IMG/VR virus record: IMGVR_UViG_3300025674_007600
Coordinates: 1-49,042 of that record
Source: a virus
Length of the DNA stretch: 49,042 bases
Reading direction: 5' to 3' (one strand)
Positions 1 through 49,042 of the stretch are shown piece after piece. The notes beneath the pieces were generated by a model. The model made no database searches, was not told the origin of the DNA, and saw nothing but the letters and a program-made list of their open reading frames with translations. The first letter of the stretch is position 1, and each line of letters starts with the position of its first letter. The position numbers and the translations under genes are program-made.

Positions 1-1127
1 TCTTCGTTGAAACACTCAAAGGAAGCAGCAACTGTTCTTGCTGTTGAGTCGTTCGCTATGCTTGGGTTGTTGAATTCAACGAGTGTGCTCGTGATCCTGT
101 TGACCGCTCCGATGGCTGCGTTGGCGTTGTTCGACGTGTTCAGCCTGTAAGTGATGGTTAGAGTTGTGTTTGCTGGCCCAATGCCCAACTTGTCTGAACC
201 CACAAGATCGGATGGGTCGAAAATGGCGTCTGTGACATAGTTCTTTGCCTGCCTTTGAAGGACAACATTTGACGGTTCAGCGAGGCCAGGTGTTGCAATC
301 TCTGTGTCGGAACCAAAGCCAAATTGTAATGTTGTTGTTCTTCTGTTTTTGGTGACTGTAAAACGACGAGTTGCGTTGAAAGGTCTTATTAGAGAAGGGG
401 CATTGTCCCTGGTGTTCTCGTCTCTGTTTGGGACTGCTTTGTAGACCACATCTTGTGAAAGATATTCGACTTCAAAGTATTCGTGACCCTCCGAATCAAA
501 AACACTGATGATTTCAACTAGGTTCGGCTCGCTTATGCGGACCTTTTTGAAACGCTCAAACGCGCCGATGTCAATATTTGTTACGCCAAACTCGCCTGAA
601 ATAACCTGTCCCATTGCCTTTATTGCATAGTTTGATGGGTTTCCTGTTGCGTCATCAATGTTTGCTGCGACGACATCGTTAGAAGGCTCGTCAAAACGGA
701 TGTCTTCCAGAAGAATGAAACTTGCACCCGAGGTGGAGGAGAAGGTCGTGTTTCTCTTGAGGATGGGCAAGTAGTCGTTGTTTGGCCCAAGGCCCACCGA
801 GTTTGCCGGGACGACGGCATAAACCGAGACCATCCCTGTTGTGGAGTTTGGTCCTGTAAACTTGTAGCCCGCCTGTCTTGCAAGGCGAAGAACATTGTTG
901 TATTCTGAGGCGGTGTCAAGGAATGACTCATTCACCTGATAGTCAAGGTAAAAAGACATAATATCGCCGACGTAGGCGACTGTATCGAGCATTAGAGAAC
1001 CAAAAGACGCCTCGCTAAAGTCTTTGAAAGTGTCAGGGTAGTATCTCTTTGTGTAATTTATGAGATCATCGCGAATAGAACTAAAGTCGCGACTTGTGTA
1101 GTCAATAGGAAATGTTCTTTTGGCCAT
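1..1127 (-). CDS. 6: Baseplate wedge protein, gp6-like (C-terminus outside window)
   Basis: About 375 codons are open from an ATG at 1127 to the window edge, so the C-terminus is missing. The N-terminus reads MAKRTFPIDYTSRDFSSIRD and continues with a segment around residues 40-60 (SFGSLMLDTVAYVGDIMSFY), which is the hallmark start of T4 gp6 and the wider baseplate J-like family. In T4, gp6 dimers form the inner ring of the baseplate wedge and transmit the sheath contraction signal. A Shine-Dalgarno-like GGAG lies about 10 bases before the ATG. The adjacent gp25-like gene supports the call, since gp25 and gp6 interact in wedge assembly. An ACTATTTATAA motif lies just upstream. The family call rests on recognised N-terminal sequence, not on a search. 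Confidence 0.85.
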   Translation of the reverse strand, partial: MAKRTFPIDYTSRDFSSIRDDLINYTKRYYPDTFKDFSEASFGSLMLDTVAYVGDIMSFYLDYQVNESFLDTASEYNNVLRLARQAGYKFTGPNSTTGMVSVYAVVPANSVGLGPNNDYLPILKRNTTFSSTSGASFILLEDIRFDEPSNDVVAANIDDATGNPSNYAIKAMGQVISGEFGVTNIDIGAFERFKKVRISEPNLVEIISVFDSEGHEYFEVEYLSQDVVYKAVPNRDENTRDNAPSLIRPFNATRRFTVTKNRRTTTLQFGFGSDTEIATPGLAEPSNVVLQRQAKNYVTDAIFDPSDLVGSDKLGIGPANTTLTITYRLNTSNNANAAIGAVNRITSTLVEFNNPSIANDSTARTVAASFECFNE

Positions 1128-1143
1128 CTAAAAGGTTCTCCAG

Positions 1144-1154
1144 TTATAAATAGT
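1144..1154 (-). promoter_or_regulatory. Intergenic ACTATTTATAA motif before the gp6-like gene
   Basis: The coding (minus) strand reads ACTATTTATAA in the 34-base gap between the gp25-like and gp6-like genes, 16 bases before the gp6 start codon. The complement contains TATAAATA, the core of T4 late promoters, but pointing away from the gene. The same element occurs at 34564-34574 and 47307-47317, and in shorter form at 43318-43328. Its position suggests transcription or translation control; the mechanism is not clear. Confidence 0.4.
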
Positions 1155-1161
1155 ATAAAAC

Positions 1162-1563
1162 TTAAGTTGAAACAGGAATAGTTAGGTCCGAAACAACATT
1201 GGCTGATGGGACTGAATAGCGAATTCTTATGAGGACTCTTGATTTATCCGTCTCCACTACGGAGCCGACGACCTCCGGACTGTCAACGCTCAAATCTAGG
1301 ATCCTAATGTAAGGGAGATATGTTGACACCTGCTGTTCTATTCTGCTTCGTATCACCCCCAATGTTGACGTTGTGTTCTGTTCGAATAGGTATCTTCTTA
1401 TTCCAACACCAAATTCTGGGAACATTATTCTTTCCCCAGGAGAAGTTAAAATAACCATTCGCAAGTTTTGTGCGGCCACTTGCGTAAGCGTCCTATTCAG
1501 CCCGTAAGCGCCGTCAATCGGATCTATTCTAAGTGGTAGCGCAACAGATAGTCCCTCTGCCAT
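1162..1563 (-). CDS. 25: Baseplate wedge protein, gp25-like
   Basis: A 133-residue protein of the GPW/gp25 family, nearly the length of T4 gp25 (132). The family pattern is visible: an N-terminal 'GLNRTLTQVAAQNLRMVILT' segment (residues 22-41), then SPGERIMFPEFGVGIRRYLF, where the phage gp25/lysozyme-like fold carries its conserved GxR...P.FG core, and a C-terminal amphipathic 'RIRYSVP' strand. In myoviruses gp25 joins the baseplate wedge to the first sheath ring and helps start sheath polymerisation. It sits directly between the giant protein gene and gp6 and is probably co-transcribed with both. Confidence 0.92.
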   Translation of the reverse strand: MAEGLSVALPLRIDPIDGAYGLNRTLTQVAAQNLRMVILTSPGERIMFPEFGVGIRRYLFEQNTTSTLGVIRSRIEQQVSTYLPYIRILDLSVDSPEVVGSVVETDKSRVLIRIRYSVPSANVVSDLTIPVST

Positions 1564-1575
1564 AACTCTCCTCCT

Positions 1576-4500
1576 TTATTCGCATTCCTCTCCGTCCTTG
1601 TTGAACGGGCGACTCAATAGTCTTCCTCTCTCCCACCAACGTAAGCCGTCTTCGAAGTTAACCTTTGGTTTAATTAGTTCTCTAATAGAATCTGGACCTC
1701 TTTCAGGGTCGGTTGGGTTGCCAGCATCGAAATCAATGGCCTGCGATGACTCATAAAGGCTTGTGAAAAGGATTTTTGCTTTTTGTCTTGAATCCTTGAA
1801 AGCCTGCGGGCCGCGAACCCACTTTCTAAACTTCTTGCCCTTTCTACCGCCGGCAACTTCCCACATGTCTCCACCCTCGCTTGGCCAGCCACTGTTGCCG
1901 ATGGCGTCAAAAAATGACATGGTGCTGTGGACTGCGAGGAGCGAGGTGTATCTTGGGATGGGGAAAATGTACTTGAACAATGTCTTGTACTCTGGGGTCT
2001 TTACGAGTTCTTCAATGAGACAGTAGACATCGTAAGAGTTTGGATCAAAGTTGGTAAACTCCTGATCTGGAATTGGGAGTTCAGCGGAAGCGATCGGGAT
2101 TAGGACTCTTTTGTTGTCACTCTTGCTTGTTACTCTGAAAGCCTTGTTGTTCATGATCTGCTCTTGCGTTATAAGTTCTCTGTTCATTTCAACGAATGGC
2201 CCATGAGACGCCCTTGTCGGCATGTAGCAGATTCTCAAACCAAACTTCCAGCCTTCGACCGGAATGTTGTGAACGTGTCCGTTGTCTTCTGTGTTTAGCC
2301 TTGACCTCTGGACTTCCCCGTTTACAATCTCGTGGTAGTGAGTGTTGCCGAGAGCGTCGGTGTGAACTGACGTTCTTCCGTTGCCCTTGAAGTCAATTTC
2401 GTAGGTGTGGTTGTGGTTTTCGATGAACTCGGTCTCGCCAGAAGGTGTTGGCTCGCCCCAGAACTCCGAAATGTCGCCCTTTAGACCTTCCGCCTTCTTT
2501 TCCTTGACATAACGATCCCAATCGTTGATGTTGACAACATTGTAAAGGTTTTCTGCTCGCTTTGAAACCCCCTTGACTCGGCGCGACTTGTCTTCGATCT
2601 TGATGTACTTTTCAAGAACAAATGGCCACTCCGTGTCTGGCTGGGAGCGTTTGAAGTTAGGGTTGAAACCCTTTGGACGAAGTTCGCCGTTGGTCTTCAA
2701 CTTTTGGATGTTGTGTGTCGTTCCGTCTCTCGGATCCGACTGGACATCGAATGGGCCGCCTTCAAATACTGAACCTCGGATCCACTCGTTGTTTACGCAG
2801 AAAAGGTGGTCCACGTTTGTCACAAGAGCAGGGAGAGTTGAGACAAACTTACTCTTTAGAGCCTCAAGTTCCTCTCTGATGTAAGGACCAAGAAGGATGA
2901 GGGCGTCTGCTTCGTTCTCTCTTAATGTCTGCTCAAACGCCAATTTCTTGGCAGCCTTTGCCTGAGCCTTGCTAAATCTGGAACTTCCTGAGCCCACCTG
3001 AATGACCTTGCTCGAAGCCGGTGTTGTGAAGAATCTTTTGAATGCATCCTGCGTTTTGATGGCAACATCAGAAAGAACTTCCGGCTGGCCGGCAAACTCT
3101 CTATAAAAGCCGTTAACAGTTCGAATGATTTTATTGAGGGCCTCTTCTTCTGCCGTACTAAAGTCTCCATCTGCGGCGCCGGACTCGCTCTCTCTTGTAA
3201 GCATTCCAGCATCAATCTTCCTTACCGTGTTGTTGACAACCTGCTCGATGAAGCGGAAGTAGTATTCTTCGTCTGTGGCGTTTGAACGACGAACACCGTC
3301 CTGGTAAAGTCCCTGCCTCATTCTTTCTGCGATGAAAGACTCAAGCAAGTTGTCGTAGTTTACATCATTGATCTCAAAAGCCGTGAAAATGGGTGTGGCG
3401 CGAAGAAACACGTCGAGAGCATAGATCCTAATTATTGCTCGGATTGCTCCTTCCATTCGGCCGGCGTCTTCCGGTGCCAAGATCCTGTCAAAAGGAGCCT
3501 CAACGGCACATAGCGGATCTCCTTGGAGTCGCTCATCTCTTGGGACTGTGTTTGTGAAATTATCGACAACCTCTTTTACATCAGACAGTTCAAAGATCGG
3601 CCTTGACGATGGTTCACAGCCGTCCAACTCTGGAACGAGAGCCTCTGCTATGTCCATCCAGCCGTCATAACGACGGGCTTGGACATAGAATGGTCGTGGA
3701 GCGTTCTTTGGATCCCTCTTGCCCAGGAGGCCACCGTACTTTTCAGCATCCATGTATTGTATTTTTGGCTGTTTGTAGGGGTCATAGCCAAACTTGAAAG
3801 CCTTTGAAAACTGGTTTAGGTCGATTTTGTTTCTTCTGTCTTTGTTTTGGTTTTCTTTTCTTTTACCAACATCATAGTCTTCAGGTGCTTTTTGACCCTT
3901 ATTACCCTTTCCTGTTTGGCCTGTTGAAATAAGGTAAGAAAGCCTTTGCAAGAAACCAGAGTTTATGGAGTCAAAAACATTTATTTTTTCATCTGGTGAT
4001 TTTGGACCCTTGAAGTATCTTCTTAGCCCTGCCTCCGATGAAACCTCTCTTATTCTCCTATCTGTGCTGTCTGTTACTTCTTGATAGATGCTTTCAAAAT
4101 ATCTGAAAAGATATTCTATCTGGTAAGAATCTGGAATGTCGTTTGAAACATCTAGCGATTCAAGAAGTCTTACAACATCTTGGTCATCAGTTCCTCTGAT
4201 CTTAAGGTCATAACTTGTGAAACTGTACTCATCGTTAAGGATCGACTCGGGAGGTAGGTCAGGCCCAACCTTCTTTATTTCATTTTTCTTTAAAGGATCG
4301 CCCTTGACACTCCTAATCTCTTCAACAACTTTGAGGTTGTAAACATTATCTTTGATCAACTCCCCGTCTTCATCAAACAAGTTATAATCATATTCCACGG
4401 AAACTGCGTAAGGGGAGCCCAAGCTCTCTCCTTTGTTGTTTTCAACTGGGAAAGACTCGTACTTTAAACGAACATCTGCGGAAGAAGTGTCTGGCGGTTG

Positions 4501-7500
4501 TAGGAGTCTTGCCTTTTTGCCGAAAGCCTCAACAAAAGAGTTGTGCTCCTCAGGGTCAAACCTTTTTCCTTCAATTCTGATATCTTTTAACTTCCTCTGT
4601 AGATCTTTATCCCAATTTTTTGGTTTTTTGTTTCCTGATAAGACGCCGGCAACACTTAAATTCTTACCATTTAGGGCATTAAATGTTCTCTCTTCTGGGG
4701 AGTGGACCTTGTGTCCGATTGTCTCTTTTGTCGGGTCTGGTCCAAAGATTTCCCTTTCGGCGCCGACTAATAGTTCATCTGCTGCTCTTTGGTATTTTTG
4801 TGGCCAGGTCGTTCTTCTATCATAGTTGAACTCATCAATCCAAAGCCTTAGGTACTTCTTTCGTGCTTTGATTCTTTCTCTGTTCTTCTTTTCTATCTTT
4901 TCAAGTTCCCTTAGGGCCTCGTCAATGCTGTCGTAGCCGCCCGGAATGTTGACGGTCTTGAACTCTGGCTCAAATGTTCTGTAGTTTTGCGCAAGCCAGG
5001 CGCCGACTGTTGGAGGGTAGCCGCCTCTGGAGTAGTTAGCAAAGTTTCCGAGTTCGTCATCAGTAAGCTGATTACCATAAATGTCTATCGGTGTACCCTT
5101 TCCAGTTGAGCCGGGGGCGCGAACAGCGCTGTCGCTGTAAGTTTCAAAGAATCCAAGGTCTTCTGCCAACGGAGCACCAAAGTTTCTGATCACGAAGTTG
5201 TGCTTCTTGAACGGGCGCCCCATCGTGTCAGAGAGGACTGCATTTAGAACACCACCATGGCCTGTGAAAAAGTTGATATTCCCCATAAGGTCTCGCAAGT
5301 GTGCTTCCTCAACTCTGTCAAATAACACATTTGTAACCTGGGAGTTTGCGTCTGCAAGGAACGGATCTGTTGCTGGGAGGAAGCCGTTTGGCGGACAACC
5401 AGCACCAGGCTCACTGTTGAGTGGCGGGAAGTTAGACATTGGGCCGTTTTGTAGGAGGTCAAGGAGATCTTGGAGATCCTGAACCGCCTGGTCCTTTAGT
5501 TTGTCTAACTCTTCGCGGCATTGGCGTTTTGTAAGTCCCTTCTGTCCGAGAAGATCACAGCGTAGATCATCGATCCTTGTTAGGACTTCTGGGGCACACG
5601 GGTAAATGGGTTGTAGAGCAGCCGGGGTTGTTCCTATGACATCGCGAAGACGATCGAGATCTGGGATGAATGTGCCGAGGGCTGGGAAGAAATTCTGAAT
5701 AGATCCTGGGTCACTAAACACATCACGGATGCAAGGAGAGTTGCTGGTTGCTGCGACTTCAAGGGCAAGCCTGATCGTCTCGTCGTTTGCCTCGCCAGCA
5801 AGGAGTTGAAGAAGTTGTCCCTGTGTAAGCATGAGGGACATGTCTTCGATGAAGTTTGCCATCTCTTGGTTAGAGAGTTCCTGCAAGCATGGATAGTTGT
5901 CGCCACCAAGAACCGAGAACAGTTTCTGTAGGGATTCAAGTAGATCCTCTTCTGTCGCCTCTGGGCAAAGGTTTTCGCGGAGAAGGTTTAGAAACTGGTT
6001 GTTGCCGGAAGCAAGACCAGCCAAGTTTGCCCCAAGAGCAGCGAGAGTCTCGCACGCAAGGGAAAGCAGTTTGTCGAGGATGAACTTTAGAATCTGCGCG
6101 AAAATAGCAAGAGCAGTGTCGATGATAGCATTTACAAGAGCAAGCAGGAGCCTTGTGGTGAGATCCTGTAAGAAAGCACCAATGCCGTCGCCCTTAGAGA
6201 AAACTGGAAGGGTAAGATCGGCATCCCACTGACAAATATCAAACTCCAAAGTGTTTAGAAAGTTGTCAAGCCTTGGGTTCGCCTTGATTGGGGAATTGAT
6301 TTTGCAAGGACTATTTTTTAGAAGTCTTGCGACAATGGGTGCGCCTGGGATCCTATTCATTGTCTGAAGCAAAGAGTCCGCCCCAACCATGTCAAGGATC
6401 ACTCTGCGGTAAGCATCTACAATTTCTTTTTGGATATTACCCAAAGCCTCACCATAAGTTCCGCCTGAACCTTGTGATGGGTTTCGTTGGTTGAAAGCAA
6501 GTTCACCTTCCGAGTCCAGGCCGAAGCCGCCGACACTTTCACTGTCGAAGACAAAGTTTTTGTTGAAATCTTTTAGTCTTTGTAGGAGTTCTTGTTCTGA
6601 CTCTGAAGTCTGTTGAACCGCATAAAAACCAACTGCTGGATTGGCATTTGGCGCCGTCTCGTAAAAGCCGCTTGACAATAGTTGTGAATAGGCATCGAAA
6701 TTAGTCGGAGAACTATTTTCCCCTAAGTCTCCTGCATTTAGCCTTCCTGCTAAATCAACCAACTCGGGGGGTGCCACTATGTCGAAGCCAGTAGAATCCA
6801 GTTCTGCAATGGCCTCTTCATATTCAGTAGTCCCAGGCTGTAACGTCCCGTCTGCTATTTGGTTTGCAAGTTTACGTTCTCTTAGTGAGAATGTGCCGCC
6901 TGAATAGTTGCCTGCTTGGTAACCGATGTCCCATGGTGCAGGAACGTCGCCTAATTCTGCCTCAATCCTGTCTGCAATGCGGCGTTGCTCTTCTGGCGGA
7001 AGACCAAGGAAAGTTCTTCCAAGGTAGTTATCGTCCATCGCGCCAAAGGCAGCCTTTGCAAGAGCCTTTGTTGAACTCTCCTCTCCCATGCCTTTTGCAA
7101 CACAGTCAGCGGCTGCTTTGATAAGTGCGAGCCAACCACACCAACCAATGCGGTCATTGACGCGAGCCATAAAGCCTTTTTGTTTGTCTCGGTAGAGTTC
7201 TCTGAAATTTCTTCTAACCTCTCTTCTGTTCTTGGGAGTGTTTTCTATTCCGAAATCTTCATTACTGGCAGAGAACGCGCCTCCAAAATCAAGGCCGTCT
7301 TCCGAAAAAAACTGGTTTGTATCAGATCTTGCTGCCTTTGCTGCTGCTCCGATCTCGTCTAAAACAATCGCGAGGTAAGGATCGGACACTGCAATCTTTC
7401 TTTTCGCTTCAGCAACAGAAGCATTTAGAATCTCCTCTGCTCGCTTAGGTGTTGTTGCAAATGCCTGGCCTGCCTTTTTCAGCGCGTCCTCTTCCTTATT

Positions 7501-9162
7501 ACAAGATTCAGGATCACCACCTTGTGAAAAGGCCAGCAAGAATGCATCTGGTGCACCAAGAAGAGTGTCCTCGATGCCAGACATCAACTGATCAAAATCT
7601 TCATCAACACTCGTATTTTTTACGAGGCACTTGTCTATTCTGTTCTGATCATAGATTGTGTTCCCATTGCTTCCGTAAAGGACTTCCAACGGAGGATAGG
7701 TGTAGTCGGTAACGACTTGTAGCCAAGGTGTGGGAGTTCTTGCAGTTAGATCGACATCTATTTCTGGGCCTGAACCGATGTAGTAAAGAGTTCTTGAGTC
7801 GATCCTCTTTATGGTTGCGTTTAGTTCTCTAAAAAGGCCCTTGTAGCGGCCGTTCTTTCCGATCGTAATATCTTCACAGCCAGGTTTGTTGAAGACAACT
7901 TGTCTTAGTTCGATCTCTTCCGGATTGTTGTCTTTCTTTTTGAACTTGAACGTGATCTTTTCTGGAACACGGTTTGGTCGTAGAGGACTGAAAGACATCC
8001 CGATTTCTTTTCTGGTAATCCAGTCCTTCACTGCCTCTCTGAACCTGTCTATTTGATCTGCTTCTTTCTCAAGGTTTAAGTAAACGCGCTCCCTTGTGTC
8101 GGAGTTGTTTGATGATTCAGCGAACGATGTTGCCGTGACAAACCGGCCGCCTTCGTAGGTCGCCCACCGCTTTGATTCTCCGTGGTAGACATTGAAAGCC
8201 TTGGAGATGCGACGGAGGGTAGGGACAAACTGGTTTCCTTCGTAAGTGACTTCTAACTTTGTCTCAAACTCTGTGTCGGGCTCTTGGACCAGGCGCTCCG
8301 GTAAGCGGTCAAAGACCTCAACTGGGATCTTGATTAGGAGCCTTGTGCGAGACTTTCTTTGGATTGGGACATGATATTCTGTTGTTGCAAGAGCAACAAG
8401 CGAATCGACGACATTTTCCTCTCTGGTTTCTAAGTCATAGCCAGGAACCTTTGGAGGGATCATAAAGTCAGCCACGCCGCCAATGCCGGCTCCAATGACC
8501 GCACCAGGGATTCCGCCACCCAAAGCGGCGCCGGCTACTGCGCCAACTGCTGCTCCTCCAAGAATATTGAATTTGTCGACTCTTGGGGGCTTCTCAACAT
8601 AAGTGTAAACTGTGATGAACTCGGACTTATTGAATAGGTCAAGGGCGTACTTTACAGCGCGCTCTTTCTGTTCATTGATGAACTTTCCATCTCTTTGGAA
8701 CTTCTCGATCGGAACGCCACCCTCAACTGCCGGGGAACCAAAGGTGTAAACCACACATTGCGTGCAGTCCTTGCCGTCAAAGAAGGTTTCGCCTTCGCCC
8801 ATCATTCGGTAATCTGGGACATAAGCAAACGGGTTTGGGCGACAAATCGGACATGGATCAGGCTCCTCTAGCCCAGGGCGCGGATCACAAACAAGGAACT
8901 TGAAACGCTCGACATCAAGCCCAGCCTCTTCCAGGGCGGCTTCGGTGAGGACAGGGCTGAATGGATCTGGACCCAATGAGCGAGGAGCAGGTGGCGGCTG
9001 GACATCGAGGGCGGCCCCCGCTTGGTCGGCGGCCCCCGCTTGGTCAATTGCCGAACCAGCCTGGCCGAAACGAAAGTTAGAGTTTCTGAGTTCCTCTAAC
9101 TCTCCTTCTGTTGCGAACTCTTCATAGGCAGATCTGCCACTTCTGTTTACTCTTATTGTCAT
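1576..9162 (-). CDS. Giant 2528-residue structural-region protein
   Basis: The largest gene in the window, ATG at 9162, 1 base overlapping the preceding gene. Visible features: a low-complexity Ala/Gly/Gln N-terminus with a DQAGAA repeat (residues 34-53); two Cys pairs, CPIC (104-107) and CTQC (133-136), likely a metal or disulfide site; a long Gly/Ala-rich hydrophobic stretch (about 201-235) like a glycine zipper, which could enter a membrane; a hydrophobic, Cys-rich middle region around residues 990-1230; and near the C-terminus (about 2245-2290) a His-rich segment with HNH, HYH and HVH pairs typical of metal-binding fibre-like beta structures. Placement between gp25 and the tail lysozyme suggests a baseplate or tail part. 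T4-like cyanophages have large VrlC-like proteins near these genes, but I cannot show this is one. Function unknown. Confidence 0.85.
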   Translation of the reverse strand: MTIRVNRSGRSAYEEFATEGELEELRNSNFRFGQAGSAIDQAGAADQAGAALDVQPPPAPRSLGPDPFSPVLTEAALEEAGLDVERFKFLVCDPRPGLEEPDPCPICRPNPFAYVPDYRMMGEGETFFDGKDCTQCVVYTFGSPAVEGGVPIEKFQRDGKFINEQKERAVKYALDLFNKSEFITVYTYVEKPPRVDKFNILGGAAVGAVAGAALGGGIPGAVIGAGIGGVADFMIPPKVPGYDLETREENVVDSLVALATTEYHVPIQRKSRTRLLIKIPVEVFDRLPERLVQEPDTEFETKLEVTYEGNQFVPTLRRISKAFNVYHGESKRWATYEGGRFVTATSFAESSNNSDTRERVYLNLEKEADQIDRFREAVKDWITRKEIGMSFSPLRPNRVPEKITFKFKKKDNNPEEIELRQVVFNKPGCEDITIGKNGRYKGLFRELNATIKRIDSRTLYYIGSGPEIDVDLTARTPTPWLQVVTDYTYPPLEVLYGSNGNTIYDQNRIDKCLVKNTSVDEDFDQLMSGIEDTLLGAPDAFLLAFSQGGDPESCNKEEDALKKAGQAFATTPKRAEEILNASVAEAKRKIAVSDPYLAIVLDEIGAAAKAARSDTNQFFSEDGLDFGGAFSASNEDFGIENTPKNRREVRRNFRELYRDKQKGFMARVNDRIGWCGWLALIKAAADCVAKGMGEESSTKALAKAAFGAMDDNYLGRTFLGLPPEEQRRIADRIEAELGDVPAPWDIGYQAGNYSGGTFSLRERKLANQIADGTLQPGTTEYEEAIAELDSTGFDIVAPPELVDLAGRLNAGDLGENSSPTNFDAYSQLLSSGFYETAPNANPAVGFYAVQQTSESEQELLQRLKDFNKNFVFDSESVGGFGLDSEGELAFNQRNPSQGSGGTYGEALGNIQKEIVDAYRRVILDMVGADSLLQTMNRIPGAPIVARLLKNSPCKINSPIKANPRLDNFLNTLEFDICQWDADLTLPVFSKGDGIGAFLQDLTTRLLLALVNAIIDTALAIFAQILKFILDKLLSLACETLAALGANLAGLASGNNQFLNLLRENLCPEATEEDLLESLQKLFSVLGGDNYPCLQELSNQEMANFIEDMSLMLTQGQLLQLLAGEANDETIRLALEVAATSNSPCIRDVFSDPGSIQNFFPALGTFIPDLDRLRDVIGTTPAALQPIYPCAPEVLTRIDDLRCDLLGQKGLTKRQCREELDKLKDQAVQDLQDLLDLLQNGPMSNFPPLNSEPGAGCPPNGFLPATDPFLADANSQVTNVLFDRVEEAHLRDLMGNINFFTGHGGVLNAVLSDTMGRPFKKHNFVIRNFGAPLAEDLGFFETYSDSAVRAPGSTGKGTPIDIYGNQLTDDELGNFANYSRGGYPPTVGAWLAQNYRTFEPEFKTVNIPGGYDSIDEALRELEKIEKKNRERIKARKKYLRLWIDEFNYDRRTTWPQKYQRAADELLVGAEREIFGPDPTKETIGHKVHSPEERTFNALNGKNLSVAGVLSGNKKPKNWDKDLQRKLKDIRIEGKRFDPEEHNSFVEAFGKKARLLQPPDTSSADVRLKYESFPVENNKGESLGSPYAVSVEYDYNLFDEDGELIKDNVYNLKVVEEIRSVKGDPLKKNEIKKVGPDLPPESILNDEYSFTSYDLKIRGTDDQDVVRLLESLDVSNDIPDSYQIEYLFRYFESIYQEVTDSTDRRIREVSSEAGLRRYFKGPKSPDEKINVFDSINSGFLQRLSYLISTGQTGKGNKGQKAPEDYDVGKRKENQNKDRRNKIDLNQFSKAFKFGYDPYKQPKIQYMDAEKYGGLLGKRDPKNAPRPFYVQARRYDGWMDIAEALVPELDGCEPSSRPIFELSDVKEVVDNFTNTVPRDERLQGDPLCAVEAPFDRILAPEDAGRMEGAIRAIIRIYALDVFLRATPIFTAFEINDVNYDNLLESFIAERMRQGLYQDGVRRSNATDEEYYFRFIEQVVNNTVRKIDAGMLTRESESGAADGDFSTAEEEALNKIIRTVNGFYREFAGQPEVLSDVAIKTQDAFKRFFTTPASSKVIQVGSGSSRFSKAQAKAAKKLAFEQTLRENEADALILLGPYIREELEALKSKFVSTLPALVTNVDHLFCVNNEWIRGSVFEGGPFDVQSDPRDGTTHNIQKLKTNGELRPKGFNPNFKRSQPDTEWPFVLEKYIKIEDKSRRVKGVSKRAENLYNVVNINDWDRYVKEKKAEGLKGDISEFWGEPTPSGETEFIENHNHTYEIDFKGNGRTSVHTDALGNTHYHEIVNGEVQRSRLNTEDNGHVHNIPVEGWKFGLRICYMPTRASHGPFVEMNRELITQEQIMNNKAFRVTSKSDNKRVLIPIASAELPIPDQEFTNFDPNSYDVYCLIEELVKTPEYKTLFKYIFPIPRYTSLLAVHSTMSFFDAIGNSGWPSEGGDMWEVAGGRKGKKFRKWVRGPQAFKDSRQKAKILFTSLYESSQAIDFDAGNPTDPERGPDSIRELIKPKVNFEDGLRWWERGRLLSRPFNKDGEECE
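9010..9045 (-). repeat. Perfect 18-base tandem duplication in the giant gene
   Basis: Two exact, adjacent copies (9010-9027 and 9028-9045) of an 18-base unit encode DQAGAA twice near the N-terminus of the giant protein. The reading frame is kept. It looks like a recent slippage event in a disordered linker. Confidence 0.9.
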
Positions 9163-10394
9163 TAGTTTGTCCTATTGTGTCGGCTGTTGATGTAAAGCGC
9201 GCCGACTGGTTCCAAATAATCAATCTTGTAAGCAAGCATCTCTTGTCTTGTGGCCCACAACTTGAACCACTGTTTTAAGGAAAGAAGAACATACTCAAAA
9301 TAGTTCATAAAGTCAACTGGTGTTGGAGCAGTGGTTCCGGGGACAGGGCTTATAACTGTGTCTGGTGTGATGGTATTTTCTGCTATACTCCATGTAATAC
9401 GTATTAGCCCAGACAAAATACTGTTTATCAACTGAACATTATCATGCAACTTTGAAAGGTACTCTTGCAGGTTGTCACCCTTTGGGATCGGCTGTAGGTA
9501 GTTTATTTCTCTTCCACCGGGGAATTCTGGGTTTCCAAGGGTCAGTCCTTCCAGTCCCGTCTTGAAATCCCTGTTGCCGGCGATTAGGTCGATTCCAAAG
9601 ACTGTCCCAATCTTTCCATTTATTGAGTTGCGACCTGGGGGATTCTTTTGTGTTACCAGCTTGATTCCCTTTCTTGCGATGACCCGGATCGAGTCTGCCT
9701 TCATGGCAATCGCGGAGTCAGAATAAGATCGGCCGACGAAGCCATCACAAATGTCAAAGTAGTCGTCAATGTCGGCTCTTTGAGAAATGTAGATTCGCGC
9801 CGCGTCTCCCGGCGAGATGTCTCGGTTGAGTGATCCAAAGTTCTTATCTGCTCGCCCAGGGATCCACTCACCCCTCTCTCCGGTCCTACCAGCCTCACCA
9901 GGGCTCCAGCCTTGTAGGCCGACCACAATGTCTATTGCACCTGCTCGCGTGTGCCCCAGGCCGCCGTAGCCGGTCTCAGGGCCACCCCAACGATCTCTTC
10001 CGAGGATGATGTGGGTGTTGTTCTGGCCGGATGTTACCGTCTCACTGTCCGAGGCATTGTAGGCTGGTAGTTTTTCTTTGAGTTTCTTGTTTTGCATTCC
10101 AGCATTTTCAAAGGGCTCCAGGCTCCCATCATAAGGATCGAGAGTGTCGCTAGAGCCTACGGCGCCGATTCTGGTATCTTGCTCTGGTGGAGGGAGAAGA
10201 TTCTTGGAAGTTTCGGGAACTGGTAGTTGCTCTTCGGTGTAGACTTCCTGTGATAAGTCGGCTCTCGCAAAACCTTCTGCTCGATTTATTTCGTATTGCG
10301 TAGGCCCCTGTTCTTCTTCAAGTTGTCCAAGGGCGCGAGAAGCCTCGGCGCGCGACTCTGTGTATCTTGAGTAACTTCTTGTTCTATTTCCCAT
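9162..10394 (-). CDS. Putative baseplate or tail structural protein
   Basis: A 410-residue protein whose ATG at 10394 overlaps the stop of the lysozyme gene and whose own stop overlaps the giant gene's start. The first 110 residues are polar, Glu/Gln/Pro-rich and probably disordered. The middle (about 125-260) has a Gly-rich folded region with RDRWGGPETGYGGLGHTRAG followed by AIDIVVGLQ, then SDSAIAMKADSIRVIARKGI (about 225-245), a beta-rich pattern of the kind seen in hub and spike proteins. No enzyme motif is evident. Its place between the tail lysozyme and the giant protein makes a baseplate role likely. The exact homologue is not recognised. Confidence 0.6.
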   Translation of the reverse strand: MGNRTRSYSRYTESRAEASRALGQLEEEQGPTQYEINRAEGFARADLSQEVYTEEQLPVPETSKNLLPPPEQDTRIGAVGSSDTLDPYDGSLEPFENAGMQNKKLKEKLPAYNASDSETVTSGQNNTHIILGRDRWGGPETGYGGLGHTRAGAIDIVVGLQGWSPGEAGRTGERGEWIPGRADKNFGSLNRDISPGDAARIYISQRADIDDYFDICDGFVGRSYSDSAIAMKADSIRVIARKGIKLVTQKNPPGRNSINGKIGTVFGIDLIAGNRDFKTGLEGLTLGNPEFPGGREINYLQPIPKGDNLQEYLSKLHDNVQLINSILSGLIRITWSIAENTITPDTVISPVPGTTAPTPVDFMNYFEYVLLSLKQWFKLWATRQEMLAYKIDYLEPVGALYINSRHNRTN

Positions 10395-11593
10395 TATGAG
10401 TTAACCTCGTTCTCTTGCCTCAACTCTCTGTAGAGCGCCGCTGCAAGTTCTTGTCTTTCTCTGTTCTCGGATTGGCCGTCAGCGCAGGCAGAACAGTTCT
10501 CAAAGTCTCTGGCTATGAGGCGGCCGTAGAAGGCAGCAGTCTCTTCCTCCGAGTAACCTTCGGCAACTTCTTGTCCGATGTACTGTGAAATGCTTCCGAT
10601 TTGTGTTAATCTGTTCGCCATAAATTGAAACTGCTTCTCTTCGTTCGTGATCGCATCAAGGACTTCTTGCTTGTTGTTGCGATCAAGACCAAAAAATTCT
10701 ATAAAGCGAGAGCCCTCGGCGTTGTCAGGGCATATGTTCAACTGAAAATAGCCAAATGAACAATAGTCAGCCTCTACTCCTCCCACGCCATCAACGGTTG
10801 TGATAGTTCTTGGGTGGTCCTTGTTTCCCGGCGATCTGGCGTCGCCGGCTGCGTTTGAAGTGAAGTTGGATTCCTGCTTCGCGTTCGCTGCCAGTCCCAT
10901 CAACATTGCATCGCTGTAACCCTGAAAAGCACCGGATGATCTCAATTTGTTGTAAAAGGCTACCGCGTCTTCGGAAACGACTGCATCCCCAGAAGCAAAA
11001 ACCTGTGAAGAGTCAGAGACTCCAGAATTCTTTAACGCTTCCGACCAGTTTCCTTCTGTTATGAGTTCTGTCACATACCCAAGCCTTCTGTTGCTGTCAG
11101 TGAAACGAACATTTACCACAGAACCCTCTGGGCACTCTTCTAACAAACTTTTGTTGGTCTTGTCCGCTACAGAACTTATTTGGAAGGATGGGAACCGAAG
11201 TATGCGTCTTATGTATTCCTGTTGATCTCCAGCAAAATAAAGCGGGTTTGTCATTGTAGCGTGAAGTTCTGGTATGTAGCAAATGAAGAAGGTTGATGAA
11301 TCAGAGCCCTGACTATCAAGGAAAGGAAGCAAACTTCGTAGAGCAGAAAATAAAGAAAACTCTGACTGTGTTTTGAGTTTCCAAAGAACAATGGCTTTGA
11401 AGTTTAGGACATTCTTGAACTTGTCTGTTGCATATGCATTGCTGACCAGTTCATCATAGACCGCCTTTTGGTTGTCTATGATCATTCCAGGGTTGAGGAT
11501 CGGATCGGCTACATCTACTCCGAGCGAGTCTCCGAGGCCGTCAACAAACTCTTTTACTTGCTCTGGGGTTATTTGGGGAAACCCGGCTGCCAT
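10394..11593 (-). CDS. Baseplate-associated tail lysozyme
   Basis: A 399-residue, two-part protein. Residues 1-190 look like a baseplate or hub domain. Residues about 208-390 carry a phage tail lysozyme-type domain: an early helix 'DAMLMGLAANAKQESNF' with a likely catalytic Glu at 241, followed by 'YCSFGYFQLNI' (about 277-287), the S-x-G-x-x-Q segment of lytic transglycosylase and phi29 gp13-like folds. It would cut peptidoglycan locally as the tail tube passes. T4 uses gp5 for this; here the lytic domain is of a different type and sits at the C-terminus. ATG at 11593 overlaps the upstream TGA. Confidence 0.75.
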   Translation of the reverse strand: MAAGFPQITPEQVKEFVDGLGDSLGVDVADPILNPGMIIDNQKAVYDELVSNAYATDKFKNVLNFKAIVLWKLKTQSEFSLFSALRSLLPFLDSQGSDSSTFFICYIPELHATMTNPLYFAGDQQEYIRRILRFPSFQISSVADKTNKSLLEECPEGSVVNVRFTDSNRRLGYVTELITEGNWSEALKNSGVSDSSQVFASGDAVVSEDAVAFYNKLRSSGAFQGYSDAMLMGLAANAKQESNFTSNAAGDARSPGNKDHPRTITTVDGVGGVEADYCSFGYFQLNICPDNAEGSRFIEFFGLDRNNKQEVLDAITNEEKQFQFMANRLTQIGSISQYIGQEVAEGYSEEETAAFYGRLIARDFENCSACADGQSENRERQELAAALYRELRQENEVNS

Positions 11594-11877
11594 CAGCCCT
11601 CCTCCTGCAACAGATCGAAGATATCAGCCTTGTCCTTGTCGGATAGACCAACATCGCCTGACTGCTGCTTATGAACCAGGCCAGCGATCTTCACCAACTG
11701 TTCGTTGCTCCTCTGAAGCGTCTCGACATACTTAGCAGCCACCGCACCGACCTGTGCGTGTCTCTGCTCGTCTTTGGAGAGGTAACGCATCACGTCGTCC
11801 AGAAGCTCTCTGGTGACCTCTCGGTCATTTTGAACGTTGTCTATGGCTGTTTCAAGGTATGTCTCAAGATCTTTCAC
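11593..11877 (-). CDS. Small helical protein of unknown function
   Basis: 94 residues, rich in charged helix formers (ETYLETAIDNVQNDREV..., SKDEQRHAQVGAVAAKYVET). I do not recognise it. The start is GTG at 11877, overlapping the gp55 stop in ATGTGA, with a GAGGG sequence 6 bases before it; no in-frame ATG lies near. The protein looks like a soluble helical bundle or coiled coil. Between gp55 and the tail lysozyme, it could be an assembly factor, but that is only context. Confidence 0.7.
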   Translation of the reverse strand: MKDLETYLETAIDNVQNDREVTRELLDDVMRYLSKDEQRHAQVGAVAAKYVETLQRSNEQLVKIAGLVHKQQSGDVGLSDKDKADIFDLLQEEG

Positions 11878-12575
11878 ATCTCACCCTCGTCCCACTTTTC
11901 CTTAAACACTGCATACTTTGCGCGCATCTTGTTAAGGTTGCTGACCACTTGCTTTGTGTTTAGGCCAGTTATCTCTCGTAGGTATAAGTAAATAGCTTTC
12001 TTGTTGAAAATTTCTATGTCATTAGCAGAGTCAAAAAGTATCTTCACGGCATTTAAAACTTTCTCTTCGTTCTCTTTCATCTTCTCATCTTCCCAAGAGT
12101 TGATCTCGTTCATAAGAAAACTGAAGAACTCATCGTGCTCTCGCTTCTTTGGGTAGGGGTTGCTGGTTGAGAGGTACTTGAGTTCAAGTTCCTTTGGGAG
12201 TTGTTCAACGATCTCCATCTCAGTCCTGCGCTTCTTGCTCTGCTTCTTGACCTTGTGAATAAACCAGTTCTTTGTAATGACTGAAAAGTAAGAGAACGCT
12301 TTTGACTTCTGCTTGTTATACTTTGGCAAGATCGTTACAAGGTAGATCTTACATTCGTCTTGTAGCGACTCAATGTTCGGTAAAGTTGTGAACTTGTAAG
12401 TATAAACGATCTTGTCGACCATCTCGCTGAACGCTGGACCGATAAGTTCATTGTAAAGTTCTGATCGCTCTCTTATGCAGTTGGATGCAACATATTTTAC
12501 TATTGCGTCTTCGTGCTCTACGGTAAAATACATCCTCCCTTTTCTACGGCTTCTCTTAGGCATTGGCTTCGGCAT
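11874..12575 (-). CDS. 55: Late-transcription sigma factor, gp55-like
   Basis: A 233-residue basic protein with a sigma region 2-like core: 'ECKIYLVTILPKYNKQKS' then 'KAFSYFSVITKNWFIHKVKK', the pattern of T4 gp55 (…KAFAYF…F.RR…). gp55 replaces the host sigma factor and directs RNA polymerase to late promoters. The open frame extends to 12668, but AGGAGG at 12585-12590 sits 6-9 bases before ATGs at 12578 and 12575, so the real start is one of these (12575 chosen). The gene overlaps the end of the preceding acidic membrane protein by 20 bases. The C-terminal region beyond residue 150 (ITGLNTKQVVSNLNKMRAKY) resembles a short helix-turn-helix. Confidence 0.8.
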   Translation of the reverse strand: MPKPMPKRSRRKGRMYFTVEHEDAIVKYVASNCIRERSELYNELIGPAFSEMVDKIVYTYKFTTLPNIESLQDECKIYLVTILPKYNKQKSKAFSYFSVITKNWFIHKVKKQSKKRRTEMEIVEQLPKELELKYLSTSNPYPKKREHDEFFSFLMNEINSWEDEKMKENEEKVLNAVKILFDSANDIEIFNKKAIYLYLREITGLNTKQVVSNLNKMRAKYAVFKEKWDEGEM

Positions 12576-12900
12576 CATCAGGCACCTCCTCTGTTTCATC
12601 CTCCTCGACCTCATCATAGTCCTCATCAATGAGGGCATAGATGTCGGCAAAGTCCTCCAGTGTGTCACGGAGGGCTCGGGAGTGAGCGATTAGGCCGCCA
12701 AGAATCTCGTCGCCATAGAACATTTCCATTTCGTGAACTTGGTTTAGGTGCTCGTCAAAGTCCATAACCTCTTCGGTTAGGTCTCGCATGTTCGAGGTCA
12801 CATCGTAAAAGTTCCTCAAAACATTCCTAAGGTACCAGATCCCAACTGCATTCGTAACAAGGGAAATAGCACAAACAACAATAAAAACATCAAATATCAT
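12556..12900 (-). CDS. Membrane-anchored acidic protein, unknown function
   Basis: 114 residues with one N-terminal membrane segment (about residues 2-24, IFDVFIVVCAISLVTNAVGI), a helical middle (DLTEEVMDFDEHLNQVHEME) and a strongly acidic tail (DEDYDEVEEDETEEVPDDAE). The ATG at 12900 has a GAAGGGTGA ribosome site; a longer GTG start at 12909 is less likely. Predicted topology is a single anchor with a cytoplasmic or periplasmic coiled domain. Small genes of this kind occur beside gp55 in marine T4-like phages, but I know no function. Confidence 0.7.
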   Translation of the reverse strand: MIFDVFIVVCAISLVTNAVGIWYLRNVLRNFYDVTSNMRDLTEEVMDFDEHLNQVHEMEMFYGDEILGGLIAHSRALRDTLEDFADIYALIDEDYDEVEEDETEEVPDDAEANA

Positions 12901-13144
12901 CAAGTTCACCCTTCATATTTCTTTTTTCCTCTTCGATCTCTCTCCTTGTGTCTTCGATAAATTCCCTAACAACTTCACCAGGCTTTTGGGGGCTTTGGTT
13001 TATAGAAACACGAAAAGGCAGTGAAGGAACCCTCTTTAGAGAGCCCTCACTGCCGCACTTACAATCAGTTAAACGGTCGTGAATGGAATGGAAGACTTCG
13101 AAATACTCGGCACAAGCATCGCACCTATAAGTATAACGCGGCAA
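12890..13144 (-). CDS. FmdB-type zinc-ribbon protein
   Basis: 84 residues beginning (M)PRYTYRCDACAEYFEVFHS, with Cys pairs CDAC and CKCG: the FmdB/CxxC_CXXC_SSSS zinc-ribbon signature of small putative regulatory proteins. The rest is a charged helix. The start is a TTG at 13144: GGGGAGGA lies 5-6 bases upstream, and the family normally begins exactly at the Pro-Arg-Tyr. The upstream ATG at 13174 would add ten residues unlike the family. Such zinc ribbons occur in many T4-like phages next to gp55, which suggests a role in transcription, not proven. Confidence 0.75.
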   Translation of the reverse strand: MPRYTYRCDACAEYFEVFHSIHDRLTDCKCGSEGSLKRVPSLPFRVSINQSPQKPGEVVREFIEDTRREIEEEKRNMKGELDDI

Positions 13145-13145
13145 G

Positions 13146-13340
13146 TCATTCCTCCCCTTCTTCATCAAAATCATGCCCCATCTTTACGAGAGGGGGGTTC
13201 AAAACAACCAAACCCTGCTCTGAAAGGCGAAACTTGAAGCCCTTTAGAACTGGAACAATGTCTGACTGTTCCATTAGGGATTTCTGTAGCGCCATCATTA
13301 GTGCGCCGAGGGCCTGGTCGGCTAAGTGCATATCTTTCAT
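13146..13340 (-). CDS. Conserved-looking small phage protein
   Basis: 64 residues, MKDMHLADQALGALMMALQK at the N-terminus followed by a mixed alpha/beta segment (VPVLKGFKFRLSEQGLVVLN) and an acidic tail. I recall similar short proteins next to the zinc-ribbon gene in T4-like marine phages, but know no function. The ATG at 13340 may be replaced by the in-frame ATG at 13331. The stop TGA lies within the ribosome site region of the FmdB-like gene, suggesting coupled translation. Confidence 0.65.
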   Translation of the reverse strand: MKDMHLADQALGALMMALQKSLMEQSDIVPVLKGFKFRLSEQGLVVLNPPLVKMGHDFDEEGEE

Positions 13341-13342
13341 TT

Positions 13343-14173
13343 TTACTCCTTTGTTACAGCACCTTCAATACGATGCCAGTCATGTTCTTTTCTAACTTCC
13401 ATGTTTTTATCCCAAGCTGCGTTTAGCATTTTGGCATCAACATTGTTTTGTTGCGAGTATGTGATCATCGCATTTAAATCTTTTGGAAAACACTTTCCTC
13501 CAAATCCAAAGTCTCCATCTGGTCCGGGTACCTGAAAATGACTCTTTCCGATCCTCTTATCATACAAAGCCAGACGAACCACATCATCGTAGTTAATATC
13601 AGTTGAACTACAAATCTGACTCATTTCATTTGCGAAAGATACTTTGACAGATAAAAAGTTATTGATAAAATATTTTACCATTTCAGCCGTGTGCCAATCC
13701 GTGGTAAAATAATACTTGTCGTTAAACACATTATGAAGCAACCTTACACATTCTGCGGTGTCTTCTGGTTCTCCACCAAAAATCATTCTATTGCAGTTCT
13801 TAAAGTCTTCTATGTGATTTGCTTCGGTAAGAAACTCTGGACTAAATACGATGCGGATATTGGGATGCCGCTTTTTAATTTCTTTACATGTTCCTGGTAA
13901 AACAGTAGACTTTAAGATAATAATATTGTCATTATAGTGACAATAGATCTCATCCATCGCGTTGTGGATTATCGACAGATCGCATCGGCCATCCTCAAAC
14001 ATTGGGGTTGGCAGGGCAACAAATATGACCTGACATTGCTCCACAACCTCTCTTACTTCTTTACAGTCAGATAACTGAGGCTTCTTATCAAAGATTACAA
14101 AGTCATAGGTGTCTTTGAGGTTTTCATATACAGCAGAACCAACAAACCCATTGCCAATTAAACCTATTTTCAT
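13343..14173 (-). CDS. Short nucleotide-sugar dehydrogenase (UDP-Glc/GDP-Man family)
   Basis: 276 residues with the N-terminal Rossmann motif GLIGNGFVG (4-12), the middle-domain helix AEMVKYFINNFLSVKVSFAN (163-182; catalytic Lys at 167) and the catalytic Cys motif GFGGKCFPKD (Cys 228). These enzymes oxidise a nucleotide sugar at C6 to its uronic acid with two NAD+. Family members usually have about 400-440 residues; here the C-terminal sugar-nucleotide-binding domain is absent. It is the last gene of the glycan island and overlaps the epimerase gene by 4 bases. The substrate cannot be told from sequence, and without the third domain the activity itself is uncertain. Confidence 0.85.
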   Translation of the reverse strand: MKIGLIGNGFVGSAVYENLKDTYDFVIFDKKPQLSDCKEVREVVEQCQVIFVALPTPMFEDGRCDLSIIHNAMDEIYCHYNDNIIILKSTVLPGTCKEIKKRHPNIRIVFSPEFLTEANHIEDFKNCNRMIFGGEPEDTAECVRLLHNVFNDKYYFTTDWHTAEMVKYFINNFLSVKVSFANEMSQICSSTDINYDDVVRLALYDKRIGKSHFQVPGPDGDFGFGGKCFPKDLNAMITYSQQNNVDAKMLNAAWDKNMEVRKEHDWHRIEGAVTKE

Positions 14174-15048
14174 CCCAATTCCTTTTTAAGTAAATAAAAA
14201 CACTCTGATATACCGTCAATTATATCATGCTTTGGTGACCAACCAAGATCTCTTAGGGTTGTTATATCTGCTTTCGTATGCATAACATCACCTTGTCTTG
14301 GTGTTATATAATCAAATATAACTTGTGGGAAGTATTTTGTCACTATCTTTTTTGCATCATTTAAAGAAATACTGTCTCCTGTTCCGACATCAAACCAAGT
14401 ACCAGAAAACTTACCACCATATTCCATGCAAAAGATGTTAGCCGAGACAATATCTAGTTTGTGTGCCATGTCTCTGCTCTGAGTTCCATCCCCTGTAATG
14501 AATGGATTTTTACCATCTCTAATAAACTGCATCCAATTTGCTATGGCTGTTGCGTAAGGTCCGTCAGCTTTTTGATCTGGGGAGTAGACGTTGAAGTACC
14601 TTAGACAAACTGTATCAACACCGTACAATCTAGACCACACGCCGCACATACTCTCTGGCATGTACTTAGAGGAGCCATACGGATTTTGCGGGCCATCTCC
14701 GTCACCCAATACAGACGAGGAGCTAGAATAAATTACTCTTTTGGTGTTGCATGCTCTGGCAAATTCCAGAACATACAATGAACTTAATACATTGTTTTCT
14801 ATAACATGTATCGGGTTCTCTACGCTGTAAGCAACTCTTGGAATAGCGGCCAAATGAAAGATGTAATCAGGCTTAAAATTAAACCAGTGTGGATGAAACT
14901 GGCCGTCTAGACCCGGCTTTAAACATTCTAAAATATCGTGACCATCTTGAAGATCAATTCCCATGACTTCATGGCCTAAACTTTTAAGCTGCTTATACAC
15001 CTCCGAGCCTATGTAGCCCTTGTGTCCAGTTACCAAACATCTAGCCAT
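14170..15048 (-). CDS. NAD-dependent sugar epimerase/dehydratase
   Basis: 292 residues of the extended short-chain dehydrogenase family. It shows VTGHKGYIGSEVYKQL (NAD-binding GxxGxxG), 'YIFHLAAIPRVAYSV', 'VIYSSSSSVLGDG' and the catalytic YxxxK as 'YGSSKYMPE'. 'GDGTQSRDM' and 'FDVGTGDSISLND' follow the UDP-glucose 4-epimerase/WbpP pattern. A long open frame runs upstream to 15288, but the ATG at 15048 starts exactly at the family's N-terminus (MARCLVTG) and has GGAG about 8 bases before it. It overlaps the preceding epimerase by 8 bases. It likely makes a UDP- or GDP-sugar for the island's transferases. Confidence 0.88.
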   Translation of the reverse strand: MARCLVTGHKGYIGSEVYKQLKSLGHEVMGIDLQDGHDILECLKPGLDGQFHPHWFNFKPDYIFHLAAIPRVAYSVENPIHVIENNVLSSLYVLEFARACNTKRVIYSSSSSVLGDGDGPQNPYGSSKYMPESMCGVWSRLYGVDTVCLRYFNVYSPDQKADGPYATAIANWMQFIRDGKNPFITGDGTQSRDMAHKLDIVSANIFCMEYGGKFSGTWFDVGTGDSISLNDAKKIVTKYFPQVIFDYITPRQGDVMHTKADITTLRDLGWSPKHDIIDGISECFYLLKKELG

Positions 15049-16048
15049 TACTTTTCTCCACTTGTTGAGAAATCCAATTATATGTTCTTTCCATGCCTTC
15101 GTATAGTGGTCTTGACACTTCCCAGCCAATTTTTTCACGATACAGGGTATTGTCTGAGTTTCTGCCGTTGACTCCGATTGGGCAGCGATGACCGTATTTA
15201 GCCTCAAACTCTTCACCGTCGATGTTGTAAACTTCCAGATCCTTGCCAGAAATTTGTATAGCCATTCTAGCAAAATCGTTAATAGCAATCATCTCTTCAG
15301 AACCAATGTTGACTGGTCCCGTAAAGTCAGACTGCATCAAGCGGTAAGTGGCTTCGACACACTCATCAACATACAGGAAGGATCTAGTCTGAGTACCCGG
15401 TCCCCACACCTCAATCTTACTGCCTTCTGGGGCTTGTGCTACTTTGCGACAGAAAGCAGCGGGAGCCTTTTCTCTACCACCTTCCCAAGTTCCATATGGT
15501 CCAAAGATATTGTGATACCTTGCTACTCGAACCTCAAGTCCCTTGTTTCTCATGAAAGCCAAGAATAGTCTTTCTGAAAATAACTTTTCCCAACCATACT
15601 CTGAATCTGGATTCGCTGGGTATGCTGAACCCTCAACACAGTTTGGGTTATCAGGATCTAGCTGGTTATGTTCTGGGTACATACAAGCAGAAGAAGAGTA
15701 GAATACTCTCTTAACCTTCTTCTTGGCTGCTTCATGGGCGACATTAAGGTTAATCATAGCAGAATTATGCATGATATCTGCATCATTTTCGCCGGTAAAA
15801 ACGAAACCTGCGCCACCCATATCAGCAGCAAGCTGATAAATCTCATCCATTTCTTCGTCGATTACAGCCGCTACAACATAAGGATCTCGCAGGTCTCCAA
15901 TAACAAAATGATCTGCCATTTCATCAACCTTGTGAAATTCGTTGTACTTAAGATCAACACCACGCACCCAGTATCCTTTCGACTTTAGATACCGAACAAG
16001 ATGACCACCGATGAAACCACCGGCTCCACACACTAATGCTTTCTTCAT
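15041..16048 (-). CDS. GDP-mannose 3,5-epimerase-like protein
   Basis: 335 residues starting MKKALVCGAGGFIGGHLVRY. It resembles GDP-mannose 3,5-epimerase strongly: 'IYQLAADMGGAGFV', 'SSACMYPEHNQL', 'SEYGWEKLFSERL' (catalytic YxxxK), 'EKAPAAFCRKVAQ' and 'TQTRSFLYVDECVEA' all match the plant/bacterial GME pattern. GME converts GDP-mannose to GDP-L-galactose (and GDP-L-gulose). The ATG at 16048 has GGAG 7 bases upstream; the longer start at 16069 would add seven unsupported residues. It overlaps the sulfotransferase stop. Its presence suggests L-galactose or a derivative in the glycan. Confidence 0.85.
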   Translation of the reverse strand: MKKALVCGAGGFIGGHLVRYLKSKGYWVRGVDLKYNEFHKVDEMADHFVIGDLRDPYVVAAVIDEEMDEIYQLAADMGGAGFVFTGENDADIMHNSAMINLNVAHEAAKKKVKRVFYSSSACMYPEHNQLDPDNPNCVEGSAYPANPDSEYGWEKLFSERLFLAFMRNKGLEVRVARYHNIFGPYGTWEGGREKAPAAFCRKVAQAPEGSKIEVWGPGTQTRSFLYVDECVEATYRLMQSDFTGPVNIGSEEMIAINDFARMAIQISGKDLEVYNIDGEEFEAKYGHRCPIGVNGRNSDNTLYREKIGWEVSRPLYEGMERTYNWISQQVEKSNG

Positions 16049-16671
16049 TTCACACTCCAAATTTTGCAATCTTCAGCATTGTTTATTTTCTCTATCAAAG
16101 AAGAGTAGCCAGAATTAAAAATATTTAATTGTTCGTCTGTCAAACTCTGCCTTAAATTTGTAGATTCTCTAATTTTACGCTCAGGAAGCCTAAAGCTAAA
16201 ATCTAGAAACTCGGAAATTTTATTCTCATTTTCCCACATAGTTTCATATCTTAAACACATAATATCACATGTTTGCGGTTTGTAAAATGAATCAAACATT
16301 TTTTCTAGTTTTAGAACGTCTTGGTTAAAAATATTTCTAAACTCTCCCCAATCAGCATCTAGATTCTTGAAGTGGGCAGGTCCCCAGTAGCCTTCAGTTT
16401 TGCTTTTCCTAACGACAGACAATATAATATCCAGAGGATTACCAAAAGTAAAAATAACTTTGCAGTTGTCAGGGTATTGAGTTGGATACAGGTGTGTTTT
16501 GTGAACTACACCGTTCTTAAATACACTAGGATATTCTCTTATAAATGGTCTTGTCTTTTTTAGGAATGGCTTTTCATGCTCCTGAAATCCCCACAAATGA
16601 TTGTGCAAAGCTACTGTCATTAACTGAGAGCCACATCGCCCGAGTGATGCTACAACATATGAATTGTTCAT
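16045..16671 (-). CDS. Sulfotransferase-like protein
   Basis: 208 residues. 'VVASLGRCGSQLMTVAL' near the N-terminus (residues 6-22) matches the PAPS 5'-phosphosulfate loop of sulfotransferases; 'VHKTHLYP' gives a downstream His/Lys motif, and 'CKVIFTFGNPLDIILSVVRK' corresponds to the 3'-phosphate region, although the usual Arg before N-P is replaced (FGNP). Such enzymes move sulfate from PAPS to a sugar or protein. ATG at 16671 overlaps the previous stop as ATGA; the longer frame starts at a TTG with no ribosome site. The substrate is probably a sugar of the island's glycan (inference). Confidence 0.7.
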   Translation of the reverse strand: MNNSYVVASLGRCGSQLMTVALHNHLWGFQEHEKPFLKKTRPFIREYPSVFKNGVVHKTHLYPTQYPDNCKVIFTFGNPLDIILSVVRKSKTEGYWGPAHFKNLDADWGEFRNIFNQDVLKLEKMFDSFYKPQTCDIMCLRYETMWENENKISEFLDFSFRLPERKIRESTNLRQSLTDEQLNIFNSGYSSLIEKINNAEDCKIWSVK

Positions 16672-17363
16672 TTTATCACGTATACCCAAGTTTCTGGCCA
16701 ATCAAAGCACACTTCATAATAACCATAGTTTTTTAACTGTGGCTTAACGGTAACATGCTGAAATTTCTCCGACCACTTATGCTTTTCAACATAATCGATC
16801 ACATCTTGGTGACTAATCTTTTGTGGATGAAAATCGCCATCTATTTCATCTTTTGTATCAAACATCAAAAACATACTTTTTGAAATTCTTAAGCACTCAT
16901 CAATAGATGCTTTCCAATCCCAACCATGATCAATAGAATTGTAACCAAAAAGAATGTCCAAAGAGTTGTCTTCTAGATGAATGTGTTCAGCGGGAGCATT
17001 GATGAAATGAGAATTAGAAGTCCAATCGACGTAATTCATATCTCTGAAGTCATTCATAAAAATATCAATGAAATATTTTTCTTTGCAATTCATTTTATAG
17101 CACTCTATGATACCTCCATAAGGTCCTACAGATATCTCTCCTATAATTTTGTCTTCAACATTGTCAAATTGTAGACCAGTAACATTTTTTATATCATTTA
17201 AGAAAAAATCATAGTTTGCCCTTTTAGTTTCAGGCTTTTCTTTTGGATCACTTTTGCCTACTTTTTTCCACCAATCAATATTCGTAGTTCTAATATTGTC
17301 CCAAGTCAAATGATTGTTGAGACCAAATTTTTGCTTTTCTAAATTATATGGTTTTTTTAGCAT
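16668..17363 (-). CDS. Putative SAM-dependent methyltransferase
   Basis: 231 residues. The middle looks like a class I methyltransferase: 'DKIIGEISVGPYGGIIECYK' (motif I region, about residues 70-90), 'EHIHLEDNSLDILFGYNSIDHGWDW' is the motif III-IV 'lPf.d.sfD.V...~~~H' pattern of the type-11 family, then 'SIDECLRISKSMFLMFDTKDE' as the strand after it. The motif I Gly-rich loop is degenerate (GPYGG). The gene overlaps its neighbours by 4-7 bases. It would methylate an acceptor sugar or small molecule; the substrate is unknown. Confidence 0.65.
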   Translation of the reverse strand: MLKKPYNLEKQKFGLNNHLTWDNIRTTNIDWWKKVGKSDPKEKPETKRANYDFFLNDIKNVTGLQFDNVEDKIIGEISVGPYGGIIECYKMNCKEKYFIDIFMNDFRDMNYVDWTSNSHFINAPAEHIHLEDNSLDILFGYNSIDHGWDWKASIDECLRISKSMFLMFDTKDEIDGDFHPQKISHQDVIDYVEKHKWSEKFQHVTVKPQLKNYGYYEVCFDWPETWVYVIK

Positions 17364-18157
17364 ATTTCAACCTCCGCTGTTGCTCCTCCTAGCCACCATG
17401 CTACTTCTGTATATGTGCTAAGATAGGTTCCTATAATTGTCTTATTTTTGGATAGCAAAAGCATCTCAATGAAGTCCTCTTTAATTCCTTCGCCATGAAA
17501 ACGACTTGTTGCTATATCTGTCTCTCTGTCATAAATCAGAACTCTGTTTCCATATCTTGTCTTAAATAAATTTTTGACATAATCAGAGTCTGACGTAAGG
17601 TATATATTACCACCTGTGGTATTATTTAAATTTGATTTAACACTCGCAAAGAATGACTCTAATCTGTGAAAACTATCTTTTCTTTCGATATCATCTGACC
17701 AAGAACGTATATGCACCGATATGGTCTCGTCATTAAAATTACTTGAGAATCTTTCAACCTTTTCTAGAATCTCTGGATTTATGATTAGGTCATTAAACTT
17801 ACTAACACATTCAGACCTTACGACTTCAGGTATTCTTAAGAACTCCAAATCAATGTTTCGTAGTCTAGGGCAGGTAAAACTGAATCTATTACCAGCCATG
17901 TCCCTATCTGCTGTAACCTTAGTGAAACCATTTGGTATTGGGTCTGTATCTAAAACAGCAAGCCTCCATGAAGGATAGGTATTAGCTCCTGATGGGACTG
18001 ATCCTACCTCCACATCATTCAAAAATAGATCAGAAAATTCACAAGTCAAATCTTTATTTTTGGTCCAATGAACACAATAATCACTGTCAAGTCTCATAGC
18101 AGAAATAATCGACTTCATTCGATTACCCAAGCCTGACTTATTGTTAGCTACCATCAT
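17357..18157 (-). CDS. Fucosyltransferase-like glycosyltransferase
   Basis: 266 residues. 'NNKSGLGNRMKSIISAMRL' (5-23) is the N-terminal loop shared by NodZ/O-FucT-like GT-B transferases, and 'ISVHIRSWSDD' (146-156, His149 and Arg151) matches their HxRxGD motif I, in which Arg contacts the GDP-sugar. 'GNIYLTSDSDYVKNLF' is the motif II strand, and a Ser/Thr-rich 'TIIGTYLSTYTEVAWW' ends the catalytic domain. GDP-fucose or a related GDP-sugar is the likely donor, which fits the GDP-mannose 3,5-epimerase nearby. ATG at 18157, with an alternative ATG at 18154. Confidence 0.65.
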   Translation of the reverse strand: MMVANNKSGLGNRMKSIISAMRLDSDYCVHWTKNKDLTCEFSDLFLNDVEVGSVPSGANTYPSWRLAVLDTDPIPNGFTKVTADRDMAGNRFSFTCPRLRNIDLEFLRIPEVVRSECVSKFNDLIINPEILEKVERFSSNFNDETISVHIRSWSDDIERKDSFHRLESFFASVKSNLNNTTGGNIYLTSDSDYVKNLFKTRYGNRVLIYDRETDIATSRFHGEGIKEDFIEMLLLSKNKTIIGTYLSTYTEVAWWLGGATAEVEIC

Positions 18158-19557
18158 TTTAATGTTTCCTTTATTTCAGACCAGTTGTTGTTATATCTAA
18201 TGAAGGGGACGTTGAAATAAATCAACTTCTTAACATTGTCTTTCTTTACTTCAATATTATCAGTATGATGCCCTCTTGTTAAATCATCTATGAACAAGTG
18301 AGTTTTATGGTCTGATTTTAGTATATCTAATTTTTGCTCAAAGTTATCAACAATTATTATTTGGTCATAATGAAAATTATTTTTAATAAGCCAGTCTCTA
18401 GTGGAAAGATAGGCATTATTAAATTTACCTCTAGCTGTTATAAACACAATTCTATATTTTTCTTTTGCATCATTGAGGATTTCTCTTGCTTGCTCATTGG
18501 CAGGGTCGAGCATAATCTCATCGTAATCTCCATATCTTGGATCTATGGAGCCATTTGAGTTTGTCCATTTCCTTACTCGGGGAACATGATCATTGATAGT
18601 ATAATCAATATCACAATAAATTACTGGCTTTTCACTTTGTGTCTTTAAAAATTGAATTACTTTTTTATAAAAGTCTAGCTGGATTTGTCTTTCTTTTACT
18701 TTGAACTCAGCAGTTCCCTTGAAAGATTTATATGCAGAGCCAACAGGACCCGGAACATTCATACTAAAGATTGGGGAAACTTCAAAAAAATGTGGCTCTG
18801 CTGTCAAATCATCATTTTCCCAAGCAACGTCACACGCCCCTATATTTATGTTGGTAAGTTTTCTAAACTTCTTTATGTGTTTTGACATCTCTTTTAAATC
18901 AATATCAAAATCACAGATAGAGCCAAAACGAGTAGAGCCAGAAAGTGATTCTTTATCTTTCTTAATTCTAAAATACCCATGCACTACCTCATCACCAACA
19001 AAGGTTAATCTTGCCTCTTTTGTAAACATTAATTTTTGTTGCACTATACACTCTGAAGATACATTGAAGATTTTTTTAACCTTGGTTCTGTATTCTTCTA
19101 TATTTTTAGCCTGCTCCATGAAGTTGCTAGCGCATGAATAAGGGTGTTTTAGAACCACTGGGAATGACACTTCAGTATTTAATGCATCCTCAATGTTATC
19201 AAAAAACCAAGTTTGTGGCTGGTTTACACCACAATTCTTAAACAAGAAAAATATGTTTTTTTTGTTTTCATATAGTCTGTAGAGGTAAGAACTAGGGAAT
19301 AGTGAACTTCTCTTGTTTTCAAAGTGCAGTGCTATATTTTCTAGTTTTTTGGACAATTTCTCAGAATTCTTGTCACCAGCATCATGGTTAAGTCTTGTCA
19401 AATAAAATAAAGCTTCGTCATCTACAAGAGATGGGTTATCAATAAAATCTAATTCTAAGCCCAAAACACCAATTGCTTCCTTCATCCTGTTTGTCCAATC
19501 ACAATTTTGCCAACCGCTTGGATGAAAACGATTCTTTAAAACTCCAATCTTACTCAT
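18154..19557 (-). CDS. ATP-grasp/HAD phosphatase fusion protein
   Basis: 467 residues with two enzyme domains. Residues 90-290 look like ATP-grasp: 'FPVVLKHPYSCASNF' with Lys137, 'CIVQQKLMF', and 'PHFFEVSPIFSMN' with Glu259 and Asn267 as Mg-binding residues. Residues 310-460 match the HAD superfamily: 'YCDIDYTIND' (DxDxT, Asp316 and Asp318), 'IVFITARGKF' (Thr374) and 'HLFIDDLTRGH' (paired Asp424-425). ATP-grasp enzymes form amide-type bonds through acyl-phosphates; HADs are mostly phosphatases. The combination is unusual to me. It may modify an amino acid or sugar for the glycan, as it sits next to an aminotransferase, but no substrate can be named. Confidence 0.75.
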   Translation of the reverse strand: MSKIGVLKNRFHPSGWQNCDWTNRMKEAIGVLGLELDFIDNPSLVDDEALFYLTRLNHDAGDKNSEKLSKKLENIALHFENKRSSLFPSSYLYRLYENKKNIFFLFKNCGVNQPQTWFFDNIEDALNTEVSFPVVLKHPYSCASNFMEQAKNIEEYRTKVKKIFNVSSECIVQQKLMFTKEARLTFVGDEVVHGYFRIKKDKESLSGSTRFGSICDFDIDLKEMSKHIKKFRKLTNINIGACDVAWENDDLTAEPHFFEVSPIFSMNVPGPVGSAYKSFKGTAEFKVKERQIQLDFYKKVIQFLKTQSEKPVIYCDIDYTINDHVPRVRKWTNSNGSIDPRYGDYDEIMLDPANEQAREILNDAKEKYRIVFITARGKFNNAYLSTRDWLIKNNFHYDQIIIVDNFEQKLDILKSDHKTHLFIDDLTRGHHTDNIEVKKDNVKKLIYFNVPFIRYNNNWSEIKETLK

Positions 19558-20722
19558 CTACATCTCCAAAATATTTTGATATTTCTCTAACAATAACATC
19601 ATTTTGTTCACGATCTCTTGAGGCAATTCTAACAAAGTTCCCCTCCAAACCTTTCTTGTCGTCACAAGAGCGGAAGTATATTCCACTATCAATAAGCAAG
19701 TCTTTTACAAAAGTTTGTGACTTTATTTGTTCTGGTAACTCTACAAGGACAAAGTTTGCCTTGCTGGGGTATACTTTTATTTTCTCTATTGCCTTGAGTT
19801 GTTCTATAAATTCATTAGTGTATTTTATGTATTTCACTCTAACTTTTTCATATTCTAACATGAATTTCTCTTCAGAATACAAATTAAAAAAGAATTCTGT
19901 TAATCCATTTACATTCCATAGATATCCATTTTTAAGCAAAGTTTCTACCTTTTGCTTATCCATCACACAATATCCTGCACGTATTCCTGCTATGCCAAAA
20001 TCTTTAGACATACTTTTTACGATTATAACGTTATCATACTTTTTGACTAGTTGCTCACTAGAACTAAAATTATAAGTAGAATCTTCGTATGTAAAATGAA
20101 TGAAGCTTTCATCAATGATTAAGTTTGGAATGTCCCTTAACTCATTGCAGATGTAGGCAATGTCACTATTTTTAATATAACCTCCGTCCGGGTTATTTGG
20201 ATTTATAATTACCGCAGTATCAACACCCGACTCTTTTGCTTCACGACAAAAAGATTCAACATCCAAGCAAAAATTGTCCTCTTTCTTTAGCTGATGAAAT
20301 ATCACTTCTGTGTCTTCTCTAACAAACTCATAGTATGGTGAAAAAGTAGGTATATTAATAATTACTTTTCTCTCTACAAAATTGTGAAAAATCGCTTGTA
20401 TAATTTCTGTAGCGCCATTGCCTATGAATATGTTGTCTTCTGGAACATCAATTGTTTTAGAAAGATTCTTTGAAATTATATTATTTTGAGACGGATAAAA
20501 CTCCAGCACTTCTCTTATAAGACCAGTATCAATAACATCAGTCTTAAACCTATCCATAAACAAATCAGTGGCGTATGGATTTGAAAGAAAGCACGCATCT
20601 ATTTTTATGTCAATTTCTGGCAGTTCTTTTTTGATTGTCAAAAGACTTGGGGAATGTGTTCCAGAATCATCAAAAAGTTTTTGAAATTTTTTTGATATTA
20701 ATTCTTTTTCACTTTTTGACAT
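19550..20722 (-). CDS. PLP-dependent aminotransferase, class I/II (HisC-like)
   Basis: 390 residues. Fold-type I signatures: 'NIFIGNGATEIIQ' (cofactor phosphate cup), 'TAVIINPNNPDGGY' (NPxNPxG), 'NLIIDESFIHFT' (Asp that pairs with the pyridine N), and 'IVKSMSKDFGIAGIRAGY' with the internal aldimine Lys after SMS and the conserved Arg. This is closest to histidinol-phosphate/threonine-phosphate aminotransferases or decarboxylases. In a glycan island such an enzyme usually makes an amino compound to be attached to the glycan. It lies just upstream of the ATP-grasp/HAD fusion, with an 8-base overlap, so the two may act in sequence. Confidence 0.85.
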   Translation of the reverse strand: MSKSEKELISKKFQKLFDDSGTHSPSLLTIKKELPEIDIKIDACFLSNPYATDLFMDRFKTDVIDTGLIREVLEFYPSQNNIISKNLSKTIDVPEDNIFIGNGATEIIQAIFHNFVERKVIINIPTFSPYYEFVREDTEVIFHQLKKEDNFCLDVESFCREAKESGVDTAVIINPNNPDGGYIKNSDIAYICNELRDIPNLIIDESFIHFTYEDSTYNFSSSEQLVKKYDNVIIVKSMSKDFGIAGIRAGYCVMDKQKVETLLKNGYLWNVNGLTEFFFNLYSEEKFMLEYEKVRVKYIKYTNEFIEQLKAIEKIKVYPSKANFVLVELPEQIKSQTFVKDLLIDSGIYFRSCDDKKGLEGNFVRIASRDREQNDVIVREISKYFGDVDE

Positions 20723-21473
20723 ATTTGTTAACCTTCTCTATAACATGTTGAGAATTTCTAAACCTGTTTATCCTGCCAGAGAAGTCAGTCTTCTTTCCGG
20801 TTCCCTTAAAATGAACCAGTTTTGTATTTTCAAGTGAGAGCAAGCTTTCCTCTTCACAAGCCACGTCTGCGGTGTATACGTCTCCTAAATTAAATTCTCC
20901 ATGCTCGCCTTGCCTAATTTCATTAAGTAATAAATTTAAAGAATGAGATTCAAACCAACCACGATGAGGCTGCTCTATCATTAATTTCTTCATTCTGCTA
21001 ATCCAAGAACTCAGGAATCTTATACCTTCATCAGGATTATTTACGACGAAGAAAGAAGCAATCCAGTTATCATCTTCCTTATAGCTTCTATTGCAAACCA
21101 AAATATCTTTGTCTTGTTCTAAAACTTCGGTTACATCACCTAAAAACATACAATCTGAATCAACCATAATCAAAGGGCTGTTATGGAGCTTCAACGCTAC
21201 TTTACAAAATTTAGTTTTCCTGAGAACATGCTGTAGCCAATTTGAATTTCGTGGAAGAGCATCGGAGGTATCTGCAAGATTTAAATCACTTTGTAAAATA
21301 CTGACTTTTTCAAAAGTCTTAAAGTAAGAAATTTCTTCATCTTTTAAACCAGTATCTAATATTATTATATTATCGATTTTGTCATCAGGAATTTCTTCTA
21401 GTAATGAGAGAAGCCAGATTTTTCCAAAGATCATGTAGGCAGAGTTAAGGACTGTAAAGAAATTATACTTCAT
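20709..21473 (-). CDS. GT-A type glycosyltransferase
   Basis: 254 residues. A DxD motif, 'PLIMVDSDCMFLGD' (Asp105 and Asp107), coordinates the metal-nucleotide-sugar in GT-A enzymes; the preceding 'SALKLHNSP'-like strand and later 'NWIASFFVVNNPDEG' and 'VHFKGTGKK' agree with a GT8- or GT32-like fold. It is therefore a nucleotide-diphospho-sugar transferase acting on the cytoplasmic side. No membrane segments are visible. Overlaps the aminotransferase start by 14 bases. Donor and acceptor cannot be assigned. Confidence 0.75.
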   Translation of the reverse strand: MKYNFFTVLNSAYMIFGKIWLLSLLEEIPDDKIDNIIILDTGLKDEEISYFKTFEKVSILQSDLNLADTSDALPRNSNWLQHVLRKTKFCKVALKLHNSPLIMVDSDCMFLGDVTEVLEQDKDILVCNRSYKEDDNWIASFFVVNNPDEGIRFLSSWISRMKKLMIEQPHRGWFESHSLNLLLNEIRQGEHGEFNLGDVYTADVACEEESLLSLENTKLVHFKGTGKKTDFSGRINRFRNSQHVIEKVNKYVKK

Positions 21474-22384
21474 GATATTATTCCATATTTTTTAAAGTAA
21501 AGGGCGTCAGCACCACCCCAAGGAAACCAACCATCAAAATTGGTTTCACCAAGGTTTCTTCTATGGCTTGGAGGCTTAGCAATCTTCCAAGGATTAAAAA
21601 TTGCTACTTGCGATGCTCCACTTAAAGTAGCTGCCCACCAAGAAAATGTACTGTTATGCACAATAACTTTATCAAAACTTCTCAAAAGATTGAAATCATC
21701 AATGAAGCTGCCCCGCAGCCCACCAGTACCTCCCATCATTTCAGCCCCGTTACAGTGAATAATCGGGTCTAGAGGTGTCAATTCCTCAACAAGATGATTC
21801 ATGTATTCTAAAGACTGCTCAGTAGAAACCCATGGGGCTGTTCGATTGGGTCCTACTCTGATTTGATCTTGTATCTTTTTAATATCAGAAATAGTATATG
21901 GTTCCCACTTTTCAGCATCAGTGACAATATGAAGTCTTTCAAAACTCATCTTGTTTAAAACTTCTTTTATAGAATCTGCTGTAATATGGTTTTTATGATG
22001 AGATTCTTGTATTAGTCTGTTTTGCAGACGGAGATGTAAGATAACATCCTTTTTGTTTGTTATCTCAGATGGTGTATACCAAGTTCGTATTTCATCGAGA
22101 TAAGGCTTGATAAGTTTATAGTCCTCAAAGTATCCATTAATAACAAAATTTTGTTCTAAATTAATGTTAGAACTTAAGCATTGTTTATAGTTTGAATCAT
22201 TGATATGAAATACTGGAAGTTGTCTATTTGCAAAAGCTGTTTGCTCGGGAATACCAAGCTCAGGTATTGCTCTATGTAAAAGCTTGAGACCATTTTTTTC
22301 AGCAAATAGTCTACCACATGCATATTGAAATAGGTTGTTTCCAAAACCGATTGTAAAATTTATTTGTACTATGCCTTTATTCAT
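21470..22384 (-). CDS. GT11 family fucosyltransferase-like
   Basis: 304 residues. The GT11 alpha-1,2-fucosyltransferase layout is clear: N-terminal 'IGFGNNLFQYACGR' (12-25; family GGLGNQLFQYA), a central 'ILHLRLQNR' (115-123), and 'IVHNSTFSWWAATLSG' (241-256; family NSTFSWWAAxL) followed by 'PWKIAKPP' and 'GWFPWG'. Oddly, the central motif, normally HxRRGDY, is HLRLQNR: the second Arg, Gly and Asp are lost. The donor may therefore differ from GDP-fucose (for instance GDP-L-galactose) or the enzyme may be impaired. Overlaps both neighbours. Confidence 0.82.
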   Translation of the reverse strand: MNKGIVQINFTIGFGNNLFQYACGRLFAEKNGLKLLHRAIPELGIPEQTAFANRQLPVFHINDSNYKQCLSSNINLEQNFVINGYFEDYKLIKPYLDEIRTWYTPSEITNKKDVILHLRLQNRLIQESHHKNHITADSIKEVLNKMSFERLHIVTDAEKWEPYTISDIKKIQDQIRVGPNRTAPWVSTEQSLEYMNHLVEELTPLDPIIHCNGAEMMGGTGGLRGSFIDDFNLLRSFDKVIVHNSTFSWWAATLSGASQVAIFNPWKIAKPPSHRRNLGETNFDGWFPWGGADALYFKKYGIIS

Positions 22385-22970
22385 TTTTATTTTCTACCCC
22401 TATAAGATGTATTATCATCCGATCATTGTGAATGTAGCTATCAGCTTTCATCTTAAACTTACTCAATATTTTCTGTATGTTTGTGACAGTCACATTGCTC
22501 CAGTCTTCGTTTTCCTTGTAAGAGCCAAACTGCCCAGCATCATCAATAATAATGATATCATTAAAAAACCCATTTAAAAATCTTTGTTTTAAAATAATGT
22601 CTAATTCTATTAAAACAGGAGGATCATAGAGAGGATCTCGTGCTGTAATTCCATGTGAGTAATGGGCATCTAGAAAGAAAATAACTGGTTTATCAGAAAA
22701 ATTTGTAAAAATCTGCGGTAGAGCTTTTACTGAAGAACCATGAAGTATACTGATATTTTCATTGTTCTTGAATTTATCTGACGCCCTGTGAAAAAGATTA
22801 TTATCTAATTCTATTGAATAACAGTGTTCAAAAACACTTCCCATCTTTTCTATTGTTTGTCCAAAAAAGGTACCAGTTTCTACAAAAGTGTCAAAATTTA
22901 TTTGTTTTTCAATAATTTTATTATTTTTATCTATAATTTCTTTGATTTGACTTTCATCTAGTTTTGCCAT
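22377..22970 (-). CDS. Class I methyltransferase-like protein
   Basis: 197 residues. 'FDTFVETGTFFGQTIEKMG' resembles the glycine-containing motif I, 'CYSIELDN' is the acidic end of beta-2, 'SSVKALPQI' follows, and 'VIFFLDAHYSHG' plus 'IIIIDDAGQFG' look like motifs IV and VI of TylF/CmcI-like O-methyltransferases with a metal-binding DAH/DD arrangement. The ATG at 22970 lies 4 bases after the dehydrogenase stop; the longer open frame starts inside that gene. It may O-methylate a sugar hydroxyl. Substrate unknown. Confidence 0.65.
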   Translation of the reverse strand: MAKLDESQIKEIIDKNNKIIEKQINFDTFVETGTFFGQTIEKMGSVFEHCYSIELDNNLFHRASDKFKNNENISILHGSSVKALPQIFTNFSDKPVIFFLDAHYSHGITARDPLYDPPVLIELDIILKQRFLNGFFNDIIIIDDAGQFGSYKENEDWSNVTVTNIQKILSKFKMKADSYIHNDRMIIHLIGVENKNE

Positions 22971-22974
22971 AATC

Positions 22975-24075
22975 CTATATTCTCCCAACGTAGAAGAAGA
23001 TATCTCCATATGACTCTTTGAGAATTTTTATAACCTCGTCAGATTCCTGTATCGTAACCTTAATTCCATTTTTCGCCAATGCATGAGCAAACCTTAGCTG
23101 CTGTGATTCTTCTAAGATTACTGTTCCCTTTTTGTAAGTCACTGAATCTGTAAAGTATTCACGCTGCCCAGAACTTAAAAATTGTTCTACCTGAAAATCT
23201 AAATGTTTATCATTAATATCTGTAGAAGCTTCACACATATCGTATGGCATGTCATTGATTTTGGCAAGACGCATATAAGCTCTTGTATCTCTAGGGAAGC
23301 ACGGTCCACCCCATCCAAAACCATATCTAAAAAACTTATTGTTTATTCTACTATCTGAGCCAACTGCCCGTAAAACTTTGTCAGGATTAGCCCCTATCTT
23401 TGTAGCCAGATCACCAACCATATTGGCGAAAGAGATCTTACAAGTCAAGTAACAGTTAAGAGATACCTTGGTTAATTCAGCACTTAATCTATCCATAACA
23501 TGGATAGAGGGATTGTTAGTACAAGCATTTTTGTAAACAGATACAATTTCTTGTGCAAGAGCATCAGTATCACTGCCTATGTAAATACAATCAGGCTCTG
23601 ATTGATTTTTTAAGATTGTCCCTTGGGCTATTGTTTCTGGATTGAAACTAACATTCCAATTGTACTCCTTTAATCTATCATACACAGTATCTGAATAGCC
23701 GGGATTAACATTCGTGCAAACCACCAAATGCTTAGTGTTCTTTTGTTTACCAAGTTTTACTAGAGATTCTACAACAGAATCAACTTGAGAAACATCGTAT
23801 TGACCATCTGGCTCTGAAAAGGATGCAACGGTAACAAAAATAATATCTGAGTGTGATACACAGTCAGAAGCATCTGACGTAGCTCTGAAGTTCTCTGAAC
23901 TTGATAGGAGTTCATTTACTCCGGGTTCATGAGAAAAAAATGTTTTTTGGTTAATGTTATTTACATAATTCTCAATGATATCATAACCAACAACATTGTA
24001 GCCAGCCTTTTCTAGTGTTAAGCAAAAACAAAGACCAAGGCGACCAATACCAATTACACTTATATTATTTTTCAT
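22975..24075 (-). CDS. Nucleotide-sugar dehydrogenase, second copy in the island
   Basis: 366 residues (ATG at 24075; the frame one codon longer begins at TTG). 'ISVIGIGRLGLCFCLTLEKA' is the NAD-binding loop, 'AELTKVSLNCYLTCKISFAN' the middle-domain helix with catalytic Lys, and 'GFGWGGPCFPRD' the catalytic Cys motif (Cys259). The C-terminal substrate domain is shortened: family members usually exceed 420 residues. It shares only the family motifs with the gene at 13343-14173, so the two probably act on different sugars or came in separately. It most likely produces a uronic acid sugar nucleotide. Confidence 0.82.
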   Translation of the reverse strand: MKNNISVIGIGRLGLCFCLTLEKAGYNVVGYDIIENYVNNINQKTFFSHEPGVNELLSSSENFRATSDASDCVSHSDIIFVTVASFSEPDGQYDVSQVDSVVESLVKLGKQKNTKHLVVCTNVNPGYSDTVYDRLKEYNWNVSFNPETIAQGTILKNQSEPDCIYIGSDTDALAQEIVSVYKNACTNNPSIHVMDRLSAELTKVSLNCYLTCKISFANMVGDLATKIGANPDKVLRAVGSDSRINNKFFRYGFGWGGPCFPRDTRAYMRLAKINDMPYDMCEASTDINDKHLDFQVEQFLSSGQREYFTDSVTYKKGTVILEESQQLRFAHALAKNGIKVTIQESDEVIKILKESYGDIFFYVGRI

Positions 24076-24689
24076 CAATAATTTCTCATTTTATCTCTAA
24101 TGATTGATACTATATCATCATTTTTCTGTGGTAGGTATTCAGTAAATCTATACAGATTTATATCATTTTCTTTTAATAGTGTGTAGTAGGTATCAACCTT
24201 ATCCTCAAGTTCTGATACCTTCTCTACATCGTGACCTTGTCCACAATATACATCAATATGTTTATGCACCCCAGACTCCACAAGATCATTGAATAAATAC
24301 CATTCTGAGCCCTCGATATTAACTTTTAAAATATTGAAAGCAATCTTGTGTGCTTTTACGTTTTCTTTAATCCATTCTGAAAACACAATGCCCTCGACCT
24401 CTTCATAGTTCTTGGATACGTTTCGTTTTGTTGAAAAAACAGAGTGCCCAACATGGTTTGGGGCATGATATAGCCTGACAGTCCGTGGAGTATCAACTAC
24501 GGCTTTGTTAATAATTTCAACACGGTCATTGTCCTTATATCTATCTTTTAAAACGTCAGCATAGCCTTTACAGGCTTCAAAACCATATACTTTATAGTCT
24601 GTAATATTGAGAGCAGGGAAGACATGATTGACCATCCAGTGTATCTCTGTTCCCTTCCATAATCCAAAATCGTAGTAGTAAACTTTCAT
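24075..24689 (-). CDS. FkbM-type methyltransferase
   Basis: 204 residues, ATG 24689. 'YYYDFGLWKGTEIHWM' stands where FkbM proteins have their SAM loop, 'KVYGFEACKGYADVLK' is the strand with the acidic ribose ligand, 'EIINKAVVDTPRTVRLY' follows, and 'FNILKVNIEGSEWYLFNDLV' matches the FkbM signature LLKIDVEGaE (here N replaces the usual D). FkbM proteins O-methylate sugars or polyketides. Together with two other methyltransferase-like genes, it points to a heavily methylated glycan. The stop overlaps the dehydrogenase start (TGATG). Confidence 0.78.
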   Translation of the reverse strand: MKVYYYDFGLWKGTEIHWMVNHVFPALNITDYKVYGFEACKGYADVLKDRYKDNDRVEIINKAVVDTPRTVRLYHAPNHVGHSVFSTKRNVSKNYEEVEGIVFSEWIKENVKAHKIAFNILKVNIEGSEWYLFNDLVESGVHKHIDVYCGQGHDVEKVSELEDKVDTYYTLLKENDINLYRFTEYLPQKNDDIVSIIRDKMRNY

Positions 24690-25589
24690 TTAATCTTCCT
24701 TTAAAAAATTTAAGTATTTTTTGGCAACGCTAGCCATTGATATTTTTGAATCAAAAGAGTTGCCAGTTATGTTGTTAAACTCAAGGGCTGGAGGCTCGGG
24801 GCTCTCCAAAAAACTATAATCCCAATCTGGTTCGTTAACAATTGTTGCGCCTAAGCCTGCTATTTCTCGTGTTCCCCCTGCAGATGAGCAAATGATATTA
24901 CACCCGCAGGCGCGAGCGTCAATAACAACATTTGGACAGTGGTCTAGATAAGCCAAATGAATAAAGTATTTTGAAATTTTATATACCGACATGAGTTCAG
25001 ATATTGATAGGTCACCAACGTAAAATATTCTTGGGTGCTCAATCACATAGTCAGGATTATTTCCACATACTATCAGACAATCATTATCACCCGCAAAATT
25101 CAAGAAATACTTTACATTTTCTTTCAGTCTCTTGAAAGAGTGCCAACTAGCGGCACAACTCCAGATATTGTCAAAAGAAATATATTTATTTTTTATTTCC
25201 TCTGACACCTCAAAATCAGATATCGATAGTACATCGGCTCCATTGTTTATGACTGCATAATTTGAGTGTGGACCAAACCATTTAAATATCAATTCTTTGT
25301 TGAAATTTGTTTGAAAGACTACACCCTTAGCACTATGATAGCTAGCTTTTATATTATAATTCATCCTCTCACAATCAAAACCAGAATTGAAGTATATGCC
25401 ATCTAATCTAAGATACATATCTAAATCTTTTCTTTGACCACTTGACTGAATAAAAGTCAGCTTCTTGTCGTAAGGAATCAACTTATTGAATTGAACTCCA
25501 CGAAGACTAAGGTATTTTACCAACTTTTGCCCAAAGTGGTTTGGTCCAGAAGTCGATTTAAGATTGACGTTTTCTAGCAGAATATTCAT
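24690..25589 (-). CDS. GT-B glycosyltransferase (GT1/GT4-like)
   Basis: 299 residues, shorter than usual GT4 enzymes (350-400). The C-terminal half has the GT4 pattern: 'FDNIWSCAASWHSFKRLKEN' (strand and Lys/Arg before the donor site), 'IFYVGDLSISELMSVYKISK', 'LAYLDHCPNVVIDARACGC' in place of the E-x7-E donor motif, and 'SSAGGTREIAG'. The first acidic residue of the donor motif is Asp (VIDARACG) rather than Glu. It probably transfers a sugar from a nucleotide donor in the island's pathway. ATG 25589, adjacent to the GT2 gene. Confidence 0.75.
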   Translation of the reverse strand: MNILLENVNLKSTSGPNHFGQKLVKYLSLRGVQFNKLIPYDKKLTFIQSSGQRKDLDMYLRLDGIYFNSGFDCERMNYNIKASYHSAKGVVFQTNFNKELIFKWFGPHSNYAVINNGADVLSISDFEVSEEIKNKYISFDNIWSCAASWHSFKRLKENVKYFLNFAGDNDCLIVCGNNPDYVIEHPRIFYVGDLSISELMSVYKISKYFIHLAYLDHCPNVVIDARACGCNIICSSAGGTREIAGLGATIVNEPDWDYSFLESPEPPALEFNNITGNSFDSKISMASVAKKYLNFLKED

Positions 25590-26320
25590 AGTTTTTCTAA
25601 TCTATCGTATGGTTTTATCTGTCTTATAAGCCTTTCTGTTAAAAGCTGAACACCTCTATTGACCCTATCGTCTGATAGAGGGTTTGTTCTATTATAGCAG
25701 TACAACACCTCATTTATCGAACGATGGTGTTCTGGTCCTGCCATTTCAGCCATTGGCCACATTATAGCTTGGTCACTTGTTGTAGTCCAGTATAAACCAG
25801 ACGGATTCATTAAATGTTTTTTTCGTATTCTATCATACAATTTCTTTTTAAAAGTTCCGAGATGGGAAAATTCCCAACTTTTTTGTCTTATATTCCCAGA
25901 CCAATAACTATCGTTCAATCTTGGACTAACTACAGAGCCGTGTGGCTCAATAACGTAAGAACCATTTGTCATCCAAACATCTGGATCTTGATAGATTTCA
26001 TTCAAAAATCCAAATACCTCTTTATCATAAAACCAATCATCACCATCTAGAATTACTGTAATTGTGTCTTCAGGTAAAGACTCGTTTACAATCTCTAGGT
26101 TCTCCATTTTGCCTTTGTTAAAAGAGTTAAAAAATGTTACTATCTTATCGCTCTTGAAAGAAGAAACAATATCCACAGTCTTGTCTGTAGAGCAATCATC
26201 GACATAGTAAATTGTATAATTGTCGTATGATTGCTCTAAGACAGAACCTAAGTTTTTCTCAACCCATTCTTCGCAATTATATGAAGGAATGACAACAGAA
26301 AAATGATTATCTAACTTCAT
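25586..26320 (-). CDS. GT2 family glycosyltransferase
   Basis: 244 residues. 'FSVVIPSYNCEEWVEKNLGS' (7-26) is the GT2 start, 'YYVDDCSTDKT' (38-48) contains the first catalytic Asp, and 'ITVILDGDDWFYDK' (87-100, Asp92/94/95) is the DxD-type metal motif. 'GTFKKKLYDRI' and 'TSDQAIMWPMAEMAG' give the acceptor-side loop with a catalytic 'SDQ'. No membrane helix, so a soluble transferase. Overlaps by 4 and 14 bases with its neighbours. It is among the most certain calls in the island, though the sugar is unknown. Confidence 0.9.
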   Translation of the reverse strand: MKLDNHFSVVIPSYNCEEWVEKNLGSVLEQSYDNYTIYYVDDCSTDKTVDIVSSFKSDKIVTFFNSFNKGKMENLEIVNESLPEDTITVILDGDDWFYDKEVFGFLNEIYQDPDVWMTNGSYVIEPHGSVVSPRLNDSYWSGNIRQKSWEFSHLGTFKKKLYDRIRKKHLMNPSGLYWTTTSDQAIMWPMAEMAGPEHHRSINEVLYCYNRTNPLSDDRVNRGVQLLTERLIRQIKPYDRLEKL

Positions 26321-28394
26321 CCCAGAATACTTCCTTTCGATTCAACAGGTAGCTCTTGATATCTTCTAAATTATCTGTATTAAACCAGTCTTCGTCTGCA
26401 TGCTGAACATAATCGTTTAACTCTAGCTCACAACCGAGAAGTTTGGCCTCAATGACAAACCTTGGACAAGTATCATAACCAGTTGGCAAGAAACAGACAC
26501 CCTTAGCAGTTGACATCTTTTCCAGTACCTGACGTGGTTCGAGTCCTGAAATCACTTCATAATCTAGATTGTTATCTTTGCACCACTTTTCAGATTGATT
26601 ACTTCCCTTAATCCAAGATCTTGAACCAAGCACGAGCCATGTTTCTGTTCTGTCTTCTGTTTTTCTGGAAAGGCTTTCTATATTCTCAAAGAACTCCTCG
26701 TCGAATGTCGAAGATAAGACACAAAGTCGCGACTCTTCAATACTAGGCAAATCGCTTAGATAAATATTCTTTTGTCTGCTTGACATAAAGAATGTCTTTT
26801 TAGAACTGTTGATAAACTCTGTGATGGCCAATCCACGGTCAGTATCCGCATATGAGCACTCCTCGTCTTCTAGGAACTGATACAATACGGGGTTTCTGTA
26901 TTCACAATACTTATAGTCGTATTCTACAAAATAGTAATCTTGTATTGTTTTTGAGACTGTAGATAGAATATTACTATCTAACTGAGCGATGTTGCCAAAG
27001 ATCCACTTTTTGTCGTGGTATGCCCTGACCATTTGCTCGGTTACGTTAGCCGAGTTAATTTTAAGGTATTCTACATTTTCTTTCTCAGGAATAGAATCAA
27101 TCAAAGCTTGCAAACTTAGCTCGGCTCCACCAGTGTACTGGCCCAAGAACATGTCTGAGACAAAAATGTAATCGTAATTTTTCTTCTCGTGTATATGCTT
27201 GGCTAGCTGTTCATGCTTCTTATCCCAAGCAAATTCTTCGCAAACCCAAGCCTGAAGCTCTTCAGCCTTTGCCCGCCACTTGTCGTAGTTCTTTCGGACT
27301 TGACGCATGCGAAGCTTGAAAGAACCCTCGGTTGGGTAGCACCAAGACATCCCCTTCTCAATGACACCCTGCCATAGAGCAGCGTCAGGGACAGGCCCAA
27401 GAGTGAAGTCAACCTCGGCAAACATCGCCTTATTCTTGCCCTTCTTCTTCTTTGATTTGGACTCCCATGGCATGTAAAGGAAATCGCACTGACCAGACCA
27501 GCCAGGAGCAATAATAGGAAGACCGCTGTAGGCGGCTTCAAATAGGGGTAGACCGAAGCCTTCACCGTGGGTGAGTGAAACCATTGCCTTGACCTTGGGA
27601 TGCTTGTAGAGTGCATGCATTTCGCTCTCAGACATATCCCCGTGTAGAAGGTAGACCTTGCACTTGCGGCCTGAGATGTCAGGGATAGAGTTTTCGATTT
27701 GCTGGAGGGCAAACTCGCGGTCGACAACAGAGTTGTTCTTTAGGCTCATCTTTACGATAAGGCCGACTTCCTCGTCGTGGTTTTCTTCCACGAACCAGCG
27801 AATAAGGTTTTGAATGTTCTTTCGCGGACCCCATTGAGCGACTGCGAGGTAGTTGAAGTCGTGCTCAAGGCTTAGGTCTAGTTCAGGTAGTCCGTCAAAA
27901 GTCTTTACTGGATAGTGAGCGATCTCCACAGGTGTCTGGTTGGCAAGATGAATCTGCTGCCCAGTTTGTGGATGCTGGCCTGAATAGACTGCATCAAAGC
28001 TAGACTTAGAATGCTCGGAGATCGTAATAATCTTATCCATCAGGTTAGCCTGCTGGATCCACACCGGAGCGACCTTATTTGTTTCGATGCCCGCTGTGAC
28101 GCCAATATTAACTGCCGCTAACTTCTGCCACTCGTTAGGGATGGTGACCTGGACGGAAATGTCGTAAGGAAGCTTCTGATGAAGATGGACTGTTGCCTTG
28201 TTTACCTGCTGGTCGATCCATGCTCGCTCCTCGCCTGGAATGGCGAGCCAGCCAGTCTCTCCCCACTTTGTGGGAAGGATGTGAATGTCAAACTCGTCCT
28301 CTCGCATCCTTAGGGCGCGAAGGACAAAGCGGGTGTGTTCGCCATAGCCCGACTGCGTGAGGGCTGGACCTCTTACTAAAACTGTCTTTTTCAC
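26307..28394 (-). CDS. Double-domain GT-B glycosyltransferase
   Basis: 695 residues, two glycosyltransferase modules. Residues 1-410 form a full GT4-like enzyme (SQ.GYGEHTRFVLRALRMRE near the start, 'HGEGFGLPLFEAAYSGLPII' as E-x7-E donor motif). Residues 420-690 form a second, shorter GT-B half-like module ending in 'CFLPTGYDTCPRFVIEAKLLGC'. Base composition changes sharply near 27.2 kb, at the domain boundary: the first domain is GC-richer, like the flanking phage genes, the second AT-richer, like the island. The start is GTG at 28394, overlapping the upstream TGA in ATGTGA, with AGGAGG 4 bases before it. It looks like a fusion of a resident gene with an imported one. Confidence 0.82.
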   Translation of the reverse strand: MKKTVLVRGPALTQSGYGEHTRFVLRALRMREDEFDIHILPTKWGETGWLAIPGEERAWIDQQVNKATVHLHQKLPYDISVQVTIPNEWQKLAAVNIGVTAGIETNKVAPVWIQQANLMDKIITISEHSKSSFDAVYSGQHPQTGQQIHLANQTPVEIAHYPVKTFDGLPELDLSLEHDFNYLAVAQWGPRKNIQNLIRWFVEENHDEEVGLIVKMSLKNNSVVDREFALQQIENSIPDISGRKCKVYLLHGDMSESEMHALYKHPKVKAMVSLTHGEGFGLPLFEAAYSGLPIIAPGWSGQCDFLYMPWESKSKKKKGKNKAMFAEVDFTLGPVPDAALWQGVIEKGMSWCYPTEGSFKLRMRQVRKNYDKWRAKAEELQAWVCEEFAWDKKHEQLAKHIHEKKNYDYIFVSDMFLGQYTGGAELSLQALIDSIPEKENVEYLKINSANVTEQMVRAYHDKKWIFGNIAQLDSNILSTVSKTIQDYYFVEYDYKYCEYRNPVLYQFLEDEECSYADTDRGLAITEFINSSKKTFFMSSRQKNIYLSDLPSIEESRLCVLSSTFDEEFFENIESLSRKTEDRTETWLVLGSRSWIKGSNQSEKWCKDNNLDYEVISGLEPRQVLEKMSTAKGVCFLPTGYDTCPRFVIEAKLLGCELELNDYVQHADEDWFNTDNLEDIKSYLLNRKEVFWDEVR

Positions 28395-29659
28395 ATTGCC
28401 TCCTTAAGTTCCCAAGCCTTGTAGCCCTTTCTGTTTTCCCACGATCCAAGACGCTCAACAATGTCGTCAACCAACTCGACCCAGCGGGCTGTAAAATCCT
28501 CAAAGTTGTAGTTGGCCTGGACATGAGCCATGCCCTTCTCGCCCATTACATCACGCTCTTCTTGTGATAGGTTGTAGAAGCGCTCTAAGGCCCCTACAAC
28601 TTGTTCCTCGCTCAAACGGTCCTCGTAGATGTATGGAACTGTCTGCGAGCCGATAAGGGCCTTAGAGGACGGCTCAAGGCCAATGCCAAACCACTCCTCT
28701 CCGTCTGTGACCTGCTCCTGTAATCCACCGGTCATGTTGACGATGATGGGGGTGCCACAAGAAAGAGACTCAAGAGTGGCGAGACCAAAGCCTTCGGCAT
28801 CTGAAATGTTGATGGTGCAGTCGGCCATGTTATACATTAGAGCAAGACCTTCGGCTGGCATCTTGTTTCTGGAAATGACAATGCGGCCGTCGGCAATGTC
28901 GTAGTCCTTGAGAATAACCTCTAGATCCTGACCATTTGGATCCTTTGGATCGGTGTGCATAATGAGGCAAACCTTGTCGGGGCCAACTCGTTCGGCAAAC
29001 TTGTTGAACCAGTTGATGAGTGTGCCAGACTGCTTGCGGCGGGCGTTACGGTTGTTCCAGAAAAAGATCATCCGGTCATTGTGGTCTGGGAAGTTTGTGT
29101 TCTTAAACTCCTCAATGACCTCACTGTCCAACTTACGGAAGATGTCACCGTTGACCGCGTGAGGGATGTAGTGGTTTTCAACATCCGGGGCGACCTGGCT
29201 TACAATGTCGTGTGTGACCTTGGAAATAGATGCGATGACATCTGTTGAGTTATACCACTTTGCGTTGAACTTTGGCGGTGGGTAGTTGTCCCAAACATGG
29301 TAGTAGACCATTGGGACGAGGGCACGAATCTCGTTTTCGATCTGCCAAAGCCAGTTGTAGAAACGCGGGTCGGTCATAAACCAAAGCATGTCCGGCTTCT
29401 CCGTCCATAGGACTGAACGGATAATGTCAGCGTTTCCATAACCATCAACAGGATGCACGACGAAATCGCCGTCATCCCATGCGTCTCCCTGGATGTTCTG
29501 GGGCTGGTAGTTTTGATGCTTCACAGCACCACCTAAACAAATAAATCTGTAGCGGCCGGTTCTCAATAGTGTCTGGATAATGTAGTTCGTCTGTGTTCCA
29601 ACACCAGAGGGCGCTAACGGGTGATCCGAGATAACTAGGATCGTCTTCTTTTCACTCAT
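28391..29659 (-). CDS. GT4 family glycosyltransferase
   Basis: 422 residues, ATG 29659. The opening 'ILVISDHPLAPSGVGTQTNY' is a GT-B N-terminal loop, 'MIFFWNNRNARRKQSGTLIN' lies at the donor-site strand, and 'AEGFGLATLESLSCGTPIIV' is the full E-x7-E motif. This gene is GC-richer than the island's middle and similar in composition to the N-terminal half of the next glycosyltransferase, so the two may be older phage genes that the island was inserted beside. Function: transfer of a nucleotide-activated sugar; acceptor unknown. Confidence 0.88.
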   Translation of the reverse strand: MSEKKTILVISDHPLAPSGVGTQTNYIIQTLLRTGRYRFICLGGAVKHQNYQPQNIQGDAWDDGDFVVHPVDGYGNADIIRSVLWTEKPDMLWFMTDPRFYNWLWQIENEIRALVPMVYYHVWDNYPPPKFNAKWYNSTDVIASISKVTHDIVSQVAPDVENHYIPHAVNGDIFRKLDSEVIEEFKNTNFPDHNDRMIFFWNNRNARRKQSGTLINWFNKFAERVGPDKVCLIMHTDPKDPNGQDLEVILKDYDIADGRIVISRNKMPAEGLALMYNMADCTINISDAEGFGLATLESLSCGTPIIVNMTGGLQEQVTDGEEWFGIGLEPSSKALIGSQTVPYIYEDRLSEEQVVGALERFYNLSQEERDVMGEKGMAHVQANYNFEDFTARWVELVDDIVERLGSWENRKGYKAWELKEAM

Positions 29660-29667
29660 CTAAACCT

Positions 29668-30432
29668 CTAACGGCAGTGTTCCGTTTTGTAAAATGCACA
29701 ACCCTTGCAAGAAAGTCGATTCTTGATGGTTAGTTTTCTTTTTATATTCTTAACTGCCTTATCAAGAAAAGTCAAGGCATTTTTCATTTTTATTTTACCA
29801 CTTGTAACCCTGAAGATCTCTGTGTTGTTCTTCTTGGCAGTTCGCTTGAGAAGCCCGAAGTGTGTTTCCACCATGTCGAGCGGGACTCCGTGCTTCTTTG
29901 CCCAGAAAAACTTGTAGAGGGTAAGTTGGTAGTTGATGATCTTGTCGGCCTTCTTTCTAGCGTCCCAGCCCCAAGAACAGGTCTTCCAGTCAAGGATGTG
30001 GTACTTTCCGTCTGGAGTCTTCACCACGAGGTCGATGAAGCCCTTGAACTTCATGTCTTCGCCCTCGATATCCTCGTAAAGCTTTTCTTCGGTTGCAACG
30101 ACTTCGCACTCCTCAAAATAGTTGTCAAGTTCGTCACGGAAGGAGTCGACAATGGGCTTGTACTGTCCCATCATCTGCTCCTTAAGGTCAAGTTCAATGA
30201 CAACTTCCTTTTCTTCCAGGGAGGCAACTTCCTTTGCAAACTCCTCTAGGAAGTGAGCGTCTCGGTCTAGGTTTTCATCTAGGAGACCGTGCTCACAAAC
30301 GGAGTGAATCGCAGTTCCAAAGGCGGTGTGTAGGTTGCCTTTGAAGCCTGCGATCCTGTCAATGTATTGTAGTTTATGCTTGTAGGGGCACTCGTGCCAA
30401 ATCTTAATCTCAGAGTACGAAACGTGCGACAA
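29668..30432 (-). CDS. PD-(D/E)XK nuclease, Cas4/RecB-like
   Basis: 254 residues. The nuclease core 'MKFKGFIDLVVKTPDGKYHILDWKT' region holds D-x(n)-D-W-K (…FIDLVV…ILDWKT), the catalytic Asp/Asp-x-Lys, followed by a QLTLYKFFWAKK helix. A Cys in 'HECPYKHK' near the N-terminus and three in the C-terminal 'CKGCAFYKTEHC' (about 242-253) suggest an iron-sulfur cluster, as in Cas4 and AddB. The first residue is encoded by TTG at 30432, preceded by GAGG; no ATG is near. Such genes are common in T4-like marine phages and are thought to process DNA ends in recombination or host DNA breakdown. Confidence 0.85.
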   Translation of the reverse strand: MSHVSYSEIKIWHECPYKHKLQYIDRIAGFKGNLHTAFGTAIHSVCEHGLLDENLDRDAHFLEEFAKEVASLEEKEVVIELDLKEQMMGQYKPIVDSFRDELDNYFEECEVVATEEKLYEDIEGEDMKFKGFIDLVVKTPDGKYHILDWKTCSWGWDARKKADKIINYQLTLYKFFWAKKHGVPLDMVETHFGLLKRTAKKNNTEIFRVTSGKIKMKNALTFLDKAVKNIKRKLTIKNRLSCKGCAFYKTEHCR

Positions 30433-30780
30433 TTATTCCTCAGTAGAGACCTTCGTGGTTGAAGATCTAGTACGTCTCTTACGAGTGCGTACTGGTTTCT
30501 CTTCTTCTATTATAGTCGGTTCTGGCTCTGGGTCAAGCACTTTTTCAACTTTCTTTTCAAAGACCCAAGCTCCTCTGCGGGAATAGTCTCTCCAGTTCTT
30601 TAGTTCCGTGGACGAAACGCAGTCTCCAACTTCGACACCCCTCTCTGCAAGAATAGTCAAAACATCTTCTGTCTTGCAGCGAAAACGCTCGATCTTTCTA
30701 TTTTGACTGGAATGGGGGATCTGGACGAATACGTGAATCCTGTTGTCTTTTTCCTCTACTTCAAACTTTTCAATCCTCAT
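30433..30780 (-). CDS. Hypothetical phage protein, basic C-terminus
   Basis: 115 residues. Folded beta-rich N-terminal part (MRIEKFEVEEKDNRIHVFVQ...), then a Pro/Glu-rich linker and an Arg/Lys-rich end (RTRKRRTRSSTTK). Starts at ATG 30780, 9 bases after AGGAGG; the longer TTG start would sit on top of that site. The basic tail may bind nucleic acid. I do not recognise the family. It is translated just before the nuclease gene, so the two may act together (inference). Confidence 0.65.
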   Translation of the reverse strand: MRIEKFEVEEKDNRIHVFVQIPHSSQNRKIERFRCKTEDVLTILAERGVEVGDCVSSTELKNWRDYSRRGAWVFEKKVEKVLDPEPEPTIIEEEKPVRTRKRRTRSSTTKVSTEE

Positions 30781-31462
30781 ACGAAACAACCTCCTCTATA
30801 ATACTAAATAGGACCGGGCTCAGCCGAGAAACCTCCGAGGCGTCTCCAATGAAATAATCCTCAAAGCCGGCGGCCCAATATTCTCTTATGCTGGTTGCTG
30901 CATACGGACGATGGAAGATGCCGTCTGTAAAGTTTCTCAAGTTTGCATAACCAACTTCTTTATGTAAGAACTCGTCAAACGCAAGATCGTATTCTATATC
31001 TTGGAAGTCTAGACCACTTGTGTCGTAATCGTGTGCGTCAAGGTGGCGAGCAAGAGTGTCCCGCTTGGTCTGAAACTCCTTTCTCAGCTTTCCGTCTCCG
31101 TATATAAGGCGGCCTAAGCGCTCCTCAATAGAGTGGGAAACTTCGTGGACAATGTTTTCTATCACATCGTGGTCGCTGTAAAGGAACGGAGTAAGGTAGA
31201 TGGCACCGTCCCTGCAGAGCGCTTCCAGTTCGCGTTCTCTCAAAAAGTCAAAGTCATCAACTATGATCATGTCCACTTCGTCGAAAAGATGCGGAGGCAT
31301 CATCTTTTCTATTTTAGAAATAACATCTCTGACCTCGACCTCGCCATAGAAGTGCTGCTGAAGGTAAAACATCTTGCCAAAAATAGAATGCTCTCTTTGT
31401 GCCCTATTGTGGTTCTGTAAGGAGCTTTCAATAATCTTCTGGACTTTATCCTTGGGGTCCAT
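30770..31462 (-). CDS. Zincin-like putative metallopeptidase
   Basis: 230 residues, ATG 31462. 'IENIVHEVSHSIEERLG' (102-117) is a clear HExxH zinc motif, His106 and His110 with Glu107. Downstream 'IREYWAAGFEDYFIGD' near the C-terminus could supply the third zinc ligand (Glu) as in gluzincins. 'AIYLTPFLYSDHDVI' forms the edge strand before the motif. No signal peptide, so it acts in the cytoplasm or in the virion. A second HExxH protein lies at 38123-38956. Its substrate is unknown; phage zincins are seldom characterised. Confidence 0.7.
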   Translation of the reverse strand: MDPKDKVQKIIESSLQNHNRAQREHSIFGKMFYLQQHFYGEVEVRDVISKIEKMMPPHLFDEVDMIIVDDFDFLRERELEALCRDGAIYLTPFLYSDHDVIENIVHEVSHSIEERLGRLIYGDGKLRKEFQTKRDTLARHLDAHDYDTSGLDFQDIEYDLAFDEFLHKEVGYANLRNFTDGIFHRPYAATSIREYWAAGFEDYFIGDASEVSRLSPVLFSIIEEVVSYED

Positions 31463-31790
31463 CTTCCGCTCCTGCGATGTGCCTCTCTAAGTCTTCTGTA
31501 TATTCTACATCCGATAGGGCTTGGCGATAACCTCTCATAAAGTTTTCTTCTGCGATGGCAAGCATAAAGTCTGGAAACTCTCGAATCATTAGTTCGGCAA
31601 CCATCTCAACGGTCACCGAGCCGTCCCACTTGAATTCTTGTCCCATCGCTTCCTCAAAGCGTTCCTTCTCGGCTGCGAAGTGTTCTCCAACATAGTTTAC
31701 CAGCCATTCCTTCATTGGCGTGTCTGTGTCAACTGGCACCTTTAGTGTTGGGTTTCTCTCATACTTGCTGAATGTTTCTTTTGTCAGCAT
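31446..31790 (-). CDS. Hypothetical protein after the sigma70 promoter
   Basis: 114 residues, helical and acidic (MLTKETFSKYERNPTLKVPV at the start; MIREFPDFMLAIAEENFMRG in the middle). I do not recognise it as a known domain, although it has the look of a conserved T4-like marine phage protein. It is the first gene after a near-consensus sigma70 promoter (31808-31836) and has a GAAAGGAG ribosome site before ATG 31790. Its transcription is therefore probably early, along with the zincin, nuclease and the rest of the operon downstream. Confidence 0.7.
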   Translation of the reverse strand: MLTKETFSKYERNPTLKVPVDTDTPMKEWLVNYVGEHFAAEKERFEEAMGQEFKWDGSVTVEMVAELMIREFPDFMLAIAEENFMRGYRQALSDVEYTEDLERHIAGAEDGPQG

Positions 31791-31807
31791 TTTTGCTCCT
31801 TTCTAAC

Positions 31808-31836
31808 AATATAATAAACTGTTTTTAGTTTGTCAA
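31808..31836 (-). promoter_or_regulatory. Near-consensus host-type sigma70 promoter
   Basis: On the minus strand TTGACA (31836-31831), a 17-base spacer, and TATATT (31813-31808), five of six matches to TATAAT. It lies in the short gap between PhoH and the gene at 31446-31790 and points into the latter. Its host-type elements suggest an early phage promoter for the nuclease region and perhaps for the glycosyltransferase genes further on. Confidence 0.75.
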
Positions 31837-31839
31837 GTT

Positions 31840-33195
31840 TTATAACACCTTCGCAGCAAGTGACGCAACTTCTGAGCGCTCGCCCTTCTTAAGTGTGACG
31901 TGTCCGGTAATGCCAAACTCTTTCATCTTCTCCACGGCGTGGGTGAGGCCAGAGGACATCTCGTTGATGTAGATGTTGTCGATCTGCTCAATGTCACCGG
32001 TTAAGACGATCTTCGTGCCTTCGCCAACTCGGGTAAGAATAGTCTTGATCTCGTGGGCTGTAAGGTTCTGCGCCTCGTCAATGACAATAAAGGCGTTGGC
32101 GATGGAACGACCACGAATGTAAGTTAGTGCTTCCATTTCGATGATGCCGCGCTGCATATACTCGTCAAGCGTTGTCTGATCGTCACCTGTAAGAAACTTT
32201 AGGTTGTCCTGCACTGGTGCAAGCCAGGGGGCCATCTTCTCTTCCATTGTGCCAGGAAGGAAGCCAATGTCCTTACCCATAGGCATAACTGGGCGAGATA
32301 CCACCAGGCGCTTGTAATACACGCTGTCAGGGTTCGCTTCTTTCAGTCCATACTTTGTGTCGACGCTATTCATAACCTGCTCTAGGCCGGCAGCAATGGC
32401 TATCAGGGTCTTACCAGAACCAGCCTTACCGACGAGAGAGACAACTTGGATTCCTGGGTCCATCAGCAGGTCAAGGGCAAACATCTGCTCCTTGTTCCTA
32501 GCCTTTACACCCCAGAGTCCTTGTTTGAATTGAACCACGGGCATTAGAGGAAACTGATAATCAACAAACCTACAAAGTGCTGTCTTCTTATCGTTGGAAC
32601 TGGAAACCAACATAATAAATTCGTTAGGACACAAACCTCGGTTTTCTTCTTCGGATACCTTAATTTTGCTACCCTCGTAGAACTGATCAATGATCTGGTC
32701 ATCTACAAGAATAGTCGTAAACCCTGAGTAAAAGTCCGACTCCCGCTTGATAACCTCGTTCTCGGTATAGTCCTCACTCACTATTCCAAGCGAATCGCAG
32801 ATAACTCGCATGTTGATATCACGGCTTACAAGAATAGTTTTTCTGCTTCCGTTAGTGCTGTCTTCGTGTAGGGCAGTAGAAATAATTTCGTGGTCTGGGA
32901 CACCAGCGTCGAGATCATGCGGTAGAACCTCTGGGTTGCCACCTGCAACTCTTAGAATACCCTTTCCCTTGCCAAGTCTTACACCTTTCTGTAAGCAACC
33001 TTTGGCGCGTAGATCGTCAAGGGAGCGAATAATCATTCTTGCATTGATACCGACACTATCCTGCCTCTTCTTATGTTTGTCTATTTCCTGAAGAACTTTT
33101 AGCGGAACAATGATATCGTTGTTTGCGTAGTTAAAGATGCAATCTGCATCCGTCAAGCATGCGCTCGTGTCAAGCACATAGGTCTTTTTTGCCAT
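31840..33195 (-). CDS. phoH: PIN-PhoH fusion ATPase (PhoH2 type)
   Basis: 451 residues in two domains. Residues 1-150 form a PIN RNase domain: 'YVLDTSACLT' (Asp9), 'VLQEIDKHK' (Glu37), 'GVPDHEIIS' (Asp101) and 'ILVSRDINMR' (Asp126) supply the four acidic metal ligands. Residues 235-451 form the PhoH P-loop domain: 'SLVGKAGSGKT' (Walker A, 256-263) and 'NAFIVIDEAQN' (Walker B). PIN-PhoH proteins in bacteria have been reported as RNA helicase/RNases. Most phage PhoH proteins lack the PIN part. ATG 33195 after GAGG. It lies between a strong terminator upstream and a promoter downstream, so it may be its own transcript. Confidence 0.9.
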   Translation of the reverse strand: MAKKTYVLDTSACLTDADCIFNYANNDIIVPLKVLQEIDKHKKRQDSVGINARMIIRSLDDLRAKGCLQKGVRLGKGKGILRVAGGNPEVLPHDLDAGVPDHEIISTALHEDSTNGSRKTILVSRDINMRVICDSLGIVSEDYTENEVIKRESDFYSGFTTILVDDQIIDQFYEGSKIKVSEEENRGLCPNEFIMLVSSSNDKKTALCRFVDYQFPLMPVVQFKQGLWGVKARNKEQMFALDLLMDPGIQVVSLVGKAGSGKTLIAIAAGLEQVMNSVDTKYGLKEANPDSVYYKRLVVSRPVMPMGKDIGFLPGTMEEKMAPWLAPVQDNLKFLTGDDQTTLDEYMQRGIIEMEALTYIRGRSIANAFIVIDEAQNLTAHEIKTILTRVGEGTKIVLTGDIEQIDNIYINEMSSGLTHAVEKMKEFGITGHVTLKKGERSEVASLAAKVL

Positions 33196-33256
33196 TCTGA
33201 GTAATACCTCGTTTAGCCCTCGTTGGACTCATAGTAAGTAGTGTTAAACAACGAAA

Positions 33257-33276
33257 CCCGCCTAAACATAGGCGGG
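33257..33276 (-). terminator. Intrinsic terminator before PhoH
   Basis: A perfect 8-base-pair stem, CCCGCCTA/TAGGCGGG with an AACA loop (plus strand), is followed on the minus strand by TTTCGTTGTTT. It lies 12 bases beyond the stop of the HxGH nucleotidyltransferase gene and 60 bases before PhoH. This is the only clear rho-independent terminator I find in the window. Confidence 0.85.
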
Positions 33277-33288
33277 CTCCAAAAGTTT

Positions 33289-33744
33289 CTAAACAGCGCG
33301 TGATTCTCTAAAAAGTGCTAGGTCTCTCTTTCTCTTTTTGTCTGTCACATCGCTTACGAGAGTGGATGAACTGCGGATTTTACCGCCTCCCACACCCCAC
33401 ACCATCTCGATGCCCAACTCTTCACAGACATCCTCTTCTGGAACTCGGCCTGGTGTTCTATCACCGCCATTTGCAAAGATGTCTGGCTTTAGAACTCGGA
33501 GCGACTGACAAACCGTGTTGTCACTGTCGAGCGCAACCTCGACCCTTGAGACACACTCGAAAGCAGAAATGATTTCAGCCCTCTCTGGGAATGGCATGAA
33601 AATAAAACCCTTCTTTCTCATAAGCCACGGGTCTGAATTGATAACTACAATGAGTTCTCCGTGCTTCGCTGCTTCTTGCATCATTCGGAGGTGTCCAACA
33701 TGGACCGGATCGAAGCCTCCTGAAACTACTACTGTCTTTCCCAT
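33289..33744 (-). CDS. HxGH nucleotidyltransferase (cytidylyltransferase-like)
   Basis: 151 residues. 'VVSGGFDPVHVGHLRMMQEA' (5-24) has the HxGH nucleotide-binding motif, 'LIVVINSDPWLMRKKG' and 'MPFPERAEIISAF' match the RfaE C-terminal/glycerol-3-phosphate cytidylyltransferase family, and 'DIFANGGDRTPG' and 'GKIRSSSTLV' (ISSS/IRSSS motif) complete the site. The family adenylylates or cytidylylates a sugar phosphate or NMN. In this phage it could make an activated heptose-like sugar for the glycan island or act in NAD metabolism; a second HxGH domain occurs at 36141-38111. Followed by a terminator. Confidence 0.85.
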   Translation of the reverse strand: MGKTVVVSGGFDPVHVGHLRMMQEAAKHGELIVVINSDPWLMRKKGFIFMPFPERAEIISAFECVSRVEVALDSDNTVCQSLRVLKPDIFANGGDRTPGRVPEEDVCEELGIEMVWGVGGGKIRSSSTLVSDVTDKKRKRDLALFRESRAV

Positions 33745-33924
33745 TTATTCCTCATCTATCAAGCATTCTTGGAATTCTTGAAACTCCTCAACACTAACCT
33801 TTGGAATGTCTCCGTAGTAAAAAGCAAAAAAGACATAAGTGGTCAAGGTTGAGACAACTGAACCAAGCACAAGGCCAAAAAGAAAGCCAATATATTGCTT
33901 GGTTAGTTGCTTTATGAGTTTCAT
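33745..33924 (-). CDS. 59-residue single-span membrane protein
   Basis: A short gene with one membrane helix (about residues 12-37: GFLFGLVLGSVVSTLTTYVF), a basic N-terminus (MKLIKQLTKQ) and an acidic C-terminus (EEFQEFQECLIDEE). The ATG at 33924 follows AGGAAG by 6-7 bases and the TAA directly precedes the ATG of the nucleotidyltransferase. This looks like a phage inner-membrane small protein, with the acidic tail probably outside or in the periplasm. Function unknown; a role in lysis timing or superinfection exclusion is possible but not supported by motifs. Confidence 0.7.
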   Translation of the reverse strand: MKLIKQLTKQYIGFLFGLVLGSVVSTLTTYVFFAFYYGDIPKVSVEEFQEFQECLIDEE

Positions 33925-33944
33925 TCTATCTTCCTAGTATTAGT

Positions 33945-34271
33945 TTAATCTGTCTGCTCTAATTCGTCAAGTGTTTTTTGACATTCTTCTGGAAGATAGG
34001 ATTTTGGCTCTGCTTTATAGATTTCGATATCAGGCTGTTCCCACTCTATTTCTGGACAGTTTTCTTCTTTTAGAATCTTATCTTTCATATAAAATTCTAA
34101 GCCTGACATTGTTGACCTTAGATCTTTGACATTATTGTAAGTTATCTCTATCTCTTCGTGACATTCTTCAATGACATTAGTGATTTCTCCCTGTGGGTCA
34201 TCTTGGATGAGAAAAACTTTATTTTTTGGCTCCTCGGCTAAGATGAAGAGCAGGCTCCATGTTTCTATCAT
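33945..34271 (-). CDS. Hypothetical acidic protein
   Basis: 108 residues, starting MIETWSLLFILAEEPKNKVF, and acidic overall, with Cys residues spread at about 37, 72 and 99 and a helical middle (VKDLRSTMSGLEFYMKDKIL). The first 12 residues are hydrophobic enough to be a weak membrane segment or a signal-like sequence, though they lack a basic start. No family recognised. The start overlaps the stop of the membrane coiled-coil gene by 4 bases, so the two are probably translated together. Confidence 0.6.
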   Translation of the reverse strand: MIETWSLLFILAEEPKNKVFLIQDDPQGEITNVIEECHEEIEITYNNVKDLRSTMSGLEFYMKDKILKEENCPEIEWEQPDIEIYKAEPKSYLPEECQKTLDELEQTD

Positions 34272-34537
34272 TGTGTTACAAACCTCTCAATTCTTTCGAG
34301 AGTTGTCTTCATGTACTCGATGTCTTTCTCCATAGAGATGATGGCCTTGGTATTGCCATCTGCTTCTTTGATTTTTGCTTCTAAACTCTCGATGGTGTCT
34401 TCGGCATCACCAAGATCGTTTGTTATTTCGTGGACTAGAATGTTTGTGTTCCAAACCCACCCGGCGAGTGGAACTACCACAACGCCAAGGACAAGTGTAA
34501 AAACTTTCCATATTTTGTCCATAACATCTTTAGACAT
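34268..34537 (-). CDS. Membrane protein with coiled coil
   Basis: 89 residues, an N-terminal membrane helix (about 8-28: KVFTLVLGVVVVPLAGWVW) then a charged coiled coil (DLGDAEDTIESLEAKIKEAD and 'MEKDIEYMKTTLERIERF'). The layout of one span plus coiled coil resembles XhlA-type or i-spanin-like small lysis proteins, but no specific match is claimed. ATG 34537 has GGGGAGGG about 8 bases upstream. It is the first gene after the tmRNA and has the ACTATTTATAA motif before it, so it could begin a transcript. Confidence 0.7.
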   Translation of the reverse strand: MSKDVMDKIWKVFTLVLGVVVVPLAGWVWNTNILVHEITNDLGDAEDTIESLEAKIKEADGNTKAIISMEKDIEYMKTTLERIERFVTQ

Positions 34538-34563
34538 GACATAAACCCTCCCCGTTTTACTGT

Positions 34564-34574
34564 TTATAAATAGT
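34564..34574 (-). promoter_or_regulatory. Intergenic ACTATTTATAA motif after the tmRNA
   Basis: The second copy of the ACTATTTATAA element on the coding strand, in the gap between the tmRNA 3' end and the coiled-coil membrane protein, 26 bases before its start codon. The opposite strand holds TATAAATA. Whether it acts as a promoter for the downstream gene is not known. Confidence 0.4.
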
Positions 34575-34598
34575 TTTGCGTTAGAGAAAAGACAGAAA

Positions 34599-34955
34599 TG
34601 GAGGTGGCGGGAATCGAACCCGCGTCCAGAATAAAATTCAATTCAAGTCATCCACAGGCTTGGCTTGTGCTGTCTTCACTCACAAGCAAGTATAGGCGTT
34701 AACACATCAACCAGCTCTCAGCGCCGAAAAGCTCCACCTACTACAAGTAGGGTAACCATTTTGATTTTTACAACTTGTCTGTTGTGTTGACCAGATTGGA
34801 TAGAAGGCCCTGGTCAGCCTCCTTGATTAAGCCGCTAGGCGGACGGAATCAAAGTGTGCGTTGTTGTTGGCAACTAATTTGTTTTTGATTTTTTGAGTCA
34901 TCACGACTGCCTGCACTATTCTCTTCATTTACCCTGTCGAATCCAGTGCACCCCC
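34599..34955 (-). ncRNA. ssrA: tmRNA (ssrA), one-piece, with a 14-residue tag
   Basis: The 5' end GGGGGTGCACTGGATTCGAC and the 3' end ...GGACGCGGGTTCGATTCCCG...CACCTCCA are diagnostic tmRNA ends. The acceptor stem pairs GGGGGTG with CACCTCC (one G-U); the T-arm is GCGGG-TTCGATT-CCCGC; part of helix P2 pairs AGAATA (34922-34917) with TATTCT (34633-34628). CCA is not encoded. The tag starts after TTAGTT at GCC (34871) and reads ANNNAHFDSVRLAA, then TAA (34829-34827). LAA is the usual ClpXP-recognised end. tmRNA with SmpB frees stalled ribosomes and tags their products for breakdown. No smpB gene is seen here, so host SmpB would be needed. The RNA is unpermuted, unlike alphaproteobacterial tmRNA. 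Confidence 0.95.
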
Positions 34956-35309
34956 TTAATCTTCAAAGTAAGAAACTGGATCATATTTCTTTTTCTGTAT
35001 ATGGAATTCGTTATGTTTCAGTCCTAGAAAATGCATTGTCTCTACTTGCGTCCTAGTAGCAGAGTAAGCATACTTAAATATAGCGTCTCTTACTATCTCT
35101 GTCAAGTTAAACCATATAGGAATTCCGTAAAGACGGCTATTGACTGGCTTTGTGGAGAGTTCTAATTTTAGACCTATGACTTCTTCTAGGCTCAGAGAAG
35201 AGAGCATTGTCTCAAATTCATCATTTGATCTTTTCTCTTGACGTAGCTTCTTACTTAGACTATAGTAGGTATTGCGTCCTTTCCTTTGTTTCTTTCTCTT
35301 CCAAGACAT
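34956..35309 (-). CDS. Small basic protein with HTH-like C-terminus
   Basis: 117 residues, very basic at the N-terminus (MSWKRKKQRKGRNTYYSLSK). Near the C-terminus 'SATRTQVETMHFLGLKHNEF' plus 'HIQKKKY' has the spacing of a Fis-type helix-turn-helix, though not strong. 'LEEVIGLKLELSTKPVNSRLYG' suggests a helical core. It probably binds nucleic acid. The stop TAA ends at 34956, immediately before the tmRNA 5' end at 34955, so the mRNA must be cut exactly at that boundary for tmRNA maturation. I do not recognise the family. Confidence 0.7.
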   Translation of the reverse strand: MSWKRKKQRKGRNTYYSLSKKLRQEKRSNDEFETMLSSLSLEEVIGLKLELSTKPVNSRLYGIPIWFNLTEIVRDAIFKYAYSATRTQVETMHFLGLKHNEFHIQKKKYDPVSYFED

Positions 35310-35310
35310 A

Positions 35311-36144
35311 TTATAGATCTATAATCTCTAATAGATCTTCTAAATTACCTTCTTCTTTATCTTCTCCTGGTTGCACTCCAGCTTTTTCTTGTTCATATTC
35401 TGGAGTTGTAGGTTCAGGTAAGTTCTTGGTAAGAACTTCTTCAAATCTATCTCTCCAAAGAAGAATGTTAGTTTTTAGATAATCATGATAAATTTCTCTA
35501 TCTTCATCATTTGCTAATACACTAAAGTCAGTAACAATAGCAGCCTGAATCTGCTTGAATGTTTCAATAGCAGCATTTCTTCCAGTTTCATCATTTTCGT
35601 TACCTTCAATACCACGAGTTACTAACTCTTCTTCATCGGAAATTTCAATTCCTTCTTCATCTTCCTCTTCTTCACCAGAGGGCAGAATATCATCTCCGAT
35701 ATCAATGAAGTTTTCATCATCAGCAGTTTCTTCTTTTTCACCACCAACTTCAATTTCGATCTCTTCTTCAAGATCTTGCTCGTCACTTGGTTCCGGAGCA
35801 TCTATGTTAGTGTTAATAGGAGCAAGAAGGTTGTCAATACCATTAACAAGGTGAGCAATGTAAGACTTTCTCTGTGATTCATCCGTGGTCAGGTTCAAAT
35901 AGTCATCACGGATCTGTGGAACGATCTTCTTAAGAGTGTCTCTTAACTTATTGATTCCAGTCTTCTGATGGGGAACTTCATCGCCAATAGCAATTTTTTC
36001 CTTAAGAAGTTTGCGAATAACACCACGAAGTTCAGTCTCTTCGTTAAGAGCCTTTTGAACCTTCTTGGTCTTTGCGGTTGTTAAAACCTTTCTGATATTT
36101 TCTCTCAAAAGCTGTTCAGCAATAAAGTCGTTTCTGTCTTTCAT
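35311..36144 (-). CDS. Acidic phage protein with FIAE-type N-terminus
   Basis: 277 residues. The N-terminus MKDRNDFIAEQLLRENIRKV contains FIAE, the same four residues that precede the prohead protease cut in T4 internal proteins (MKTYQEFIAE). The middle (about 120-185) is highly acidic and disordered, rich in Glu/Asp (EEEIEIEVGGEKEETADDEN). Flanking helical segments have no known motif. It may be a scaffold-like or internal head protein. The stop TAA of this gene and the ATG of its downstream neighbour are separated by only a base. The leader comparison is suggestive, not proof. Confidence 0.65.
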   Translation of the reverse strand: MKDRNDFIAEQLLRENIRKVLTTAKTKKVQKALNEETELRGVIRKLLKEKIAIGDEVPHQKTGINKLRDTLKKIVPQIRDDYLNLTTDESQRKSYIAHLVNGIDNLLAPINTNIDAPEPSDEQDLEEEIEIEVGGEKEETADDENFIDIGDDILPSGEEEEDEEGIEISDEEELVTRGIEGNENDETGRNAAIETFKQIQAAIVTDFSVLANDEDREIYHDYLKTNILLWRDRFEEVLTKNLPEPTTPEYEQEKAGVQPGEDKEEGNLEDLLEIIDL

Positions 36145-38111
36145 CTTAAGACTCCCTTACCTATTAAATAGTTTAGAACCTCTTCAACAACCTCGTCAGT
36201 TCTCTTTCTGACGGGGCTCCCAGAGTAACCAGCAACAGAGCCGCCAGCCATTGAGGACATCTCTTCTAAAGGCACCTCCGGTCCAGGCTCCACACCCAGG
36301 ATAGAAAGAACCTCCTCAGGGCTCGTCTCGTCCGGTATGAAGTCTTCCAAGCCGGCGCCGGCATCAAGAGCCGCCCTAAAGTCACGAGCGCTCAGAGCGT
36401 CCTCTGGGGACGCGACAAAGGCACAACTAATTGGGTCTTCTATCTGAACACCTTCGCGGGCATACTTTTCAAAGTTTGCCTTGAAGCGGGACTCGTCACC
36501 ACCCTTCGTACTACAGCCAGGAATGACAGTATCACCCGGCTGGGCCATCTCTGGTTTATCGTCCTCGTTTGCAACAAACTGGTAAGTTGCTGAAACTGGG
36601 GAGTTCACGGGCGAGCGAATAACTTCCACTTTGTCAGAAAGTCCGGCGTCTCTTAAGTATAGATTCCAAATTGCTTTCGAAACACCAAAATCAACATCAC
36701 GACCACTTGGCGTTCTTCTTGCAAGCGGAGAAACCATAATAACAACCTTGTCGGCAAGTCCGGCATAATGTTTTATCATTTCCAGGTGTCCCTTGTGAGG
36801 AGGCTTGAAAGCCCCAGGAACAACAGCAACTGTCTGGCCACCAGCCTGCTCTTCCTCATCAAGTTTGCGAAGAGCAGGGACATTACCACGGCCATACTTG
36901 AAAAGTCCGAGCAATTGATTCATCGGTGCAAAGTTACCAGTAAATTTGTAAGTTACGCCGTCGTAGTCAAAGACAAAGCCCTCTGCTGCTGTAGAAACAC
37001 CCTCAACGGACTTCAACTTGTTCATCTGCCTTTGGAGGATCGCCATGGCTTCACCAGAACCGCTCCCCTCGATGGCCTCAACGGCTCTCTGAAGCTCTGC
37101 ACGAAGTCTTCCGACCTCTGCCTGGTTGTCTAAGATGAACGCGCTCTCAAGCCCTTTGAGCATCTCTACGGAGAAGTCGTGCACGATCTCCTCTACAGGA
37201 GAGATAGCAGCCTTTTTAAGGTTTCCGGCGCTCTTAACCAACTCGTCAATAGCCTTACGCATTTGGGTGTCACCGGCCGGAATCAACTTGCGAACCTTTA
37301 CAAGGCTTGCACCCTTTTCCTTAAAAATGCGCTTCATAAGTTCTTTCTTAACATCCAATGGTAGGTCTATTCTCTTATCAACCATGTCGCTTACGCGAGA
37401 AACCATATATTCAGCGACAGTTTGGTTGTCAGAGATCCCAGCATCGGAAATCACTTTCTCAAGGCGAGCATTAGCAACAGCAACTGCTTTGTCGTCGCTC
37501 AATGCTTGCAACTTACGAATCGCGTTCATTTGAACAAGGAACTTACCAACTTCTCTTCCTGTTTGTCGGCTTTCCAAGGCATTTGCCAGACGAAAAGCGT
37601 TAGAAGACACATCACGACCGGTCGCCTTTCCGGTTTCACGGTCATACTCGTTATGTCCAACCCGGTGAATGGTTAAAGTAGGAAGATCATAGTTGATAAC
37701 ATTGGCAGATCTTGGATCCTGAACCTCGGCGTTGTAGTAGATGTTCGTGTTTGGTCCGAAGATCTCGATCTGCTCTTCTTCTGACATTTGACCAACAACA
37801 TCTTCAAAAGCAGCAAATGCTTCCGTAAAGGCTTTTTCTAGGGCACCACGACCACCAAACTTTTCAGCAAGACCCGCAGCAGTTAGACCTCCACTCTTAA
37901 TGTTGCCCTTGTTACGAGCAGCACGAGCAGTCCCAGTCTTAACATCATAGGACAACTGGAGGTTTTGACCATCAGTTTTCTCTGTTCCTTCGAGTTCTCC
38001 ATTAGAGGCTGCTTGAAAGATGTTTTTCATTTCAGCAAATGTTAATTCCGGGTTGTCATAAAGGTGATTCATGTGTCCTGCGACACCACCCTCAGAAAGA
38101 ATAGAAGTCAT
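36141..38111 (-). CDS. Ligase-like / NMNAT-like nucleotidyltransferase fusion
   Basis: 656 residues with two nucleotidyltransferase domains. N-terminal: 'EGTEKTDGQNLQLSY' (41-55) has the KxDG motif I of DNA/RNA ligases and capping enzymes (Lys45), 'NIYYNAEVQ' (123-131) resembles motif III, and 'AEGFVFDYDGVTYKFTGN' (376-393) holds motifs IV (EGFVF) and V (YKF, Lys389). C-terminal: 'VVPGAFKPPHKGHLEMIKHY' (430-449) has the HxGH motif of NMN adenylyltransferase-like enzymes (His439, His442). A helical insert lies between motifs III and IV. This suggests covalent nucleotidyl chemistry linked to nucleotide or NAD synthesis, perhaps RNA repair with an NAD supply. Conservative stop: exact substrates cannot be given. 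Confidence 0.72.
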   Translation of the reverse strand: MTSILSEGGVAGHMNHLYDNPELTFAEMKNIFQAASNGELEGTEKTDGQNLQLSYDVKTGTARAARNKGNIKSGGLTAAGLAEKFGGRGALEKAFTEAFAAFEDVVGQMSEEEQIEIFGPNTNIYYNAEVQDPRSANVINYDLPTLTIHRVGHNEYDRETGKATGRDVSSNAFRLANALESRQTGREVGKFLVQMNAIRKLQALSDDKAVAVANARLEKVISDAGISDNQTVAEYMVSRVSDMVDKRIDLPLDVKKELMKRIFKEKGASLVKVRKLIPAGDTQMRKAIDELVKSAGNLKKAAISPVEEIVHDFSVEMLKGLESAFILDNQAEVGRLRAELQRAVEAIEGSGSGEAMAILQRQMNKLKSVEGVSTAAEGFVFDYDGVTYKFTGNFAPMNQLLGLFKYGRGNVPALRKLDEEEQAGGQTVAVVPGAFKPPHKGHLEMIKHYAGLADKVVIMVSPLARRTPSGRDVDFGVSKAIWNLYLRDAGLSDKVEVIRSPVNSPVSATYQFVANEDDKPEMAQPGDTVIPGCSTKGGDESRFKANFEKYAREGVQIEDPISCAFVASPEDALSARDFRAALDAGAGLEDFIPDETSPEEVLSILGVEPGPEVPLEEMSSMAGGSVAGYSGSPVRKRTDEVVEEVLNYLIGKGVLR

Positions 38112-38122
38112 TTTGTTATTCC

Positions 38123-38503
38123 TTACTTTTTGAAGGCTCTTTTTAGGGCCTCACGGACAAGTGTGCGAATCTGGGCTTCGTCAAGCTTCTTATCGCTCTT
38201 TTTCTCCTCAGAATCACCCTTTGCGTCCTTAGCAGCATCCTTCATAGGCTCTTCCTTATCGCCGTCCTTGTCAAGATCAAGAAAATCAGGCTTAGAGCCT
38301 TCTTCCATCATAGGACAGCCGCAAGGGCTCATACCGCATCTGGGGCACATTCCCTCGTCCATGCAGTTAGACTCACCAAGTTCGCCTTCTCCCATGCAAT
38401 TTGACTCGTCAATGACTTCTTCCTCTTCTTCCATCTTTCCGTAGCCGTAAGCTTCGGTAAGACGCTGGAACATCTCTTTGTTCTTCCACTCGTTGAGTTT
38501 CAT
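38123..38503 (-). CDS. Possible internally started 126-residue protein
   Basis: Inside the zincin gene, AAAGGAGAAACCAAAATG places a strong ribosome site 8 bases before ATG 38503, in frame with the long gene. The 126-residue product would be MKLNEWKNKEMFQRLTEAYG..., an acidic protein with CxxC pairs, an EF-hand-like LDLDKDGDKEEP and the basic end. A start MKxxxW...LTE resembles the leader of the 43-48 kb cluster. Either separate translation from this site or a fused single product is possible; both share the same stop. Confidence 0.4.
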   Translation of the reverse strand: MKLNEWKNKEMFQRLTEAYGYGKMEEEEEVIDESNCMGEGELGESNCMDEGMCPRCGMSPCGCPMMEEGSKPDFLDLDKDGDKEEPMKDAAKDAKGDSEEKKSDKKLDEAQIRTLVREALKRAFKK

Positions 38504-38956
38504 TTTGGTTTCTCCTTTTTGGTAGTAAAAAGACTCTTGCAATTGTGCTCTGTACTGCTCTTCCCAGTTTCTAAAGCACATATTTCCTTTTTCATAGGCT
38601 TCGCGCTCTATTTCTCTCAAATAATCGTCATTTTGAAAGTAATCTTCGCCATAAGTGGGCTTTCGATCAAACTTTCCATCACAATTCTGCTTATGATGTA
38701 CCAACTCGTGCGAAAGTGACCTCATAATGTCTTTTGGGTGCCTTCCAGTCGTAAAAAGCGTCACCGAGTAGTCATTTGGGTCATAAAAAGCAGTTTTTCC
38801 AAGTGGATTCGCTGCATTTTGCTCGTCGTGGACGAATTTTATGCAAACAGGCTCAGAAAAACCCATTTTTTGACGTGCAAAAGGCAAAAAACTGCTCAAA
38901 AGCGGTTTCATGCCGTTCATATCAAGGTTAGAGTTGTTGACAATGCGATATTTCAT
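38123..38956 (-). CDS. Zincin-like protein with acidic, Cys-rich C-terminus
   Basis: 277 residues. 'IMRSLSHELVHHKQNCDG' contains HELVH (His83, Glu84, His87), followed at about 113-117 by 'LREIEREAYEKGN', whose Glu may be the third zinc ligand. From residue 152 a different part begins: MKLNEWKNKEMFQRLTEAYG, acidic/Cys-rich stretches (CPRCGMSPCGC), then LDLDKDGDKEEP, like an EF-hand loop, and a basic end (RTLVREALKRAFKK). The second part has its own ribosome site and start (see 38123-38503), so the gene may give two products. ATG 38956. Confidence 0.75.
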   Translation of the reverse strand: MKYRIVNNSNLDMNGMKPLLSSFLPFARQKMGFSEPVCIKFVHDEQNAANPLGKTAFYDPNDYSVTLFTTGRHPKDIMRSLSHELVHHKQNCDGKFDRKPTYGEDYFQNDDYLREIEREAYEKGNMCFRNWEEQYRAQLQESFYYQKGETKMKLNEWKNKEMFQRLTEAYGYGKMEEEEEVIDESNCMGEGELGESNCMDEGMCPRCGMSPCGCPMMEEGSKPDFLDLDKDGDKEEPMKDAAKDAKGDSEEKKSDKKLDEAQIRTLVREALKRAFKK

Positions 38957-38964
38957 CGTAATAA

Positions 38965-39207
38965 TTAGTTTTCTTCAACCGTTTTTGTTTGGTAAGCCAT
39001 TTTTTTCAAGTTTATACACAAAATTTCTTTGTGTGTCTGGTCATTGAAGTCTAAAACCGTCGCAAAAGCGACTTTTCGTCCTCCAACCTCCTTCAAAAAG
39101 ACATTTTGAACAACACCAGACATATTTTTTCCTATTTTATTCCACCAAACAAGGTCTCCAACCTTAAATTTGTCTTTTTTTCCAAAAGATTCGCTCTTGA
39201 TAAGCAT
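38965..39207 (-). CDS. Small SH3/KOW-like barrel protein
   Basis: 80 residues. 'KDKFKVGDLVWWNKIG' then 'SGVVQNVFLKEVGGRKVAFA' and 'EILCINLKKMAY' look like a five-strand SH3/KOW-type barrel, as found in small phage proteins of unknown role. It follows the C1q-like virion protein gene by 2 bases and precedes the zincin gene. Nothing shows a catalytic site. Function unknown, perhaps nucleic-acid or protein contact. Confidence 0.65.
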   Translation of the reverse strand: MLIKSESFGKKDKFKVGDLVWWNKIGKNMSGVVQNVFLKEVGGRKVAFATVLDFNDQTHKEILCINLKKMAYQTKTVEEN

Positions 39208-39209
39208 TC

Positions 39210-40811
39210 TTAGCTCTTTTTGTCGCCTGGTTTGACAATTGGGGGCTCTTTTGTTTGACCAAAACAGCGACCACGAAGGGAAAGTGGGCCTGGAACACCC
39301 AAAACAAACGGAACTTGGTCGGTCAAGCGGCTTCTTTGGGGCGTTAGCGTGTCGATGTCAAAGGTTTTTAGGTCAAAATCGTCTGCGATCTGTGCTTGCG
39401 GGGTAGATTCTGTAGTTACTTCAAGTCCTCGGCTCTCAAGATCAAGCGCTGGAGTCCCTGAGTCGATTTTGAAAATAGAAATTGTACTGTCTTGCTTGAA
39501 GAAATCATTAACTTGTGTTGATTGAAACCCTATTTCAATGTAATCATCAACAGCAACATCAACAATTAAACAATAACTTTTTTCTCTGGGAAGCCAGTTA
39601 TTAGCAAGATGAAATCTACTTGTGTAAACTGTTGCTCCATTTTTCTTTAAAAAGAATGTTCTTTTACCATTTCCCGCACCATCTATCACAATTTGAGAAA
39701 TAATAAAATATTTACCAGCCCTATCGAATGTAAATCTGCCATTACTTTTTGTAAAAGTAATATTGGTGGTTGGTATAAGCTCTGCAATATTTAAGGCACT
39801 CCAGTTTGTCTCATCAAAACAGTTATAATCTGTCCCAGCAGAAGAAGTTAAGAGTTGGCCATCTGAGTCACAGGTGAAGCTCAAGTAGGCGCCGGGTTCG
39901 TTGGCATCGTATGAAATATCAAAAATTCCAGTGGTGGAGCCAGATAGGATTTGAAAAGGGTTTACTCCGTCGCCTTCAATGCCTGTTTGCATGTATTGTG
40001 TTGTTTGAAAATCTTCTATAAGAGAATAAGCACTTTGATAAGGATCGGAGCCCTGTCTTATTTCTGCACCCGCATCTGCAATCTCAGAACCATTTTTTGA
40101 AAAATTAATTGTTTGAATCATGTTGCTGTCGCCGCCCGCAGAGTTTATGTTTGTCAAAACATTGGCAAAGAGCAGAAACTTTTTATCAGCATTGACAGTG
40201 AACCTACCATTGCTACTATTGTAATTTACATTATTTGAACTAGAGATTTCAGAGGTAGTGTCTGTTCCCATAGTTTTATCAGAAATATCCTGTGTACCAT
40301 TTGCATTATATACAATTTGTCCATAATCGTTTTGTATTCTAAAAATACTAACATACGAACCCTTTTCATGAATCAAACCGGCGCCGGGCGCAGTAGAAGT
40401 TTGCTTTGATGCAAAATTTAGATATTGACCTGCACTTAATTGCAAAACATGAGAAAATAAATAATCTCTTGGCTCAATAGCGGCGTTGGCATAGAGTTGG
40501 CTACTTTCATAAACTTCAGAACCATCGACATCTATTCTGCCTTGCATAAACGCAGCCGACGCCACTTCTAGCTGCGCGCAAACGCTATAAAAAACAACAT
40601 AATTCCCAGATTCTGCAACCGTAAACCTCCCATTGGTAGGATCGAATGTTACATTACTAGTGCCCACAGAGCTAGATGTAAATGTTGTACTTGAATAATT
40701 ATCTTCATCAAAAGTATCGTAATAACCAGTACCAGTTTTAGTATTAGAATCTAAAATGGTATAAACAGAAAAATATGAGGGATTAAACTTTTTTATTTTA
40801 CATACAGCCAT
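39210..40811 (-). CDS. Virion protein with three C1q/TNF-like domains
   Basis: 533 residues. The pattern 'NGRFTV/F...G.Y.v......' occurs three times: 'TNGRFTVAESGNYVVFYSVC', 'SNGRFTVNADKKFLLFANVL' and 'SNGRFTFDRAGKYFIISQIV', each preceded by a strand with Phe and followed by 'F.....V..Y'. Domains end in 'YVSIFRIQ' and 'STISIFKID', the conserved last C1q strand. C1q/TNF-like jelly rolls in phage tips form trimers that bind receptors or other proteins. The C-terminal 80 residues are Pro-rich and flexible. Start is ATG 40811 overlapping the upstream stop; the frame three bases longer begins at GTG. Confidence 0.82.
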   Translation of the reverse strand: MAVCKIKKFNPSYFSVYTILDSNTKTGTGYYDTFDEDNYSSTTFTSSSVGTSNVTFDPTNGRFTVAESGNYVVFYSVCAQLEVASAAFMQGRIDVDGSEVYESSQLYANAAIEPRDYLFSHVLQLSAGQYLNFASKQTSTAPGAGLIHEKGSYVSIFRIQNDYGQIVYNANGTQDISDKTMGTDTTSEISSSNNVNYNSSNGRFTVNADKKFLLFANVLTNINSAGGDSNMIQTINFSKNGSEIADAGAEIRQGSDPYQSAYSLIEDFQTTQYMQTGIEGDGVNPFQILSGSTTGIFDISYDANEPGAYLSFTCDSDGQLLTSSAGTDYNCFDETNWSALNIAELIPTTNITFTKSNGRFTFDRAGKYFIISQIVIDGAGNGKRTFFLKKNGATVYTSRFHLANNWLPREKSYCLIVDVAVDDYIEIGFQSTQVNDFFKQDSTISIFKIDSGTPALDLESRGLEVTTESTPQAQIADDFDLKTFDIDTLTPQRSRLTDQVPFVLGVPGPLSLRGRCFGQTKEPPIVKPGDKKS

Positions 40812-43300
40812 CACTCACTCCCAGATGTCATATATTCAAGATCGCCGCGCTTCCACTTTCTGTATTGTTCTTTGTACCATCTTAGGAACTTAACATAGAC
40901 TGGATCATTCATGGAAGTAAACGTGAATTTGAGTTCGTCAAGTTCCTCACCTTCTTTTTCTTTGTTCGCTCGTTCTCTCCAGCGCGCATCACCGATCGCG
41001 TGTAAAGCAATGGAGCCCATTTCAGGTAGTTCTATGGGATCGCTCAAATCAACGTCCAAGCCTGACTTTTTAATAGCATATTCTGGATCTGATAGATGAA
41101 ATTTGTTTAAGTTTCTTACAAAAATTGCTATAGTCTGATTTGCTACCCTAAAATCTGGCTTTCCGCTCCTCTGTTCTCTTGGAAAAATCCACATAATGAG
41201 ATATTTGTCTTTCCCTTTGAGATCGGGTCTATTTGGTTTTTTCTTCAAGCCATGATAAAGAATAGGAATTCTAACACCATAGCCCAGTTGTCGAAAGATC
41301 AGGCGCTCCAGTTTGCCATATGCTTGATCAATCGGAACCTCTAGATCATCAATTCGAACCATCCCATCAGCACCCTGTTTCTTTAGAAGTTGCGGCTTTA
41401 ATTCATTTTCATAAAAAACTTTAATCCAAGCTCTTAAACCATCTTTTGCTGATGGTGAGCCTGTGTTCGTGTCAGCCGCATAAACAAACTGTGTGCCAAG
41501 GGGAAGGCTGAAAAACTTTCTAGCAGTTTTTAGATCTTGTCTGTCTGTTTCTAGATCCTTGGCACGGAGGTTATTGAAGAAGCCAACAAGTTTTGTAATG
41601 TATTCCTTCTTTTTGTAGTCTTCATCGCTGATCGTCTTTATAAGGTGAGCGTAGTAAAGAGTAGCATTAACCATATTAGCATAATTTGGCTCGTCTTGTC
41701 CAGGGTACCTAAACTCAACATAGTCGTAATCCGCCAGATGAGTAATATTCATGCCGAGAGACTTGGTGTATTTTCCCATAACAGAACTTTCCACTGAATT
41801 CGAAAGCCGTTGCCTCAGTTCTCGCATTCGGTTTTCGTCTTTGATTATTTCTCCAATGTTCACTTTCGCATCACCAAAGCCCTTGGAAACCATGTCCAGG
41901 GCATCCCTCTTAATGTCCATGGCCCAGCGAGAGTTTTTACGCTTCTCAAAGCCTCTCTTGGCCATGTCGTCGTTTAGGAAAAGCATTCCCTTGAACAGGT
42001 CTCTGTCTTCGTGTGCGACGGTTGGGATGTAGCCTACGTTTGTGTGAAGACCAGTTCGGCTGGACATAACCCAGTTGGTCTGGTTGTTGAAGTCGTCAAA
42101 GAATATTTTGAGAAACTCAATGGCCGCATTGAGGCCCGTAAGGTAAGGAGGGTCATCCATAGAAAACTCAATGCCATTTTCCAAAGACATATCGTCTTCA
42201 AATTTTAGAACATCTTCATACCTTGCCATAAAGTTGGGAAGATGCTGACGAAGAAGATCCATGTAGTCTTGTTCCATCTCTTCAGGATCAGGCCGGATCG
42301 AGAATCTATCTTCAAGTTCATAATCTGTGAATATGTTGCTTAGATAATCTTCTGGATCCGAAATTGCTTCTTCATATACCTCTGTCGCGAGTTCTTCTAT
42401 TTTTTCGCGTACAATAAGCTCCAGCCGCATAGAAAGCTTATATCTAAATATATCGCTAGAGGTGCCGACTGTATCGACTTCACTAGCATTTGTCCATCGG
42501 CCCCTAACATATGCAAAGTCATCATAAAAATGCCCTGCCTCATCCTCAAGTTCGCTAAGCGTATAAAAACTAGAAAAAACCTCTTGGAAGAGTGTGGCTA
42601 TGCCAGCGGTTCCGCGCGCCCGCATCGCTTCCCCTGGATCATCTGGATCAAAAACGTTTTTTGTAATCCAGTCGATCATGTGCTGGCCACGCATATCCGC
42701 ATCTGGGAACAAATCTTGTTGTGCCGGATCGTGTTCATAACCAAACACCTTATTCAAAAACTTACCTGTTTTTTCGGCCCACTGCATCTTGGCCCCGCGC
42801 TGTCGCTTGGTTGTGTTTCCAACTGATGAGATAGCCCTGACAAATTGTTCGTATTTTTCTTTTACAGATTCTTCATAATCCATAGCAAGACCAAACAACA
42901 TTGCTTGTCTTTCTGCTTCAGAAGGGTCTCTTCCATGGCGATGATTGAAGTATGTCTCAAGCATATCGTCCATATCTCTTATGTCCATCCACTCAAAGAG
43001 AAAGTTGTCCAAGACTCGGTTTTCGCCAACCTCTGATTCAAAGTCAATATTATCGTCTATGAACTGTCTCATAGCGTCTCGATCGAGTTGAGTTTCCGGT
43101 TCTTCCCAAGAATCCTCGCCCTCTAGTGGAACCCTGCTTTCAAGCTCAATCTCATAAGAAACAGAAAAGTCTGCTTCATCTGCCAATAGACCTTCTTTGT
43201 CTGCTTGGTTGAATTCTCTAATAAGATCTTCTTTGATTATTTCTAATAAAACAGAGGGCGTCTTGAGGTAGCCACGCCAACCACCGAAAAGGTCTTTCAT
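40811..43300 (-). CDS. Putative amidoligase (COOH-NH2 ligase) protein
   Basis: 829 residues. 'FSVSYEIELES' (45-55) resembles the N-terminal EIE strand of the amidoligase (glutamine synthetase-like) family. 'SSRTGLHTNVGYIP' (413-426) has the GLH(x)N/H motif, 'LFKGMLFLNDDMAKRGFEKRKN' (about 435-456) the following Lys...Arg/Asn segment, and 'YDYVEFRYPG' (525-534) the EFR motif. The long spacing between EIE and GLH (about 360 residues) indicates a big insert. Amidoligases form amide bonds on peptides or cell-wall or capsular material. The N-terminus MKDLFGGWRGYLK also resembles the leader seen downstream. Moderately sure of family; substrate unknown. Confidence 0.55.
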   Translation of the reverse strand: MKDLFGGWRGYLKTPSVLLEIIKEDLIREFNQADKEGLLADEADFSVSYEIELESRVPLEGEDSWEEPETQLDRDAMRQFIDDNIDFESEVGENRVLDNFLFEWMDIRDMDDMLETYFNHRHGRDPSEAERQAMLFGLAMDYEESVKEKYEQFVRAISSVGNTTKRQRGAKMQWAEKTGKFLNKVFGYEHDPAQQDLFPDADMRGQHMIDWITKNVFDPDDPGEAMRARGTAGIATLFQEVFSSFYTLSELEDEAGHFYDDFAYVRGRWTNASEVDTVGTSSDIFRYKLSMRLELIVREKIEELATEVYEEAISDPEDYLSNIFTDYELEDRFSIRPDPEEMEQDYMDLLRQHLPNFMARYEDVLKFEDDMSLENGIEFSMDDPPYLTGLNAAIEFLKIFFDDFNNQTNWVMSSRTGLHTNVGYIPTVAHEDRDLFKGMLFLNDDMAKRGFEKRKNSRWAMDIKRDALDMVSKGFGDAKVNIGEIIKDENRMRELRQRLSNSVESSVMGKYTKSLGMNITHLADYDYVEFRYPGQDEPNYANMVNATLYYAHLIKTISDEDYKKKEYITKLVGFFNNLRAKDLETDRQDLKTARKFFSLPLGTQFVYAADTNTGSPSAKDGLRAWIKVFYENELKPQLLKKQGADGMVRIDDLEVPIDQAYGKLERLIFRQLGYGVRIPILYHGLKKKPNRPDLKGKDKYLIMWIFPREQRSGKPDFRVANQTIAIFVRNLNKFHLSDPEYAIKKSGLDVDLSDPIELPEMGSIALHAIGDARWRERANKEKEGEELDELKFTFTSMNDPVYVKFLRWYKEQYRKWKRGDLEYMTSGSE

Positions 43301-43317
43301 TATAAGTTTTCTCCGTG

Positions 43318-43328
43318 CAGTAAATAGT
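43318..43328 (-). promoter_or_regulatory. ACTATTTA motif before the amidoligase-like gene
   Basis: The coding strand reads AAAACTATTTACTG, in the 40-base gap before the ATG at 43300, with a CGGAGAAAAC ribosome site between the motif and the start. It shares ACTATTTA with the copies near 1.1, 34.6 and 47.3 kb, but TAA is replaced by CTG. Confidence 0.35.
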
Positions 43329-43340
43329 TTTCAGTAAGAC

Positions 43341-44189
43341 TTACGGGTCAAAAAGAACAAATGCTGGTCTATTTGTTGCTATTGTCTGCTGAACAACACC
43401 AAAGTTTCCTTCGTGGAAGTCTTCTAGAAATTCTGGGCCGTATTTTGTAATAACGTACTTGAGCATGATTGTGAGCCCTCTAACCTCTGGCCCGGTTAGT
43501 TTAGACACCCTGATCGATCTAATGGCTCTTTCAATTCTTTGGGGTAAAGTGACTTGGTTTGCAGGCGGGCCATAGTAATCCGGAAGTTCAGCCATTAAGA
43601 CAACGCGCTTTATAGTTGTGATAGCCGTTTCTATCTCTAACATATCGTTATCGCTGCTCCGACCTGTAAAATCCAGGTACTTGTCAAATGGCATAACTTC
43701 TGCCATTTCAGTGTATTTTACCATTGCATCATGGACATCAGCAGTCCCCTGATCATAAACTGGTAATGTAGAAACGGAACCATCTGCGCTGAACATTTTT
43801 GACTTTTCAGAAGCATAGAACTTTTCTTCTTCACTTCCGGGGTCGATCGACGAGTCTAGCCAACCACCAACATAAAGCTTTAAGATATTGCCATTCTTCA
43901 ATCTTAAGGCAACGCCTTTAGTTCCTACACCAGCAATAGAAGTTATTTTTTCACTACTAAGAGCGGGAACCTGCCTCACTAATTCTTCAATGTGATCTGT
44001 TAATGGATAAATGTCAGCATCTGAAAAGAGTTGATTTTCAAGAAAAGACTCAAAACCCGGTCGATTATCGGCTTCTGTGCTCAAAAACAAAACATTGTCT
44101 GTTTGAATAGGAGTAAGTGGTTCCCCACCTTGCCAACCAACTGTTTCTGAAACAATATATTTATTCCATTTTTCAAGTATTAGTTTCAT
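43341..44189 (-). CDS. Protein kinase-like protein with capsid-leader-like start
   Basis: 282 residues. After the leader MKLILEKWNKYIVSE, kinase-like landmarks appear in order: a Gly-rich loop 'IAGVGTKGVALRLKNG' (85-100), a beta-3 Lys in 'NILKLYV' (Lys104), 'MVKYTEMAEVMPFDKYL' resembling the hinge, and 'FLEDFHEGNFGVV' (254-266; Asp257, His259, Asn262) as the catalytic loop HxxNxG type, then 'FVLFDP' (277-282), where Asp281 corresponds to the Mg-binding Asp. The protein stops just after this Asp, so it has no activation segment. It may phosphorylate host proteins or small molecules. Overlaps its upstream neighbour by 4 bases. Confidence 0.6.
   Translation of the reverse strand: MKLILEKWNKYIVSETVGWQGGEPLTPIQTDNVLFLSTEADNRPGFESFLENQLFSDADIYPLTDHIEELVRQVPALSSEKITSIAGVGTKGVALRLKNGNILKLYVGGWLDSSIDPGSEEEKFYASEKSKMFSADGSVSTLPVYDQGTADVHDAMVKYTEMAEVMPFDKYLDFTGRSSDNDMLEIETAITTIKRVVLMAELPDYYGPPANQVTLPQRIERAIRSIRVSKLTGPEVRGLTIMLKYVITKYGPEFLEDFHEGNFGVVQQTIATNRPAFVLFDP
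44166..44189 (-). repeat. Leader-coding repeat, copy A
   Basis: The 24 bases encoding the first eight leader residues of the kinase-like protein differ at one position from 46947-46970 (copy B). They share the unit with the starts at 44776, 45264 and 48353. The match suggests that the leader was duplicated with the genes. Confidence 0.75.
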
Positions 44190-44776
44190 TGTTTTTCCTT
44201 CCCAAAGATTAAAGCCATAAGTTCTTCGTATTCCTGATCGGACATACGGGGCTTTTCTTCCGGCTCCTGCACCTCGTCCCCATAGAGGTTGTCAAGTTCT
44301 TGTGTTGATGGCTTACTAACATTCTGCCAAAAAATAAACCTTACGGGTATTTTCTCTATTCCAAGTTCTAGTCCAATTTCATGCCTGTGATTTCCTTCAC
44401 CAATCTTAACAACTCCATTTTTACCAAACATAACAATAATTGGTTCTTGAAAACCATTTTTCTCAATGCTTTTCTTTAGATCTTGATAACGCTGTGTTTC
44501 TGGTTGGTTTCTTAAGTATCCTCTTGGATACTCTCTGTACGGTGTCAAATCGCCGGTTTGATAAAGTGCTGGTTTTAGATGGTTTACATTGCTGTCGTAA
44601 ATGGCAGCTTCGTTCTTAACCCAACAGTTTAAGATCTGCTCTATTGATGGCGGGTTATTCCTGTCAATTCTGTAATAGACCTTAAAGCCCGCAGGGTCTG
44701 CTTCTGGGCAGGTATGATGTAGAGAATTGCTTTCCTCTTTAAGAAATTTGTTCCATCTTTCGAGCAGGAGTTTCAT
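44186..44776 (-). CDS. ParB/Srx-like protein with capsid-leader-like start
   Basis: 196 residues. Leader MKLLLERWNKFLKEESNSLH, then a ParB/sulfiredoxin-like domain at about 95-150: 'RYQDLKKSIEKNGFQEPIIV' (first strand/helix), 'KIGEGNHRHEIGLELGIEKI' with the GxxR/HR motif that binds a nucleotide phosphate (CTP in ParB, ATP in Srx). The rest is acidic (EPEEKPRMSDQEYEEL). In phages such domains turn up as DNA-binding or phosphotransfer modules; which applies here is open. The DNA of the leader (44736-44776) is close to that at 45224-45264. Confidence 0.65.
   Translation of the reverse strand: MKLLLERWNKFLKEESNSLHHTCPEADPAGFKVYYRIDRNNPPSIEQILNCWVKNEAAIYDSNVNHLKPALYQTGDLTPYREYPRGYLRNQPETQRYQDLKKSIEKNGFQEPIIVMFGKNGVVKIGEGNHRHEIGLELGIEKIPVRFIFWQNVSKPSTQELDNLYGDEVQEPEEKPRMSDQEYEELMALIFGKEKQ
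44736..44776 (-). repeat. Leader-coding direct repeat, ParB-like gene
   Basis: 41 bases at the 5' end of the ParB-like gene match 45224-45264 at 35 positions, with 20 identical bases in a row (44736-44755). The encoded peptides are MKLLLERWNKFLKE and MKLLLENWNKFLKE. Confidence 0.85.
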
Positions 44777-45264
44777 TGTCCAAGTATTTCCTCTTTTGCT
44801 CGAAGCAATTTCCGAACTTTCTCTGGATAACTACATCCACCGAACTGCGCGAACAACTCGTCTTCCGATGGTTCCAGCCTAATGACTTCATAAGCCGCTT
44901 CTTCATTTGGAAATTCATAATCAGAATCTTCTGGATCCAACATCCCCCAAGATTCTATGTCTTCCCAGTCTTTCTCACCTTCGGCATCCCAATAACTTCC
45001 ATCTGGCTCATAATACACAGCAACGTGCCCGGTCATTCTGCCATTCTTTTTCCACAAATGTTTGTTTACTGCGGCAACTAATGTCCCTTCGCCGTCAAAC
45101 AAAACATTATTGATAGCAATGGCTGCTGCTGCGCAGGCGCCACTAAAGCCTTCTATTTTGGCTTTCTCTAATATCTGGAAAACAATATCTAAATCTTCTT
45201 GTGTTTGCGGAGCAGACCAATTTTCTTTAAGAAATTTGTTCCAATTCTCAAGTAGAAGTTTCAT
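44773..45264 (-). CDS. Cysteine-peptidase-like protein with capsid-leader-like start
   Basis: 163 residues. After the leader MKLLLENWNKFLKEN comes 'GFSGACAAAAIAINNVLF' (39-56), a helix headed by Cys44, later 'MTGHVAVYYEPDGSYWDAEG' (77-96), a strand with His80 followed by Asp93. The Cys-helix, His-strand, Asp order is that of papain-like/NlpC and transglutaminase-type enzymes, so a peptidase, deamidase or acyltransferase is possible. ATG 45264 overlaps the upstream TGA; the frame one codon longer begins at TTG. Cys, His and Asp as a triad is inferred from spacing only. Confidence 0.5.
   Translation of the reverse strand: MKLLLENWNKFLKENWSAPQTQEDLDIVFQILEKAKIEGFSGACAAAAIAINNVLFDGEGTLVAAVNKHLWKKNGRMTGHVAVYYEPDGSYWDAEGEKDWEDIESWGMLDPEDSDYEFPNEEAAYEVIRLEPSEDELFAQFGGCSYPEKVRKLLRAKEEILGQ
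45224..45264 (-). repeat. Leader-coding direct repeat, peptidase-like gene
   Basis: The partner of 44736-44776: 35 of 41 bases match. The 20-base exact block is 45224-45243. Confidence 0.85.
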
Positions 45265-46970
45265 CAATTTTTTATACCTTTTTCACGAAGAACGGCTTCA
45301 AGCTCTTCCTTAACTAGTCTTCTAAGAAGATCTGAAGCACCTGCCTTGATTCTACCCGTCATTGTATAGTTCGGGTTGTTTTGAACGGCATCTGCAAGTT
45401 GTTGACGCTGCCGGTTATGCCTGCCAGTGTCATCTGGAAAATCTGTTTTGGCAGTTTTTAAGACTGTTGCTAAGGCAGCCATAGGGCTTGATGGGTTTTT
45501 TGCGACTGCTAGTTTGATCATGAAAGTTCGATCTTTTGCTAAATCGCTCAAAACATCTGGAGGGGTATTGGTATTCATGGCGACATCTGTGAGAACTTCG
45601 GCATCATTAGAAGTTATTGATAATTTTTTAAGCATTTCTGCCGGCAGGTCTTTTCTTGAGGCCATGTATCGAATCATAGTTTGGGCTTCGACCTGCTTTT
45701 TATAAGCCTCGCCTTTTTGTTTTGGCTGCTGTGAAATAGCAACATATTTGTCAAGAAACTTTAAAGCTATTTCAAGCGGTAGTTTGTCATTAGATAAAAC
45801 GTTATACCTAACTCTTTGACCTTCGAAACCAGGATCGTTAAACACGGGAATTTCTGTTAAACGAGCCAAAGCCTCGCCATGAACATATGGACTTCTTGCC
45901 AATAAGACAGCAAAACTAGCAAAGATTTCTTTGTTCATTTCTTTGGCCTTAACAAAGATGCGATCAATTGCAGCGGGCCTTGCAACACTGGTAAGAATGT
46001 GTACGGCCTGATCGCTTTGGATCCCCGCACCAGGCCCCCGACCAAGTGCTAGTTCCACATAAAAGTCAACAACTACAGGATCAGGCTCCAAAGCAAAAAG
46101 TTTCTCAAAATATTCTCTTTTAGCCTCTGGATCTAGCTCACCTGTCAGAGTTTTTTCGTAGATTTCTTTGTTTAGTTCTGGATCCATGCCCGCTCTTTCG
46201 GCCGCGTTTAAGAATTCTTCTTTTTGCTTTTTTAGTCTTTTTGCTTTTTCTGCGGCCGCTGGATGTAAACCACCCTGTTTATCCGATTCTGCCTGCATAG
46301 CTTTCATAATTGGATCAAACTGGTTTCCAAGGATAGTTTTTAATGACTTGGCGTCAAGACCTGTATTTTGTGCATTAACAGTTACTCCGCCAAAGTCTCC
46401 TCCCAAAACAGGCTTACCTTCCTTGAAGCCAACACTAAGTTTAGCATCGGGATTTACTTTTGGATTTTCTCCTCTTTTTGTAAGATGGAAAAGAATAATG
46501 CCCTTTTCGGCATAATGCATAAACATGTTGTCAGCTTTTGTTGCAGCAGTGCACCATGTCGTTCCTTTGCCAATTTGGCAAGCCGAGGCTGTTGTGAGCG
46601 GCATTTCAACCTTCCAATCGCCAAACTCACCAACAAAGATTCTTTCTTTTTCAAGTTGAGCGTCTTTTTCACTTCTTGATGGACCAATGGCTTGAACAAT
46701 ATCCTTAAGATCCTGAACAGTCTTGTAGCCATAGATGTCAGTATTTTTCTTTTTTAATTTCAGCGAGGCCTTTGCTTTGTCAAATGCTTTTACAGCATCA
46801 ATCGCATCTTCAATGGGCGTATCACCAAGACGCTTGGCCATCCAGTTGAGTAGTTGAGGTTTCTTAATTCCAGCATCAAGAGCCGGCTTAAGGTTTGGAT
46901 ATTTTGCAACAATATCGTCTGCCTTGCCCTCTTCAAGATATGCTTCCCATTTTTCAAGTAGTAGTTTCAT
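45264..46970 (-). CDS. WCTA-domain/helical-repeat protein with capsid-leader-like start
   Basis: 568 residues. Leader MKLLLEKWEAYLEEGKADDI with LEE at 12-14. Residues about 125-200 show 'ACQIGKGTTWCTAATKADNM' with the WCTA motif (Trp139, Cys140), a domain I remember from several T4-like phage proteins but cannot name. Residues 300-520 are helical repeats ('RKDLPAEMLKKLSITSNDAEV', 'NTNTPPDVLSDLAKDRTFMI') like leucine-rich variant or HEAT-type solenoids. C-terminal Arg/Lys/Glu-rich helix (LRRLVKEELEAVLREKG). It may be a scaffold or a peptidase-like effector; no function assigned. ATG 46970 overlaps the nuclease stop. Confidence 0.6.
   Translation of the reverse strand: MKLLLEKWEAYLEEGKADDIVAKYPNLKPALDAGIKKPQLLNWMAKRLGDTPIEDAIDAVKAFDKAKASLKLKKKNTDIYGYKTVQDLKDIVQAIGPSRSEKDAQLEKERIFVGEFGDWKVEMPLTTASACQIGKGTTWCTAATKADNMFMHYAEKGIILFHLTKRGENPKVNPDAKLSVGFKEGKPVLGGDFGGVTVNAQNTGLDAKSLKTILGNQFDPIMKAMQAESDKQGGLHPAAAEKAKRLKKQKEEFLNAAERAGMDPELNKEIYEKTLTGELDPEAKREYFEKLFALEPDPVVVDFYVELALGRGPGAGIQSDQAVHILTSVARPAAIDRIFVKAKEMNKEIFASFAVLLARSPYVHGEALARLTEIPVFNDPGFEGQRVRYNVLSNDKLPLEIALKFLDKYVAISQQPKQKGEAYKKQVEAQTMIRYMASRKDLPAEMLKKLSITSNDAEVLTDVAMNTNTPPDVLSDLAKDRTFMIKLAVAKNPSSPMAALATVLKTAKTDFPDDTGRHNRQRQQLADAVQNNPNYTMTGRIKAGASDLLRRLVKEELEAVLREKGIKN
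46947..46970 (-). repeat. Leader-coding repeat, copy B
   Basis: The first 24 bases of the WCTA-domain gene differ from the kinase-like gene's start (44166-44189) at one position. This is the clearest DNA-level evidence that the leader is a shared cassette rather than a coincidence of codon use. Confidence 0.75.
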
Positions 46971-47305
46971 TCATACACCTCAGCCAAGCCTTCTTTAACT
47001 AGAAGTTCATTGATATTTGTATTTTCAACATAGATAACGCCCAACGACCTGCCATACTTATCCAGGCCCTCGGAATGCAAAACAAAAGGGCTCCCCGCAG
47101 GACCGAGAAGGGCCTCCACGCGAGCCTTGGTTTTGAACCCGGCTTCCTTTTCGACCAGATCCCTTGTGCGTGTCTCAGGGGCATCTATGCCAAGGAGACG
47201 AATTCTTTTAAAAACCCAAGTATCAAACCCCAGGTCAATCATCGCATCCACGGTATCGCCGTCAACCACACGATCAAGTTTCGCGTTATACACATAAAGT
47301 TCCAC
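46967..47305 (-). CDS. Staphylococcal-nuclease-like (TNase) protein
   Basis: 112 residues. 'RVVDGDTVDAMIDLGFDTWV' contains the metal-binding GDT segment, 'RIRLLGIDAPETR' holds the catalytic Arg and Glu, and 'KYGRSLGVIYV' the second catalytic Arg. Micrococcal-type nucleases cut DNA and RNA with calcium. It lacks a signal peptide and a leader of the neighbouring type. The start is GTG at 47305 with no ribosome site, or GTG at 47293, which has a GGA 7 bases upstream; both are uncertain. In marine phages such genes occur and may help degrade host DNA. Confidence 0.85.
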   Translation of the reverse strand: MELYVYNAKLDRVVDGDTVDAMIDLGFDTWVFKRIRLLGIDAPETRTRDLVEKEAGFKTKARVEALLGPAGSPFVLHSEGLDKYGRSLGVIYVENTNINELLVKEGLAEVYE

Positions 47306-47306
47306 G

Positions 47307-47317
47307 TTATAAATAGT
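47307..47317 (-). promoter_or_regulatory. ACTATTTATAA motif before the TNase gene
   Basis: The third full copy of the ACTATTTATAA element. It ends one base before the GTG at 47305, so if it is a promoter the message would begin within the gene and the start at 47293 is more likely. Confidence 0.4.
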
Positions 47318-47322
47318 TCAAA

Positions 47323-47712
47323 CTAGGACGATAAACTACATTTTTTAAGTGGACTGGAATATGAGAATATCCCTTGCCGGCCTTTTAAAGTAAGAAGCCC
47401 ATTTTCATCAACAAGGATCTCAAGGTCGACATTATAATAAGGAATGTAATAACCTGTTAGCGTTTTCTCAAAAGCAGTAAGAGCACCGCTGAAATCTTCG
47501 CCCTCATACCAAGTCCAGATCCTGCCATCCAGGCCAGATTGAAGATCTTCTTCTTGAACAAAGATAAAGCAAACCACGCCTTCTTCCGGCATAACCAGCG
47601 GGTTATCTTCTGCCTCCCACCAGATATCCTCAAATTCATAAGTTAGTTCACGCTTTGAAAGAGGTTCTTGGGGCTCGCAAGAAAGAATGCTAAATAAGAG
47701 AAAGAGCTTCAT
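47323..47712 (-). CDS. Putative lipoprotein
   Basis: 129 residues. MKLFLLFSILSC is a short type II signal sequence with the lipobox ILSC, so Cys12 would be lipidated after cleavage. The mature part is acidic and Trp/Tyr-rich (FEDIWWEAEDNPLVMPEEGV, 'IWTWYEGEDFSGALTAF') and probably beta-rich. A phage lipoprotein could block superinfection, work in lysis as an o-spanin, or alter host envelope. The protein is longer than normal o-spanins. The first of two adjacent ATGs (47715) is too near its GGAGA site, so 47712 is favoured. Confidence 0.65.
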   Translation of the reverse strand: MKLFLLFSILSCEPQEPLSKRELTYEFEDIWWEAEDNPLVMPEEGVVCFIFVQEEDLQSGLDGRIWTWYEGEDFSGALTAFEKTLTGYYIPYYNVDLEILVDENGLLTLKGRQGIFSYSSPLKKCSLSS

Positions 47713-48353
47713 CATTCTCCTTTCGGGCCAAGTTGTGCATCTTCGATTTTGTTATATATTCCAACAACCCTATCCATGGCCTCGCCTTCTCTTATTCCTT
47801 CCTCGTGTAGGATTTGTATGGCAGTAGCAATTGCTCGCCTAGCAGCATTCCATTCTGATTGGGCAACAAGGTTATTTACCTTTCTCTCAATAAGACCAAT
47901 ATTTATCAGGGTTTGACCATCAAGCCAGGATGTACCAGACTTTCCAACAGCATAGTTCTTGCCAAGCTTTTTGGCAACAACCTTCATAAGCCTGTTGTAA
48001 AGTTTTGTTCTGTTTTCGCCTTCACTAAGCGCAGCGAGAACAAAGAAATTGTCTTCATTTTCTTCAATCCAATCTTCAAGGATCTTAAGAACAGTAGACA
48101 TAACCTTTGTTCCTGTTTTCAAGCCATAGTTTGTTGCCTTGGTGGTGTTTTTATGGTAAAACTCTACTTCCCATGATTTAAAATCTTCCCTGCCAGTATA
48201 GCGACTAATCATCATTTCATAGGGCATGCCGTCCACAGAGAAGCCCCAACTAATGGCATTTTCTGTTTCCCCTAGTTTTTGAATTTCATCGACGGGGCTA
48301 TCAAAGATCTCTTTAAGCTGAAATACTCGCCAGTTCTCGAATAAAAGTTTCAT
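47712..48353 (-). CDS. Leader-bearing phage protein of unknown function
   Basis: 213 residues. MKLLFENWRVFQLKEIFDSP carries the same leader with LKE at 13-15. Later, 'EFYHKNTTKATNYGLKTGTK', 'WIEENEDNFFVLAALSEGENR' and 'TKLYNRLMKVVAKKLGKNYA' match a domain I recognise from many T4-like phage proteins (…F.A...E.sR.kLY.rl...), without a name. The pattern loosely suggests a GNAT-like fold but no acetyl-CoA loop is visible. ATG 48353 overlaps the upstream TGA. C-terminal end is acidic. Function unknown; possibly another packaged protein. Confidence 0.6.
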   Translation of the reverse strand: MKLLFENWRVFQLKEIFDSPVDEIQKLGETENAISWGFSVDGMPYEMMISRYTGREDFKSWEVEFYHKNTTKATNYGLKTGTKVMSTVLKILEDWIEENEDNFFVLAALSEGENRTKLYNRLMKVVAKKLGKNYAVGKSGTSWLDGQTLINIGLIERKVNNLVAQSEWNAARRAIATAIQILHEEGIREGEAMDRVVGIYNKIEDAQLGPKGE

Positions 48354-49042
48354 CAATCCCATCCCCCAAATTGCCAAAACTCGCCTTCTTTGATCTTGTC
48401 TTTAAAGGCATCGACAACCTCGGTGAAAGCTTCAAAAAGCCAGCGCGCATCTTCTGGAATATCCTCGATGCCAAAGGCCGGGCCTTTGCCAAGAAACAAG
48501 GCAGCATATATATCCGGCCCACGGTCTTCGCTCAATTGTCCTGCGGAAGCAATTTTCATTTCCCTTGGCAATGCATCATGAATAGCACCCAATGATTGCT
48601 TATAGTTAGGGTTATAAGCCACTTCTAGCCAACTGCCATATTGCTTTCGGTGGTATTCTTCAATTGTGTGCCCAATAATGTCGTGGACAATCTGCCAATC
48701 TGGCGAAGACATGTCGTCACTCAATGAAGGGAAAGAAACCACAATATACTTTCCTTTGGGATCCCAGTTGTTGTCTATTTGCATTTGTCGAATTCTTTCA
48801 AATAGACCATTCGGATCACCTTCTTTAATTTTCTCAAAACCTGTTGAGTCCCAAATTGAGCCCCAAAGGGTGGTCTTCAGAAAAACAATATACCATAGAT
48901 CTTTTGTTTTGTCAAAGAATTTGATTGCCTCTTCTTTATAACCTGGGCTTTTAGACTTTTCATAACCAACAGAAGGGCCACGCTTGCGGTCATCAGTGGC
49001 TGGGTATTCATAATCGTCATACCCAAAGTCTGCCAAAGGAAC
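48353..49042 (-). CDS. Partial His-motif protein, N-terminus outside window
   Basis: At least 229 residues, open to the window's right edge, so the true start lies beyond. 'DWQIVHDIIGHTIEEYHRKQYG' gives HxxxHxxxE, a possible metal site, between beta-rich segments ('KYIVVSFPSLSD' and 'PDIYAALFLGKGP'). The HDxxGHxxE spacing recalls phage proteins of unknown role. The stop TGA overlaps the next leader gene's start. No firm family call; likely cytoplasmic or packaged. Confidence 0.55.
   Translation of the reverse strand, partial: VPLADFGYDDYEYPATDDRKRGPSVGYEKSKSPGYKEEAIKFFDKTKDLWYIVFLKTTLWGSIWDSTGFEKIKEGDPNGLFERIRQMQIDNNWDPKGKYIVVSFPSLSDDMSSPDWQIVHDIIGHTIEEYHRKQYGSWLEVAYNPNYKQSLGAIHDALPREMKIASAGQLSEDRGPDIYAALFLGKGPAFGIEDIPEDARWLFEAFTEVVDAFKDKIKEGEFWQFGGWD

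Follow-up and report, generated by a model that had tools for sequence, protein, structure and literature searches.

Does the 357-nt element at positions 34,599 to 34,955 of an uncultured viral record encode a tmRNA of the phage's own, with its own degradation tag, and what would a phage gain from it? tmRNA releases stalled ribosomes and marks the unfinished proteins on them for degradation. The stretch of DNA analysed here, referred to as the window, is a linear IMG/VR virus record of 49,042 bases. The original prediction, which gave no strand, placed a complete one-piece tmRNA at this locus and regarded tmRNA as known in few phages, for example some mycobacteriophages. The latter view is outdated, as in 2021 tmRNA was counted in 402 of 18,146 phage genomes, or 2.3% (PMC9004378). 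It is known in mycobacteriophages and Bacillus phage G (PMC4131195), while huge phages carry tmRNA together with SmpB (PMC7162821). Since phage tmRNA is already documented, the gene described here adds to a known kind, and its unusual features belong to the lineage that carries it: a fixed slot, a fast turnover of the tag, a flush or overlapping upstream gene and, in some relatives, a nested gene.

A complete one-piece tmRNA gene

ARAGORN returned exactly the predicted coordinates, on the minus strand, and the RF00023 covariance model matched positions 34596-34955 of the same strand over its full length (model 1-374), with 113.3 bits against a gathering threshold of 47 (E 1.3e-43). The ARAGORN/Infernal check proposed along with the prediction therefore recovered both fold and tag. 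The parts of the gene are as follows.

34599..34955, minus strand: one-piece tmRNA (ssrA) gene, 357 nt (ARAGORN and RF00023)
34949..34955, minus strand: 5' strand of the acceptor stem, GGGGGUG, including G3 of G3-U70; compensatory changes at pairs 4-6
34886..34908, minus strand: pseudoknot PK1, AGUC/GACU and UGAU/AUCA; in the window, 2 of 100 shuffles are equally good
34827..34871, minus strand: tag reading frame ANNNAHFDSVRLAA with its stop codon, resume codon GCC (Ala); ARAGORN, coding part nt 85-129 of the gene
34607..34623, minus strand: T-arm; all pairs intact across the 27 relatives, two of them with compensatory changes
34600..34606, minus strand: 3' strand of the acceptor stem, CACCUCC, with the discriminator A at 34599

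Specifically, the acceptor stem, the T-arm, the P2 pairing and the LAA-ending tag are all as had been predicted, and PK1 was found as well. The gene thus combines a full-length RF00023 score, the G3-U70 pair, a tag ORF with a resume codon and a ClpX-type hydrophobic/AA end, PK1 and the long-range P2 helix. A two-piece (permuted) arrangement was rejected, the parts lying in ordinary order according to both programs. CCA is absent from the gene, whose 3' end reads CCUCCA|UUU. The tmRNA is the sole Rfam match in the window and its sole tRNA-type gene, no tRNA genes being found there by ARAGORN.

The bacterial one-piece tmRNA (RF00023) has the same acceptor stem with G3-U70, T-arm, P2, PK1, alanine resume codon and LAA-ending tag. 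By comparison, the tmRNA of the window is phage-encoded, has a tag prefix that was not found among the tmRNAs of 84,980 species genomes, does not encode CCA, and is abutted at G1 by the stop codon of the upstream gene. Among phages, Melnitz and the pelagimyophages (PMC9004378) offer a parallel, being marine T4-like phages in which a complete tmRNA shares an operon with a neighbouring transcription-related gene; however, the Melnitz tmRNA is two-piece (permuted) and accompanied by a glutamine riboswitch, whereas that of the window is one-piece. Mycobacteriophages Bxz1 and Wildcat and Bacillus phage G likewise have a complete ssrA (PMC4131195) but are, as far as known, unrelated to the phage studied here.

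Covariation of the tmRNA helices

An alignment of 27 phage tmRNAs was analysed over the acceptor stem, the T-stem and two P2 segments. In these helices 94.7% of the cells are standard pairs and 13 of the 26 pairs are altered on both sides, a level of covariation matched by none of 500 shuffles; when the partners were slid by 1-3 columns, pairing fell to 47-56%. All 27 tmRNAs have the G3-U70 pair that alanine charging would require, and the gaps that separate relatives in the tag segment are multiples of three. Of 30 phage tmRNAs located by ARAGORN, 28 have PK1 at one and the same place, as do five more, with differing stem sequences. The single-sequence fold energy is unremarkable (z -1.06) and gave no useful signal, as expected of a pseudoknotted RNA. 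In conclusion, the family model and the strong covariation across 27 phage tmRNAs indicate that this RNA is under selection as a tmRNA.

A T4-like phage lineage with one tmRNA slot

The window represents part of the genome of a T4-like myovirus, which has relatives among the IMG/VR phages. Its genes include a gp25 baseplate protein (PF04965), a PhoH and a ParB-like protein, and many sugar-nucleotide and glycosyl enzymes. Sharing its tag, the sister contig L134 (the same contig as L085) encodes a T4-like terminase, whose closest counterparts are those of Flavobacterium phage immuto (49.6%) and of Microcystis phage Mel-JY01 (44.7%); neither of these two phages has a tmRNA above the cut-off. PhoH relatives were found in IMG/VR at 80 loci, on contigs of up to 191 kb. 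No earlier description of this phage lineage was found. As separate observations, positions 13343-28394 hold a block of UDP-sugar dehydrogenases, epimerases, an aminotransferase, a sulfotransferase-like gene and glycosyltransferases, an amount unusual for a phage, and positions 1576-9162 a 2528-aa ORF with no PHROG match. The genes around the tmRNA are listed below.

34956..35309, minus strand: conserved 117-aa Fis-like helix-turn-helix (HTH) protein, whose stop codon abuts tmRNA G1 (gap 0)
34268..34537, minus strand: 89-aa gene downstream in the same operon, of no family, 92% identical beside the tmRNA in L013
31840..33195, minus strand: PhoH-like protein, a syntenic anchor 1.4 kb downstream of the tmRNA (phrog_2765, E 2e-107)

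The order HTH gene, then tmRNA or tRNAs, then PhoH is conserved. A tmRNA above the Rfam cut-off was found in 29 of 49 records tested. Of 98 distinct HTH-gene loci, 64 have one located by ARAGORN on the strand of the HTH gene and at most 2 kb downstream of it, with none antisense; four more (L023, L043, L083, L090) were found by the covariance model only, which brings the count to at least 68 of 98. Many of the HTH-gene loci without a tmRNA hold tRNAs in that slot. Distances between tmRNAs track those between PhoH proteins (Mantel rho 0.44, 0/999), a correlation that fits mostly vertical descent. On the PhoH tree the presence of the tmRNA switches several times, at most 9, a figure that is an upper bound because some rows scored as tmRNA-less are truncated contigs. 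The close relatives L025-L027 have no tmRNA, so the gene is dispensable. Moreover, its parts vary independently: in L013 the tag and the ends are 100% identical and the middle 64%, while in L032 the middle is 94% identical and the tag 62%.

Such patchy presence, the tRNAs filling the same slot and the independent variation of middle and tag segments are compatible with a functionless passenger, either a recently captured host gene or a scar of integration into host ssrA. However, this reading is largely refuted by the covariation, with compensatory changes across 27 divergent copies; in addition, the same slot is used at 64 of 98 loci and the gene is complete rather than a 3' att fragment, so that we consider a passenger highly improbable.

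In more distant contigs (L012, L015, L016 and L018) we also observed tmRNAs with tag ANNNAHFDVAQAA and an encoded CCA, none of which occupies the HTH-PhoH slot; next to the tmRNA of L012, L015 and L016 is a cytidylyltransferase-like gene, of which the window also has one.

Fast-changing tags and the search for a host counterpart

The lineage carries 37 distinct tags, every one ending in AA, a count that leaves out ARAGORN misreads at loci with a nested ORF. To look for the tag elsewhere, the full degenerate pattern for ANNNAHFD was run over 84,980 prokaryote species genomes and over viral contigs. In the species genomes it gave 10 matches, none within a tmRNA, while in the viral contigs all seven matches fell within a tmRNA. 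A wider tag pattern gave 7 matches, none in a tmRNA, in 399 genomes of one bacterial phylum, that of a Methylomonas MAG. Matches on genome contigs (Citrobacter and others) were rejected as host tmRNAs, there being no tmRNA at those places. When the tmRNA was run by blastn against phages, the sole match covered 51 nt of the T-arm region in one Alcaligenes phage, present as two records; plasmids gave no match. The tag is therefore not that of a sequenced species representative, and the host may be unsequenced. The claim that the tmRNA is phage-encoded with its own tag holds: the flanking phage genes are syntenic in relatives, and the prefix was found in no tmRNA of the species representatives scanned.

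All together, these data describe a large, poorly described lineage in which one spot for the tmRNA is kept while the tag changes quickly. With a broad group of T4-like phages that has a one-piece tmRNA at a fixed place and a fast-changing degradation tag, both sequence comparison and bench work can address what phages have a tmRNA for, be it the supply of ribosomes, a private tag or the control of phage genes.

Partners and proposed function

The search for smpB suggested with the original prediction gave no match in the 49-kb window, itself a fragment, or in 32 distinct related records of up to 205 kb. The tmRNA presumably relies on host SmpB. In this the lineage differs from the huge phages (PMC7162821), which share a phage tmRNA but have SmpB. 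The search for a ClpP-like protease (PF00574) covered 50 relatives and gave matches in 15, with no match to the family in the window; as many related records are fragments, the absences of SmpB and ClpP are weak evidence. In six relatives (G006, G452, G454, G456, G471 and G480) the ClpP-like gene lies 0.5-4 kb downstream of the tmRNA, and such genes occur too in records where the tmRNA is distant or absent. Four of them, on the tmRNA strand and about 0.5-2.5 kb downstream, are:

G006:C1:5667-6062, ClpP-like gene
G454:C1:137058-137564, ClpP-like gene
G452:C1:198067-198468, ClpP-like gene
G456:C1:168934-169437, ClpP-like gene

We judge it probable that the gene is a functional phage tmRNA for ribosome rescue with a tag of its own, and likely that the RNA acts in rescue. 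The data show the gene, its structure, its covariation, its conservation across the clade with a quickly changing tag, and no SmpB match; processing, charging, rescue, proteolytic outcome and benefit are inferred. Points against this reading are the tmRNA-less close relatives L025-L027, the window without a ClpP match, and the ClpP-like genes in records whose tmRNA is distant or absent. The tmRNA would be transcribed together with, or from within, the upstream HTH gene, its 5' end cut by host RNase P and its CCA added by a host enzyme. Host AlaRS could then charge it through G3-U70, and host SmpB and EF-Tu would deliver it to ribosomes stalled on broken mRNA. The addition of ANNNAHFDSVRLAA to the products would direct them, through the LAA end, to ClpXP-type proteolysis, by means of a tag that keeps the ClpX end and differs from sequenced bacterial tags. 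The likely benefit is that ribosomes and amino acids would stay available to the phage during the degradation of host mRNA.

A different role would be that of a decoy, the phage RNA binding SmpB or ribosomes and dampening host trans-translation, as is reported for the molecule of mycobacteriophage DS6A, which consists of the tRNA-like domain only. RNA of the DS6A type inhibits the endogenous tmRNA (PMC4131195, PMC11915505), and the finding of no SmpB in the window and 32 records agrees with such a role; but a decoy would need none of the tag frame, AA end, resume region and PK1, all of which are retained, and we regard it as improbable.

The junction with the upstream HTH gene

The HTH protein matched the HTH_8 profile in 7 of 42 members (best E 4.8e-5) and FIS with E 0.006; its AF2 model has a pLDDT of 90, and a fold search gave weak Fis matches only. 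A gp33-type coactivator identity was set aside, the profile being that of a Fis-like HTH. Inside this gene lies one candidate control element.

35077..35105, minus strand: candidate sigma70 promoter TTGACA-N17-TATATT, about 120 nt before the tmRNA (consensus match only, 11/12)

The element is also present in L013, L021, L137 and L138, and with one change in L023. T4-type late promoters, TATAAATA, are not above chance near the tmRNA (3 found against 1.76 expected in the window).

Both the HTH gene of the window and that of L013 end with a stop codon immediately before tmRNA G1. In seven relatives (L023, L036, L038, L042, L057, L071 and L195) no stop codon comes ahead of the tmRNA, and the HTH ORF extends into it by 27-39 nt. 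G1 lies at a codon boundary in each of the nine contact cases, although these represent about 3-4 lineages, and the codon phase alone is thus weak evidence. The 5' end of known tmRNAs is made by RNase P; if the same holds here, the upstream message would be non-stop in the overlap cases and would end exactly at the stop codon in the window. This arrangement raises the hypothesis of a coupled control, in which RNase P maturation would cut the HTH mRNA at its coding end in the window and within that end in the relatives, leaving a non-stop message whose product would be tagged by the same tmRNA, with less HTH protein as the outcome. The flush stops, the seven overlaps and the phase of G1 are in agreement with it. 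Nevertheless, at most tmRNA-bearing loci the HTH stop lies upstream, with a gap of 10 nt to more than 1 kb; the contact cases come from few lineages, the RNase P cleavage is an assumption and the window retains its stop codon. We therefore hold coupled control to be unlikely, and ribosome rescue by a tmRNA with its own tag stays the preferred reading.

The flush or in-frame overlapping upstream ORF looks new. The nearest likeness is the smpB-ssrA overlap of Carsonella (PMC4131195), where the 3' end of a protein-coding gene also runs into ssrA; here, in contrast, the upstream gene encodes an HTH protein of the phage and overlaps in frame with tmRNA G1.

A gene nested inside the tmRNA of relatives

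At least five relatives have a tmRNA gene of 468-479 nt. Between its tag/pseudoknot part and its 3' half sits an ORF of 63-69 codons that has a Shine-Dalgarno sequence of its own. These tmRNA loci are:

L084:1500-1970, tmRNA with nested ORF
L090:6567-7034, tmRNA with nested ORF
L212:1621-2099, tmRNA with nested ORF
L213:4626-5093, tmRNA with nested ORF
L224:6046-6524, tmRNA with nested ORF

The ORF had no match in PHROG and INPHARED, and a literature search for a gene nested in tmRNA returned nothing relevant. The ARAGORN tags VDTKLGKDCYSKLNEL (L084/L212) and ADTKLDKDCYSKLNEL (L213) were rejected as misreads of it. The nested gene looks new; if confirmed, the nested and overlapping protein genes would be an arrangement for which we know no parallel in phages. 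A reading of both arrangements that we hold to be unlikely is that this lineage fuses its tmRNA with protein genes: the 5' end, flush with the end of the HTH gene or in frame inside it, would yield a self-tagged non-stop message, and the subclade that nests a whole gene with its own ribosome-binding site would make a single RNA serving as tmRNA and mRNA alike, or a split tmRNA of a new kind.

Without the nested ORF, the tmRNA gene resembles the 243-nt tmRNAs of L078, L082 and L092. In most comparisons the nested ORFs differ mainly at third codon positions, that of L224 having about 50% protein identity, and a free-standing relative of the nested ORF is present in L037.
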